From Buxus sempervirens (lineage: Eukaryota; Streptophyta; Magnoliopsida; Buxales; Buxaceae), in the NCBI GenBank assembly GCA_947561395.2, contig OX387184.1, forward strand, positions 55,239,197 through 55,303,196: a DNA stretch of 64,000 nt, written 5' to 3'. The translations under genes were made by a program, and so were the position numbers. This document shows, piece after piece, positions 1 to 64,000 of this stretch. Positions within the stretch are counted from its first letter, which is position 1. Every line of letters starts with the position of its first letter. The notes below the pieces were generated by a model that ran no database searches, was not told where the DNA came from, and saw only the letters and a list, made by a program, of their open reading frames with translations.

Positions 1-1
1 A

Positions 2-1303
2 GACGAACCAGCTTACTGCCTTGTTTTAGAAGAAACCCCAGAAGAAGAAGTACCATGGTTTCAAAACATTAAGAACTTCCTAAATGATCGGAGCTTACCA
101 GAAAATGTCACCTCTACAGAGAAAAGAACAATACAGAGGCTGGCAGGACAGTTCTTACTAAGTGGTGGGCAGTTGTACAAAAGATCACACAATGATATAC
201 TACTTAGATGTGTTGCAAAAACTGAGTCAGAAAGGATAGTTGAAACCGTACATGGAGGAGTGTGTGGACCCCATATGAATGGGCATATGCTTGCCAAGAA
301 GATTCTGCGATTGGGATATTACTGGTCGACTATGGAGCATGATTGCTATATGCACGTTAAAAGGTGTCATTTATGCCAAGTGTACGCGGATAACAAGCAT
401 GCACCCCCAAGTGAATTACACAGTATGACATCTCCGTGGCCTTTTTCTATGTGGGGTATAGATGTCATTGGAATGATCTCTCCAAAGGCATCAAATGGAC
501 ATAGATTTATACTCGTAGCAATTGATTACTTTACCAAGTGGGTAGAAGCGGCTTCTTATGCAAACATTACAAGTAGCCATGTTCTTAAGTTTTTGAAGCA
601 TAACATCATTTGCCGCTATGGTTTGCCAAGTGCCATAGTAACAGACAATGCTTCAAACCTTAAGAACAAAGACATGAGGAAGATGTGTGAACAATTTCAG
701 ATTACCCACCACAAGTCAGCGCCTTACAGACCAAAGATGAATGGGGCAGTGGAAGCAGCCAATAAGAATATAAAGAAGATTATTCAAAAGATGGTAGTGA
801 GTTTTAAAGATTGGCATGAAATGCTGCCACTTGCTCTACATGCTTACAGAACCTCAATTCGGACTTCTACAGGAGCGACCCCATACTCCTTAGTCTATGG
901 AATGGAAGCAGTTTTACCAGTGGAAGTGGAAATACCTTCACTAAGAGTGCTAATGGAAGCAGAATTAGAAGAAACTGAATGGATACAGTCTAGACATGAT
1001 CAACTCAATTTAATTGAAGAAAAGCGTTTGAAGGCACTTAGTCATGGCCAAATATATCGGAAGAGGATGGCTAGGGCTTACAATAAAAAGGTGAAGCCCA
1101 GAACTTTCCAAGAAGGAAATTTGGTATTAAAGAAGATTTTACCCTTTTTGGAAGATCCTCGTGGAAAGTTTAAACCAAATTGGGAAGGACCTTATGTGGT
1201 CAAGAAAGTTCTATCAGGGGGTGCTCTCATCTTAACAGAAATGGATGGAAAGGATTTTCCTGAGCCAATTAACTCTGATGCAGTAAAGAGATATTTTCCA
1301 TGA
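2..1303 (+). CDS. pol: Ty3/gypsy pol polyprotein, integrase end (5'-partial)
   Basis: The frame is open from base 2 to the TGA at 1303 (433 residues), so this is the C-terminal part of a longer polyprotein. In order it shows a linker, an integrase zinc-binding HHCC domain (His near residues 84-95, Cys pair KRCHLC near 122-125), and the catalytic core with Asp in WGIDVIG (about 154), Asp in VTDNAS (about 215) and Glu in NGAVEAANK (about 251). The second Asp and the Glu are separated by 35 residues, the classical DD35E layout. A C-terminal region with the VYGMEAVLPVEVEIP phrase follows. Integrase joins retrotransposon cDNA to host DNA in the nucleus. No frameshift or stop is visible, so this end of the element looks young. 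Protease, RT and RNase H lie outside the window. Confidence 0.93.
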   Translation, partial: DEPAYCLVLEETPEEEVPWFQNIKNFLNDRSLPENVTSTEKRTIQRLAGQFLLSGGQLYKRSHNDILLRCVAKTESERIVETVHGGVCGPHMNGHMLAKKILRLGYYWSTMEHDCYMHVKRCHLCQVYADNKHAPPSELHSMTSPWPFSMWGIDVIGMISPKASNGHRFILVAIDYFTKWVEAASYANITSSHVLKFLKHNIICRYGLPSAIVTDNASNLKNKDMRKMCEQFQITHHKSAPYRPKMNGAVEAANKNIKKIIQKMVVSFKDWHEMLPLALHAYRTSIRTSTGATPYSLVYGMEAVLPVEVEIPSLRVLMEAELEETEWIQSRHDQLNLIEEKRLKALSHGQIYRKRMARAYNKKVKPRTFQEGNLVLKKILPFLEDPRGKFKPNWEGPYVVKKVLSGGALILTEMDGKDFPEPINSDAVKRYFP

Positions 1304-1809
1304 ATGAATATTACTAGGAAATGATCTGAGGCCATTGTTCTTTATATCCCAAAATTTGAATCCCTAGTCAAACCAATTTGAGCCTGTTCGTATTTTTTTT
1401 GTTAAACCCAAACTGGACTTACAGCCTTATACTGGGGCAAAGCCAATAAGGGCAAGGCCAATAGGGGCAAAAAGAAAAAAAAAGAGAAAAAAATTTGAAA
1501 AAAAAAAAAAAAAAAAAAAGGAAGAAAAAAATAGGGGCAAATAAATGCCAAATACAAAAGAAGAGGAATGGGATTGAATTCACCATGACTGTAAGTCCAG
1601 TTGACCCATTTTCACACTTAGAAAATTTTGAGCCTTTAATACCTTTTCTTTCATAAACCGAACCTAGCCTTTGTTTCGTCCTATTATTAAGACCTCGGTG
1701 ATTTTAGTATATTCATTCAACTTTCAGAGTAAGATTGGTGATGATGGAATGCAGAGGCCAACCCTAGTGAAAACCGTAATTGGCACTAGGGGCAAGAATG
1801 GCAAAAAGA

Positions 1810-1841
<32 letters not shown>

Positions 1842-2300
1842 AAAGAAAAAAAAGAGAATCAAGGGTTGAGTTGATCATGGGGTCTAAGTTTCAAATCAGC
1901 ATGAGCACTGGAAACTGAGCAGATTAGCAAGACCAATCAGGAAGGAAAAATCATTAGGGGATGATTCTAAAGGTCACAGGGTAGACAAATTTGGTCTCTC
2001 CCTATTGCTTGGACTACCCTTTTCATTATTCAACCTGATTTTAATTCCTTTAATTATATGTGATTAAGTGTTTTGGATCAGCTTTCAAAAAAAAAAAAAA
2101 AAAAAAACTATACTTTGGCCAATGATGAGAAATCAAATACTTTTTCATAAAACTTCTGTTTTTATAAGCATCTGAGAATTCTGAGGCCAATAATATAAAA
2201 CCTATTTTTGAATTAAATCTAATATCTTTCCACTAATGGAGTTTGCTTTTGTAAAAAAGTATGGAAAAAAAATGAAAGAAAAAAAAAATGATGAAAGAAT
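1304..2300. other. Non-coding spacer between pol and the first antisense gene, with A-tracts
   Basis: No credible coding sequence. It holds several long A-rich tracts (about 1497-1519, 1804-1852, 2087-2107) and repeated 'aggggcaa' phrases (1434-1470, 1533-1545, 1790-1803). A perfect 13-bp inverted repeat (ACTGGACTTACAG at 1412-1424, complement at 1589-1601) brackets the first A-tract. The lysine-rich reading frame near 1671-1874 is translated A-tract and is not called. The right part would be the 3' UTR of the antisense gene ending at 2301. Confidence 0.6.
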
Positions 2301-4097
2301 CTAATCCCTACTCCCTAACTGCTCCTCAAGCTCCCTAATCCTAGCTGCCTGAGTTGCAATGATTCCAGAAGCACCCTCTGCATCAGGATCACTCAAAAAG
2401 GAGATGACCTCATCTGAAAAAGAAAGCTGGCGCTTCAACGCCCTAAGGTCAGCCAAGGAATCCTGATACTTCTTCCGCATCACACGGACTTCAAAGCGAC
2501 GAGCCTGCCTTTGTTCTTCAAGTTTCTTCTCTATGGCAATGCGGCCAGACTTCTGCTCTTCAAGCTTCCTCTCCAGAACAAGGACTTTTATCCTAAGTTC
2601 TTGAGCCTCCCGTACCCATATTTGTTGAAGCCGCTTATGAGTTACCCTTTCTGACTCCAGAATGTCCTCATAAGTAGGAGGAAGAACTGCAGGAGGATCC
2701 TCTGGTACTGGGGCATGACTCTGCACCTGTTCCTTGATCCAGAAGTGATAGTCCTTCACATGGGACTCAGAAAAGACTGGACCCCGCAGAAAGCAAACAT
2801 AGGACCACTCTTTCATTAATTGAGCATTTAGCCCCATGGTGGCTGAAGTAAGTGGCCCTATAAAGCTCTCATAACCTGTGGGAATCATGATTCCCTGGGT
2901 CGCTCCAAATTGCCGAAGAACCCTCAAAGGAAGATAGAGAACAGCAGATTTCAAACCTGCTAGGGCCAGAAAGTTTCTATCTCTAAAGCTGATCACTGTC
3001 TCTGGAGTGGGCTGATAAGTGCCAGGCCATCTCACTTGATCATCCTGGAGAGTACCCAAGAAAGTGAACCAGCCTTGCTTGCCACCTTGGATGTTAGGAC
3101 ATCCCCTATTGCTCATCAAAACAGGAACTTTCAATCTTGGAAAGAAGCGGCGAGTTATTTCTTCTACCTGGCTAAGATGGTCAAGCAACCAAAGCTGCAG
3201 AAAAAGGGAGTATTTTAATTTATTTCCAAAAAGAAAAAAAAAGAAAAAGAAAAAAAAAGAAAAAAGGAAGAAAAAAAAAAGGAGAAGAAAAAAAAAAAAA
3301 GAGAAGAAGAAGAAAAGAAAAAAAAAAAAAAAAGAAGAAAGGAAAGGAAGAATAGAAAAAAAAAAAATAGAAGAAAAAAAAATACATGCATATTTTACCT
3401 GTAGGATAGGGGCGCAGGCAAGGAAGCGTTTCTTCTTCCTGGAATAACAATCAGTAAGAGCCTGATATATCTCTGCTAGGATCATAGGGGCCAACCTCTC
3501 GCGTTCCCTAACCTGACAGATAACTGAGATGAGAGCCAAGTCAACCTGGTCATCACCCCGTGGAAAAAGCAGCTGATTGACCACTATCAGGGTCAATGCA
3601 TTAAACCTAGAGTCCTTGTCATTACTCCTCAGAAGTTTTTCAGTCAAAAAGGTCTTGGACAAGGTCAATAGTGCATCAGAATTTCCTAAGTCCTTCTTCC
3701 CTATACCCAAGAAAGTGGAGGCCTCTTTTTTATAGCTAAGCTTTAGGGGTGGGTTCACAACTTTTTCAGAAAATCTAAGGCCAAGGATGGTTTCAATCTC
3801 TTCTATGGTAGGAGTCATCTCTTTATCATCAAAACGGAAGAGATTCAGCTCAGGTACCCAATGGCCTATCAAAGCTTCAATGATTTCCCACTTAAAGGGA
3901 ATTTTAGGGAGGTGTAGGATGTGCCCTAAGTGGATGGAATCCCAACGAATCTCCTCATCAAGGGTCATGGAGTTAACCCATCTATCATAAAAGGAATCCA
4001 CAATATTGTACCTGGTAAGATTAGGAGGTTTTGATCTAACAGGTTGTCTTGCAGGAGGAGATTCAAAGGCAGGAGAAAGCGGCGTAGGGGAAGCCAT
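2301..4097 (-). CDS. Antisense cargo gene 1: plant-mobile-domain/DUF7745-like protein, two exons
   Basis: Exon 1 is 4097-3399 and exon 2 is 3194-2301, giving 530 residues. The 204-bp intron (3398-3195) starts GT and ends CTGCAG, is T-rich, and by chance is in frame without stops, so an unspliced reading contains a long Phe run that should not be counted as protein. I chose the ATG at 4097 (TCCATGGCT, good context); the frame is open further upstream but without an ATG. The N-terminal two thirds contain 'HWVPELNLFRFDDKEMTPTI' and 'ETILGL', typical of the plant mobile domain or the related DUF7745 family of plant transposons. The last ~115 residues are a charged coiled coil (repeated LEEQ-type heptads). 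Family members occur in TEs, and in Arabidopsis PMD proteins such as MAIN/MAIL1 affect silencing; the role here is unknown. The gene lies antisense to pol, between pol and the 3' LTR. Confidence 0.72.
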   Translation of the reverse strand: MASPTPLSPAFESPPARQPVRSKPPNLTRYNIVDSFYDRWVNSMTLDEEIRWDSIHLGHILHLPKIPFKWEIIEALIGHWVPELNLFRFDDKEMTPTIEEIETILGLRFSEKVVNPPLKLSYKKEASTFLGIGKKDLGNSDALLTLSKTFLTEKLLRSNDKDSRFNALTLIVVNQLLFPRGDDQVDLALISVICQVRERERLAPMILAEIYQALTDCYSRKKKRFLACAPILQVKYACIFFSSIFFFSILPFLSSFFFFFLFFFFSFFFFLLLFFFFLFSFFFFFFFFLFGNKLKYSLFLQLWLLDHLSQVEEITRRFFPRLKVPVLMSNRGCPNIQGGKQGWFTFLGTLQDDQVRWPGTYQPTPETVISFRDRNFLALAGLKSAVLYLPLRVLRQFGATQGIMIPTGYESFIGPLTSATMGLNAQLMKEWSYVCFLRGPVFSESHVKDYHFWIKEQVQSHAPVPEDPPAVLPPTYEDILESERVTHKRLQQIWVREAQELRIKVLVLERKLEEQKSGRIAIEKKLEEQRQARRFEVRVMRKKYQDSLADLRALKRQLSFSDEVISFLSDPDAEGASGIIATQAARIRELEEQLGSRD

Positions 4098-4188
4098 GGA
4101 AGCGCCAAAGAAGCCAAGGAAAGCGAGAAAAGACGTGCTCAGGGAGTTTTTCAATTAATAAAAGTGTCACAATGATGTTCCCTAGGAG

Positions 4189-4348
4189 TTTATATAGAAA
4201 AAATCGTAAGACAGTAAATTCCGTAATTATATTACGGGCTAGGCTCGCCCGTATAGAAATTACGGATACAGCTGACCGTGAAAAGTTCACGGGCAGCGCA
4301 CGCCCGTGGTAACTTTACGGGCACAGCCTGCTCGTAGTATAATTACGG
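4189..4348 (-). promoter_or_regulatory. Promoter of antisense gene 1: TATA box abutting a 28-bp dyad array
   Basis: On the minus strand a TATA box (TATATAAA, 4196-4189) lies 92 bp before the ATG at 4097. Directly upstream, 4221-4348, is an array of ACGG...CCGT dyads: ACGGGC, 7 nt, GCCCGT, 9 nt, repeated with a 28-bp step (one step 27). The same array type occurs in the U3 of LTRs A, B and F. TATA function is inferred from sequence and position only. Confidence 0.6.
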
Positions 4349-4558
4349 TTCCTTCGAAAAAATGCAAAAAATGGGAATTTTTAATTTCTTTGGTTTTCCT
4401 AAGCTTCACCTGTCCCTGTTTTAACATTCATCAGATAATAAATACTGTAAATAAAGAAGAAAGAATACAAATGGAAATAAAACAAACTTCTTTTATATAT
4501 ATGAATGTTTACATCACTTTTGCAAAAAAAAAAAAATACAAAGGTACATGGAAGAATC

Positions 4559-7505
4559 CTAATCTAATGGCCATGCAGGTCCGCTCCTACGGCCACGGCC
4601 TCGTCCTCTGCCTCGACCACGGCCTGTAGATCGCCGGCGCTCAAAGACATGCCGCACAATATTACGGGCCGTGCTACGCGTCATCCTGCTCAAAACAGAC
4701 TGAATATCATGCCACATATATAAAGGCACAAAGCCAGCAGTGGGATGATCAGGAGGGACGTACCCTGAAGTATCTACATATCCCGTAGAATCGGGATCAG
4801 ACTCTGTACGGGAAGAATCCGCAGAAGGATCAACAGCAGCATGTGTCACCTCCGCATCCTCCATATCAGGACTAACAGGACCAGCAGGAGCAGATGTCCC
4901 AGGTACATCAACCTCCGGCTCCACAAGCTCAGTAGCAGTCATCCCCACCTCGGGCTCTACAGGATCAGCTGTAGCCTCCTCCATCACGGCAGTCTCCACG
5001 GTAGGCTCTACCACAGCGGCGTCCATAGCCGAATCCATATCAACACCAGCGGATGCAGCAGGAGCAGTCTCAGCTACTGGGGCTGACTCTGGCACGTCCT
5101 CAGCAGCAGGTACAATATCAGCCTCGACCTCGGGCTCTGCTGCAGGAACCTCCTCTGGACTAGGAGACGTCACGAACTCCACCCGTGCCACAGAAAACAC
5201 CTCATCCCGGAAATGCATAGGCACGGGTGAAGCAGGTGAAGAGGGACCAGCTGTGTACTCCTGAAACTAAGAGAAAAATTCAGTCAGAACAAGACAAACA
5301 AATACAAAAGCAGGAATGGAAATAAAAGAAGAAATTAACCTGAGTATCGGAAGGACCCGCCTGGTCCTGTGCATCAGATGGACCCGCCTGATCATGTACA
5401 TCAGATGGACCCTCCTGGCCCTGGGCTCTGGCTAGCTGCCCCCGGAGATCTGAGATAGTGATATAGAGGGCGTCCCGCTCCGCGATCGCTGCATCACGCT
5501 GGCGCTCTAGATCAGCATAGCGAGACCTGATCTCTGCCAACTGAGCCTCCTGAAATAGAGAAGAAAGAAGTCAGAAAAATGCTAAAAGCAGATGAAATAG
5601 AAATAGAAGATCACAAAAGAAGAAAGCATACCGTGGTGTCGTAGGCCCTAATCACTACCCCTCCTATCTCCGTGACTCCGCCACGGACAGGCATGGGTGA
5701 CATGAGGCACCCAACAGAAGATCGCCTGAACCATGCATCATAGTCACCCTCCTCCAATAATGTCTCTGCCTCAGTCCAATCTAAGAACTGGGCAGGATCA
5801 ACAGGCATAGGAGGATAGAGAGGAGTAGTATCTGGCGGGATGGCAGGAATCCGTGGCTCTCCCACATGCTGAAAGAAGAAGCGCTCGCCACAATACCAGA
5901 TGCTGCCCAACTGACCAATAAAGAACTGGTATCTCTGTCGTCTCTGGTCAGGGACAAATGCATCATCTCTGGCTGCCTGCAGGGCTAGCACCTCATGAAT
6001 GTCCTCCATCCTGGGGACAAATAGCTGAAAACAGAACAAGACATCAGATGTGCGATCCAGGAAGAAAAGAAAAGAAGAAGAGGAGGAATTAAAGAAGATT
6101 ACCTCAGACCGGTATAACCTGTCTAAGTGGGCCCGGGCGGACCTGGGACGACTCTTTTCAGAGTCATGCTCTACATGACACCATCTAAGTGCCATGGGAT
6201 ACGTCTCCTCAGGCATCGTAGAGGTAGGGCGGAAATAGGGTATATAAACCCTAGCAAAAAACTGCAAGAAAGAAGAAAACAGTTAGAGGAATATAAAATG
6301 AGAGATAAACAGAAAGAGATAAAGAAAAAGAAGGGAAATAAGGTTCACCTGCAAGAAGGGCCAGAAGAACCTGCACCCAACTCCAGCCCCTCTGGATGTA
6401 GAGAGGCCGCTCACTGATCGGCGCAGGCCAGCCAGAATAGTACCAAATATGAGCGGGCCCCAGGCATACCTCCTCGCCCGCTGCAGATCTCCCAGAAGAC
6501 TCAAGAAGTAAGGACTAACTGAAGTCGTGTCCTCTGGGAAGAAGCAGGATCCCATCATATATAGAAAGAGGAATCGGAAGGCAAATGGGAAAACATGGTC
6601 ACCGGCAGCAAGCTGGCCAAACTGCCTCCTCCTGAAAGTCTCTCTCAACCATGTCAGAGACAATCTAGCTCTCCCCCGATCCCATGCCTCAGGAGGCAGC
6701 ACAATGTATCCAAGATAACCAGCGATCTCCTCAGCCTCTGGCATCGCCATCTCAGTAATAACATCACCGATCATCCTAATCCCGGTGATGAGCGTGAAAT
6801 CAGAAGGCCGGATCCCAATCTCAATATCTGGAAAGTGGAAGCTCAAGGTCTCTGGGAAAAACCTCTCCAATAATGCTGCAATGAGGGCTCGATCTAAGCG
6901 TACGTCCGGGATAGTGATAAACATGCCGAAACCGTACAATCCTAGCTCCCGACGATAGGCCGAACTGCAAGCTCTCAAAAATTTAGTAAAGCTGGCCCAG
7001 CTCCCTCTATAGTGGGACATCGGATACTCCAAAGGGATATCCGCCCTAACGCACGCTGAGGGATGAGTCCTCAAACCATGCAGAAGATCGGTGTCCCTAA
7101 TCTGGGCAGCTACCTCCTCAGGGATCTCAACCCTGGTCCTGACCTCATCTCTGCCACGGCCCCCTCTACGGCCTCCTCTATGGCCCTCATCATGGCCTCC
7201 ATCTCTGCCTCTAGCTCTGCGTCTGCTACGGCTCCTATCTCTGCCAGAAGCCTCAACAGCCGGCTAAAAGAAAATAAGTGAAGAATCAGGAGGATGTATT
7301 TTGGGAAAAGATATGAAATTGCAGAAAGGTTAGAGTATACCTCTGGGGTCGCCTCACGCGAATCCCCAGAAGGGAAATCTGGGATATCAGAATCAGAATC
7401 CCTCTCGGTCCTCGAAGACGAGGCCACATCAGCAGGATCTCGCCTAACCCTCGAGGAGGAAGGCTCATCTGCAGGATCTCGGGAAGCTGATCGAAGGCGG
7501 GCCAT
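4559..7505 (-). CDS. Antisense cargo gene 2: plant-mobile-domain-like protein, six exons
   Basis: Six exons with GT...AG borders, all phase 0: 7505-7341, 7263-6349, 6261-6103, 6024-5632, 5549-5340 and 5260-4559, giving about 847 residues. The last acceptor is ambiguous (AG at 5268-5267 or 5262-5261), adding or removing two codons. Start ATG at 7505. Order: Ser/Asp-rich N-terminus; an Arg/Gly/Asp-rich stretch at about 56-95; then a region with 'ALLERFFPETLSFHFPDIEI' and 'RRYAWGPLIFGTILAGLRR', resembling the plant mobile domain; a short coiled coil in exon 5; repeated AGPSD motifs; an acidic Glu/Pro/Ala region; and an RG-repeat C-terminus. The RG regions suggest nucleic-acid binding, by inference. 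The reading frame is preserved across all five introns, so the gene is likely intact. It is tandem to gene 1 on the strand opposite pol. Confidence 0.72.
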
Positions 7506-8975
7506 CTACGGTTCAAATCAGGGAGTTGGTTAATTATTCTTGTTAAAATTTTTAATTGCTTAATTGATTAACAGGAAAGAAGGCACTTCAGAAACTCCCA
7601 ATCAAATCAAAAGTCAACTGAAGGAGTTTAATTTTCTGTTTGGAAATTTTAGTATGATATTTACTTATCTTTATCTCAATCAGGAAAATATATAAAAATT
7701 ATATATAGGAAGTTATAGGCTTCCTGTATATTCTCTTTATATGAAAAAGAAAAAAAATATGTGTTAAGAATTGATCTTAATTCCTCTTTTGGATTTTCTA
7801 AAGAAACCTAACCATCTAAATTTAATTGGTTGCAGGAAAGAAGTTCAAGCATATGTGTGTTGAGACTGGGATAACAGAAAAAAAAATGCCAAATCAGAAG
7901 TTATCTACTAGAACCACTGAACGAAATGCGTGGAAAGAAAGGCATTGACCAGTATTACTAAAGACAATTCAGTATTACTTCAATGAGTATCCGTTTTTGC
8001 AGAGAAATACTTCAGACAATGGGTTCATCTTAACCAATTACAGAGCAAAGAAGAATTAGGATTTGTTAAAACCATGCAAGCAAGTATAACTTATGCCTGG
8101 GTTGTCAATAAGAAGAATCAGCTGGGTACCCCATGAATAAAATCCAAACTTGGGAAGATGTTCATTCAAACAACTAGAAAAAATACATGGGGATGAAGAA
8201 AACATAAATTTTCGGATAGAACAGTGGTATAAAAATCAAAACAGTGTTGAATCTTAAGGTAAATTAGCATGTGGAGGATTCTGAATCAAAAGCATTCAAT
8301 CAGGAATGGAGGAATTGTACAACAAAGGTTAATACATGCAAGAACAGAAAAATGGCATAACAGAAAAATCAGGCATTATGGCCGATTGCACAGCAACTCC
8401 AGAAGAAGTATATGGCATTCACAGCATAACATTTGCAGCAAAAAAGTAATCATCTAATGCCCATTCAAGAACAGAAATTTCAAAGCATATAGTTTGGAGA
8501 AATTGCTCAAGATGCATTGCGAAGTAGTCAGTCAAAAAAAAAAAAAGAGAGGAATTGATTTTTCGGCATACCTCTGTGCAAGGTAAAAATTTGTATGAGC
8601 TTGCCTCAAAAGCAAGGGTTCTACTCACGTGAGAAAGAAATCGGTTGGCAAAATGGCACAACAGCAAGGTGCAACTGAAATGAAGTGGTTCGCCGGATGA
8701 GGTGAATCGTCGACTGAAGAAAAGGCACCGAAATTAATGAGGAACAATGGTCGCCAAAGAACAATGAGAATCGCCGGAATTAATGAGCAAGTCGTGGCCA
8801 CCGGAAATAGCAAACGTCGCCGGAAATAGGAGAGTCGCCGGAGAGCAATGATCGTCGGAGGATTGTTGAAGGAGAAGAAGGACCGGAGAAAAGGTTACGG
8901 TCGCAGAGAATTAGGGCAGAAATGCGAACAGAGAAGGAAAAGTCGCGTTCGCGAACTTAAGAAGAAGAGTAAAAT
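7506..8975 (-). other. Putative 5' leader and leader intron of antisense gene 2
   Basis: There is no coding sequence here. On the minus strand a good donor (CAC|GTGAGTAG) lies at 8629/8628 and an AG at 7507-7506 abuts the ATG at 7505, so a ~1.1 kb leader intron with a non-coding first exon of about 8629-8950 is plausible. That exon region contains about five copies of a TCCGGCGA-like motif (8690-8850). AT-rich sequence fills the rest. The splice model is inference. Confidence 0.4.
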
Positions 8976-9077
8976 CCGTAACATCAGTACGGGCATCTAA
9001 CGCCCGTGAGCCCACTACGGTCCCAGTTACCCGTGAAACCTCTACGGGCAGGGTCTGTCCGTAAGCACCATACGGGC
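8976..9077. promoter_or_regulatory. 28-bp dyad array upstream of antisense gene 2
   Basis: Degenerate ACGGNC / GNCCGT half-sites alternate with 6-7 and 9 nt spacers over ~100 bp, the layout seen before gene 1 and in the A/B/F LTRs. It lies just upstream of the proposed non-coding first exon of gene 2. No clear TATA box was found next to it. Confidence 0.55.
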
Positions 9078-9417
9078 GAAGCCAAAAATTGCATATTTTT
9101 ATCATTTTCTCACATTTTTAAGAGATTAATGTACATATTAGTTGTAAGTTGCAAGGATTGCCACCTTACCCACTTTTGTTTAAAAATTTTGTCTCAAATC
9201 TCACTTCATAGCCCACAAGTGCTCAGTGAGAAGAGAGAGGAAGATTTGGCCCTTAAGCTGAGGGATTTCTTAGCAAATCTTCCACAATCAATTTTTTTTT
9301 TTTTTCAAAAATCATCCCTTTAATCCTTGCAAAGTGCAATTGATTAGACAAAAATCTCAGAAAGTGCAATTGGTGGGTCTTTTTGCTCTCTGCTTGTAAT
9401 TGGTTCCAATTACCAGC

Positions 9418-9431
9418 AAAGAGGGGGCAGC
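9418..9431 (+). other. Polypurine tract
   Basis: A purine-rich run (AAAGAGGGGGCAGC) immediately precedes the TG of the 3' LTR at 9432, the expected place for plus-strand priming in an LTR retrotransposon. This fixes the LTR border and shows that the antisense genes lie inside the element. Confidence 0.8.
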
Positions 9432-9534
9432 TGTAGACACCCCAAATTGCACTACCAAATGAGAAAATAATAAAAACATGTAATTAGAGCTTAAAACAGG
9501 TCAAAAAGGCCTAAAAATAGAATGAACAGGCTTT

Positions 9535-9638
9535 GCCCGTATTAGCTTCACGGGCTCATTGCGCCCGCAAATTATCTACGGACAAGCACGTCCGTAGTAT
9601 CGATACGGTCCCCATTGGACCGTAATGTATTTACGGGC
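9535..9638. promoter_or_regulatory. U3 dyad array of LTR A
   Basis: ACGG half-sites start at 9550, 9578, 9605 and 9633 (steps 28, 27, 28). Across the 6-7-nt spacer the arms read ACGGGC/GCCCGC, ACGGAC/GTCCGT and ACGGTC/GACCGT, so the variable base changes in both arms in two of three units. The surroundings are AT-rich, making this a local CpG cluster. Confidence 0.75.
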
Positions 9639-10080
9639 ATTAAAGACACGTGCAAGTTTTGTCCTTCTCTCGATTTCCGAGCCTTATTTGAAGTCCAATA
9701 TATCTTTAAACGAGCGGATTATGTCTTTTATTCGCTGAAGTCACCTTGGATGGCTATGGATGGGCATCATCTCTATATTTCACTCTATCCTGAGAATCAG
9801 GATATATCCTTCTGGACCAGCCTTGCCCCTGGGTGTGTCTATAAATAGAGGCTCATTCCTCTAGCTAAGGGCCACGAAATTTTGAGTCCAAGGAATTCTA
9901 AGAAGCTACAAGAGAAGGAAAGGAATCCCTGCTGCTCTGCTTGCTCAATCCAGGTAAGTCCCCTATCCCTTTTTATTTTCTGTCTTCAATTCTAGAAATA
10001 ATAGAATCATCTCTATTGCTGTAGAATAAGGCCATATCTGTTTTTGTATTCCTAAACCTGCCTCCAAGTACCTCAAGGGT

Positions 10081-10261
10081 CTCTCTAGCCGTAAAACGTG
10101 AAGAGAGAACTAGGGGAAAGGGGAACAGGTGGATCCCTAGAATAGAACCCCATATCTGTTTTTTTCTTTTTTTCTAGAATAAGGCCTGTGATTGTGTTTG
10201 TGTAACCAAACCTATCTCTAAGTACCTCAAGGGTCTCTCTAGCCGTAAAACGTGAAGAGAG
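10081..10261 (+). other. Duplicated leader stem-loop in LTR A
   Basis: Two copies (10081-10107, 10235-10261) of a 5-bp stem CTCTC/GAGAG closing the 17-nt segment TAGCCGTAAAACGTGAA, which itself contains CGT/ACG. Both lie downstream of the TATA box, so they should be in the RNA. The same segment occurs in B, F, D and E. Confidence 0.55.
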
Positions 10262-11251
10262 AACTAGGGGAAAAGAGAACAGGTGGATCCGTAGGGTAGA
10301 CCCCCATGTGCTCTAATCTGTGAGATGTGGCTATTTTAAATATTTTGATCATGTTTTAATGCTTTTTATGATGAATCTGAATGAATAACATGAATCTATG
10401 ATGTTTATAGCATGAGATCCCCTATTTTTGCTAAAATTTGGATTTTTGCCACTTTTGCACCTACAGCACTGTTTTCGTGATTTTTGTGGTTTTAGGCTAT
10501 GATCTTGGATTTATCATGATCAATATGGTAGATCTGAATCTAGAAGCCTGAAAATAAATTCTAGGGTTTCATAAGATGTTTTTTAAAATTGTTTTTCATT
10601 ATTGAGATAAGACCCTACGGTCTAAATTCTCCCCTTTTGGTGTTTTTCATAAACGTGAGTCTTTTTGGTTTTGATTTTCAGATTTAATGTGAAATTTGGG
10701 CTTTATCTATGTCCTGGACTATTCAAGTTCAATTTTGAAATATTTTATAAAAATCATATTTTTCCAGATTTCTAGAATTTTGACTTGAAGCCAGATTTTT
10801 GGATTTTTCACTTTAAATTGATCTGATTTTATCTCAATTTTGTTTTGATCATGAAACCCTAGGAATGGTATGATCATGTTTGATAGTTCTGGATCAATCA
10901 GACTATTCATATGAAAAAAACCATATATTTTTATCTTCTTTTTCGTGATTTTTGTGATTTTTATAGCAAGCTTTTCCCTTTAATTTAACATGAACAAATA
11001 CCTGGCAACCACCTTGTGTGGATGAATAGGGGTGCCTAACACCTTCCCCTGTTCATAACTTAATCCCCTTACCCATCTCTGGTGATTTTTTTTAGGAGGG
11101 TTATTTTTACCCTAAAAGTGCCTTTTGTGCTTATTTAATATTCTGGTGTCCATTCACACCTAGATTGAATGGTGGCGACTCTTTGTTTAATTTAATCCCG
11201 TGTGATGATGGAGGAAATCATTAAAGATTCGATTTTTTCCCATGTCTCACA

Positions 11252-12602
11252 GTGTGACATGGATTGACACATGCACAATAATGATTATTCAAAAATTTTT
11301 AATGTTCTTGTGGCTTGTTGAATGAAATAAAGTTGATTTAGAAAAGCTTTTTATGCCAGGTGGAACTATTTTTCCTTTTAGGCCTACAACCTATATATGC
11401 ATCTAATTTAGAATTGCTTTACAATAAATGTATTTAATTGTAGTTCTGTTCAAATAATCTTCTGTATGACAATTATTCATTGCAACATGTAGTACTATAT
11501 GTTTAAAAAGATTATATAACAGTTAAGTAATGGATGCAAGTAAATAGGATTAAGATAAAATAAAAATATGGTAGTTAAAATATTTCAAATAAGGGTGCAA
11601 TTCGGTTAGTTCAGTTTTGCATTTTTTTCAAGGCAACACCAAGCTGAGTCACAATGTGCCAAAGCAACCCAAAACAGAAATGAAATTGTTACAATCGTAT
11701 AATCTAAAGTTTTTAGTAATTTGTGTAAGGCATCTATCACCCAAGTAATTAAGAATCCCATAATCCAAGTCCGAGGTGGATTCTGAGTTTAGCATGGCTT
11801 GTAGAATCAGATTCTTGAAGCTGAAATCCAAAATGCCCTCCAAACTCCTCCTTAGAATGAGAGCCATTGAGAATGTCAACTACAGAAGTATAGTTGTTTG
11901 TATCACAATCCAAAAGAACTATAAGCCTTGATCGATGCAATTGAATGTCAGTCTTTGGACTTTGCATATTTTAAGAAAATATTGGGATGGTTTGTTTTCT
12001 TTATAATCTTCAAAATATTTTGTTATTTTTGTTGGTTCCTGATTTTTTTTCTTTTAAGTAATTTTTGCACAAAAAGGAATTGGCTAGAATTTACATTTTG
12101 AACGAGCTTTGTTTCATTCGTGGTCTTTTAAATCTCTTGGATATCAAGCAACATAAAATGGGGCTTATGAATTTAGAGATGGTAACTAGTTGTTTTACCT
12201 GTGCTAAGCACATGAACATATATACTTAAATATGTTTTTTTAAATAATTTAAAATAACTGTTACAATGAGTAAATATAATATAGTTGGATGTTTTGTTAC
12301 CATATGTAAGCATGCCAATAGTTTATTTATAGTCCAAGATTTTAATGGCAACAATTTCTTATATCATTAAATCTTTTATTTGAAGGATTCAATATTTTGT
12401 TGGCCATTTTTTTGCTTCCAGTAAAGTCCTTTTTTTAGTGAAAATTATACAATTTTCATCCATTGTTTGTTAATGACATAATTGTTCTAGTTATGTGAAT
12501 AAGCTTTCATTACCTAGTTTTACAGATGGCAACCAAAACCCTAACTCGCCCTTATCGGTTTCATAGCAAGGACAGGTTGGGGTTAATTAATAGTTATTAA
12601 TG
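11252..12602. repeat. Remnant of kinase-array 3' flank ('unit 0')
   Basis: Sequence from about 11270 to 11970 matches 20915-21900 and 31640-32330, which lie downstream of kinase genes 1 and 2. This implies a further array unit once lay to the left and was displaced by the giant element. No kinase coding sequence remains. 11970-12602 is AT-rich with nothing recognisable. Confidence 0.6.
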
Positions 12603-13764
12603 AACTATTATTTAATAATAACTCAAAAGATGAAATGTGTTGGGGCTTCACAAGAAATGGAAAGTTTACTTTCAAATCAGCTACATGGGGAATAAATAGT
12701 GAAAACAGATATCAACCCCAGAATAAAGAGATCATTAGAAAGATGTGGGCTTTAAAATGCCCACCAAAAATGAAGATTTTCTCATGGATGTTCCTAAATA
12801 AGTGTCTTCCTACAGGAGAGCTAATTTCATCTAGAAATCTAATTGTTGACAAGAAGTGTACTTTATGTAGAGAGTATGATGAAGATAATAATCATTTGTT
12901 TGAGGAATGTATTTTTACAAAACAGATTTGGTAGCTAAACAATACACTAAATCAGATTATGATGAAAGAACATAATGACATTTGGGACTGCCTAAAAGAA
13001 ACAACAGATATAGGTTTTGGGATGTTAGAAAAAGATGTTGGGTATATGTTGGAAATTATGGGAAGTAAGAAATAAAATGAGATTTGAAAATATTCACTTA
13101 GATCCAAATCAAGTTATTGAAAATGCAGCATATAATCTAACTTCATATGAAGAAGCAAATGAAGCTAATGCTATTTTTTGCAGGTAGCAAGGAGAGCGGT
13201 GAAGGAAGACAACAAAAGCAGGAGGTGACTTGGAAACCTCTTAAATGTTAGTGGTGCAAACTGAATTTTGATGGGGCTATAAGCAAAAATGGAAAAGCTG
13301 CAATTGGAGGAGGCTAAGAAGATGGGACGGAAATCTAATTTTGTTGTATGCATGGAAAACTTCTTGATGTTTTTAGAACTGAACTACTTGCTTTATTAGA
13401 AGGTATTAGATTAGCAAATGATGTAGGAATTAACTTTGGGAAGTTGAAGGGGATGCCTTGCAGGTTATCAAATGTGTTTTGGGAGAAGGAAGTATATCTT
13501 GGCAGGAAGAACCCATCTTACAGGATATTAAATTTTTGGCTAGCAAGCTACCTACAGAAGATGGAGATCAGACATATCTCTCGTGGCGCTAACCAGGTTG
13601 TAGATACAATGGCAAAATTGGGACTAGCGTTAAGGAAGAAGTTTGTGTTGAGGAATGAGTTTCCTAACTTTTTGAAAAAACTATTGAAAAGCTACTACAT
13701 GGACATTATTAAGTAATGATATTTTCAATTACCAAAAAAAAAAAAAAAACTATTATTTGATAAT
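12603..13764 (+). mobile_element. 5'-truncated L1-type LINE with target duplication
   Basis: Contains the tail of a plant LINE polyprotein: a reverse-transcriptase zinc-binding domain at 12635-12934 (CPPKMKIFSWMFLNKCLPTG; Cys pair in CTLCREYDED) and an RNase H-like domain at 13348-13716 (ELLALLEGIRLA, HISRGANQVVDTMAKLG). Stops lie between them, so it is dead. It ends in an A-tail at about 13733-13749. A 17-bp duplication with one mismatch (AACTATTATTTRATAAT) flanks it at 12603-12619 and 13748-13764. Confidence 0.8.
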
Positions 13765-15142
13765 TTAATAATTATTATTTAATTAAAGGATTATTATTAT
13801 AGAAATATTGGGATACATAACACAATCAAATTATTTTAATAACTGATAATTGTTTAACTAATTAAAATTTAATTATATTATAATATATTAGTAAAATAAA
13901 TATTTCTTGTAAAAATAATAGTAAAATTAATATTTAAAGTTGCGCTCAAATGGGCCACTTTAAATAATATGTCTCATTACTATTATTAAATAATAGTAAA
14001 ATAAATATTTAAATTAAGATATATCTAAAAATTAACTTTTCTTTTTTGTTTTCATTTTTAATAATATAATTCTGAGATATATCATTAGCAATTGCAGCTG
14101 GGAACACAAAGATCTTTTTGGTGAAGAGACATTGGCAACCACATATTCAACAAATTTTTTGGAAATTAAATAGAGATATATATCTTTGATTGTTCGATTA
14201 TTAATTTAGTCAAAGATAATTATGGGTTTCTAGTTGATTTCCTTGTGCTAAGCATTGGAAGATATATATTTTCCATGCATAATATTTTATTAAATGATGT
14301 AAAATATATATTACTTTCTTTAAATTTATGGGTAGGACATTTTGGAAATATATATGTTAAATAATGGACCAATAATTTAAGAAAGTACAAACACATAAAA
14401 AAATAATAAGAAAAAAAATCCACTTTTTAAATAAGAGAAAAATAATTTTGATTTAAAAATTTAGACAATAGACATATATTGTCGGAAACGAAATATTGGT
14501 TTGGTTCATAATTGAGAATGAATATACATATATTTAATTTAAATAATGGGTTACTTTCTGATAATTAAATTAATGATAATTTTTGAAAATAATTTAGAAT
14601 TAGTCTCCGTGATCGGAGTAATCTCTATCAATTTAAATAAATGATACTTTTTGATAGTTAACGTGATTAAAATAATAATGAGGGCATTTTTGGAGATATC
14701 TTTTGTAAACAGTAAAATGACACTCATTCTCAATTATTTAAAAAAGGTATCACTACTTTTAAATTATTAAGAATTAGGTGACTGAATATGGATTATATTT
14801 TAAGAATATCACGAAAACCAATTTCCCTAGAAATTGATCACGTGAGAGCAGTTGTGGCATATTTTTTAAGAAATTTATCACATGAGCATTAGGTCTCTTT
14901 ATCATTTTGTTAAAGATAATAATAGGTTTATTGGGCCCTAAAACAATAAGGATTAATTATATGATCTTAATTTAGTTAAAGATAATATTGGAGAAAGATA
15001 TCACATCCACGTGAAGGTAAGATATATGTAAATGTTTTAAGAAATTATTTATTTTAATAAATTATTTTAATGTGGGCCCAAAAAGGCGATTGGAGAAATA
15101 AGGGGATGTCCATGTGGAGGAGAGAGAAGGTGGTGTTTTTTT
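13765..15142. other. AT-rich intergenic stretch, nothing recognised
   Basis: Very AT-rich with no long reading frame and no clear element ends. It interrupts the alignment between array flank to the left and the conserved block from 15143, so it may be an old unrecognised insertion. Confidence 0.4.
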
Positions 15143-15289
15143 GGCAAACCCGAGCATGCCCAGTAAGAGTTTAGCCCATACCAAACCCTAACTATATATA
15201 TATATATATATGATAGGCTAGGTTTGGGGTGGTTTTTGGCAAACCCGAACATGCCCGGTAAGATTTTAGCCCATATCAAACCCTAGCCC
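15143..15289 (+). repeat. Direct repeat pair separated by a TA microsatellite
   Basis: Two ~50-bp copies at 15143-15192 and 15239-15289, sharing GGCAAACCCGA and TTTAGCCCATA, flank a (TA)n run at about 15190-15211. The same block occurs once at about 22034-22085, so it belongs to the duplicated array unit and was doubled here. Confidence 0.6.
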
Positions 15290-16060
15290 ACCCCATTTTG
15301 GGTTGTTAATGTGGTAGATTGGGGTTTACCCAATTGTACTATAAAAAATGCAAAAAAAAAAAAATAATAATAATAATAATAATAATATTTCAAAATAGAA
15401 TATATAAATTAAAAATATATTTATTCATAAATATTTGTTTTTTATATGTTATATATATTAAAAATAGATTTAATGAATTAAGGTCAAGGTCAAGGCGGCT
15501 TAAGCTAAACCCTAACCTACCCCTAATCCTGTTTTTCCCATACCGATTTTCTGACTGAGCCATGGGTTTTTAAATAGTTTTTCGTACATCTATAAATCTA
15601 TTGACTACTAGATATGAGTATTGGCTCCATCTAAGCGACCTACCAATCCCCGTCGTGGCATCTCGGCCGAGTCAACCATCCAATAAACTCAGTCAATGAA
15701 GCCTTTTGCTATGATCTATATATAATATCTGACTTTTCTTTTGTGATAGTGAAAATACAGACATTTATGCCAATTTAATTTGAAAAGAGGAAATTAATGA
15801 CGATACAGGATTCACTTAGAATTTTCTATCATAAACATGCCAAAGTTGAACAGTTCGTCGCAAGTTTTTGAAAGATTCTTCAAACCCTGCATCATGCAAA
15901 AGACAAGAGTTCGGTGTTGTGTTGAAAAGGACTTATCTCCAGAGGTGGGGCCGGGAGTTTTTGGACTCGCCTTATCCGGAATGTGCAACACCTTGAATGA
16001 CTGGTTGTCTGAGCTGGTGGGGAAGGGGTACGCACCACTTACCTCCAAAGTGGTGTGACG
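15290..16060 (+). repeat. Array upstream block with an orphan copy of the kinase promoter region
   Basis: 15300-15600 corresponds to 22100-22900 of the next unit. 15700-15935 contains the same motifs found just upstream of the kinase genes (a TATATAATATCTGA segment, 'GAACATGCCAAA'-like sequence, and the 'TCTTCAACCCTGC..CATGCAAA' segment seen at 17060 and 26130), but no kinase follows. It is therefore an extra promoter-region copy about 1.2 kb before gene 1's own. Short reading frames here are not convincing genes. Confidence 0.5.
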
Positions 16061-17272
16061 TTCTTGGACTCTAGCCGCACCATGCGACAGCTTGTGAAAA
16101 CTGATTGTTACAGCTGGAGGTGGAATTGTCAAACAATTCTTCCATTTGATGAAAGTGGGGAGTAGAACCCTTTGACAAGCACAAGACCTTACCACCAGCG
16201 CTGGTGGTACCCCAAGATGAAAGTAACTTGAAATAATATAAATGTATATATAGAAAAGTGGGGTCTTCTAGAAATACTTGTGTATCTTACCAGGTTTTTT
16301 TATTTAAAACATTTTACTAGACAAGGACTCCAATAATAAAAATTAATACTGATAATAATAGCTTATTTGTCTACATTTCCCTTTTAAGGCTATGTATGTT
16401 TGGGTAGAGACTAGAGGGTAGTGGGAAGTAAAGTTAAAAAAAATTATTTTACTTTCTTTCCTTTGTTTTCCCTTGAGGAAAATGTTTAGAGCCTTTTAAT
16501 AGAAATAAACTCTTTTGAAAATTTATTTGCCAATTAGCCCATGTATTCCTGTGAACCAAACACATGACAAGTTCATATTCTTTGTTTTCCTATAGATCCA
16601 CCAAACCAAACACAACCTATCAGTAGTCTATGTGTCCATACTCATGAATACAATTGAGGCAAAATATTTATAAATATTACACAAAGACCAAAAAGAAATG
16701 TGTGGCTAGTCTTGTAAGTGGGTGCATGAACTAATAGCTTCCTTGACCCAAGAAATATTATGTCAATATTTCAAAGACTTTGACCACAAAAAACCACCCA
16801 TTCATCAACCCTTACGCAATTAGAACATAAAAGCCCAGTCAATTCTCTTTCGAAGACTTTCAACGTCTTCCCCTGTCTTTAAACCCTCTTATTTAATAAG
16901 CTAGTAAGGGAAAATACAGAACTTTTATGGCAGTCTATCAATTTGACTAGAGGAAGTTAATGGCATCACAGGATTGACTTGGAATTTATTATCATGAACA
17001 GGTTTGATTGGTTTTTTGTGAGAAGAGTGTGCTGGGTCCGACATCTTTTCGCAAGCTTTTGAAGATTCTTCAACCCCTGCGTCTCATGCAAAGATTGAGA
17101 CTGGTGTCGTGTTGAACTCGAGAAGTAAAATGCATTGTTCTTTTGGTAAATGAAAAGGACATGTAGAATAGTCATCACTGACTCTCTAATCCTTATTTTG
17201 GTTTAAATGTCATGGACATCAGAACACCTCCTCCCAAGCTTCTTGTTAAGTGCAAAAGAAATTGTTGCAGAG
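16061..17272 (+). promoter_or_regulatory. Upstream region of kinase gene 1
   Basis: The last ~330 bp (16940-17272) align by eye with the DNA before kinase copies 2 and 3, including 'TTTTGGTTTAAATGTCA' about 65 bp before the start codon. No single clear TATA box was identified. 16200-16900 holds nothing else recognised. Confidence 0.4.
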
Positions 17273-19663
17273 ATGGGAATCATGAAAGGTGTGTGGTTCT
17301 TGTCTTTTTTGTTGTTTCTTTGCTTCTCTCTCAAAACCCATCTCTCCATTGCCATAGACACCATTTCTTTTGGCCAGTCTCTCACTGGAAACCAGACCAT
17401 TGTGTCTAGAGGTGGCGTCTATGAACTTGGGTTCTTCACACCGGGTAATTCTTCTCACAACTACTACATAGGAATCTGGTACAAGAAAATTCCAATTCAA
17501 TCGGTGGTTTGGGTAGCTAACAGAGATAAACCCCTCTCTGACCCATCTTCTTCTGAACTTAGAATTTCAGAAGATGGGAACCTTGTTCTGTTAAACCAGT
17601 CCAAATTCCCAATTTGGTCCACAAATTTGAGCTATGCTATCTCTGTTGCTACCGAAGCAGTGCTTCTTGAGTCTGGAAATTTTGTTCTGAGGAGTTCATC
17701 TGCTATCTTTTGGCAGAGCTTTGATCACCCAACCGATTCATGGTTACCGGGTGGAAAGGTTATATATCGACGGAAAGGCAGTAAGGAAAAACAGACGTTT
17801 ATTTCCTGGAGAAATAGAGAAGATCCTTCTCCCGGGAGGTACTCCTTTGACGTGGACCCAAGTGGGAGTTACCAATCTTTGCTTGTATGGAAGAGGTCTA
17901 TAACATATTGGAGTAGTGGGACTTGGAATGGACAGTTCTTCGATGCAATTCCGGAAATGAGGCTAGGTAATATCCTCAATTTCAGCTTTATTACGACCGA
18001 GAACGAAAGCTATTTCACATGGACTCTTTATAATAATTCTATCATGTCTAGATTGGTGTTGGATGTAACTGGGCAAATCAAGCAAATGTCATGGTTGGAG
18101 GAGGAGAAAGAATGGAATATATTTTGGTCTAAACCATTACATCAATGCCAGGTTCATGCGATTTGTGGGGCCTTTGGTTTGTGCAAAGAGGGATCTGATT
18201 GTAGCTGTCTACATGGCTTTGAACCACGCAGTTCAAAAGATTGGAATCTAAGCGATTGGTCTGGTGGGTGTATCAGGAAAATACCCTTTCAATGTGAGAA
18301 TCATAGTTTGGTAGATGAGGAGAAGCATAGTTTTTTACAGATTTCAAACATGAGATTGCCCAAAAATCGACAAGAGTTAGTACTTGGGAACGCCATAGAT
18401 TGCAAATTGGCTTGCTTGAACAAATGTTCTTGCAATGCTTATTCATTTCATGGTGGTCGATGTTTAGTATGGGATGGTGATCTGTTAAATCTGGAACAAC
18501 TCTCAGTTGGGGACAGTGATGGTGAAGATCTCTACATCCGAGTTGCTGCTTCGGAGCTTCAGAATTATGGAGTTAAGAAAAGGAAATCAGCAACTGGAAC
18601 TATTGTGAGTACAGTTACTGTGAGTGTATTCTTCACAGGACTGGTTTTGGTGCTGATTTGGAAAAGGCAAAGGAGAGGGTCAGTTAAATTTTGGAAGGGA
18701 AATGAGGTTTCTTTGGTTTCCTTTGGATACAAAGACTTACAAACCGTAACCAGAAGCTTTTCTGAAAAGTTGGGTGGAGGAGGTTTTGGTTCTGTTTTTA
18801 AGGGGACACTGCCAGATTCAACACTCGTAGCAGTTAAAATGCTTGAACGTCCTCAACAAGGGGAGAAGCAATTCCGAGCTGAAGTTAGCACAATCGGGAT
18901 GATCCAGCATGTCAATCTTGTTCGCCTTCGAGGGTTTTGCTCTGAAAGTGATAAAAGGTTGTTGGTCTACGATTACATGCCTAATGGTTCTTTAGACTCA
19001 CATCTGTTTCATCAAAAGGATTCTGAGATCTTAGAATGGAATATGAGATATCAAATTGCACTTGGTACAGCTCGAGGATTGGCTTACCTCCATGAGAAAT
19101 GTAGAGATTGTATTATACACTGTGACATAAAACCTGAGAATATACTTCTAGATGCTGAATTTTGTCCCAAGGTTGCAGATTTTGGTCTTGCAAAGCTTGT
19201 TGGCAGGGAGTTCAGTCGGGTTTTGACAACAATCAGAGGAACTAGAGGCTATCTTGCACCAGAGTGGATAGCTGGCGTAGCCATAACTGCAAAAGCTGAT
19301 GTTTACAGCTATGGAATGATGCTTTTTGAAATTATATCAGGAAGGAGAAACTCTCGGCAATATGAGGATGGAAAGGTTGATTTCCTCCCTGCTTGGGCTG
19401 GTAGGAAAATCGCCGAAGGTGAAGATGTCCTTGTTCTCTTGGACCACAGGTTAGAGGGCAATGCTAATGTGGAGGAGCTCACAAGAGCTTGTAGAGTTGC
19501 TTGTTGGTGCATCCAAGATAATGAGACTGATAGGCCATCAATGGGCCACGTGGTACAGATCCTTGAGGGTATGTTGGACGTAAATCTGCCTCCTATCCCA
19601 GGTTTTCTTCAACTTCTTGTTGGAAACCATGATAATACAGCCTTCCTCACACTGTCTTCCTAA
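17273..19663 (+). CDS. G-type lectin S-receptor-like Ser/Thr protein kinase, copy 1 (intact)
   Basis: Single-exon, 796 residues, closely resembling Arabidopsis At2g19130. Start set at the ATG before MGIMKGVWFLSFLLFLCF, the signal peptide; an in-frame ATG 66 bp upstream would bury it. Order: signal peptide 1-28; bulb-type lectin ~30-150 ([11 protein letters not shown]); S-locus glycoprotein region ~190-300 (WSSGTWNG); EGF-like Cys cluster ~292-341; PAN/apple ~355-425; transmembrane helix ~443-463; kinase ~495-765. Kinase motifs: GGGGFGSV 501-508, Lys522, HCDIKPEN with catalytic Asp618, DFG Asp636, GTRGYLAPEW. HCD in place of HRD marks a non-RD kinase, a class common among immune receptors. It should act at the plasma membrane. 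The ligand is unknown. Confidence 0.93.
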   Translation: MGIMKGVWFLSFLLFLCFSLKTHLSIAIDTISFGQSLTGNQTIVSRGGVYELGFFTPGNSSHNYYIGIWYKKIPIQSVVWVANRDKPLSDPSSSELRISEDGNLVLLNQSKFPIWSTNLSYAISVATEAVLLESGNFVLRSSSAIFWQSFDHPTDSWLPGGKVIYRRKGSKEKQTFISWRNREDPSPGRYSFDVDPSGSYQSLLVWKRSITYWSSGTWNGQFFDAIPEMRLGNILNFSFITTENESYFTWTLYNNSIMSRLVLDVTGQIKQMSWLEEEKEWNIFWSKPLHQCQVHAICGAFGLCKEGSDCSCLHGFEPRSSKDWNLSDWSGGCIRKIPFQCENHSLVDEEKHSFLQISNMRLPKNRQELVLGNAIDCKLACLNKCSCNAYSFHGGRCLVWDGDLLNLEQLSVGDSDGEDLYIRVAASELQNYGVKKRKSATGTIVSTVTVSVFFTGLVLVLIWKRQRRGSVKFWKGNEVSLVSFGYKDLQTVTRSFSEKLGGGGFGSVFKGTLPDSTLVAVKMLERPQQGEKQFRAEVSTIGMIQHVNLVRLRGFCSESDKRLLVYDYMPNGSLDSHLFHQKDSEILEWNMRYQIALGTARGLAYLHEKCRDCIIHCDIKPENILLDAEFCPKVADFGLAKLVGREFSRVLTTIRGTRGYLAPEWIAGVAITAKADVYSYGMMLFEIISGRRNSRQYEDGKVDFLPAWAGRKIAEGEDVLVLLDHRLEGNANVEELTRACRVACWCIQDNETDRPSMGHVVQILEGMLDVNLPPIPGFLQLLVGNHDNTAFLTLSS

Positions 19664-23014
<3,351 letters not shown>

Positions 23015-25478
23015 CAGGCATGCTTTTATAGAGCTGAGCTAGATGGCAGATTCAAGGGAGTTAACTTGAAGAAAGGTGGTATCTCTTTATCACACCTTAT
23101 GTGTGCTGATGATGTCTATATCTATGGTAATGCAACAGATAGAGATGTCCATACTCTTTCCAGAATATTGTATAGATATTGTCTGGAGTCTGGTGAGTCC
23201 ATTAATACTTCCAAATCTTCTTTGCACTTCAACTGGAATACTTCCCACCAATGGCAGGCTCAGGTAATGCAAGCTCTAGGTATATATAACTAGCAAAGAA
23301 TGCCAATTAAGTACCTCAGCATCCCCGTTCTTGATAGGAAAAATAAAGCTAAAGATTGTGAGGATCTCATTCATAGAATTTCTGATAGAATTAATGGTTG
23401 GAAATCTCTCATGTTATCTCAGATGGATCGCACTGCGTTAATTCAATCTGTCTTAAGTACCCAACCACTACATTACCTAACTTGTTTCATGTTGCCACAG
23501 GAAATTTTGAAAAAAATTAATAAATTGGCTCGCCAATTCTTTTGGAGACAGCGTGATGATTCCCAGGCGTTGCATACCATTTGCTGGGAAAAAGTCACAC
23601 TTCCTTGGAAGCAAGGTGGACTCAATATAAAGAGGTCGGAACAGATGAACAAAGCTTTAATACTCAAGGCAGCGTGGCAACTCATCATGGAGCATAAGGG
23701 GATTTGGGCACACATCATGAAGGAGATTTACTTCCCCGTACAAGTTTCCTTGAGGCTCAGTTCAGACCAAACTATTCTTTCGGCTGGAGGCAATTGAGGA
23801 CCTCCGTTGAGTGGACTAGAAAAGGGAGTTTTTGGATAATCTCAAATGGTAAGGACATCAACATTCTCACAGATAATTGGATTCAAGGGACAGAAGAGCC
23901 TATAGTTGTTCAAAGGAACATGGATCAGTTCAACCTCAACACTGTTGACCAACACTGTTGACCAACTTCTCATTCCAAGTACCCACTTATGGAATACGGA
24001 TCTCATCTCAAAATTCTGGGATGAGGATACAGCACGATCAATTCGATCAATTCTGGCTATGCAGGTAAGTCCTTCTTTGGGCCGAGACATTCGTGTCTGG
24101 AAAGCCACAGCAAATGGTAACTATTCAGTCTCCTCTGCCTATAGACTTATGTTAGGCTCCTTATCTGAAGTTACTCTGCTGTGTGGGTCAAATGTTGGCA
24201 TCTTAATTGTCCTGGTAGGATAAAATTAAACCTGTGGAAGTGTCTTTACAATGTCCTTCCTACTGCTGATGTCATTCATTCGTTTCTCAATGGAATTGAC
24301 AGGGTTTGCTATCTATGCAGGGAGCAGATAGAAAGCCTTGATCATTTGATGCTCAAGTGTCCCTTCTCAAGGGCATTGTGGTTCAAGGCATTGGGTGGTA
24401 CTGCTCTATCTCATGGCCCTCAGTCTTCCTTTTTTAATTGGTTTAAACATCTAATGTCAATTAAAGAAAAACTAGCTGATTTCAATTTATTCGATTTTCT
24501 TACAGGGGTTGCCAATTTTGTGTGGACTATTTGGAGAAGGAGAAATGCTGCTGTTTTTTATGACAAAGCCCAACAGATTGAAGAAGAATGTGCTATGTTA
24601 GCTTGACTGCAACAGGACTCACACTATTTACAACAACTTTCATTCACTATGGGGAATCAGAGTTTCCAGCGGCATATCAAGTGGATTGACTCCAATTATC
24701 CGTACACCTAGATTAATTTTGATGGTGCTTGGAGGTCTTCTTCTCAGCAGGCTGCTATTGGTGGCATTTGTAGAGATAACCTGGGTCTCTTTAATGCTGG
24801 ATTCGTGTCCCAGGTTGGAGCTGATTCCGCCATTCAAGCTGAAGCTTTGGCTGCTATTGAAGCTGTTAAATTAGCCTTGCACCTTCATCTATCTCATGTG
24901 ATCTTGGAAGGTGATGCAAAAGTTATTATTGACTTGCTGGAGCATCCTCATGCAGATTTTCCTTGGTGTATTAGAGGTCCTTTGTCAGAGCTGAAGAATT
25001 TAAGTCTCCATTTTCAGTCCATTCGTTTTTCTCATACCTTGAGGGAAGCTAATTAGGTGGCGGACCTGTTAACAAACTTTGCTTTAGATAACCATCCTTG
25101 TGTGTGGCTTGTTTCTCCTCCTCCCTGTATTTCTTCCTCTGTGTTTGTTGATGTGCGTGGTGTAACATTCTTTGGGGATTTCTACAGTTAATACATGTGT
25201 GATGTGTGTGTTGGGTACCAAAAAAAGAGATCATTTCGTCTCCTTGGTGGTACGATCCGTGATACACTAAGAGATTGCTTTATAGTTAACTGCTCTTCCA
25301 TCCACAATTGTACATGCTTTATTGTTTTATTTTCTATTGTGTCAGATGAAATCATTATCATTAATTCCTTCATTTTGAAATCTGAAAACTAAAAAGCACC
25401 CTTTCTTTTAGTGTATCACGGATCGTACCACCGAGTGGTAGGAGACGAAACGCTCTCAAAAAAAACAGGCATGCTTTT
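23015..25478 (+). mobile_element. 5'-truncated L1-type LINE with 13-bp target duplication
   Basis: Encodes the C-terminal half of a LINE RT polyprotein, with frameshifts and stops: an RT segment with the catalytic ADDV motif (HLMCADDVYIY) at 23006-23293, the RT-connection region 23300-23797, a zinc-binding region (CYLCREQIESLDHLMLKCPF) at 24181-24606, and an RNase H-like domain around 24710-25170 (INFDGAW, then AEALAAIEAVKLAL). The target duplication CAGGCATGCTTTT occurs at 23015-23027 and 25466-25478, so the body is 23028-25465. Its A-tail is interrupted by a MITE. Confidence 0.85.
25227..25457. mobile_element. MITE with ~50-bp terminal inverted repeats, in the LINE A-tail
   Basis: 231 bp. 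The left end GAGATCATTTCGTCTCCT and the complement of the right end, GAGAGCGTTTCGTCTCCT, continue as an inverted repeat through the shared segment GGTGGTACGATCCGTGATAC. It is flanked by runs of 7 and 8 A, consistent with a target duplication inside the LINE poly(A). Length, TIR size and flanks fit a Mutator-like or similar MITE; superfamily unsure. Confidence 0.75.
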
Positions 25479-25810
25479 CTAGATCGGGAAATAGAATTCC
25501 GGTCCCGGTACAAACTGTATCGAACCGGGCCTTTCCGGCCGGTCCCAATAGGCCGGTACCAATAAAAGGGCAAAAAATCACTTCAATTCTCGCTGATTGT
25601 TTTTTACTCCGTGAAGATGACGGTGATTCGAAGGATGGACGGTCCAAGACTCCAAGGCTCCAGAGAAGGTAAGTCCCTCTCCCAATCTCTCTCTCCGTCC
25701 CTCTTTCTCTCTCCCCTCTCTCTTTCCCTCCCGGTGGCCGGTCCTCCCCTCTGCTCGCACTCGCAGCCGGCAGCCCCCTCCCCATCCTACGGCTCTCCCT
25801 CCCTCTTCTT
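25479..25810. other. Unidentified insert: GC-rich start and long CT-rich tract
   Basis: Relative to 16050-16062 the array block is interrupted between 'GACGTTC' (before 23015) and 'TTGGACTC' (25808). The inserted sequence contains palindromic CCGGTCCCGG / GGCCGG motifs (25498-25558) and a CT-rich tract (25673-25745). The LINE landed at its left edge. No coding sequence is supported. Confidence 0.45.
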
Positions 25811-26267
25811 GGACTCGCGTTAGACGCACTGTGCGGCAACTTGAGGAGCCCGTGACTTCACCGCACGCCTCATCTCAGTCAACGAAGCCTTTCGCTATGA
25901 ATCAGCGGTCTATATAATATCTGAATTTTCTATTGAGACCGTGAAAGAGGATAAGAGATTTCGAACATGCCAAAAGAATTTGTTGCATAGATGGCGTTAC
26001 AAGGTAGACTTAGAATTTTGTAGGATAAACATGCCAAAACTTGGTTTTGAACAGGTTTGATTGGGGTTTTGTGAGGAGTTTGGTGGGTCCGACCTATAAC
26101 TTCAATTCTTTTCGCCAATTTTGAAGATTTTTCAACCCCTGCGTCTCATGCAAAGACTTCGAGCGGTGTCGTGTTGAAGCTTCTTGTTATGATTTTGGTT
26201 TAAATGTCATGGACATCAAAACACCTTCTTAAGCTTCTTGTTAAGCGCAAAAGAATTTGTTGCAGAC
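25811..26267 (+). promoter_or_regulatory. Upstream region of kinase gene 2
   Basis: Contains a TATA-like TATATAATATC at 25911-25921, also present in the orphan block near 15716, and sequence shared with the region before kinase 1 (25990-26220). The TATA assignment would imply a leader of ~330 nt. Inference from position and conservation between copies. Confidence 0.4.
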
Positions 26268-28658
26268 ATGGGAATCACGAAAGGGGCGTGGTTCTTGTCT
26301 TCTGTGCTGTTCCTCTGCTTTTCTCTCAAAACCCCTCTCTTCATTGCCACTGGCACCATCTCTTCTGGCCAGTCTCTCACCGGAAACCAGACCATTGTGT
26401 CTAGAGGTGGCGTCTATGAACTTGGGTTCTTCACACCAGGTAATTCTTCTCACAACTACTACATAGGAATCTGGTACAAGAAAATTTCAGTTCAATCGGT
26501 GGTTTGGGTAGCTAACAGAGATAAACCCCTCTCTGACCCATCTTCTTCTGAACTTAGAATTTCAGAAGATGGGAACCTTGTTCTGTTCAACCAGTCCAAA
26601 TCCCCAATTTGGTCGACAAACTTGAGCTTTGCTGTCTCTGTTGCTACCGAAGCAGTGCTTCTTGAGTCTGGAAATTTCGTTTTGAGGAGTTCATTTGGTA
26701 TCTTTTGGCAGAGCTTTGATCACCCAACCGATTCATGGTTACCGGGTGGAAAGTTTGTATATCGGAACAATAGTAAGGAAAGAACGAAGTTTATTTCATG
26801 GAAAAATAGAGAAGATCCTTCTCCCGGGAGGTACTCGTTGGAGGTGGACCCAAATGGGAGTTATCAGTACTTCCTTCTATGGAACAGGTCTATAAGATAT
26901 TCGAGTAGTGGGACCTGGAATGGGCAGTTGTACGATGCAATTCCGGAAATGAGGTCAGGTTTGTTTGCCAATTTCAGCTTCGTTACGAATGACAAAGAAA
27001 GCTATCTCACATATGACCTTTACAATAATTCTATCATGTCTAGAATGGTGATGGATGTAACTGGGCAAATCAAGCAAATGTCATGGTTGGAGGAGAAGAA
27101 AGAATGGAATTCATTTTGGTTTAAACCATTCCAGCAATGCCAGGTCTATGCAATTTGTGGGGCCTTTGGTTTGTGCAATGAGGGGTCCGGCTGTGGCTGT
27201 TTGCAAGGCTTTGAACCACACAGTCCAAAAGATTGGAGTCTAAACGACTGGTCTAGTGGGTGTATTAGGAAAATACATTTACAGTGTGAGAATAATAGTT
27301 CAGTTGATGCGGAGAAACACAGTTTTTTACCGATTTCAAACATGAGATTGCCCAAAAATCGACAAGAGTTAGTACTTGGGAATGCCAAAGATTGCAAACT
27401 AACTTGCTTGAACAAATGTTCTTGCAATGCTTATGCATTTAGTGGTGGTCAATGTTTAATATGGGATGGTGATCTGTTAAATCTTGAACAACTCTCATTT
27501 GGAAACAGTGATGCTGAAGATCTCTATGTCCGAGTTGCTGCTTCAGAGCTTCGGAATTATGGAGTTAAGAAAAGGAAGTCAAATACTGGAACTATTGTGA
27601 GTACAATTACTGTGGCTGTATTCTTCTTAGGACTAGTTTTTGTGCTTATATGGAAAAGGAAAAGTAGAGGTTTGGTTAAATTTTTGGAGGGAAATGAGGT
27701 TTCTTTGGTTTACTTTGGATACAAGGACTTGCAAACCGCAACCAAAAGCTTTTCTAAAAAGTTGGGTGGAGGAGGTTTTGGTTCTGTTTTTAAGGGGACA
27801 TTGCCTGATTCAACACTCATAGCAGTTAAGATGCTTGAACGTGCTCAACAAGGAGAGAAGCAATTCCGAGCTGAAGTTAGCACAATTGGGATGATCCAGC
27901 ATGTCAATCTTGTTCGCCTCCGAGGGTTTTGCTCTGAAAGTGATAAAAGGCTGTTGGTCTATGATTATATGCTTAATGGTTCTTTAGACTCACATCTGTT
28001 TCATCAAAAGGATTCTGAGATCTTAGAATGGAATATGAGATATCAAATTGCACTTGGTACAGCACGAGGATTGGCTTACCTCCACGAGAAATGCAGAGAT
28101 TGTATTATACACTGTGACATAAAACCTGAAAATATACTTCTAGATGCTGAATTCTGTCCTAAGGTTGCAGATTTTGGTCTTGCAAAGCTTGTTGGTAGGG
28201 AGTTCAGTCGGGTCTTGACAACAATCAGAGGGACCAGAGGCTATCTTGCGCCAGAGTGGATAACTGGCGTAGCCATCACTGCAAAAGCTGATGTTTATAG
28301 CTATGGAATGATGCTCTTTGAAATTATATCAGGAAGGAGAAACTCTCGGCAATATGAGGATGGAAAGGTTGATTTCGTCCCTACCTGGGCTGCTAGGTAC
28401 ATATCTGAAGGTGAAGATGTCCTTATCCTCTTGGACCACAGGTTAGAGGGCAATGCTAACGTAGATGAGCTTACAAGAGCTTGTAGAGTTGCTTGTTGGT
28501 GCATCCAAGATAACGAGGCTCATAGACCATCAATGGGCCAAGTGGTACATATCCTCGAGGGGATGTTGGAGGTAAATCTGCCTCCTAACCCAGCATTTCT
28601 TCAACTTCTTGTTGGGAACCATGATAATACAGCCTTTCTCAAAAAGTCTTCCTCCTAA
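26268..28658 (+). CDS. G-type lectin S-receptor-like Ser/Thr protein kinase, copy 2 (intact)
   Basis: Tandem paralogue of the gene at 17273, again single-exon and 796 residues, collinear apart from a one-residue loss near residue 168 and one extra C-terminal residue. Start at MGITKGAWFLSSVLFLCF (signal peptide). It has lectin, S-locus, EGF-like, PAN, transmembrane (~442-462) and kinase domains. Invariant kinase residues are present: GGGGFGSV, Lys521, HCD Asp617, DFG Asp635, APEW. Differences from copy 1 are concentrated in the extracellular half, around residues 163-255, while the kinase is nearly identical, as expected if ligand recognition diverges or the kinase is homogenised. It is likely a membrane receptor kinase of unknown ligand. 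Confidence 0.93.
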   Translation: MGITKGAWFLSSVLFLCFSLKTPLFIATGTISSGQSLTGNQTIVSRGGVYELGFFTPGNSSHNYYIGIWYKKISVQSVVWVANRDKPLSDPSSSELRISEDGNLVLFNQSKSPIWSTNLSFAVSVATEAVLLESGNFVLRSSFGIFWQSFDHPTDSWLPGGKFVYRNNSKERTKFISWKNREDPSPGRYSLEVDPNGSYQYFLLWNRSIRYSSSGTWNGQLYDAIPEMRSGLFANFSFVTNDKESYLTYDLYNNSIMSRMVMDVTGQIKQMSWLEEKKEWNSFWFKPFQQCQVYAICGAFGLCNEGSGCGCLQGFEPHSPKDWSLNDWSSGCIRKIHLQCENNSSVDAEKHSFLPISNMRLPKNRQELVLGNAKDCKLTCLNKCSCNAYAFSGGQCLIWDGDLLNLEQLSFGNSDAEDLYVRVAASELRNYGVKKRKSNTGTIVSTITVAVFFLGLVFVLIWKRKSRGLVKFLEGNEVSLVYFGYKDLQTATKSFSKKLGGGGFGSVFKGTLPDSTLIAVKMLERAQQGEKQFRAEVSTIGMIQHVNLVRLRGFCSESDKRLLVYDYMLNGSLDSHLFHQKDSEILEWNMRYQIALGTARGLAYLHEKCRDCIIHCDIKPENILLDAEFCPKVADFGLAKLVGREFSRVLTTIRGTRGYLAPEWITGVAITAKADVYSYGMMLFEIISGRRNSRQYEDGKVDFVPTWAARYISEGEDVLILLDHRLEGNANVDELTRACRVACWCIQDNEAHRPSMGQVVHILEGMLEVNLPPNPAFLQLLVGNHDNTAFLKKSSS

Positions 28659-31600
28659 GAGGATGAAAAAACATAAAGTACCCGCAAAGTCTTCCCTAAT
28701 GTTGGAGGACAACAAGCCAAGGATGCCTTGAGCAGTTCAGGTTATGGTGGCGATTACTATGGTTTACATTTCTTCATCAAATCTTATATCTGTATTCTTA
28801 AATCAATCAGTTTTATAAATTTGTATGCTCTACAGTAGCCTTTATAGTCTAGATGATATTATTGTTCAAGAATTTGTTGGTTTTCTAAATTTATATGTTC
28901 TATGAACAGATTATCTCAGGTTGGCAAGGACTTGGGACATGTTGAAAGTTACATAGACTATAGAATATGTTTCTCAGTGGACAATGCACCTAAAGCTGTT
29001 GTATATTAGAAAGACTACTTTGCCTTCAATCTATTCTAGTCCGCTAAACTCCATTGTCAAATATTTAGCTTGAAATTGCTTTGCAACTCTAAAATATTAT
29101 TTGCTGAACTTACCAGAAATCCTAAGATTTCCTGGCTCTTAGAAACGTAAGAAATTCGAGTTCTACCATTCTGTGCAGCTTCATATAACCGTTACCATAG
29201 GTGTAGTTTCCTGAGTTTGTTAAAGCCTCTTGGTTGACATGTACTCACATTATGGTGGATTTTTATTGGTTTAAACCATCCAGCTTTTAAATATTTTCCT
29301 TACTTGCTTCTGTAGTGTTAATGAGTCTCAAATTAGTCAAAACGGGTTACTTGGACTATCTATGCATGATAATTGTTGGGTAGTGACAGAGAATACTGGT
29401 CACTTAGATGGCTTGCACAAAGGCATGAAGCAATTGAACTACTAGTAACAAACAAGTATTCATTCGTTTTCTGGGCTTTGTTTTCTTGTGCATTTTAGTA
29501 CGTATTGATCCAATAGCACCATTCTTTTTTTTTATCACAACTTGCCCCCAGTATTTGGTTGCCACACATCAAGGGAGATATATAGCTTAAGCACTTGATG
29601 CTGTTTTTGTTTTATCCACTACCATGGGCCATGAACTGTTAATTTTGTGTTTTCTGACAATGTTTGGTATGATATTTCTGCTTGGCATCATTGAAGATAG
29701 TGGTTCCCTCTAAATATATATTGTAGATGTACTCTGTCCTGTTATTCACCATTATCATTGACCAAAAAACTGCAAGTGCTGTATTTTCTGATGAAATGTT
29801 AAGTATACTACTTATACTTTAAATCACTGTAGGCGGTGGTTCTCTCTGTTGCATTTACAATGCTCGAAAAATTGCAAATGTAGTATTCATTTTTTTTCCT
29901 TCTTGATGAATTTTCACTAGTATAATACTTGCCATGGTTGTTCTATATATTCAAAAGACTTGAGCTTTGGCTCTGATTTTATAGCCTGGGCTTTCTATCT
30001 ATTGATACGTATATGGTTTGATTAATATACAAAGTCAAAAACAAGAATCCGTTTGAATTTGAACTTTTAGGAATGATGAAATACAGCAGTCTAACACAGA
30101 GCAATTTAAATCTTTTTACTCCATTTGTTATGGTTGTGTCATCGTCCCTTTTGCAATCTTGTGCACATCTAGGTACTGATTTATGTGGGTTGATTTCACT
30201 CTGTTTCATCTATATGATATATCATCAATTAAGGATAGGATTTTACAAAAGATGGAGCTTGGAAAGAGACTCATATTCATAAAACAAAGTAACTATAATT
30301 TGGTCCATCCATTGACTCATTCATATGTTATGATTCAGTATCGTCTTGCCTTCATCATGAAATTCTCATAGAGACATTGGTTTTCAACCTTACCTCGTCG
30401 ATGTTAATGAAAGGTCGGAGCTCTTAGCCTAAATTGAAGGGATGTTTATGGTATACTGTTGGAAGCTAGGTCTGCATGTGCTGAATTTGAAAACATCATG
30501 CTATGTTGCTCTACCTTCTAGACCTTGACAAAGACATGGAGACTGAAAACTATAATCTTTATCTATGGTGGAGTTTAATATTTATATTTTGATTTAATGC
30601 ATTATGATCTAAAAATGTTCCCATGGGAAGCGAAGGCACTTTCAGGGATCAAATTTGATGGCCTTGCTATCAACTGGTGTTATCAATATCAGATTATGCA
30701 TCAAGAAAATTTTTCAGACATTAAAAATCTTTGATACTTTTATTTTCACAGAAAAACTTTGTAGATTAACCAAGCATGTTTTTCTTTCTATGCTTCCACC
30801 CCCAATAGCAGGAACATAAAGTTGAGGGCTGATTGTAAAGAATCTTAACTATTGTTTCCTTTCAGTCTTTGTGTCTGACTTTGGTTTGTGTGATGAAAAC
30901 AAGATGGTGAAACAAAATGGTACTGGTTGTGCTTAAGAATGCAAGTAACCTTGTTGGGTAGTTATTTTGATGTTCCATGAAAACAGTGTAATGTCTTGCT
31001 CTGAGTGGAGACTCTTAGCAAAAAGCATTTTAAACCCTCGAAGAAGAGAGGAATCAAATCCAGTGAGAAATAGCACTTTAGACAAGTTCCAACATGGTCT
31101 TTACAAATCTAATTCTGTTGTTCCTAAGAATTACTATAATGAGATAAGATTTCAAAATTCATCATTATATTTTTTAATTATTGGATTTAGTAATTGCGGA
31201 ACTAAAATTTAGGACCATTTTATTAATATTTTGTCATCAAATGAAATGATACTCTTTTTTTGAGAAAATAGTAGATAGAAATGTAGTAAAATCTATGTAT
31301 GGATAGAAATTGCCTGTTACATTCTGTTATGTAATTAAAACCTATGAACCTAATTGAATGGAAAGAAAATGCTATCTTGGACATCCATCAGCGGCACTTT
31401 CTTCACACTTTTTCCATTTCTTGTTTAGTAATTTTCACAAACTGTCCCTCCTATCTGCAAACAATATAAGAAAGTAGTCTGCTTATGCCCCTGCTTCTCT
31501 CTCCTTCTCAGTGGTTCTTGCCATTGACTTTGTAATGGCAAAATGGGTCACATTGCCATATCTCCTAATAATCTTTGTTCCTAAGACCATTAAACACCAA

Positions 31601-32921
31601 ATTAACCTTATAAACAAGATTCCATATGAACACCCAATTATGCAATTGTATTATCCAAAACTTTTTAATGTTCTTGTGGCTTGTTAAAAGATTATATAAT
31701 TTATGTATGCATGTAATTTAGGATTGCTTTACAATAAATGTCTTTAATAGTTGGTCTATTCAAATAAGCCTCTTTATGTCAATTATCCATTGCAAAATGT
31801 AGATACTATATATTTAAAAAGATTATATAATGGTTAAGTAATGCACGCAAGTAAATAGGATTAACGATAAAAGAAAAATATGAAGTTACAATATTTCAAA
31901 TAAGGGGTAATTCGGTTAGTTCAGTTTAGCATTTTTGTCAAACCAAGACCAAGCTGAATCACAATGTGCCAAAGCGACCCAAAATAGAAATGAAATTATA
32001 AACCAAAAACAAAACCAAAAATGTAATCTATTTAGTTAGAATCCAAATAAAAATTCCATAATCCAAGTCCAAGGTGGATTCTGATTATAGGTTGGATCAT
32101 AGAATCAATTATTTAATCTTTGCATAATCTAAACCAGATGCTCCTATTGGATTCTAAAATCGGATTCTCGCTAAAATCCGAAATGCCTACCAAACTCTTG
32201 CTTAGAGTGACAACCATTGAGAATGTCAACTACTAAAGTGTAGTTGTTTGGATCACAATCCCAAAGAATTATAAGCCTTGATTGATGGAATTGAATATTA
32301 GGCATTCCAATTTGCACGTTTTAATTTAATGGGATAGATTGGGGTTGACCTAATTGCACTAAAAAAATGCAAAAAAAAAATAAATAAATAATATTTCAAA
32401 ATAGTACCAATTAGTTGTGTAGACATTTTTTTCTTATGTCATTAGGTAAACACAATTTGAGATACAAATACAAGAACTATTCGTGAACTCACAATTTATA
32501 GTTAATGGTTCCAATTTGCCCTAAATTTTGGCTTTTGTTACATAAAACCCACATTCTCTTTTTCAATAGAAAAAGAAAAAAAGTCAATAACCCCCCAAAA
32601 CAAAACGAATATTTTCATATATTTTGTTTTAGTGGCATGGACGAGTGACTGAGAAACTGGTTTTGGAATTTATTAACATTCTCCAAAAAGGGTACTATAC
32701 GAGTACTAAAACCATGAAAAGAACACCCAATAACTTAATGGATACTGTACAAAGTTTTTGAAATACATGAAAGAAGTAACATTCAGGTAATATTTCCAAA
32801 GGAGTTGCAAATGGATTTGTTGGTTCACCTGTAATTGACGGTTCAAGAACCACCAAGCCTACGTTACATGCAATAGTAATCGGAATTACTACTAGAAAAA
32901 TATATAAAAGATCATTGGTAT
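28659..32921 (+). repeat. 3' flank of kinase 2 (longest form of the array flank)
   Basis: 28720-29200 matches 50160-50635; 29200-31000 matches 55528-57178; 30830-31640 matches 19950-20915; 31640-32330 matches 20915-21900; 32330-32921 matches 22100-22680. Short reading frames in it are not conserved between copies. It ends where LTR B starts. Confidence 0.65.
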
Positions 32922-33037
32922 TGTAGACACCCCAAATTGCACTACAAAATGAGAAAATAATTGAAAACATGTAATTGGGATTTGAAACAGGTCAAAAATG
33001 CATAAAATTACATTAGGCATGCAGTGTCGCTGGTCGT

Positions 33038-33114
33038 GCCCGCAATACATATACGGGCATGCTGTGCTCGTATTAACTCTACGGGCAGCACACGCCCGTA
33101 ATGTATATACGGGC
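33038..33114. promoter_or_regulatory. U3 dyad array of LTR B
   Basis: GCCCGC, 9 nt, ACGGGC, 7 nt, GCTCGT, 9 nt, ACGGGC, 7 nt, GCCCGT, 9 nt, ACGGGC: the 28-bp step and both spacer lengths are exact. Allowing for nested LTR G, it lies about 210 bp before the TATA box, as in A and F. Confidence 0.75.
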
Positions 33115-33941
33115 ACGGGGTTTTTGTGCGAATTTATCATTTTTCAATTTTTGAGCCTTATCTGCATCCAAATATCTCTCTGGGAGTTTCAAATTCTCTT
33201 ATTTATCTTGTGCGCACCTAAATTTGACCTAGATCGCACACCGGGCGTGCCTTTGGCGCGTACCTCGGGATTTTCAGAGTCGCCACTGCCTGAGAGTGCA
33301 GGCAGACACGGTTTTGCCCTAATCGGGTCTAAGTCTGGTCTGCGGCTTTTCAGAGTTCTAGCTAAGTCCTCGGTTACGGTCCGGGGAAGTCCTAAAGACA
33401 CCCCGGTCCGCCCCGTCGGTTTGACGGGTCCCTCGGGTCTCCCTGGTTTCTGAGTCAATTTCACCCTTCCTATACCAGCATGCTACCTTGTTTGGTCTGG
33501 CGGGGCCCGCTGGAGGTGTGGGTCCCTTTTTAGTTGATTTTATCTTTTTATTTATTTAAGCGAAGTGGGTCGGACCCGGGTCCCGTTGGAAGACCCGTGG
33601 GTTGCCATGGTTGGGCCTTGGGCCCAGTTGGGTTATTGGGTAACCCGTTTGGTTATTTTATTTATTTACATATTTCATGGGCTTAGTGGGCTTGGATTTG
33701 GCCCATTAGCCAAGGGTCAAATGGCCCGGGCCTGTTTATTGAAAACAGGCCTGGTATGGGCCAGTCTAAGGTGGGCCCCACAAGTGGGCCCAGGGAGGTG
33801 TTGGTGGGCCCGTATGGGCCCAAAGTCAAAAATGGGCTTAAGAAAGCCCAAAGTGGTTAAGGGGAATGGTTCAGGCCGGTTTAGACCGAAATTGGTCCAA
33901 CCAAACCAAGAAAAGACAAATTTTACATTATTTTATATTTC

Positions 33942-34044
33942 GCCCGTGTTTGCTCCACGGTCTAGCCTGCCCGTGAATGGATTCCGGTCCCCCTTGTCCG
34001 TGAATCAGATACGGTCCAGGCTGGACCGGCCTGAGTTTACGGAC
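33942..34044. promoter_or_regulatory. Internal ACGG/CCGT dyad array in LTR G
   Basis: GCCCGT, 9 nt, ACGGTC, 6 nt, GCCCGT, 9 nt, CCGGTC, 6 nt, GTCCGT, 9 nt, ACGGTC, 6 nt, GGACCG, then ACGGAC. It is the same half-sites as the A-family array with slightly shorter short spacers, and it lies ~770 bp downstream of G's TATA box. Confidence 0.6.
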
Positions 34045-34809
34045 GCGACCTATTTTGCATGTTTGCCGCCGATTTCAATCTGGATTAGTTCCATAGCCTT
34101 CTTGGGATACTTCTGCAGCTGATGTTGAAGTTTCCAACTTCTCCAGATTTGGTACTCACTTCATTTGGTTCAAAAATGTCATTCTTCTTCTTCCTTCTAT
34201 TCTTGGAGGACACCATCTTTCTCTTTTTTGTTGCTCATAGCCAGTTGCCAAGGGAAAATCGGGGAATTTACAGGGCTTAAGAATCTTTTTTAGAGAAGTC
34301 CGTTCTTTCCATATTGAGAGCATATGTCTCAAGTCAATGAAAAGTGTTCCTAGAACACCTCCTTTTTTTCTTAGTTTTGCTTATGAACATCTTTATAAAA
34401 CTGGACTTAAGGCTATCAACAACAAACAGGTTAGTGATATCAAAGTAAAATAATCAAGAGAAAGTGGGGAAAGCTTGAAAGGATAACTTTAATCATATTA
34501 GAAAATGTAACATACTTACAATGCTAGTGACAATCTCTCTGACAAATTCGGCAGCGCTTCCGTGTCCTTCAAAGTTTGTTGGGATGGAAGGGAAAGAATT
34601 TGGTTAAGGTGAATGGGTTCAAGGCCAAATTGAAGTGGATTTGGACATGGTTTTGGGTGATCTTAATGCATAGGGGTAGTTTGGGCATAAAAAGGGCTTT
34701 GGTTTTGGGGAGGTGGAGGTTGAACAGCATTTGGTCGTGGGGAGCTCCAAGAGGGAGAGGGTCATGGCCAGGGAAAGAGGCTTGTCCAAATGAAGGGGGG
34801 TGGCCTCTC

Positions 34810-35046
34810 TATTTATAGGCAAAAAATCCCGTGCCCGTATTTAAACTACGGGCGTACCCTGCCCGTAATTCCATTACGGGCGGCCTTGCCTGTAATTCAA
34901 ATACGGGCAAAAACGAATATTTGCAATTATCGCAGATTCGGCCGTACGGGACGCGTGTTCCGTCGTACGGCGACGCGTGTCTTGCTTCTAGAAGCGTGCC
35001 CGTATTTAAAATACGGGCATGCCCTGCCCGTAATGTAAATACGGTC
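34810..35046 (-). promoter_or_regulatory. LTR G promoter: TATA box abutting two ACGGGC arrays
   Basis: TATAAATA (complement of 34810-34817) lies 16 bp from a dyad array at 34833-34908. A second block at 34996-35046 and a degenerate GCCGTACGG-type stretch (34940-34975) follow. Spacers of 9 and 7 nt are kept. The array directly abuts TATA, as in the promoter of antisense gene 1. Confidence 0.6.
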
Positions 35047-35945
35047 CCGCACGTTTTTAAAATGTGTGGATTTCAAACCTTTATTCATTTTGGCTTTTTG
35101 CAGGATTCTTATCCGATTTTTATGATTATTTTATTAAAAAGCGAGATTCTCTTCATTAAAATATCATTGAACACATTTATTTTATTTATTTTATTGATTT
35201 GTTCCATTTTTGCTGCCTTTTTGCCACATGGGCAGTTTTTCTGAAACTTCAACTGCTCATAACTTCTTCGTCTGGTGTCCGATTTCAACAAACTTAGTGT
35301 CGTTGGAATCAGCTCGGAACCACCTATCCATTGGGATCAAGTTTGGCAGTTGAATTGGGGTCGAGCAAAAAGTCAACTTTTCGCTCCCCAAAAGTTTGAC
35401 CAGCTCATATCTTTTCCATCTGGACTCCGATTCCAGCAAATTCAGTTGCGTTGGAATCGTGTCGAACTGCTTTTTCCAATGATATGGCCAAATTTACTTG
35501 AATCAAAAAGTCAATTTTTGACCCCCTCAGGGTTTGACTTTTAGTTTGACTTTTCACTTTTCTTTATTTTGGGGGTGCAAAAATCAGGTGCTAACATATC
35601 TATTAGAATTCTCTTACTTATCCTCTTTGGCAATGGATTGGCATTATCCTTGTTTTTAATTCAATCTGGAGGATTTTGGCATATTTTTTTGGACCAACCA
35701 TGTTTCCTGGGTTTGCCTATAAATAGAGGGCAGATTCTCAAGCAAATGGCCATTAATTTGAAGTCTGAAGAGCTCCAAGTGAAGAAGGGAATTCCTGCTG
35801 TTTTGCTTCTTCAATCAAGGTAAGTCCATTTTCTCTTTTATTTTCTGTTTTTAATTCTAGAAATAATCTAATCTTCTCCATTGCTGTAGAATAAAGCATT
35901 CTTATACTTGTATTCCCAAACCTGCCTCCAAGTACCTCAAGACTC

Positions 35946-36129
35946 CTCTCTAGCCGTAAAACGTGAAGAGAGAGAGCTAGGGGAAAGGGGAACAGGTGGA
36001 TCCATAGAATAGAACCCTATAGTCTGTTCTTTTCCTTTTTATAGAATAAGGCCATTGATTGTGTTTGTATCCCCAAACCTATCTCCAAGTACCTCAAGAC
36101 TCCTCTCTAGCCGTAAAACGTGAAGAGAG
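35946..36129 (+). other. Duplicated leader stem-loop in LTR B
   Basis: Copies at 35946-35972 and 36103-36129, each with stem CTCTC/GAGAG around TAGCCGTAAAACGTGAA, as in LTR A. Confidence 0.55.
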
Positions 36130-37127
36130 AGCTAGGGGAAAAGAGAACAGGTGGATCCATAGGGTAGACCCCCATGTGCTATAATTTGTGAGATGTGGTT
36201 GCTTTGACTATCTTGCTAATGTTTTAATGATTTTATTTTGAATCTGGAGGAATCCTATGAATCCATGATGTTTATAGCATGAGATCCCCACTTTTTTCTA
36301 TAATTTGGATTTTTCACACCTTTGCACCTACAACACTGTTTTCTTGATTTTGGTGATATTTGGCTAGGATTTTGGATCTGCCATGATCTATATGGTAGAT
36401 CTAAGACCAAAAGCCTGAAAGTAACCTATAGGGTTTCATAATGTGATTTTGAAATTGTTTTAAATCTTGGAGAAAAGATCCTATGGTCTAAACTCTCCCT
36501 TTTGACGTTTTTTCATCAACATGGGTTGAGTGGGGGTTCTATATCTCCACTATTGAGAGATACAGATCAGATCTGTACTCCAAGTAGCTTTGTTCTTCAA
36601 TGATTTAATCAAGAGATTTCAATCTAGTTTTTCAACCTTTTAATGGTTTAGCCTAAAGCTAGTTTTTCCAGTTTCTCTTTAGATTGGTTTTATCTGGTTT
36701 TTATTTCAATTTTATTTTAATCATGAAACCCTTAGAATGGTATGATCATATTGAATGTTCTGAATTAATCTGGATATTCATATGAAAAACCATACACTTT
36801 TGTTTTTTGTTTTTTTATGTTTTTTCCTTTTTTAAGCAAGCATTCTTTATTTTAACATGAACAATACCTGGCAACCACCTTGTGTGGATGAATATGGGTG
36901 CCTAACACCTTCCCCTGTTAATAACCTAATCCCCTTACCCATCTCTGGTTGTTTTTGTTTTGTTTTTTTTAAATAGAGTTATTTTTACTCTAATTTTGCC
37001 TTTTTGTGCTGATTTGATGTTTTTGGTGTCCATTCATACCTAAACAGAATGGTGGTGACTCTTTGTTTTTAATGAATCACGTGTGATGATTAGGAAGTCA
37101 TTAAATTGATTTTCCATATCTCACAAT

Positions 37128-37145
37128 TGGCGACTCTACTAGGGA
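37128..37145 (+). other. Primer binding site of the B element
   Basis: TGGCGACTCTACTAGGGA starts 2 nt after the LTR end at 37125. From memory, plant tRNA-Arg ends in GGAGTCGCCA, so the first nine bases fit a tRNA-Arg primer, the type reported for Ogre/Tat elements. The 3' half is diverged or belongs to another isoacceptor. Confidence 0.65.
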
Positions 37146-38400
37146 CTTGTGGATTTCGGCCTTTTGGTGTACTTGTTCATGTTTTTGGTGTCTTTGTTTG
37201 CTTGCTTTTTTGTGTTCTTAATCATGTTTAACATGCTTTAAATCTGATTTATTGTTTAAAAAGCATGGGGGCAGAAACATGTTCAATTTTGATTTATAGG
37301 ATTGTTTCTAGATGCATGTGTAGGGGGGCTAGTTTTGCTAAACCATGCTTATTTCTTGCTTTATTTGCATGATAGCATGTTTTAATTTTCAACATGTTCT
37401 CCATGATGTATTTTGGTTGTATAACATGAGCATATGCTGGCATGTTTGGGGTGATTCTTGTGAGCATGTTTTAGGTGCTATAGGATTATTTTGTTTCCTT
37501 GTATTTGTTTACTTTGAATGTGCTTCATACTATGCCTTGGTTTGTATATGCATGGCTACAAAAAGAGTTGCAAGGGTTTGGGACGTTGTGAATGTACCAA
37601 TTTTTACAAATGCACTGTGCACATTTTATTTTTTTTACACAGCCTACCCATAACCTATAGGAAGTTGAACCCGAATGTGCGTAGCTTGGCGCAACGAGGT
37701 CGATACTTAGGAAAGCAAAAGTGAAAACATTCACCTTAGAACTTTGGGCTAATGATGTGATGACAATGTGGATTTGTGATTCGATTCTGGTCATCACTAG
37801 GCTTAAGTTCTGAGTTGCCACTAAACCAAAACCCAAAACCCCTACGCTTGAAGGTGGAGATACACGTTTTTGGCTAAAGTACACAATTACATGGGGAAAT
37901 GAGTTTGTAATTGAGGGAAGGCTGTTTGCATGGTTCACAAGCCAAGGCATAATGTGGATGCCATATTGAAAGTAAACAAGGTAGCCTTAAATTTTGCATT
38001 ATTTTCATATCATGTGGGTATCATGGTGTCCATCTGTTTGGGATAAAATTGGTCCCAAATAGGCATGTATCTTAAAATTGGTGTAGCTCATAGGAAGAGT
38101 TTTCAACTCTTATCAGAATTGATCATACCTAGAGTTCATATGAGAGGCAACCCAAGGTACCAAATTATGAGCACGGTGTCTAATTTTGAGGGAACATGTG
38201 TCCTCCTAAGCATGCATTTTTCAAATATGGTCAAAGTCCACTTTGGGACAGTTTAGAAGCCAACCTAGTTCAGTTTAGGGATTTTTGGACCGAAACCGAA
38301 CCGAACCATTATGAAACCGAACCGAAGTCGGTTTGGGTTGGTTCAGGTTCGGTTTTAAGCGGACTGAGTTGCACCCCTAGTACACACACCCATCACATAT
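37146..38400 (+). mobile_element. Leftover 5' untranslated interior of the B element
   Basis: Non-coding sequence after the primer binding site, rich in 'GCATGTTTT' phrases. gag, pol and the 3' LTR are missing, so the element is truncated. The right edge is uncertain: 38278-38395 has a repeated GGTTCGGTTT / AACCGAACCG stretch ending GTTGCACCCCTAG, which looks like the end of a hAT-type MITE. Confidence 0.45.
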
Positions 38401-38934
38401 CTCCAGATGGGAGCCCGAAGTTCTAGGTTTACATCCTGTAGGCCCTTTATCGACAATAAAATTTGCAGCTTTTCATAGGATTGCTTAAAAATTTACAGTT
38501 ATAGCATTCACTATACATATTGCATGATCCCAATACAGGCTGCAAATAAGATTGTAGATAAAGGCCCTACAGGATCTTAGTTACGAAGTTCTTGGACTGC
38601 GTTGGCCGAATTGTGAGGTAACTTATATGACTAAGCTGGTGGGGAAGTAATTATTAACAATCCATCCATACCCATTTCAGTTTTTTACTTGAATTTTCTT
38701 TTTTTCTGTTTATTGTCGTGCTTTGGTAACGAGTTTGTTTGTAATAAAAAATGAACATAATATATATATATCTTCTACTTATTATAATAAATATCAATAT
38801 ATTATTTATTCCCTTAATTTGTTCATCATAATAAAAATCTATTTAAATTACTATTTTTGCTATGTTTATGTGGAATTATTAATGGAACCCAAGTGTTGTG
38901 AAGAAATTAAACAATTGAAAAAACACAGTTTAGA
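38401..38934. other. Intergenic remnant of the array block, otherwise nothing recognised
   Basis: 38580-38660 resembles 15950-16030 of the array upstream block. The rest is AT-rich without genes or clear element ends. Confidence 0.35.
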
Positions 38935-40073
38935 CTCTAAATCACCTAGAGGGGGGTGAATAGGTGAAACCGATTGCGGAATAAAAATATCTATCAATTA
39001 AAAACAAGTTCTTAATTAATAGGCATGCACAAGTCTGATTATTTAACAATCCATCACACAAAATTGCAGAATTAAGAAAAGATAACACAAGCAATTTTGG
39101 TGACGAAGGGAAAACTCTAAGAGAACTCTCAAAGAGAAAAACCCTCCGGGCGATAAGGTGCCACCTCTGAAAATCACTATAAGAAGAAGACTTACAATAG
39201 TGGTTCAGACGACCCAAGACTGACTCTGACTCATAATGTAAATATCTGAAGAACTCTTCAGATTTGCATCCTTGCAATAATCCAGAACTCTGAATATCTT
39301 CTCAGTGAAGCGCTAAACGAACTTGCTCAGCAACCGTAGGAACTCCCACGAGCAAACTCTCCAACCCGGAACTCCAAGGTAGAAAAAAAAAGAATAAGAA
39401 AGGTTTTGATGCCTCAAAGAAGGAGAAGAAAGAGGAAGAAGATCTCTTGCTCTCACACACGTTTTAGGGTTCTCTCCAAACGTCTTAAGTAACCCTCACA
39501 ATACCCTAGACACTCCTTAAATAGATTAGGAGAATGTAGGAGAAGAAAAGGAAACAAATCAGAAAAGATCGGACTTCTAAAACTGAAGTTTGTTAATGAA
39601 CGTTCGAACGCTCAGCGAACGCGGCTCGAACGTTCAAGACAAAAAACTCACTTTTCTTCTTCTTGTTCGAACGGCCAGAGAACGTTCAGCGAACGCTGCT
39701 CTCTGGTTTCTTTGAGTGTCACCAACGGTCGAACGTTTAGCGAACGTTCAACCCACGCTGCTCTCGGGTTTCTCTGTGTGTCACCAACGGTCGAACGTTC
39801 AGCCCACGCTGCTCTCGGGTTTCTCTGTGTGCCACCAACGGTCGAACGTTCAGCGAACGTTCAGCCCACGCTGCTCTCGGGTTTCTCTGTGTGTCACCAA
39901 CGGTCGAACGTTCAACTAACGTTCAGCGAACATTGGTCGTAACTTTATCAATTTGACTCCGATCAAAACCCCGTTTGAACCGCAATACCTATAACCTATC
40001 CCAAATACATTGACCATATTTAAAAGACCTTTTTGACACAGAATAAAGCCAAAACAAAATAATCCTTACAACA
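38935..40073 (-). mobile_element. Probable Ty1/copia (SIRE/Maximus-like) LTR inserted in a GDSL intron
   Basis: The sequence 'CACCTAGAGGGGGGTGAATA' at 38943-38962 is one I recall from SIRE/Maximus-type LTRs. On the minus strand a TATA-like CTATTTAAGG lies near 39525 and a minisatellite lies upstream of it. The right end (…CAACA, 40073) is about 37 bp inside the intron after the GDSL exon. The left border and target duplication were not resolved, so coordinates are approximate. Confidence 0.45.
39598..39936 (-). repeat. GAACGTTC palindrome minisatellite
   Basis: About 51-62-bp units, each with one or two GAACGTTC palindromes joined by AGC and followed by CCCACGCTGCTCTCGGGTTT and CTCTGTGTGTCACCAACGGT. 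Three complete units plus degenerate ones upstream. It lies on the U3 side of the copia-like LTR. Reading frames through it are repeat artefacts. Confidence 0.75.
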
Positions 40074-40109
40074 ATCTATAAGAAGTAATTATTAAAGACT
40101 AGAACGTAC

Positions 40110-40302
40110 CGATGAAGTCAATTATGAGCCAACCATCGGAAGGTCTTCCTGCAGGCATGTGAAAGTAGGTCTCCCCATATGGAGAAGGAACCGGGAAATA
40201 TGCAGCCGACAAGCCGCCGGTATCGGAATCCGAGTCGCCAAAGTTGAAGATGGCCGGAAATTCACAGTTGTTCCGAGTAGATATTGTGATGAGGTTTGAC
40301 AT
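40110..40302 (-). pseudogene. GDSL esterase/lipase, isolated first exon
   Basis: Encodes FPAIFNFGDSDSDTGGLSAA and 'GETYFHMPAGRPSDGWLIID', the block I (GDS, catalytic Ser) start of plant GDSL esterases/lipases of the ENOD8 type, secreted hydrolases. The exon ends at a donor (ATCG|GTACGT, 40110/40109). No block II, III or V exons were seen downstream; a copia-like LTR begins ~37 bp into the intron. The first in-frame ATG found is at 40302, after most of the expected signal peptide; the frame is open 33 bp further, starting GTG. Two Asn-type positions read as Asp or Pro variants. Most likely a truncated remnant, unless distant exons lie beyond 38.4 kb. Confidence 0.7.
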
Positions 40303-40426
40303 TAAAAGTGGAAGAATGCAGCAGAAGATCTGCACCTCACAGAGCTTGGGTAATCTATGATGAAGAAATGAGGAAAATACAATAAGAGAGGAAGAAACTA
40401 ATGAAGAAAGACCGAGGAAGAAGACT

Positions 40427-40434
40427 TATTTATA
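40427..40434 (-). promoter_or_regulatory. TATA box of the GDSL remnant
   Basis: TATAAATA on the minus strand, 125 bp before the ATG at 40302, suggesting that promoter and first exon were kept together. Confidence 0.45.
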
Positions 40435-41211
40435 GGGAATTCAGATGTGGAGATAATAAGAAATGTGGCCTTTTTAAAACAAACTGCCAATGATATTTGT
40501 TACTCGTAGTCACAAACATAAAGTTCATTATATTTATTAGAAGCTAATATATGTAAGTCGGGTTTTGGTTCAGTTCGGTTTAATTGAGCCTTCAACCTCC
40601 AAGACCGAATTGAACTGATTCAGTTTATTATTTTTGGAACCAAAACCAAACCAAAGTAATAAAACCCAAACTGAACCTACAAAAAGAGGGTTTGGGTCAG
40701 ATAGTTTTCGGTTTTACCCAACCCAAGTTGCACCCTACTTCATTCTATGCTCAAAGTTGACTTCCGGTTATGTTTAGGCCCAATTTGTATAAAACAAACA
40801 CCGGTTCAGACCGACATTTACAAGACATAATCTCTAAATGGTTTTCACCTCAAAATTCCACTTTTACCTCCATTCACGTCCAATTGGGTGGAGTTGACCT
40901 TGGTTGGAGCATCCATTCGATGAGGAGCTGCTGGTGACTCTAAAGCTAAGAGCTCCTCATACGGCAGTTAAATCCATCCATTTGCTTTTCGTAATTTATT
41001 TTACATGCTTTCTTTTGAAAATGCACTTTTAAACCTACATGCATGTTTTTCTCCAATAAGCAAAGTTGTTATTTCGATCTTGCGAGAATAAATGTCTTCA
41101 ATTGCAAATTGTTAAAGCAACTGTAAAACCAATGGGATCCAAAATGTAAATAACCAAAATCCAAAAAAAGAATGTGGTTCTAGCTACATTTCTACATGTA
41201 TGTTCAAAATA
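40435..41211. other. Intergenic; degenerate GGTTCGGTT-type repeat
   Basis: 40555-40735 contains 'GGTTCAGTTCGGTTT' and its approximate complement and ends AGTTGCACCCTA, probably a decayed hAT-type MITE similar to the one ending at 38395. Nothing else recognised. Confidence 0.35.
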
Positions 41212-41559
41212 TCTTATATATTAAGCAGTATGGGGGTGGCGCCTGACGCGGCAGGCTCGCGTTGCTCCTGTTCTGACGCGACAGGTTCGGGTGGTTCGGC
41301 GGTTGCTTCGGACGGAGGAAAATAGAAAAATTAGATATCGGTCATATTATTTAACATATTTCATTTAACGACAACCTGAAAAATTAGATTCTGATGGTAT
41401 TTTTTAAAATATTTTAGATTTAATCAGCAAACGCATTTAATGCACTAGTGTCGATCATCTTGCTTTTTACCGTAAAAAAAAAAAAGAAAAAGAAAGACGG
41501 AGTGAGGGAATAAGGTCAGTCGTTGCTGGGAAAAAAGGGAAATACGGAGTGAGTTTCTT

Positions 41560-42230
41560 CCAAGCCAAACAAGAGACAAAACCAGAAGAATAGAAAGAGG
41601 CGTCTTCTTCCTTCCGTAATCAAAAAATCATAAGAGAGTCAAGGAAAGAGATCTAATTTCTTCTTCTCTAATAGGTTCCGAGTGATTGTTGTAGTAGTTC
41701 TTTGAAATTGAATGACCTGCATGCTGTGCACAACTCTCTAATTTCTTCTTCTCTAATAGGTGTGATGGAGGAAGCGGAGGATACAATCAAGAGGAATAAC
41801 ATTGCCGGGGAAGAGGGGTTGGTCAGATACATACCTGGTAGGAATAATCGAGGCTGCAAGGGGGGAGGAAATTGGGGATGCTCTCGCTCATGACGACAGA
41901 TGCATGAGACGGATTGTTGATCGGCAAGGTGAAAGGCATGAAGGCACCGATGCTTCACCTTCATCCCAAAGGCATGAAGGCACCGAGGCTTCACCTTCAT
42001 CCCAAACTCATGCAAAGACATCTCTGGCAGCAGCCGCTTCCTCGCAGCCAATGGTAGAGAGAGGTTGCCCATAATGACTGGAACCCCGGAGTCCAATGCG
42101 ATTATGGAAGGTTCGACAGAGAAGAGACAATCCGAAGGATTTGCTGTGCAGCAACGCCCAATGCGCGAATCGCCTTTACGCAACGGAGGAGCTAAACCTG
42201 AAATAGAGATTAATGAATGTTAAAGAAGAA
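41560..42230. other. Unidentified, possibly captured gene fragment inside the Helitron
   Basis: Plus strand has a short open stretch from an ATG at 41765 (MEEAEDTIKRNN) to a donor-like CTG|GTAGGA near 41838. The minus strand is open over 171 codons. The 'TCTAATTTCTTCTTCTCTAA' segment is repeated (41653 and 41738), and a 36-bp tandem duplication lies at 41935-42006. Both strands are open, so coding is uncertain and no family was recognised. Probably transcript-derived or captured sequence. Confidence 0.35.
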
Positions 42231-42373
42231 GAGACGCTTGCATGATGAAGTAATTCCGTGGAGGAAAAGGTTTGTGGATAACGTGGGGAAGAAGACACCT
42301 CTTGCTGAACAAAGCCCTTTTCTGGAACAGTCGAACAAAGCCCGATACTAATACTGTGACTATTGTGGGCCCC

Positions 42374-42394
42374 GGGGGGGGGGGGGGGGGGGGG
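42374..42394 (+). repeat. Run of 21 G
   Basis: An uninterrupted G21 tract preceded by CCC and followed by TGGTGGGAGGG. It could form a G-quadruplex, or be a length-unstable or misassembled homopolymer. Confidence 0.9.
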
Positions 42395-42507
42395 TGGTGG
42401 GAGGGTGTGTGCGTGCAGAAAGACAATTAGTGCGTCGATCGGCCTGCTTTCTGTTGATAAAAAAGAAAATTTTCGTTACGACTTACGCGGTTTTCATTGA
42501 ATTTAAT

Positions 42508-43489
42508 AAACAATTTTAGGACAGCCTTACCACTAGTGATCTTCTCAATAGAAGGCTTCATGCCCCCATTCAAGACTGTGCTTTATGCAATAATATAGAG
42601 GAATCGGCTCTCCACCTTTTCTCGGAATACTCTTTCACCCGAGCCCTCCTCTTTGCTACAACAGGGGGTCGTCTGGATAGCATGCCAATTCAAGAGACCT
42701 GTAGGGACTGGTGGTTCCAGATTTTGAGAGTTAACATTGAAGATCCAGCCCGACAGGCAGATTGGGCTAACATCTGCTGGATGGTGTGGAAAATGAGGAA
42801 TCAGGTAATCTTTGAGGGTGTTAAACCAAATCTGCTTCTTAGTATCTCTTCTTTCTTTGCTCTCCAGGTGGATTCGAGAAGATTGATGGATGCTAGACCA
42901 AAGAGCCATATGAAGAAGGACGTTTATGTAAAGTGGACCAGACCTATAGGAGGCAACTTCAAGATCAATTCTGATGGAGCAGCGAGAGGAGCTCCTGGTC
43001 GGGCGGCTTGTGGAACCATAATCAGAGGTGCTGAAGGCCAATTCGTGGCAGCAATTGCTTATGACCTGGGCTTCACGTCTGCATTAGTAGCTGAAGCTTA
43101 TGGGTTGCTGGAGGGGTTAAGACTTGCTCGGGCATTGACATTAAAACATGGGGAAGTTGAATGTGATTCTAAGAGCCTAGTACAGTTCATGAAGACAGCA
43201 GACCCAACCCCCCTTGGTCTCTCGCAAACATCATCGAGGAAGCAAAACACCTTTGCAGGGGCTTTGAGTTTATATCTATCACGCACATCTACAGGGAAGC
43301 CAATGGAGCCACTGACGCTCTTGCAAACTTCGCCTTGGACGACTTCTCTTGTTGCTGGTTGAACTACCCGCCTGTCTTCTCTCCCCTATTCTATTCTCTG
43401 ATTTTTTGGGGTGTACTCATGTAAGAAGTGCCAGAAGGTAATGAAATGGAATGTTGCGTTGTTAGTGCCAAACAAAAAAAAAACAATTT
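42508..43489 (+). mobile_element. 5'-truncated L1-type LINE inside the Helitron
   Basis: Retains a zinc-binding tail (CALCNNIEESALHLFSE near 42577), the WMVWKMRNQVIFEG linker, and an RNase H-like domain with FKINSDGAARG (about 42959) and VAEAYGLLEGLRLAR. The A-tail ends at about 43483. The short duplication AAACAATTT occurs at 42508-42516 and 43481-43489. The frame is broken after about 43215. It inserted after, or was carried by, the Helitron. Confidence 0.75.
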
Positions 43490-44362
43490 CAGATTATTTT
43501 TTCTCTTTAATCATTAAACGCGTTAAATGCGCCAAAGGAAGTCGTCTTCTTCTCGAAATTGCCTTTGGGTTTGGTTGCCACGCAAGACTATTCCGGAGAA
43601 CTCTTTTGTTCATTTCTTAATAAAGCTTCTTCTGAAGATCGAGTTCCGGAGAAAGCTTCGAAAAGATTTTGAACATCGAGTTCCGTTTCTTTCGTTTTTT
43701 CTGAAGATCGAGTTCCATTTAGACCAAGTTCCGTTTAGACCGAATTCGGGAGAAAGCTTCGAAAAGCTTCTGAAAATCAAGTAACTCGAGTTTATTTTGT
43801 ATTTTTTTTTCTAAAGGATGTGAATCCTGTAACCTTTTGAATGCTCTCTACAAAAAGTTGTAAGTTTTTCTTCGTTCTGTTGCGCGCTTTCACAGTGGGA
43901 ATGCTTGAGCGATTTGGCTGTATTGTATTGATTTATCTGTTTTTGCAAATATGTGAAGAAGTGGATACTGAATAAAAACGATCACATTCGTCCTATGAGT
44001 TATTGGGAGACAAAAAGTTGATAACCAGCCTCTACGTAGGTCTGAAATTGGGAGGGGAATAATCCCAATAAAGACATGTGAACAAGTGACAAGTTTTTGT
44101 CCTCTCTGGTGTTTAAATGGGAATAAGTGATACTTATGACTATTACTGCATTTTTCTGTGGTATAAGCTCTCCTAACTGTGACAGAATTCTATAGTTATA
44201 AAATCCTTTGTTTAGTTTAGCCGATGATGCTAAATGTATGTATGACTTATAAAATCATAATCACCTCTAATTGGACACAATTCATTGTTGAAACAATCCT
44301 TACAATGAAAAATATCATTTTGCAATGTACAACGCCCGTGCATTGCACGGGTTGCTTGCTAG

Positions 44363-44503
44363 TATATTAATTATCATATAACTCCAAACAGTTAAAAATG
44401 TTGAGGATCAACATTTTGGCCCTTGAGAACAACTCCAAATAGTTTTCCTTTTTTTTTTTTTGTGCCAAATACAAGTGTGTTTTGTATATTATATATAGTG
44501 AAG
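44363..44503. other. Short intergenic gap between two Helitron-like ends
   Basis: Nothing recognised apart from T-rich and TA-rich sequence. Confidence 0.4.
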
Positions 44504-46434
44504 TCTATATATACGTTATAATTTACAACTTATGTATGTCAACATCCACATGAACAACACGAGTCCCCAACTGGGATCCCCAACACTCGTCATCTATAAA
44601 ACTACATACTAAGCTTCCAACATTGGATCAACTTCTTATTGAGGGGTATCCAAAATATTATCTAAACTTTGGCCAAACCTCAAAGATAATTCTGATTATA
44701 TCATATTTACCAACTCTTGTGAGTGTCTGACTTTCTTTTGAAAGATTCTTTGATTTCTTTCGAGCCAAATATTATATACATACCTGTGAGACACGGGAAA
44801 AATCACCGGGATGATTTCCCCTCCGTCAACACACAGGCTCAACGCAAAATTGGGAGAGTCGCCACCATTCAGAATTATGGGGTGTGAATGGACACCAAAT
44901 GATTCAAAATAAGCAAAAATAGCCAAAAGACAAATTCAAGGGTAAAAATAACCCTACTTGAAAATCAAATCCAGAGATGGGTAAGGGGATTAGATTATGA
45001 ACGGGGGAAGGTGTTAGGCACCCCCATTCACCCACACAAGGTGGTTGCTAAGTGTTTGTTCATGCAAAAAAAGAAATAAGAAAGCTTGCTAAAAATTATC
45101 AAAAGCCTTGAAAAAGGAACAAGTGTATGATATATTCACACGAAGATCCAAATGGATTTTAGATCTTCTCTTATGTCAATATCATTTCTGAAATGTCATA
45201 AAAGGATAAAAATCCAAGCAAAAGAGTGTACAAAGCCAAGTTGAATCAAATCCGGAAAATTCAGTGAAAAGCAATGCCATTTGCCTTGAAATCATTCAAA
45301 TCCAATTTTAAATGGAACCAAACCAAATCCATTTGAAAATTTATGGTAAATAATAGTCTCATGCAAATTTCACCCCATGCCGATTAAAATCTTAGGAGTT
45401 ATGCTCCTTTGAAGTTGCTGCTGGAGAAAATCAAAAGTGGCAAGTAGGCAAGTTCGGAAAATCACCTAGAAAAATCCACTCCATAAAAATCCATGAAATT
45501 TGGTGTGATTGAAGTCTGTATGGCCATATTTCGAAAGAAACTAGCCTCATACAAAAATTCACTCGGATGTGCCTTGGGCGGTCTGCCGAACAGGCCCCGA
45601 AGATCACAGATTTACCCAGAAAAGTGCCATTGAGCAGTTCTGAGTAAATCTGTTACCAATAATACAAATGGAGTCAAAAAATTATGAAACCAAATGGATT
45701 TGAAAATAGACTCATAAAGGAGTGCCCAGAAACAAAAGTCACTCGAATCGGACTTAAAACGAACACATGGCGCTCCGTCGAAGTGACAAGTTCCGTGTTT
45801 AAACCTGAACTGTCCAATCAACTTCGACAGAGAGGTGTCAAAAATCCGCTTGATAGAAATTAATTAAATTTGGTGGACATAAACTAGACAGCCTCACCTT
45901 TCCCATGGTTCTAGAATCACTCCAAAATTCATCCGGACGATGAAGTTATGAGTGTCCGAAGTCGGGGTACAGTTGCTGTCAAGTTAAGCCTTTTTTGGAG
46001 AAAAACGATTCAAAACTGTGACAAAGTATGTGCAATTCGTGCAAGATGAATACAAAACCTTTAAAAATTATTTCAAAACATTCCAGAATTGATTGAGGCC
46101 ATTTATTTCAGATTTATCACAATAAATGCAATAAACCCAACATATGAGCCTATCCCGCCAAAACGGGTGCAATGTATGTGTAAGTGTGAAAAACTATACA
46201 AGATCCATATAACAACATAGCATGCATTCTCATATTCATCAAAATAAGGTTCTAAAACAACCCAGGGTTCCGTTCCATTATCGTTTCCCTTTGTTCTCTC
46301 TCCCCGTTAAACACGGTTCTTCAAGATAATCATGGGGTACTTTGCATATGGAACGGTTTACATAGATTCAGAAGGCTTATGCAAGATAGGGTTCTAGTAC
46401 TAGGGTCAATCTCCAGTCTCGTTTCTCCTAGATC

Positions 46435-46461
46435 CCGCCCTCACGTTTTACGACTAGGCGG
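46435..46461 (-). other. Leader stem-loop in LTR E
   Basis: Stem CCGCC/GGCGG around TAGTCGTAAAACGTGAG. Stem bases differ from the CTCTC/GAGAG of A/B/F but remain fully paired, while the loop is nearly identical. Confidence 0.55.
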
Positions 46462-46891
46462 AGTCTTGAGATACTTTGAGCCGGGGAAGGATTTTCATAC
46501 ACACAAAAAGGCCTTATTCTACAGAAAGGTAGAAGAAGAGATCTAGATCTAGAAATTTAAAGACAAAAATTAAAAAAGAGGTTTGAGGCTTACCTGGGTT
46601 CTGGAAGCACTTCCGCAGTGGTTTCCCTCTTCTCTCGGAGCTCTTCTTGGCGAGAATTCAAGGCAAGAGTTAATGGCAAGAGAGTTAATGGCCCTTTGCT
46701 TAAGGAGGAGCCTCCTATTTATAAGCAAAGGTTAGGGTTAGGGTTGGTGAGAATGGTAGACACAACATAATGTCTATAGCCCACCAACCTTAACCCTAAG
46801 GCTATCTCCGAGATTTCCCCTCATTTAATGAAGAACATGATGGTAAAAGATGAAATCTCTCGGAAAACCCTAATTTTGAGCAAAACTTATG

Positions 46892-47031
46892 TATCCGACA
46901 TGTTAGGCCGGATACACAAGTGCCTTAATGTATCCGGTATGTAATACCGGATATACTAAGGATTGCTTGTATCCGGTATTGTTCACCGGATACAAAGAGG
47001 AGTACTTGTATCCGGCCTGAGTTACCGGATA
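46892..47031. promoter_or_regulatory. 39-bp-period TATCCGG dyad array of LTR E
   Basis: Four units of TATCCGG, 9 nt, CCGGATA, separated by 16 nt (39-bp step; the first unit is degenerate). It lies ~170 bp upstream of the TATA box in minus orientation. Confidence 0.8.
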
Positions 47032-47216
47032 CAAGTAAAAACTTATTTTCTTCAATTTTTGTGCTGGCTTCCAAGGAGATAATGATTTTTGATGATTATT
47101 GTGCAATTTGGGGTGTCTACAATACCATATATAGTTTTTACCAAATAGTTACTTTGAGACAATCAAACCATATATAGTTTTCACTTATCCCGTGCATCGC
47201 AGGGGGTGTTTGCTAG

Positions 47217-47707
47217 TAATCTCTAAACAAAGATGGCTTAGCATCCATGACTTCTCCAGTGGGGCGATTGTGGACTGGAGTGTGGAGTGGAGTATGGGGC
47301 AATTGTGGAGTGGAGTGGAGTGTGGGGCGATTGTGGAGTGGTAAGAGAGTCTTGTCCGAGGTGAGACGGAAGGTGGCTGTCTAATCAGGGGAACAATATG
47401 AACACAAAGAACATTTTCAGGATTGACTTGGAATTTTATATCATGAGCATGCCAAAACTTCTAGGTTTGAACAGGTTTGATTGGTGTTTTGCAAGAACAT
47501 TCTTCAACCCTGCGTCTCATGCAAAGACTAAGATCGCGGTCGTGTTGAACACGAGATGTAGAATGCATTGTTCTTCTGGTAAAGGAAAAGGGCATGTGTA
47601 GAATATTCGTCACTGACTCTCTAATCCTTATTTTGGTTTAAATGTCAAGGACATCAGAACACCTCTTCCCAAGCTTCTTGTTAAGTGCAAAAGAAATTGT
47701 TGCAGAG
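47217..47707 (+). promoter_or_regulatory. Upstream region of kinase pseudogene 3, with a GTGGAGTG minisatellite
   Basis: 47261-47341 repeats GGGGCGATTGTGGA / GTGGAGTGGAGT phrases with a ~37-bp period. 47400-47700 matches the upstream DNA of kinases 1 and 2, ending in the conserved segment before the start codon. Confidence 0.5.
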
Positions 47708-50097
47708 ATGGGAATCACAAAAGGTGTGTGGTTCTTGTCTTCTGTGTTGTTTCTCTGCTTCTCTCTCAAAACCCATGTCTCCATTGCCACTGACACCATT
47801 TCTAATGGCTAGTCTCTCACCGGAAACCAAACCATCGTGTCTAGAGGTGGAGTCTATGAACTTGGGTTCATCACACCAAGCAATTCTTCTCACAACTACT
47901 ACATAGGAATCTGGTACAAGAATGTTCCAGTTCAATCGGTGGTTTGGGTAGCTAACAGAGATAAACCCCTCTCTAACCCATCTTCTTCTAAACTTAGAAT
48001 TTCAGAAGATGGGAACCTTGTTCTGTTCAACCAGTCCAAATTCCCAGTTTGGTCAACAAATTTGAGCTCTGCTGTATCTGTTGCTACCGAAGCAGTGCTT
48101 CTTGAGTCTGGAAATTTCGTTCTGAGGAGTTCATCTGCTATCTCTTGGCAGAGCTTTGATCATCCAACTGATTCATGGTTACCCAGTGGAAAGTTTGTAT
48201 CTCGGAAAGATGGTATGGAAAGAACGAAGATTATTTCATGGAGAAATAGAGAAGATCCTTCTCCCGGGAGGTACTCGTTGGAGGTGGACCCAAATGGGGG
48301 TTATCAGTTTTTCCTTGTATGGAATAGGTTTGTAAGATATTGGAGCAGTGGGACTTGGAATGGGCACAACTTCAATGCAGTTCCAGAACTGACTCAAGGT
48401 TCGAAACTTAATTTCAGCTTACGGATAAGAACGAAAGCTATTTCACATATGACATTCGCTATAAGTTTTTTTTCATCACTAGATTGGTGATGGATGTAAC
48501 TGGGCAAATTAAGACAAAGTCATGGTTGGAGGAGAAGAAAGAATGGTATTCATTTTGGGCTAAACCATTACAGCAATGTCAGGTCCCTGTGATTTGTGGG
48601 GCCTTTGGTTTGTGCAATGAAGGATCTGGCTGTGGCTGTTTGCAAGGCTTTGAACCACGCAGTCCAAAAGATTGGGATCTAAGCAACTGGTCTGGTGGGT
48701 GTATTAGGAAAATACCTTTACATTGTGAGAATAATAATTCAGTTGATGGGGAGAAACATAGTTTTTTACCCATTTCAATCATGAGATTGCCCAAAAATCA
48801 ACAAGAGTTAGTACTCAGGAATGCCAAAGATTGCAAATTGGCTTGCTTGAACAAATGTTCTTGCAATGCTTATTCATTTCATGGTGGTCGATGTTTAGTA
48901 TGGGATGGTGATCTATTAAATCTAGAACAACTCTCAGTTGGGGACAATGATGGTGAAGATCTCTACATCCGAGTTGCTGCTTCGGAGCTTCAGAATTATG
49001 GAGTTAAGAAAAGGAAATCAGCAACTGGAACTATTGTGAGTACAATTACTGTGAGTGTATTCTTCGCAGGACTGGTTTTGGTGCTGATTTGGAAAAGGCA
49101 AAGGAGAGGGTCAGTTAAATTTTGGAAGGGAAATGAGGTTTCTTTGGTTTCCTTTGGATACAAAGACTTACAAACCGTAACCAGAAGCTTTTTTGAAAAA
49201 TTGGGTGGAGGAGGTTTTGGTTCTGTTTTTAAGGGGACACTGCCAGATTCAACACTCGTAGCAGTTAAAATGCTTGAACGTCCTCAACAAGGGGAGAAGC
49301 AATTCCGAGCTGAAGTTAGCACAATCGGGATGATCCAGCATGTCAATCTTGTTCGCCTCCAAGGGTTTTGCTCTGAAAGTGATAAAAGGTTGTTGGTCTA
49401 CGATTACATGCCTAATGGTTCTTTAGACTCACATCTGTTTCATCAAAAGGATTCTGAGATCTTAGAATGGAATATGAGATATCAAATTGCACTTGGTACA
49501 GCTCGAGGATTGGCTTACCTCCATTAGAAATGCAAAGATTGTATTATACACTGTGACATAAAACCTGAGAATATACTTCTGGATGCTGAATTCTGCCCTC
49601 AAGTGGCAGTTTTTGGTCTTTCAAAGCTTGTCGGCAGGGAGTTCAGTCGAGTTTTGACAACAATCAGGGGGACCAGAGGCTATCTTGCGCCAGAGTGGAT
49701 AGCTGGTGTAGCCATCACTGCAAAAGCTGATGTTTACAGCTATGGAATGATGCTCTTTGAAATTATATCAGGAAGGAGAAACTCTCACCAATATGACGAT
49801 GGAAAGGTTGATTTCTTCCCTGTCTGGGCTGCTACGAACATAGCTGAAGGTGAAGATGTCCTTATCCTCTTGGACCATAGGTTAGATTGCAATGCTAATG
49901 TGGAGGAGCTTTCCAGAGCTTGTAGAGTTGCTTGTTGGTGCATCCAAGATAATGAGGCTGATAGGCCATCAATGGGCCAAGTGGTACAGATCCTCGAGGG
50001 TATGTTGGACATAAATCTATCTCCTATCCCAAGATTTCTTCAACTTCTTGTTGGGAACCATGATAATACAGCCTTGCTCACAAAGACTTCCTCCTAA
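47708..50097 (+). pseudogene. G-type lectin receptor-like kinase, copy 3 (pseudogene)
   Basis: Full-length relative of the genes at 17273 and 26268, disabled at four places. Codon 35 is TAG (47810-47812) where the others have CAG (Gln). A one-base deletion lies near 48420. Codon ~608 is TAG (49525-49527) where the others have GAG, between the hinge and the catalytic loop. The DFG motif reads VFG (around 49609), losing the metal-binding Asp. The first 2 kb otherwise follow the gene closely, and the kinase part (48900-49520) is especially similar to copy 1. A truncated product from internal starts is conceivable but would lack signal peptide or kinase activity. Confidence 0.9.
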
Positions 50098-50635
50098 GAG
50101 GGTGAAAAAACATAAAGTGCCCACAAAGTCTTCCTAACGTTGGAGGACTACAAGCCAAGGATGCCTTGAGTAGTTCAGGTAATGGTAGCGATTACTATAG
50201 TTTACATTTCTTCATCAAATCTTATATCTGTATTTGTAAATCGATCAGTTTTATAAATTTGTATGCTCTACGGTAGCCTTTATAGTTTGAGATGATATTA
50301 TTGTTCAAGAATTTGTTGGTTTTCTAAATTTATATGTTCTATGAACAGATCATCCCAGGTTGGCAAGGACTTGTGCCATGTTGAAAGTTACATAGACTAT
50401 AGAATATGTTTCTTAGTGGACAATGCAATTAAAGCTCTTGTATATTACATAGACTACTTTGCCTTCAATCTAATTCTAGTCCACTAAATTACAATGTCAA
50501 ATATATAGATTCAGATTGCTTTCAAACTTTGAAATTATATTTACTGAACTTACCAGAAATCCTAAGATTTCTTGGCTCTTAGAAATTGAAGAAACTTGAG
50601 TTCTACTTTTCTATGCAGCTTCACATAACTGTTAC
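50098..50635 (+). repeat. 3' flank of kinase pseudogene 3, first part
   Basis: Matches 28659-29190 downstream of gene 2. It is interrupted at GTTAC (50631-50635) by LTR C and resumes at 55528. Confidence 0.7.
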
Positions 50636-51553
50636 TGTAATGACCCGGAACCAGGTCTGCCCATCCAAGGCACTCACCTGTCCTCGGTCATCACGATAAG
50701 GTCTTTCGACCTAATAAAACATGGGTAATTTAAAAACTTTTCCTAAACAAGTAAAAGTGTAGGGACAGTTGATTCATGTGCATATCAAAGTGTGTATAAA
50801 GATAATAAGTCCCGTGGTGGACTTCAAAGTTATATACAAAGACTAATTGTTTATTACAAAAGATAGGTATCTATCACTCATCTCAGTTATAAGGTTTACA
50901 AGTCCAAAAAGGTACAACCACCATATACAGGAAAATAATACTCTAGGTAGGACGGTAATAATCCTCCTCTCTATACCCTGGTGCTTTCTCCTTTCCTTTA
51001 TCCCTAATCCGGTCATTTGCACTGGACATCTACGGCTCTAAAAACAACTTACGAGATCGAATGTCTCAGTAAGCAACACATGCATGATTGATAAAACGCA
51101 GTTCATGCCAATATCATTCGGAATAAATCATGACATGCAAGTAGTTGAAATAATAGTTAAACCTTCCTCAATTCAATATAATACAGGTGGTGTAGTTCTG
51201 TGCTTACGTGTTCAAGTCAAACAATAAAGATATCACACATCAAGTCACAGAAAGTTATTATCTAGGTGTCTAATACATATTGCACATGACCCCATCTAAC
51301 TCCACCGATTCCTCATGGTGGGCTAGGCATCCAACGTCGATTCCCCTTGACGTTAGGCATCCATACGCCAATTCCCCTTGATGTAGGGCATCCATGCCGA
51401 TTCTCCGTAGCTATGGGCATCGGCCACCAATGTTCCTTGGTGTCGGGATGATACAAGATGATTGTAGACACCCCAAATTGCACAAATAATCATCAAAAAT
51501 CATTATCTCCTGGAAAGCCAGCACAGAATTTGAAGAAAATAAACTTTTACCTG

Positions 51554-51680
51554 TATCCGGATACAAGTACTCCTTCCCGTATCCGGATACTCATACCGGA
51601 TACATGTGAGCCTTAGTGTATCCGGTACCATGTACCGGATACCTTAAAGCCCTTTGTTATCCGGCCTGATATACCGGATA
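51554..51680. promoter_or_regulatory. 39-bp-period TATCCGG dyad array of LTR D
   Basis: Three full TATCCGG, 9 nt, CCGGATA units separated by 16 nt, plus a partial unit at 51554. Spacing is identical to LTR E although several spacer bases differ. It ends ~158 bp before the TATA box. Confidence 0.8.
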
Positions 51681-52084
51681 CCTTAAGTTTGCTCAAAATT
51701 AGGGTTTTCCGAGAGCTTTTCACTTTTACCATCATGTCCCTCATTAAATGAGGGGAAATCGCGGAAATAACCTTAGGGTTTAGGTTGGGGGGGTTCTAGA
51801 CATTAATTTGTGTCTACCAATGACCTTAGCCTTTGCCTATAAATAGGAGCCTCCTCCTTGAGCAAATGGCACTCAACTCTTGTTTTGAATTCTCGCAAAG
51901 AAGAACTCCAAGAGAAGAAGAAAACCGCTGCGGAATCGCCTTCAGAACTCAGGTAAGCCTCAACTTTTCTTTTTATTTTCTGTCTTTACATTCCTAGATC
52001 TAGATCTCTTCTTCTACCTTTCTGTAGTGTAAAGCCTTGTTTGTATGTGTGGAAATCCTTCCCCGGCTCAAAGTATCTCAAGAC

Positions 52085-52111
52085 TCCCCTAGCCGTAAAA
52101 CGTGAAGGCGG
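52085..52111 (+). other. Leader stem-loop in LTR D
   Basis: TCCCC/GGCGG around TAGCCGTAAAACGTGAA, pairing with one mismatch and one wobble. It is a slightly decayed form of the E-type stem. Confidence 0.45.
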
Positions 52112-54450
52112 ATCTAGGAGAAACGAGACTGGGGATTGACCCTAGTGCTAGAACCTATGTAGCATAAGGCCTTTTTGATTGATTGTAAACCGTTCCATAT
52201 TCAAAGTACCCTTGATTATCTTAAAGAGAACAGAGGGAAACGATAATGGAACGGAACCCTAGGCTATGCTAGAACCTATTTTGTTGAATCTATATGCATG
52301 TTGTATTGATCTTGCTTGGTTTTTCACTTTTGCACACATATTACACTTTTTTTGGTGAATAGGCTCACATTTGGGGATTTATTACATTCATTGTGATAAA
52401 TCTCCAATAAATGGCCTCAATCAAATTCTGGAGTGTTTTTAAATGTTTTTCAAAGGTTTTGGATTCATCTCACACGAATCACACACTTTTTGTCAATTTT
52501 CGGATTTGGTTTTCTTCAAAGGTGGCTTAGCTTGACAGCACCTGTACCCTTACTTCGGACGCCGGTAACTTCATCATCCGGGTGAATTTTGGGGCGATTC
52601 TAGAACCATGGGAAAGGTGAGGCTGTCTAGTTTATGTCCACCAAATTTCATGAATTTCCATCAAGCGGATTTTTGACACCTCTCTGTCGAAGTTAAGTGG
52701 ACAGTTCAGGTTCAAATACAGAACTTGTCACTTCGACGGACCGCCATGTGTTCGTTTTAAGTTCGATTCGAGTGATTTTTGTTTCTGAGTACTCCTTTAT
52801 GAGTCTATTTTCAAATCCAGTTGGTTTCATAATTTTTGGATTCCATTTGAATTATTGGTAGCCGATCTACTCAGAACTGTTCATTTGTACTTTTCTGGGT
52901 AAATCTGTGATCTTCGGGGCCTGTTCGGGAGATCACCCAAGGCACATCCGAAGGGATTTTTGTATGAGGCTAGTTTCTTTTGAAATATGGCCATACAAAC
53001 TTCAATCACACCAATTTTCGTGGACTTTTATGTAGTGGATTGTTCTAGACAATTTTCCAAAGTTGCCCACTTACCACTTTTAAAAATCCCCAGCAGCAAC
53101 TTCAAAGGAGTATAACTCCTAGTTTTTTCATCGGAATGAAGTGAAATTTTGTATGAGACTCTTATTTACTGTAATCTTTCAAATGGACTTGGTCTGGTTC
53201 AATTTAATATTGGATTTGAATGATTTTAAGGCAAATGGCATACTTTTTACCAAACTTCCCGGATTTGATTTAATTTGGTTTTGATCAACTTGTGCTTTGA
53301 TTTCCACCTCTTTAATGTTCCAGAAATGATATTGACATAAAAGGAGAACCCAAAATTCATTTGGATTCTCATGTGAAGATATCATACATTTGACCTTGTT
53401 CAAGGTTTCTCATGATTTTTAGCAAGCTTTCTTACTTTGTTTTTTGCATGAACATACACTTGGCAACCACTTTGTGTGGATGAATGGGGGTGCCTAACAC
53501 CTTCCCCCGTTCATAATCTAATCCCCTTACCCATCTCTGGATTTGATTTTCAAGTAGGGTTATTTTTACCCTAGAATGCTTCTTTTTTCACTTTTTGCTT
53601 ATTTTAATCTTTTGGTGTCCATTCTCACCCCAAAATCATGAATGGTGGCGACTCTCCCACTTTTGCGTTGAGCCCGTGTGTTGACGGAGGGATGATCACT
53701 CCGGTGATTTTTTCCCATGTCTCACAATGATACAATAAGAACAATAGTGACAATGTCATAGCATTATATACAAACACACCTACTTAAGATTTATGGATTC
53801 ATAACTTAAGGTTGTTCATTATGCAAAATACTTTAATCAATTTCACATATCATATCTCATGCCACTCATGCATGTATAATCTCAAAGGGTAGCTCATAGC
53901 CTTACTCGAATCAAATTGGGCCAAGCCCTTTTTCATTATCTCATGGAACCGGGCTACTGCCCTTCATGTAAATGAAATCAAATAACGGGCCAATGCCCTT
54001 CATATCATGCTAAAAAAATGGGCCAATGCCCTTAAAATAGATCACATGCTATAGAACGGTCAATAGCAACAAGTTGTGCCCATGGTAATAAATCATGCAT
54101 TTTTCACATATTACTTGGGCAACCTAGGCCCCAACTCATTAGAAACATTTAAAAATTTGCTTTGGCTTTGGTTTTCTACTTCCAAGGATCATTTGGAAGG
54201 TGTTCTAAGTGGTAGAATTAAAATATCCCATTCCTATAAAAATTTGGAACCGAAACTCTCTACGAAACCTAGTTCAGTAGAACATACCTAAACTTTTGGT
54301 TAATTGAAATTTTGAGGTAATTCCAGTGGAACACTTCCTAGACACCTAAATCTTATTTGTACATGGGTTGGATTCAAATAAAAACAATCCGTAGTTGGAA
54401 ACACTCACAATCCCAAAATACCCAAATTTGTCCAGGGCCCCTGCAATCAC

Positions 54451-54612
54451 GCTCGAGCGCTAGGTTAAGCACCCGGCTTAACCAAAATTTTAACTCTTGG
54501 GTTTTGAGTTTTAAAAAAAACACAGGCGATGCGCTCACGATCGTGCTAGAGTGGCCACGCCTTCCATCAGAAATTAAAATGGGCGTTCGACATAGCGCTC
54601 GAGCACTATGTC
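54451..54612. repeat. Dyad cluster in LTR C
   Basis: Within 162 bp: palindrome GCTCGAGC (54451-54458), GGTTAAGC and GCTTAACC separated by 5 nt (54463-54483), palindrome CACGATCGTG (54536-54545), and a 24-bp near-palindrome centred on CTCGAG with arms GACATAG/CTATGTC (54589-54612). Confidence 0.7.
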
Positions 54613-55527
54613 AGATGCCCTGGCAATTTCTAGGTTGTGAAAATCCCCAAATGCGTGATTTTTAGGGTTTTCTCCAATCTCACTCATTTTTCTATGGTTT
54701 TGTCTCTTAAATCTCTCTAGGATAAGCTATTACCTAGTACTCATCTAATCCCTAACATATGCATTTTTATTTGTAAAGAAAACAAGAATTACAAAAACCC
54801 CCAAATCTTACATTTCTTTCAAAACAAGAAAACAAGAAGGGTTTTGGTTTGGAAGGGTGTTGCTTACTTGTAGCAAGCAAGCAAGCACGACTCCAACCTC
54901 CTAAACGAAGCCACGAACAGTGCTTCTTGGGCTTCCTTGTAGATTTCTTCACAAAGCTCCAAGCTTCACCCAACGAAAATCTAAGTCTCTTAGCTCTCCT
55001 TCTTTAGCAAGAGCTCTTCCCCAAGTTTCTTAACAAAGGAGGACAATAAAATGAAGGGAAGAGAATGGAGAGAAGAGAGTAAAGGGGTGGAGAGGGTTTG
55101 GAGTGAAGAAGAGAAGAATGGAGCTTTCTCTTGGGGTTTATACGTATGGAACAAAATGGCTCCTCCACACTTAACCAAATTTCCCCCAAATGTTAAAAGC
55201 AACTTCCAAGTTTGCTCCTTCTTCCTTGAAGACAATAATATTTACCATCTTGCCAATCTCCTTCTACTACACACAACAATTACAACTAAGCCATCCTCTC
55301 TCAAGCAATTAAAACATATTCATTAACTTAGAGATTCCATTAAATAAAGGAAATCTCTTACCTTCACACATTCAACCGATCATTGACTTAGCCACTTGAG
55401 TGGCTTCCAAGCTTCAAGCTTGGGCTTCTCCCACTTCACCTTCACGATAAAATAAAAAAATTAGAGTTTGCCAATTATCTCTTGCTTATACACTTAAGCA
55501 AATTATCTAAGGATCTGGGGTCTCACA

Positions 55528-57178
55528 GTTACCATAGGTGTGGCTGCCTGACTCTGCTAAAGCCTCTTGGTTGACATGTACTTATATTATGGTGGATTTT
55601 TGTTGATTTAAACCATCGAGCCTTTAAATATTTTTCTTACTTGCTTTTGCAGTGTTAATGAGGCTCAAATTAGTCAAAACTGGTTACTTGGACCATCAAA
55701 TTAGATGGCTTGCTCAGAGGCATGAAGCAATTCAACTAGTAGTAACAAACAAGTATTCATTCTATTTCTGGGTGTTGTTTTCTTTCACATTTTAGTACGT
55801 ATCGATCCAATAGCACCATTTTTTTTTTCATCACAACTTGCCCCTAGTATTTGGTTTCTAGCCATCAAGGGAGATATTAGCTTAATCACTTGATGTTGTT
55901 TTTGTTTTTCCCACTACCATGGGCCATGAAACTATTTTATGTTTTCTAATGATACGTCTGGTATGATATTTCTGCTTGGCATCATTGACGATGGTGGCTC
56001 CCTATGAAGATGTACTCTATCCTGTTACTTATTCACCATTATCATTGTCCAAAAAGTTTCAAATGCTGTATTTTCTGATGAAATGTCAAGTATAATACCT
56101 ACAATGGTTGTTATATTCGAAGGACTTGAACTTAGGCTCTCATTTCATAGCCTGGGATTTCTATCTATTGATAGGTACATTGTTTGATGAATGTACACAG
56201 TCAAAAGCAAGAACCAGTTTGGTTTAGAAGTTTAAGGAATGATGAAAAACAGCAGTCAAACATAGAACAACATAAATCTTTTTTGCTCCATTTGTTATGG
56301 TTGCGTCATCATCCCTTTTGCAATCTTGTGTACATCTTGCTATGGATCTATGTGGGTTGATTTCACTCTATTTCATCTACATGATATATCATCAATTAAG
56401 GATGAGATTTTACAAAAGATGGAGCTTGGAAAGAGACTCGTACTCATAAAACAAAGTAACTATAAGTTGGTCCATCCACTGACTGATTCATATGTTATGA
56501 TTCAGTATCGTCTTGCCTTCATCATGAAATTCTCATATAGACATTGGATTCCAACCTTACCTCATCTACGTTAATGAAAGGTTGGAGCTCTAAGCCTAAA
56601 TTGAAGGGATGTTTATGTTATACTGTTGGAAGCTAGGTCTGCATGCTACTCTAGGTTCTGGACCTTGACAAAGACATGGAGACTGAATACTGTAATCTTT
56701 ATCTATGGTGGAGTTTAATATATTTATATTTTTAGTTAATGAATTATGATCTTAAAAAGTTCCCATGGTCCAAGGATCAAATTTGATGGCCTTGCTATCA
56801 ACTGGTGAGTTATCAATATCAAATTATGCGTCAAGAAAATTTTTCAGACAATAAAAATCTTTGATAATTTTATTTTCACAGAAAAACTCTATAGATTAAC
56901 CAAGCATGTTTAGCTTTCTATGCTTCCACCCCCAATAGCAGAAACATAAAGTTGAGGGCTGATTGTAAAGAATCTTAATTGTTGTTTCCTTTCGGTCTCT
57001 GTGTCTGACTTTGGTTTGTGTGATGAAAACAAGATGGTGAAACAAAATGGTACTGGGCTCTGGTTGTGCTTAAGAATGCAAGGTGGTAACCTTGTTGGGT
57101 AGTTATTTTAATGTTCCATGAAAACAGTGTAATGTCTTGCTCTGAGTGGAGACTCTGAGCAAAAAACATTTTTAACCC
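55528..57178 (+). repeat. 3' flank of kinase pseudogene 3, second part
   Basis: Continues the match to 29190-31040 of unit 2. It ends abruptly at 'TTTTTAACCCT' (57178), where kinase 5' sequence begins; in the other copies AACCCTC continues with AAAGAAGAGAG. Confidence 0.65.
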
Positions 57179-57637
57179 TGACTCTCTAATCCTGATTTTG
57201 GTTTAAATGTCATGGACATCAAAACAACTCTTCTCAAGCTTCTTGTTAAGTGCAAAACAATTTGTTGCAGAGATGGGAATAATGAAAGTGGCATGGTTCT
57301 TGTCTTCTGTGATGTTTCTATGCTTCTATCTCAAAACTCCTCTCTCCATTGCCACTTACAACATCTCTTCTGGCTAGTCTCTCACCGGAAACTAGACCAT
57401 TGTGTCTAGAGGTGGAGTCTATGAACTTGGGTCCGCACACCAGGTAATTCTTCTCACAACTACTACATAGGACTCTGGTACAAGAAAATTTCAGTTCAAT
57501 CGGTCATTTGGGTAGCTAACAGAGATAAACCCCTCTCTGACCCATCTTCTTCTGAACTTAAAATTTCAGAAGATGGGAACCTTGTTCTGTTCAACCAATC
57601 CAAATTCCCAGTTTGATCTACAAATTTGAGCTCTGCA
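57179..57637 (+). pseudogene. G-type lectin receptor-like kinase, copy 4 (5' fragment)
   Basis: Only ~95 bp of upstream sequence and the first ~120 codons remain (ATG at 57273). Codon 35 is TAG (57375), the same nonsense change as in copy 3, and codon 41 is also TAG (57393). A small deletion follows 'GAACTTGGGTC' (57423-57433), and a TGA interrupts the last part. It stops near 57637 within the lectin domain and runs directly into array 3'-flank sequence. Non-functional. Confidence 0.88.
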
Positions 57638-58736
57638 CAAAGACATGTGCTGAATTTGAAAAAGATCATGCTATGTTGCTTAGGTTCTGGACCTTCACAA
57701 AGACATGGAGACTGAATTTTGTAATCTTTATCTATGGTGGAGTCTAATATTTTTATTTTTATTGGACGCACTATGATCTAAAAAAATGAAACTAAAGGTT
57801 AAAATCAAATCCCATGCGGAATGAAGATACTTTCAGGGATTAAATTTGATGGCCTTCGCTTCAACTGGTGAGTTATCAATATCAAATTATGCATCAAGAA
57901 AACATTTCAGACATTAAAAATCTTTGATACTTTTATTTTCATAGAAAAACTCTGTTGAGTAACCAAGGATGTTCTGATTTCTATGCTTCCACCTCCAAAA
58001 GCAGGAACATCAAGTTGAGGGCTGATCGTGAAGTGTCTTAACTATTGTTTCCTTTCAGTCTTTGTGTTCGACTTTGGTTTGTGTGATGAAAACAAGATGG
58101 TGAAACAAAATGGTATTGGGTTCTGGTTGTGAATGCAATGTAGTAACCTTGTTGGGTAATTATTATGATGTTACCATGAAAACACTATGATGTCTTGCTC
58201 TGAATGGAGACTCTTTGCAAAAACCATTTTAACCCTCAAAGAAGAGAGGAGAGGAATCAAATCTAGTGAGAAAAAATAGTGTAGACAAGTTCCTACATGG
58301 CCTTTACAAAACTAATTCAGTTGTTCATAAGAATTACTATATTGAGATACAATTTCAAAATTCATTATTATATTTTTAGATTTTTGGATTTAGTAATTGC
58401 AAAACTAAAATATTGGAGTATTTTTGTTAAATTTTTGTCATCAAATAAAGTGATACTCTTTTTGTGAGAAAATAATAGATAGAAATGCATTAAAATCTAT
58501 GTATGGATAGAAATTTCTTGTTACATTCTATTATGGAATTAGAACCTATGAACCTAATTGAATAAAAAGAAAATGCTTTGCTTTTAATTATGAAATAAAA
58601 CCCATTAGGATATTGTTTGGTCATAAAGGATAACAAAGAATTCCAGAAGGGTGCTTTGGTTTGTTTGGCTCCACCGGTAGTTCAAACCAAGCCTATCTTG
58701 GACATCCATCAGAAGCACATTTTTTCTTTTAGTAAA
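57638..58736 (+). repeat. Second copy of the array 3' flank after fragment 4
   Basis: Resumes at sequence equivalent to about 30473 and follows it to about 31400 ('GGACATCCATCAG' at 58700). Homology to the array ends near 58720, which is therefore its right boundary in the window. Confidence 0.65.
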
Positions 58737-59168
58737 CTAGTAAAAATCCCGTGTGATGGACGAGATTAGATAAAAAGTTATAAGTAATATTAAGAGTGCA
58801 GCTTATGTGAATCAATACGAAATGAATATCCTCTTTAGATCGAAATTTCTTTTTGAGGGCAAGCTACTACATCCAATCACAATAATAGAAAGGAAATACA
58901 AATACATATGGAGAGAAGTTTGTTGGGCTATTCAGTTGTAACTTTGTCTTATTCATGCAAAAATAAATACTATTATTGAGGTGATTATTCTCCTGATATT
59001 GTAACAAACACCAATGAGATGCTCCTTTAAGTAATATTTTGATTAGAGGTGGCAAAGGGTCGGGTTCGGTCATAATTGGTTGGGGTTAATCGGGTCGGGT
59101 TGGACTCGATTATGGCGAGTTGGAAAACCCCAACCCGCCAATAAACAGGTTCAACCAACCAACCCGTT
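58737..59168. other. Array edge: possible Helitron terminus and hAT-MITE end, otherwise nothing
   Basis: On the minus strand a hairpin-like segment (58748-58768) precedes CTAG (58740-58737) and T, resembling a Helitron 3' end; no matching 5' end was found. At 59044-59160 'GAGGTGGCAAAGGGTCGGGTT' and repeated GGGTCGGGTT/AACCCGCC phrases resemble the end of a hAT-type MITE, cut by LTR H. Confidence 0.3.
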
Positions 59169-59414
59169 TGTCAGCACCCTATTTTTGCACCATAAAATTG
59201 CCCAAGAAACATATTTTAAACCGACTTATACGTAGGCACGTAAATCGAGGTTTTTATAGTGGACCCATCTTTTTGAAATAATAAGCCCATAATAAAGAGA
59301 ATTCTGAAACGATTCCGATGCACCAAACCGTGCTCAAATCGGATCTCAAACGGCTAAGTTATGAATAAAAGAAATGAAGGGTAGTTTGGGGATTTTAAAA
59401 AACCGAAATTGGAT

Positions 59415-59451
59415 GCCATATGGCAGCCACGTGTACGCCATGGTAGCTGCC
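59415..59451. repeat. Palindrome cluster in LTR H
   Basis: GCCATATGGC (59415-59424), GGCAGC/GCTGCC (59422-59427, 59446-59451), CACGTG (59428-59433) and CCATGG (59438-59443) within 37 bp. Confidence 0.6.
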
Positions 59452-60507
59452 ATGTGATCAATGATAAATTAAAAATTTTGAGGTTCTTTTAGTAAATAAG
59501 ATAAGTTTACTAATGGGATTGTTATGTGTGAGACATGGGAAAAAATCAATCTAATGATTTCCTCAATCATCACACGGGATTATACAAAACAAAGAGTCGC
59601 CACCATTCAATTTAGGTGTGAATGGACACCAAAATATTAAATAAGCACAAAAGGCAATTTTAGGGCAAAAATAACCCTCCTTTAAAAACAACCAGAGATG
59701 GGTAAGGGGATTAAGTTATGAACAGGGGAAGGTGTTAGGCACCCCTATTCATCCATACAAGGTGGTTGCCAGGTATTTGTTCATGTTAAAATAAAGGAAA
59801 AAGCTTGCTATCACACAAAATCACAAAAAAAAGGCAAAATATATGGTTTTTTCATATGAATAGTCTGATTGATCCAGAACTATCAAATATGATCATACCA
59901 TTCCTAGGGTTTCATGATCAAAATAAAATTGAGATAAAATCAAATAAAATCAATTTAAAGTGAAAAATCCAAAAATTTGGCTTTAAGTCAAATTCTAGAA
60001 ATCTAGAAAAATATGATTTTTATAAAATATTTCAAAATTGAACTTGAATAGTCCAGGACATAGATAAAGCCCAAATTTCACATTAAATCCAGAAATAAAA
60101 ACAAAAAATACCCACGTTGATGAAGAACATCAAAAGGGGAGAACTGAGACCGTAGGGTCTTCTCTCAATAATGAAAAACAATTTAAAAACCATATCATGA
60201 AACCCTAGAATTTATTTTCAGGCTTCTAGATTCAGATCTATCATATTGATCATGATAGATCCAAGATCCTAGCCTAAAATCGCAAAAATCACGAAAACGG
60301 TGTTGTATGTGCAAATATGTGGAAAATCCAAATTTTATCAAAAAGTGGGGATCTCATGCTATAAACATTATAGATTCATGTTATTCATTCAAATATATCA
60401 TAAAAAGCATTAAAACATGATCAAGATATCCAAAATAGCCACATCTCACAAATTAGAGCACATGGGAGTCTACCCTATGGATCCACCTGTTCCCCTTTCC
60501 CCTAGTT

Positions 60508-60691
60508 CTCTCTTCACGTTTTACGGCTAGAGAGACTCTTGAGGTACTTAGAGATAGGTTTGGTTACACAAACACAATCAAAGGCCTTATTCTATGAAAA
60601 AAAAAGAAAAAAACAGATATGGGGTTCTATTCTAGGGATCCACCTGTTCCCCTTTCCCCTAGTTCTCTCTTCACGTTTTACGGCTAGAGAG
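60508..60691 (-). other. Duplicated leader stem-loop in LTR F
   Basis: Copies at 60508-60534 and 60665-60691 with stem CTCTC/GAGAG and the TAGCCGTAAAACGTGAA loop, as in A and B. Confidence 0.55.
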
Positions 60692-61130
60692 ACCCTTGAG
60701 GTACTTGGAGACAAGTTTAGGAATACAAAATAGATATGGCCTTATTCTACAGCAATAGAGATGATCCTATTACTTCTAGAATTGAAGACAGAAAATAAAA
60801 AGGGATAGGGGACTTACCTGGATTGAGCAGGCAGAGCAGCAGGGATTCCTTTCCTTCTCTTGGAGCTTTTGATTCTTCAAAATTTCGTGGCCCTAAGCTA
60901 GAGGAGAGAGCCTCTATTTATAGACACACCCAGGGGCATGGTTGGTCCAAGGTTTGGCAGGATAGAGTTTCAGTTTGAGTTAAACACAAGATCATGTCAA
61001 TCCTTTATCCACAAGGATAAATGAGATAATTCGAATGGATAAATAAGAGGATTCGCTTATCCAAGAGAGATATTTGGGTGCAGATAAGGCTCAAAAATCA
61101 AAAAGGTAAAATTCACACAAAGACCCCCGT

Positions 61131-61235
61131 GCCCGTATATATATTACGGTCGCGCCCTGCCCGTATTATTAATACGGGCACGCCGTGACCGTATATCAAC
61201 TGCAGGTATGACCAGTCCGTAAACAAAATACGGTC
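61131..61235. promoter_or_regulatory. U3 dyad array of LTR F
   Basis: GCCCGT/ACGGTC/GCCCGT/ACGGGC/GACCGT and further half-sites alternate with 9- and 7-nt spacers (28-bp step). It lies ~209 bp upstream of the TATA box in minus orientation. Confidence 0.75.
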
Positions 61236-61523
61236 ATGACCAGTTTGGCCAGATTTTACATTTTTTTGACCTGTTTCAAATCCCAATTAATATTTTCAAT
61301 TATTTTCTCATTTTTAATGCAATTTGGGGTGTCTACATTATGCAAATAAATAAAAGTTTTGAGATTAAAAGAAAATAAAAAAAATATAAACAAAGAGAAA
61401 TGAGTTGGATGAATTGGTCCAACTCATGTTCTCTTGAGATATTAAGACTAAGCTTAAAAAAAATATAAGCCTAAAAAATATGGGACAAAATAGACTTTGA
61501 CCACACATAAATAAATGATGGTG

Positions 61524-61745
61524 TTTAAAGAGAAGAATAGGAAGAGTTAGGGATTTAAGTGTTTAAAGAGAAGAAAATGAAGAGTTAGGGGTTTAGGTGT
61601 TTAAGAGAAGAAGAGGAGGAGTTAGGAGTTTAAGTGTTTAAGAGAGGAAGATGAGGAGTTAGATGTTTAAGAGAGGAAGATGAGAAGTTAGGGAGAGGAG
61701 AGGTTTAAGAGAGGAAGAGGAAATGTTAGAGGTTAAGAAGTTGAA
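61524..61745 (+). repeat. GA-rich ~38-bp minisatellite in LTR H
   Basis: About six units starting TTTAARGAGA and containing 'GAGTTAGG', one shortened to 29 bp. It ends just before the TATA box at 61761. Confidence 0.75.
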
Positions 61746-63015
61746 GGGGTGGGAATTCTCTATAAAAAGGATAGAAGTTGAGAGCAAAAGGGGGGAGAGA
61801 AAGTAAGAAAGTTCTTTGGAAAAAAGAGGGAAGCAAGTAAGAGAGTTCTTTAAAAAAAAACAGCGAGTAGAAAGAAGTGGAGAAAAGAAGAAGGACGTCT
61901 ACTAGTAAGGAGGGAGAAAGAAAAACTGCTATTTACGACACACCACGGTTCTAAGACCTGATTTAAAAGTGTTAATCCATAACAGGTGAGTCATTTGTTT
62001 AATACATTGTATAAGACCTCTCTTTCATTACAATTTTTGAGATGAGATTACGTAATTGGTGAAAGACATGTATATATGTTTGATGGCTTTGGGTAATTTT
62101 ATCATATAAGAAAAAAAAAAGACAAAGATGTAAAGTTTTAAGTTTTTTTTCTGCATTAGACTTGCACCTATTTTCCAGATAAACCAATTTGTTTTACCTA
62201 GTTTTAGTTTGATTCAAGTCTGGAGTCCTTCATGAGATTTGTGGTATTTTTATTTTAGTTTAATGTAAAAATATGCTTGAGACCCTACACTATGAGTAGG
62301 TATTTTATTTTTAATTTTCTTTGGTTCAGATTTTCACAGGGAGATGTCTAACAGTAAATTTTACAGCTTCATATCTCTTAAATGAAAATGAATTTTTAAA
62401 AACTACTATAGGTTATTTTAGTGCTTAAAATTATGATTCTAGGGAATCAGATTTCGCACAATTTGGTTAAGAATTGAGGGAAATATGAATCTTTGAATGC
62501 GGATAGCGCAGTAGTTTATATTGTTTTACTTTTTTTTTGTTTCTTTTGTTTATTGTGATTTTCTTACTTACATTTGTTTTGTTTTATTTTTTTATTTTAC
62601 TACATGAGATGTAGCATAGTGGCCCTCCATTCTCCCAATGTAGATATATTATTATATAATAGAGTCTAAAACATTTTATTGGAAGTGGTCGACTCAGCCC
62701 CCATTTCTTATTCTTTTTAATTTGGGTTTCTTTACTTTAGAATTCTTATGTGCATGTAAGATGTAGTATAGCAATCCCCCACTCCTATAATCCCTTGTAT
62801 ATATGAGAAAGATAAAATTAAAAAAAAGGGAAAAAGCAAAGAATAATAAATAAATATTTTTTTTTGAAATAACCAAGTACATTGCTCCATGTTGAAATAT
62901 TTGATTTGGATTTCTTTATTTTGGATTTTTTTTATATGTATCATATGTATTATAATTTGTATAGGATGTAGCAAAGCAACCCCCATTCCTCCAATATTTG
63001 TACACATGTGATCAT

Positions 63016-63018
<3 letters not shown>

Positions 63019-63085
<67 letters not shown>
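63019..63085. repeat. (AT)n microsatellite, ~67 bp
   Basis: Uninterrupted AT dinucleotides inside LTR H. The repetitive Tyr-Ile reading frame across it is an artefact. Confidence 0.95.
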
Positions 63086-63090
<5 letters not shown>

Positions 63091-63338
63091 AAAGATAAAA
63101 AAAATTAAATAATAGTGAATCAGCCCAAATATGATCCAACTGATTTAAGGGAACCCACTTCGGTGGGACAACCCAGGGTGTTCAAGGACTTCCCTGGGTT
63201 GTAATCGGGTCACTTATCCGGAATCACTGGTGCAGACCAAAAATCAACAAGGTCTCTACCTGCACCATTTCAGGTAGTGGCGACTCCATAACAGATTGTA
63301 ACATGCTTTTTCCGCATGCCCGAGGTGCGCACACCGTT

Positions 63339-64000
63339 TATTATTTTTTTATTTTTTATTTTTAAAAAAATATGATTAGAATAAGGTTGGGGGGTTAATT
63401 GGGTTGAGTTGTACCGGGTTTAGGTCGGGTTAGGGGTTAATCGAGTCGGGACAGGAGACTTTGTGGTCAAGCCAAACAGCTTATAAATAGGGACTTGCAG
63501 ACAAGGGAAAGGGATCTTTCGATTAACACTCAACACAATTACAATTAACTATTCCTGTCTCCTCAGACCCCCTATTTGGTCTCCTCAGACCACCCTACTC
63601 TCATGCTATCCTCATAGCATGAAGTAGCATATCCTCTTATTGCTTCCTGTCGCAACAACACATGGATATCCCCCTTACTCCTCCTGGACAAGGTTAAGAA
63701 AATATGCCCTACTCCGATCATGGCTAGGTACGATCTCGCTTACTTATTCAACCAAGGCTAAGGGCAGTCACTATGTGCACCCCGGAACCAATAATCGTCA
63801 AGGCGGCCCCTGATCTCTTCTCTCTATACTCCGATCACGGCTATAGGGAAATAGGTGGCAAGTACCAAGATATTGTTGGTTTTATTTTTACCATTTATTT
63901 ATTCTCATCACTATCTATTCTTGAAACGACCATCACCCCACAAAGCCCTCAGTTTCTGCAGATTCTACATCAAACGGCCACCACCAACATGGCCATTGTC
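63339..64000 (+). other. Unassigned right end, possible retroelement leader
   Basis: Has GGGTTAATCGGG-type phrases (63390-63440) and a TATA-like CTTATAAATAGGG at 63480-63492, followed by leader-like sequence rich in 'CTCCTCAGACC' and 'CTCCGATCA.GGCTA' repeats. It may be the promoter and leader of another LTR running off the window. No coding region seen. Confidence 0.3.

Follow-up and report, generated by a model that had tools for sequence, protein, structure and literature searches.

The locus analysed here is a 64-kb window of the Buxus sempervirens genome (OX387184.1), from which all of our DNA evidence comes and which holds the 3' part of an LTR retrotransposon, hereafter element A, together with several further LTRs (Table 1). 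In element A, the sense integrase region is followed by two antisense genes and then by the 3' LTR, directly upstream of which lies a purine-rich tract. The predicted reading frames of the two antisense genes are intact, and the products are plant mobile domain (PMD) proteins. The product of gene 1 matches the DUF7745 (2.2e-31) and PMD (8.8e-21) profiles. In gene 2, the predicted coding exons each have a length that is a multiple of three and, by inspection, the protein has an RS/RG-rich N terminus and ends in a GRGRGRGRGR tail. This gene order is that of Tat/Ogre elements with a PMD ORF, an assignment judged on the 3' part of the element that the window contains; as the reverse transcriptase lies outside, element A is apparently Ty3/gypsy, judged from its antisense PMD genes. 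Pfam returned nothing besides DUF7745/PMD for either antisense gene up to an E value of 0.1. Word searches of a database including plant proteins found no homologues at E ≤ 0.001 for gene 1 (residues 1-260, unspliced frame) or gene 2 (spliced, residues 100-560), and a PDB sequence search with the gene-2 PMD ORF gave no match at E ≤ 1. A single-sequence structure model of the gene-2 PMD exon had a pLDDT of 36.8 and was unusable.

Table 1. Genes, LTRs and dyad arrays in the 64-kb window (positions in the window).
Feature	Position	Strand	Remarks
3' end of pol with integrase core, element A	2..1303	+	Open frame; PF00665 rve, E 4.1e-11 on 500-1303
Antisense gene 1, DUF7745/PMD	2301..4097	-	Exons 4097-3399 and 3194-2301 (predicted splice); intact, 530 aa
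Gene 1 TATA box, TATATAAA	4189..4196	-	Starts at 23rd nt from array edge
Array 1, before antisense gene 1	4219..4350	.	5 dyad units
Antisense gene 2, PMD	4559..7505	-	PMD 4.9e-23; six predicted coding exons; intact, 847 aa
Array 2, upstream of gene 2	8974..9077	.	4 dyad units; 1.47 kb before gene 2 ATG
3' LTR of element A	9432..11251	+	TGTAGACACC...TCTCACA
Array 3, in U3 of LTR A (U3A)	9535..9638	.	4 dyad units; LTR TATA from 202nd nt downstream
5' LTR B, split by LTR E	32922..37125	+	Followed by PBS-like TGGCGACTCTACTAGGGA
U3 array of LTR B (U3B)	33038..33114	.	3 units
Solo LTR E, another family, nested in LTR B	33209..35596	-	Target duplication TATCT
Array E3	33942..34044	.	4 units; TATAAAAT from 5th nt downstream, minus strand
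Array E2	34833..34908	.	3 units; TATAAATA from 16th nt downstream, minus strand
Array E1	34998..35046	.	2 units
Solo LTR C	44785..47121	-	Target duplication GGTAT
Type-2 array in LTR C	46892..47031	.	4 units TATCCGG-N9-CCGGATA (one with 1 mismatch); period 39
Solo LTR D	51463..53726	+	Target duplication ATGAT
Type-2 array in LTR D	51580..51680	.	3 intact units; period 39
Solo LTR G, family of A	59527..61337	-	Target duplication CATAA
U3 array of LTR G (U3G)	61131..61235	.	4 units, one decayed (61187)

The arrays are built from a 21-bp dyad, GMCCGTR-N7-YACGGKC, whose 6-mers lie 9 nt apart and which recurs once per 27 or 28 bp. There are 29 of these type-1 units in eight arrays (three in element A, three in LTR E, one in LTR B and one in LTR G), with 2 to 5 units per array; 28 are array matches with at most two mismatches and one is an in-register unit with three (61187), while a three-mismatch match at 34010, out of register and overlapping array E3, was excluded. 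When the window was scanned for pairs of GMCCGT and ACGGKC (spacings 0-30, both orders, at most two mismatches), GMCCGT-N9-ACGGKC was the commonest spacing (29 matches, 28 in arrays), followed by ACGGKC-N7-GMCCGT (20 matches, 15 in arrays) and GMCCGT-N15-ACGGKC (11 matches, 10 in arrays). The pattern of two successive units, CCGT-N9-ACGGNC-N6/7-GNCCGT-N9-ACGG, has eight exact matches in the window versus none in 100 dinucleotide shuffles. All eight arrays have whole N9 units at both ends, and outside the 16 ends, at the expected distance of 12 or 13, the best would-be half-site agrees at 4 of 6 positions. It follows from these array ends that the N9 dyad is the unit and the 7-nt spacer a linker, which measures 7 nt in 15 steps and 6 nt in six; ACGGKC-N7-GMCCGT, with its spacing of 6 or 7 and no array beginning or ending there, was rejected as the unit. 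Within units, the first base of the spacer is a purine in 28/29 and the last a pyrimidine in 29/29, and the variable bases of the two half-sites do not covary (11/29 complementary versus 13.0 in shuffles), which fits half-sites that are read separately. The CpG observed/expected ratio is 1.03-1.73 in five arrays (gene 1, gene 2, U3A, G and C) versus 0.34 in the rest of LTR A.

A preliminary description of the window had reported arrays at 4221-4348, 8976-9077 and 9535-9638, in agreement with ours to within 2 bp, and had read them as half-sites alternating with 7- and 9-nt spacers in a 28-bp dyad array. The 9-nt spacing does lie within the unit, but the 7 nt are a linker of 6 or 7 nt, hence a period of 27 or 28. 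Recurrence in LTRs B and G was borne out, and the nested LTR E may be the element then labelled F. Also as described, one array adjoins the gene 1 TATA box and another lies about 200 bp upstream of that of the LTR, both boxes matching TATAWAW, a proximity that is not rare, since a TATA box occurs within 210 nt of 18% of random window positions. The array said to precede gene 2 is indeed upstream of it, but at a distance across which a 5'-UTR intron presumably lies, and with no TATAWAW within 400 nt downstream. Nor is there one in the 400 nt that follow the U3B array, a region interrupted by LTR E.

The arrays are conserved mainly in their half-sites. Over all unit pairs of the gene-1, gene-2 and U3A arrays, core positions agree in 503/560 comparisons and spacers in 185/504, and between the U3 arrays of A, B and G, compared pairwise, in 94/100 and 60/90, a contrast that is partly circular because core positions were defined from the compared units. 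Since their cores agree and their spacers agree little, the three arrays of element A do not resemble recent duplicates. Between LTRs A and G, 41/48 half-site positions agree, no higher a share than in the remainder of the LTR (1485/1687), i.e., the array turns over and the core alone is held; in LTR B, the first unit present in A and G has been deleted. CpGs are retained preferentially in half-sites, both between A and G (7/8 versus 11/29 elsewhere, P 0.019) and between LTRs C and D (7/7 versus 32/54, P 0.042).

LTRs C and D, whose arrays are absent from the preliminary description and bear most on the identity of the regulator, reveal a second specificity. LTR C and LTR A have their ends, promoter region and U5 in common (six aligned blocks, 64-100% identity), and LTR D is likewise related to A. 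At about the place of A's U3 array, both carry type-2 arrays, which have the CCG-N11-CGG geometry in common with type 1 while their outer letters differ, and in which the period has moved from 28 to 39, a shift of about one helical turn. The counterpart in D of C's first unit is partly deleted. Identity between C and D is 51/52 in half-sites, 15/27 in spacers, 33/48 in linkers and 1838/2127 in the rest of the LTR. New letters on an old geometry, at about the same U3 place in related LTRs, are what would be expected of a protein and a target that co-evolve.

Taken together, the fixed N9 spacing, the arrays that end on whole units, the purine and pyrimidine at the spacer ends, the cores kept over spacers and the retained half-site CpGs argue that the arrays are probably clusters of operators for a symmetric dimeric DNA-binding protein. 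Each 21-bp unit would be the site for one symmetric dimer, and two to five adjacent units would place several dimers near a promoter. In element A, common operators at the LTR promoter and before each PMD gene would set genomic RNA and accessory output together. The most economical interpretation of these sequences is a single factor for the sense LTR promoter and for those of both antisense genes; the preliminary description had proposed as much, and the fixed geometry and core agreement are in its favour, but no TATA box lies close to the array of gene 2. The likeliest factor would be encoded by the element, with one or both PMD proteins, perhaps as a pair comparable to MAIN and MAIL1 in Arabidopsis, binding the operators of their own family, activating or un-silencing the LTR and regulating themselves, as VANC proteins do on VANDAL elements. 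Elements would then diverge through the letters of their half-sites while the dimer spacing stays constant. We put the probability of this whole model, in which we infer that a protein binds, that it is dimeric, which protein it is and the sign of regulation, at roughly 0.4. A more tentative extension is that Gypsy PMD proteins may be sequence-specific, self-regulating activators or anti-silencers of CCG-N11-CGG dyads with family-private outer bases, and that MAIN and MAIL1 may descend from them or share their ancestry. Related VANC families do switch target motifs (PMC5735166), PMD-A clades are reported to be encoded by Gypsy elements only (PMC5418596), and 57% of Ogre elements are reported to contain a PMD (PMC6317226); the PMD literature cited here gives no molecular function for PMD and reports no DNA binding by a PMD protein. 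A motif linked to PMD proteins in Arabidopsis, the MAIN/MAIL1 DOWN motif, whose copy in the MORC1 promoter is CATGCAGTTT (PMC9899485), has no match in any array; its seven one-mismatch matches in the window, versus 6.06 expected, all lie outside arrays (the nearest 11 bp outside that of U3B), and this reading of the units was discarded. Further points against the PMD model are that C and D are solo LTRs and therefore offer no cargo genes to compare, that half-sites fare no better than other LTR sequence between A and G, and that LTR E has the specificity of A.

This last point is explained more directly by a host dimeric transcription factor driving all three promoters, with each element family tapping its own member of a group of related host factors that have the dimer geometry in common, which appears to be a close rival and a real, if not the leading, possibility. 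LTR E bears A's units and is otherwise nearly dissimilar to LTR A: all matches between the two with E below 0.03 are array to array, and outside the arrays there are weak short matches only (E 0.03 or worse), e.g., TATAAATAGAG. The CGTR/YACG ends also resemble the half-sites of NAC and VOZ factors, but dimers of these have 7 nt between CGT and ACG, versus 9 here. AACGG, the core of the MSA element recognised by MYB3R, is found in 0/58 half-sites, and a MYB3R reading was rejected. Less readily accommodated by a host factor are the change of letters at about one U3 position between related LTR families and the fact that every type-1 or type-2 unit found in the window sits in an LTR element. For the Sirevirus motifs discussed below, factor sites matched by the authors were mainly stress related (PMC2829016), as a host factor would have it.

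The palindromes might instead matter as structure, forming hairpins or cruciforms that give rise to siRNAs or draw them in, or be products of inverted duplication rather than protein sites, which we consider improbable. LTR palindromes of maize Sireviruses are hotspots of small-RNA mapping (PMC5311732), and five of six folded arrays beat dinucleotide shuffles (z -5.1 to -9.1; gene-2 array, -1.75). When half-sites were fixed and spacers shuffled, the gene-1, C and D arrays still folded better on both strands (z -2.0 to -4.0), as did E2 and E3 on one strand (P 0.015 and 0.010), but E1 was not clearly better (P 0.07-0.08), U3B was marginal on one strand (P 0.048), and the gene-2, U3A and U3G arrays were no better than these controls. 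Moreover, a hairpin needs neither a constant 9-nt spacer nor the R/Y ends, and the variable half-site bases do not covary. With structure beyond the half-sites in some arrays only, an RNA or DNA hairpin was rejected as the main constraint, and it stays a rival. That the arrays are passive tandem repeats without a role, which slippage, gene conversion or template switching spread between U3 and internal positions, is very unlikely: tandem repeats of unknown function are common near the 3' LTR of Retand elements (PMC11963269) and unit number ranges from 2 to 5, but spacers in element A agree far less than cores, CpGs are kept in half-sites, and most arrays are placed near TATA boxes.

Contrary to the preliminary description, which knew of no such module, close precedents exist. 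In Sireviruses, repeated palindromes known as RM boxes, of which 12 of 13 have a CGG-CCG core, precede the TATA box within U3, and further copies precede env (PMC2829016). Element A similarly has palindromes in U3 upstream of TATA, with a rigid CCG-N11-CGG unit, and extra copies 5' of its accessory genes (arrays 1 and 2), and in both cases the clusters are CpG rich with letters that vary between elements (PMC2829016). However, Sireviruses are Ty1/copia elements with env, and their boxes are short palindromes with small or no spacers and with CGG preceding CCG, for which that account mentions no fixed period (PMC2829016), unlike the 28- or 39-bp period here; the two antisense PMD genes of element A point to Ty3/gypsy, and we do not class it as a Sirevirus. 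In Retand elements, antisense genes and tandem repeats have already been discussed as possibly regulatory, but the encoded domain is TRP28, not PMD, and the discussion describes no dyad common to LTR and gene promoters (PMC11963269). Ogre-type Tat elements resemble element A as Ty3/gypsy elements with an extra PMD ORF, although candidate operator arrays like those of element A go unmentioned in their description (PMC6317226). VANDAL elements have family-specific short motifs in tandem clusters in noncoding regions, as our type-1 and type-2 arrays are family-specific, clustered and noncoding, and binding and demethylation by VANC have been shown (PMC5735166, PMC10398659). The unrelated element AT9TSD1 has VANC6 motifs, a parallel to LTR E with A's units, but VANC motifs are 8-9 bp and are not described there as dimer dyads (PMC5735166, PMC10398659). 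VANDALs are also DNA transposons encoding VANC, whereas element A is an LTR element whose antisense genes have only DUF7745/PMD matches in Pfam.

The module matters because PMD genes are common among plant Gypsy elements, and PMD proteins of the host participate in transposon silencing. A 21-bp candidate operator beside both PMD genes and the LTR is a concrete probe for DNA binding by PMD proteins, the occurrence of two specificities with a shared geometry opens the co-evolution of element and regulator to direct testing, and the Sirevirus design of a motif in LTR and accessory promoter is extended from Ty1/copia to an element that carries antisense genes and is apparently Ty3/gypsy. Among viral contigs, we found no relative of the integrase and no pair of type-1 units. 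Single type-2 dyads, whose matches there are uninformative, match 107 stretches, and among the 80 listed of these, two contigs (L050 and L091) have more than one exact unit; L050 looks, by inspection, like a phage contig with repeats of its own.

Half-sites ACGGNC and GNCCGT are clustered in element A, an LTR retrotransposon with two antisense genes, at the places where the preliminary description had reported them. When all spacings from 0 to 30 were scanned, GMCCGT-N9-ACGGKC was the single dominant arrangement (29 matches with at most two mismatches, 28 of them in arrays). The 28 in-array matches and one decayed unit at 61187 make up the 29 type 1 units of eight arrays, a count that leaves out an out-of-register, three-mismatch match at 34010. 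The first spacer base is a purine in 28/29 units and the last is a pyrimidine in 29/29, giving the unit GMCCGTR-N7-YACGGKC, and the spacers are richer in A+T than the linkers (77% vs 43%). All eight arrays have a whole unit at both ends; 15 of the steps from unit to unit measure 28 bp and six measure 27 bp, and eight exact unit pairs occur in the window vs none in 100 shuffles.

Features of the window that bear on the arrays or lie near them
Feature	Position	Strand	Remarks
Element A pol (integrase core)	from base 2		start lies inside pol
Gene 1 of element A	between integrase core and 3' LTR	antisense	two predicted exons; intact 530-aa frame; DUF7745 and plant mobile domain (PMD)
Gene 2 of element A	between integrase core and 3' LTR	antisense	six predicted coding exons, all multiples of three; intact 847-aa frame; PMD
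3' LTR of element A	9432-11251		purine-rich tract directly before
Gene-1 array	4219-4350		TATA box from 23rd nt off edge facing gene 1
Gene-2 array	8974-9077		1.47 kb upstream of gene-2 start codon
U3A array	9535-9638		in U3 of element A; LTR TATA from 202nd nt
Lectin receptor kinase copies	17207-19663, 26193-28658, 47813-50097		third copy broken: apparent frame change near 48.4 kb, stop near 49.5 kb
Solo LTR E	33209-35596	minus	nested in LTR B; target duplication TATCT; three arrays
Array E3	33942-34044		main TATA box of LTR E lies about 0.77 kb upstream
Apparent solo LTR, presumably Sirevirus-type	38920-39940	minus	own GAACGTTC palindrome array, upstream of TATTTAAG box

The sample is one window, in which arrays of type 1 or of a second type occur in five LTRs and the nested LTR E; B and G (a solo LTR), which belong to the family of A, have theirs at the aligned place. 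On the strand presumed to be transcribed, 8/10 arrays have TATAWAW no more than 210 nt away, against a random-position background of 18% (2.6% within 31 nt), a count in which the arrays are not independent because several LTRs are related and two E arrays share one TATA box. The two exceptions are the gene-2 array, which has no TATAWAW within 400 nt, and that of LTR B, which is interrupted by LTR E.

The second unit, TATCCGG-N9-CCGGATA, is found in LTRs C and D at about the same U3 place as the type 1 array of A. Solo LTR C aligns with LTR A in six blocks of 64-100% identity, sharing its ends, promoter region and U5, and LTR D matches LTR A also. LTR C contains four type 2 units, of which one has a mismatch, and LTR D contains three; their period of 39 is 11 bp longer than that of type 1, a difference of about one helical turn. 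Aligned by spacer, both types read CCG-N11-CGG, and the letters around this core differ. A scan of the window for clusters of inverted repeats, made without a preset motif, listed 15 rows: 12 were arrays of these two types, one was the GAACGTTC array (39.7-39.9 kb), and the last two belonged to a tandem repeat of 36 bp at 41.9 kb. No row came from ten Markov-shuffled windows.

Pairwise agreement indicates that half-sites persist within fast-changing arrays. Among the U3 arrays of A, B and G, it is 94/100 for the core, 9/20 for the variable half-site base and 60/90 for spacers, a contrast that is partly circular because these very units had served to define the core; this circularity touches the C-D comparison and the CpG counts less. 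Between A and G, half-sites agree at 41/48, spacers at 22/36, linkers at 5/20 and the rest of the LTR, than which half-sites are no better kept, at 1485/1687. The corresponding values for C and D are 51/52, 15/27, 33/48 and 1838/2127. Half-site CpGs are kept at 7/8 in A-G (11/29 elsewhere) and 7/7 in C-D (32/54 elsewhere).

We consider it probable (roughly 0.8) that the arrays are operators: a dimeric DNA-binding protein would fill several neighbouring units, and the bound dimers would govern three promoters, those of the LTR and of antisense genes 1 and 2. The binder may be an element-encoded PMD protein, which we narrowly favour because the PMD genes and the LTR have putative operators beside them, because related families changed letters and kept geometry, because only Gypsy elements are reported to encode PMD-A clades (PMC5418596), and because MAIN and MAIL1, Arabidopsis PMD proteins, interact (PMC7156037). 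Letters are likewise switched between related families in the targets of VANC, the anti-silencing proteins of VANDAL elements (PMC5735166). A host factor may instead bind type 1 units, as suggested by the presence of A's units in LTR E, which otherwise differs from A: all matches between them with E below 0.03 are array-array, and the remainder are weak and short (e.g., TATAAATAGAG). However, VANC6 motifs occur in AT9TSD1, an element unrelated to VANDAL (PMC5735166), and with this parallel LTR E does not decide between the two binders. Action through a hairpin or siRNA has some support from three arrays on both strands and from E2 and E3 on one strand, but little or none from the other five, and the two half-sites of a unit show no covariation at their variable bases (11/29 vs 13.0 expected), as would be expected of half-sites read separately rather than of paired stems.

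The closest precedent is the repeated motif of Sireviruses, which also have a polyC-rich signal: CpG-rich palindromes, almost all built on a CGG-CCG core and varying in letters from element to element, in U3 before the TATA and again upstream of env (PMC2829016). Retand elements combine antisense TRP28 genes with tandem arrays for which a regulatory role was suggested (PMC11963269), antisense genes with their own promoters have been reviewed (PMC7264820), and PMD is reported in 57% of Ogre elements (PMC6317226). As far as we found, the rigid dimer geometry, the presence of two unit types near a single U3 position and the repetition of presumed LTR operators at both antisense PMD genes are together apparently new; no prior report of this combination appeared among the open-licence papers that our searches listed, few of which were covered in depth, and this is weak evidence of absence.

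Several observations concern individual features. The window is plant DNA with several LTR elements and G-type lectin receptor kinases, one of which has its best match in Tetracentron sinense (66% identity). The splice models of genes 1 and 2 derive from sequence only, and a search with segments of their proteins found no homologue at E <= 0.001. The gene-1 array is overall a quasi-palindrome, perhaps formed via inverted duplication, whose spacers mirror each other (22/35 vs 13.0 expected, P 0.015); so do those of E2 (14/21 vs 6.9, P 0.009), and those of the other six type 1 arrays do not. From the 5th nt off array E3 there is a second TATAAAAT, which raises the question of a second promoter within LTR E. 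The most degenerate E3 unit (34024-34044) nearly shares its spacer, and one half-site, with the first unit of LTR C (47009-47031) in an 18-base match with two differences (E 0.88), possibly an intermediate of the two unit types or chance. Several TATCCGG...CCGGATA palindromes, apparently unrelated to the window arrays, lie between long reading frames of a phage-like contig (L050:3480-3790). Finally, the LTR at 38920-39940, which appears to be Sirevirus-type, judged in part from the polyC-rich signal described for that group (PMC2829016), carries a C-rich stretch, CACCCCCCTCTAGGTG, close to what is presumably its 3' end, and its GAACGTTC palindrome resembles a heat-shock element.
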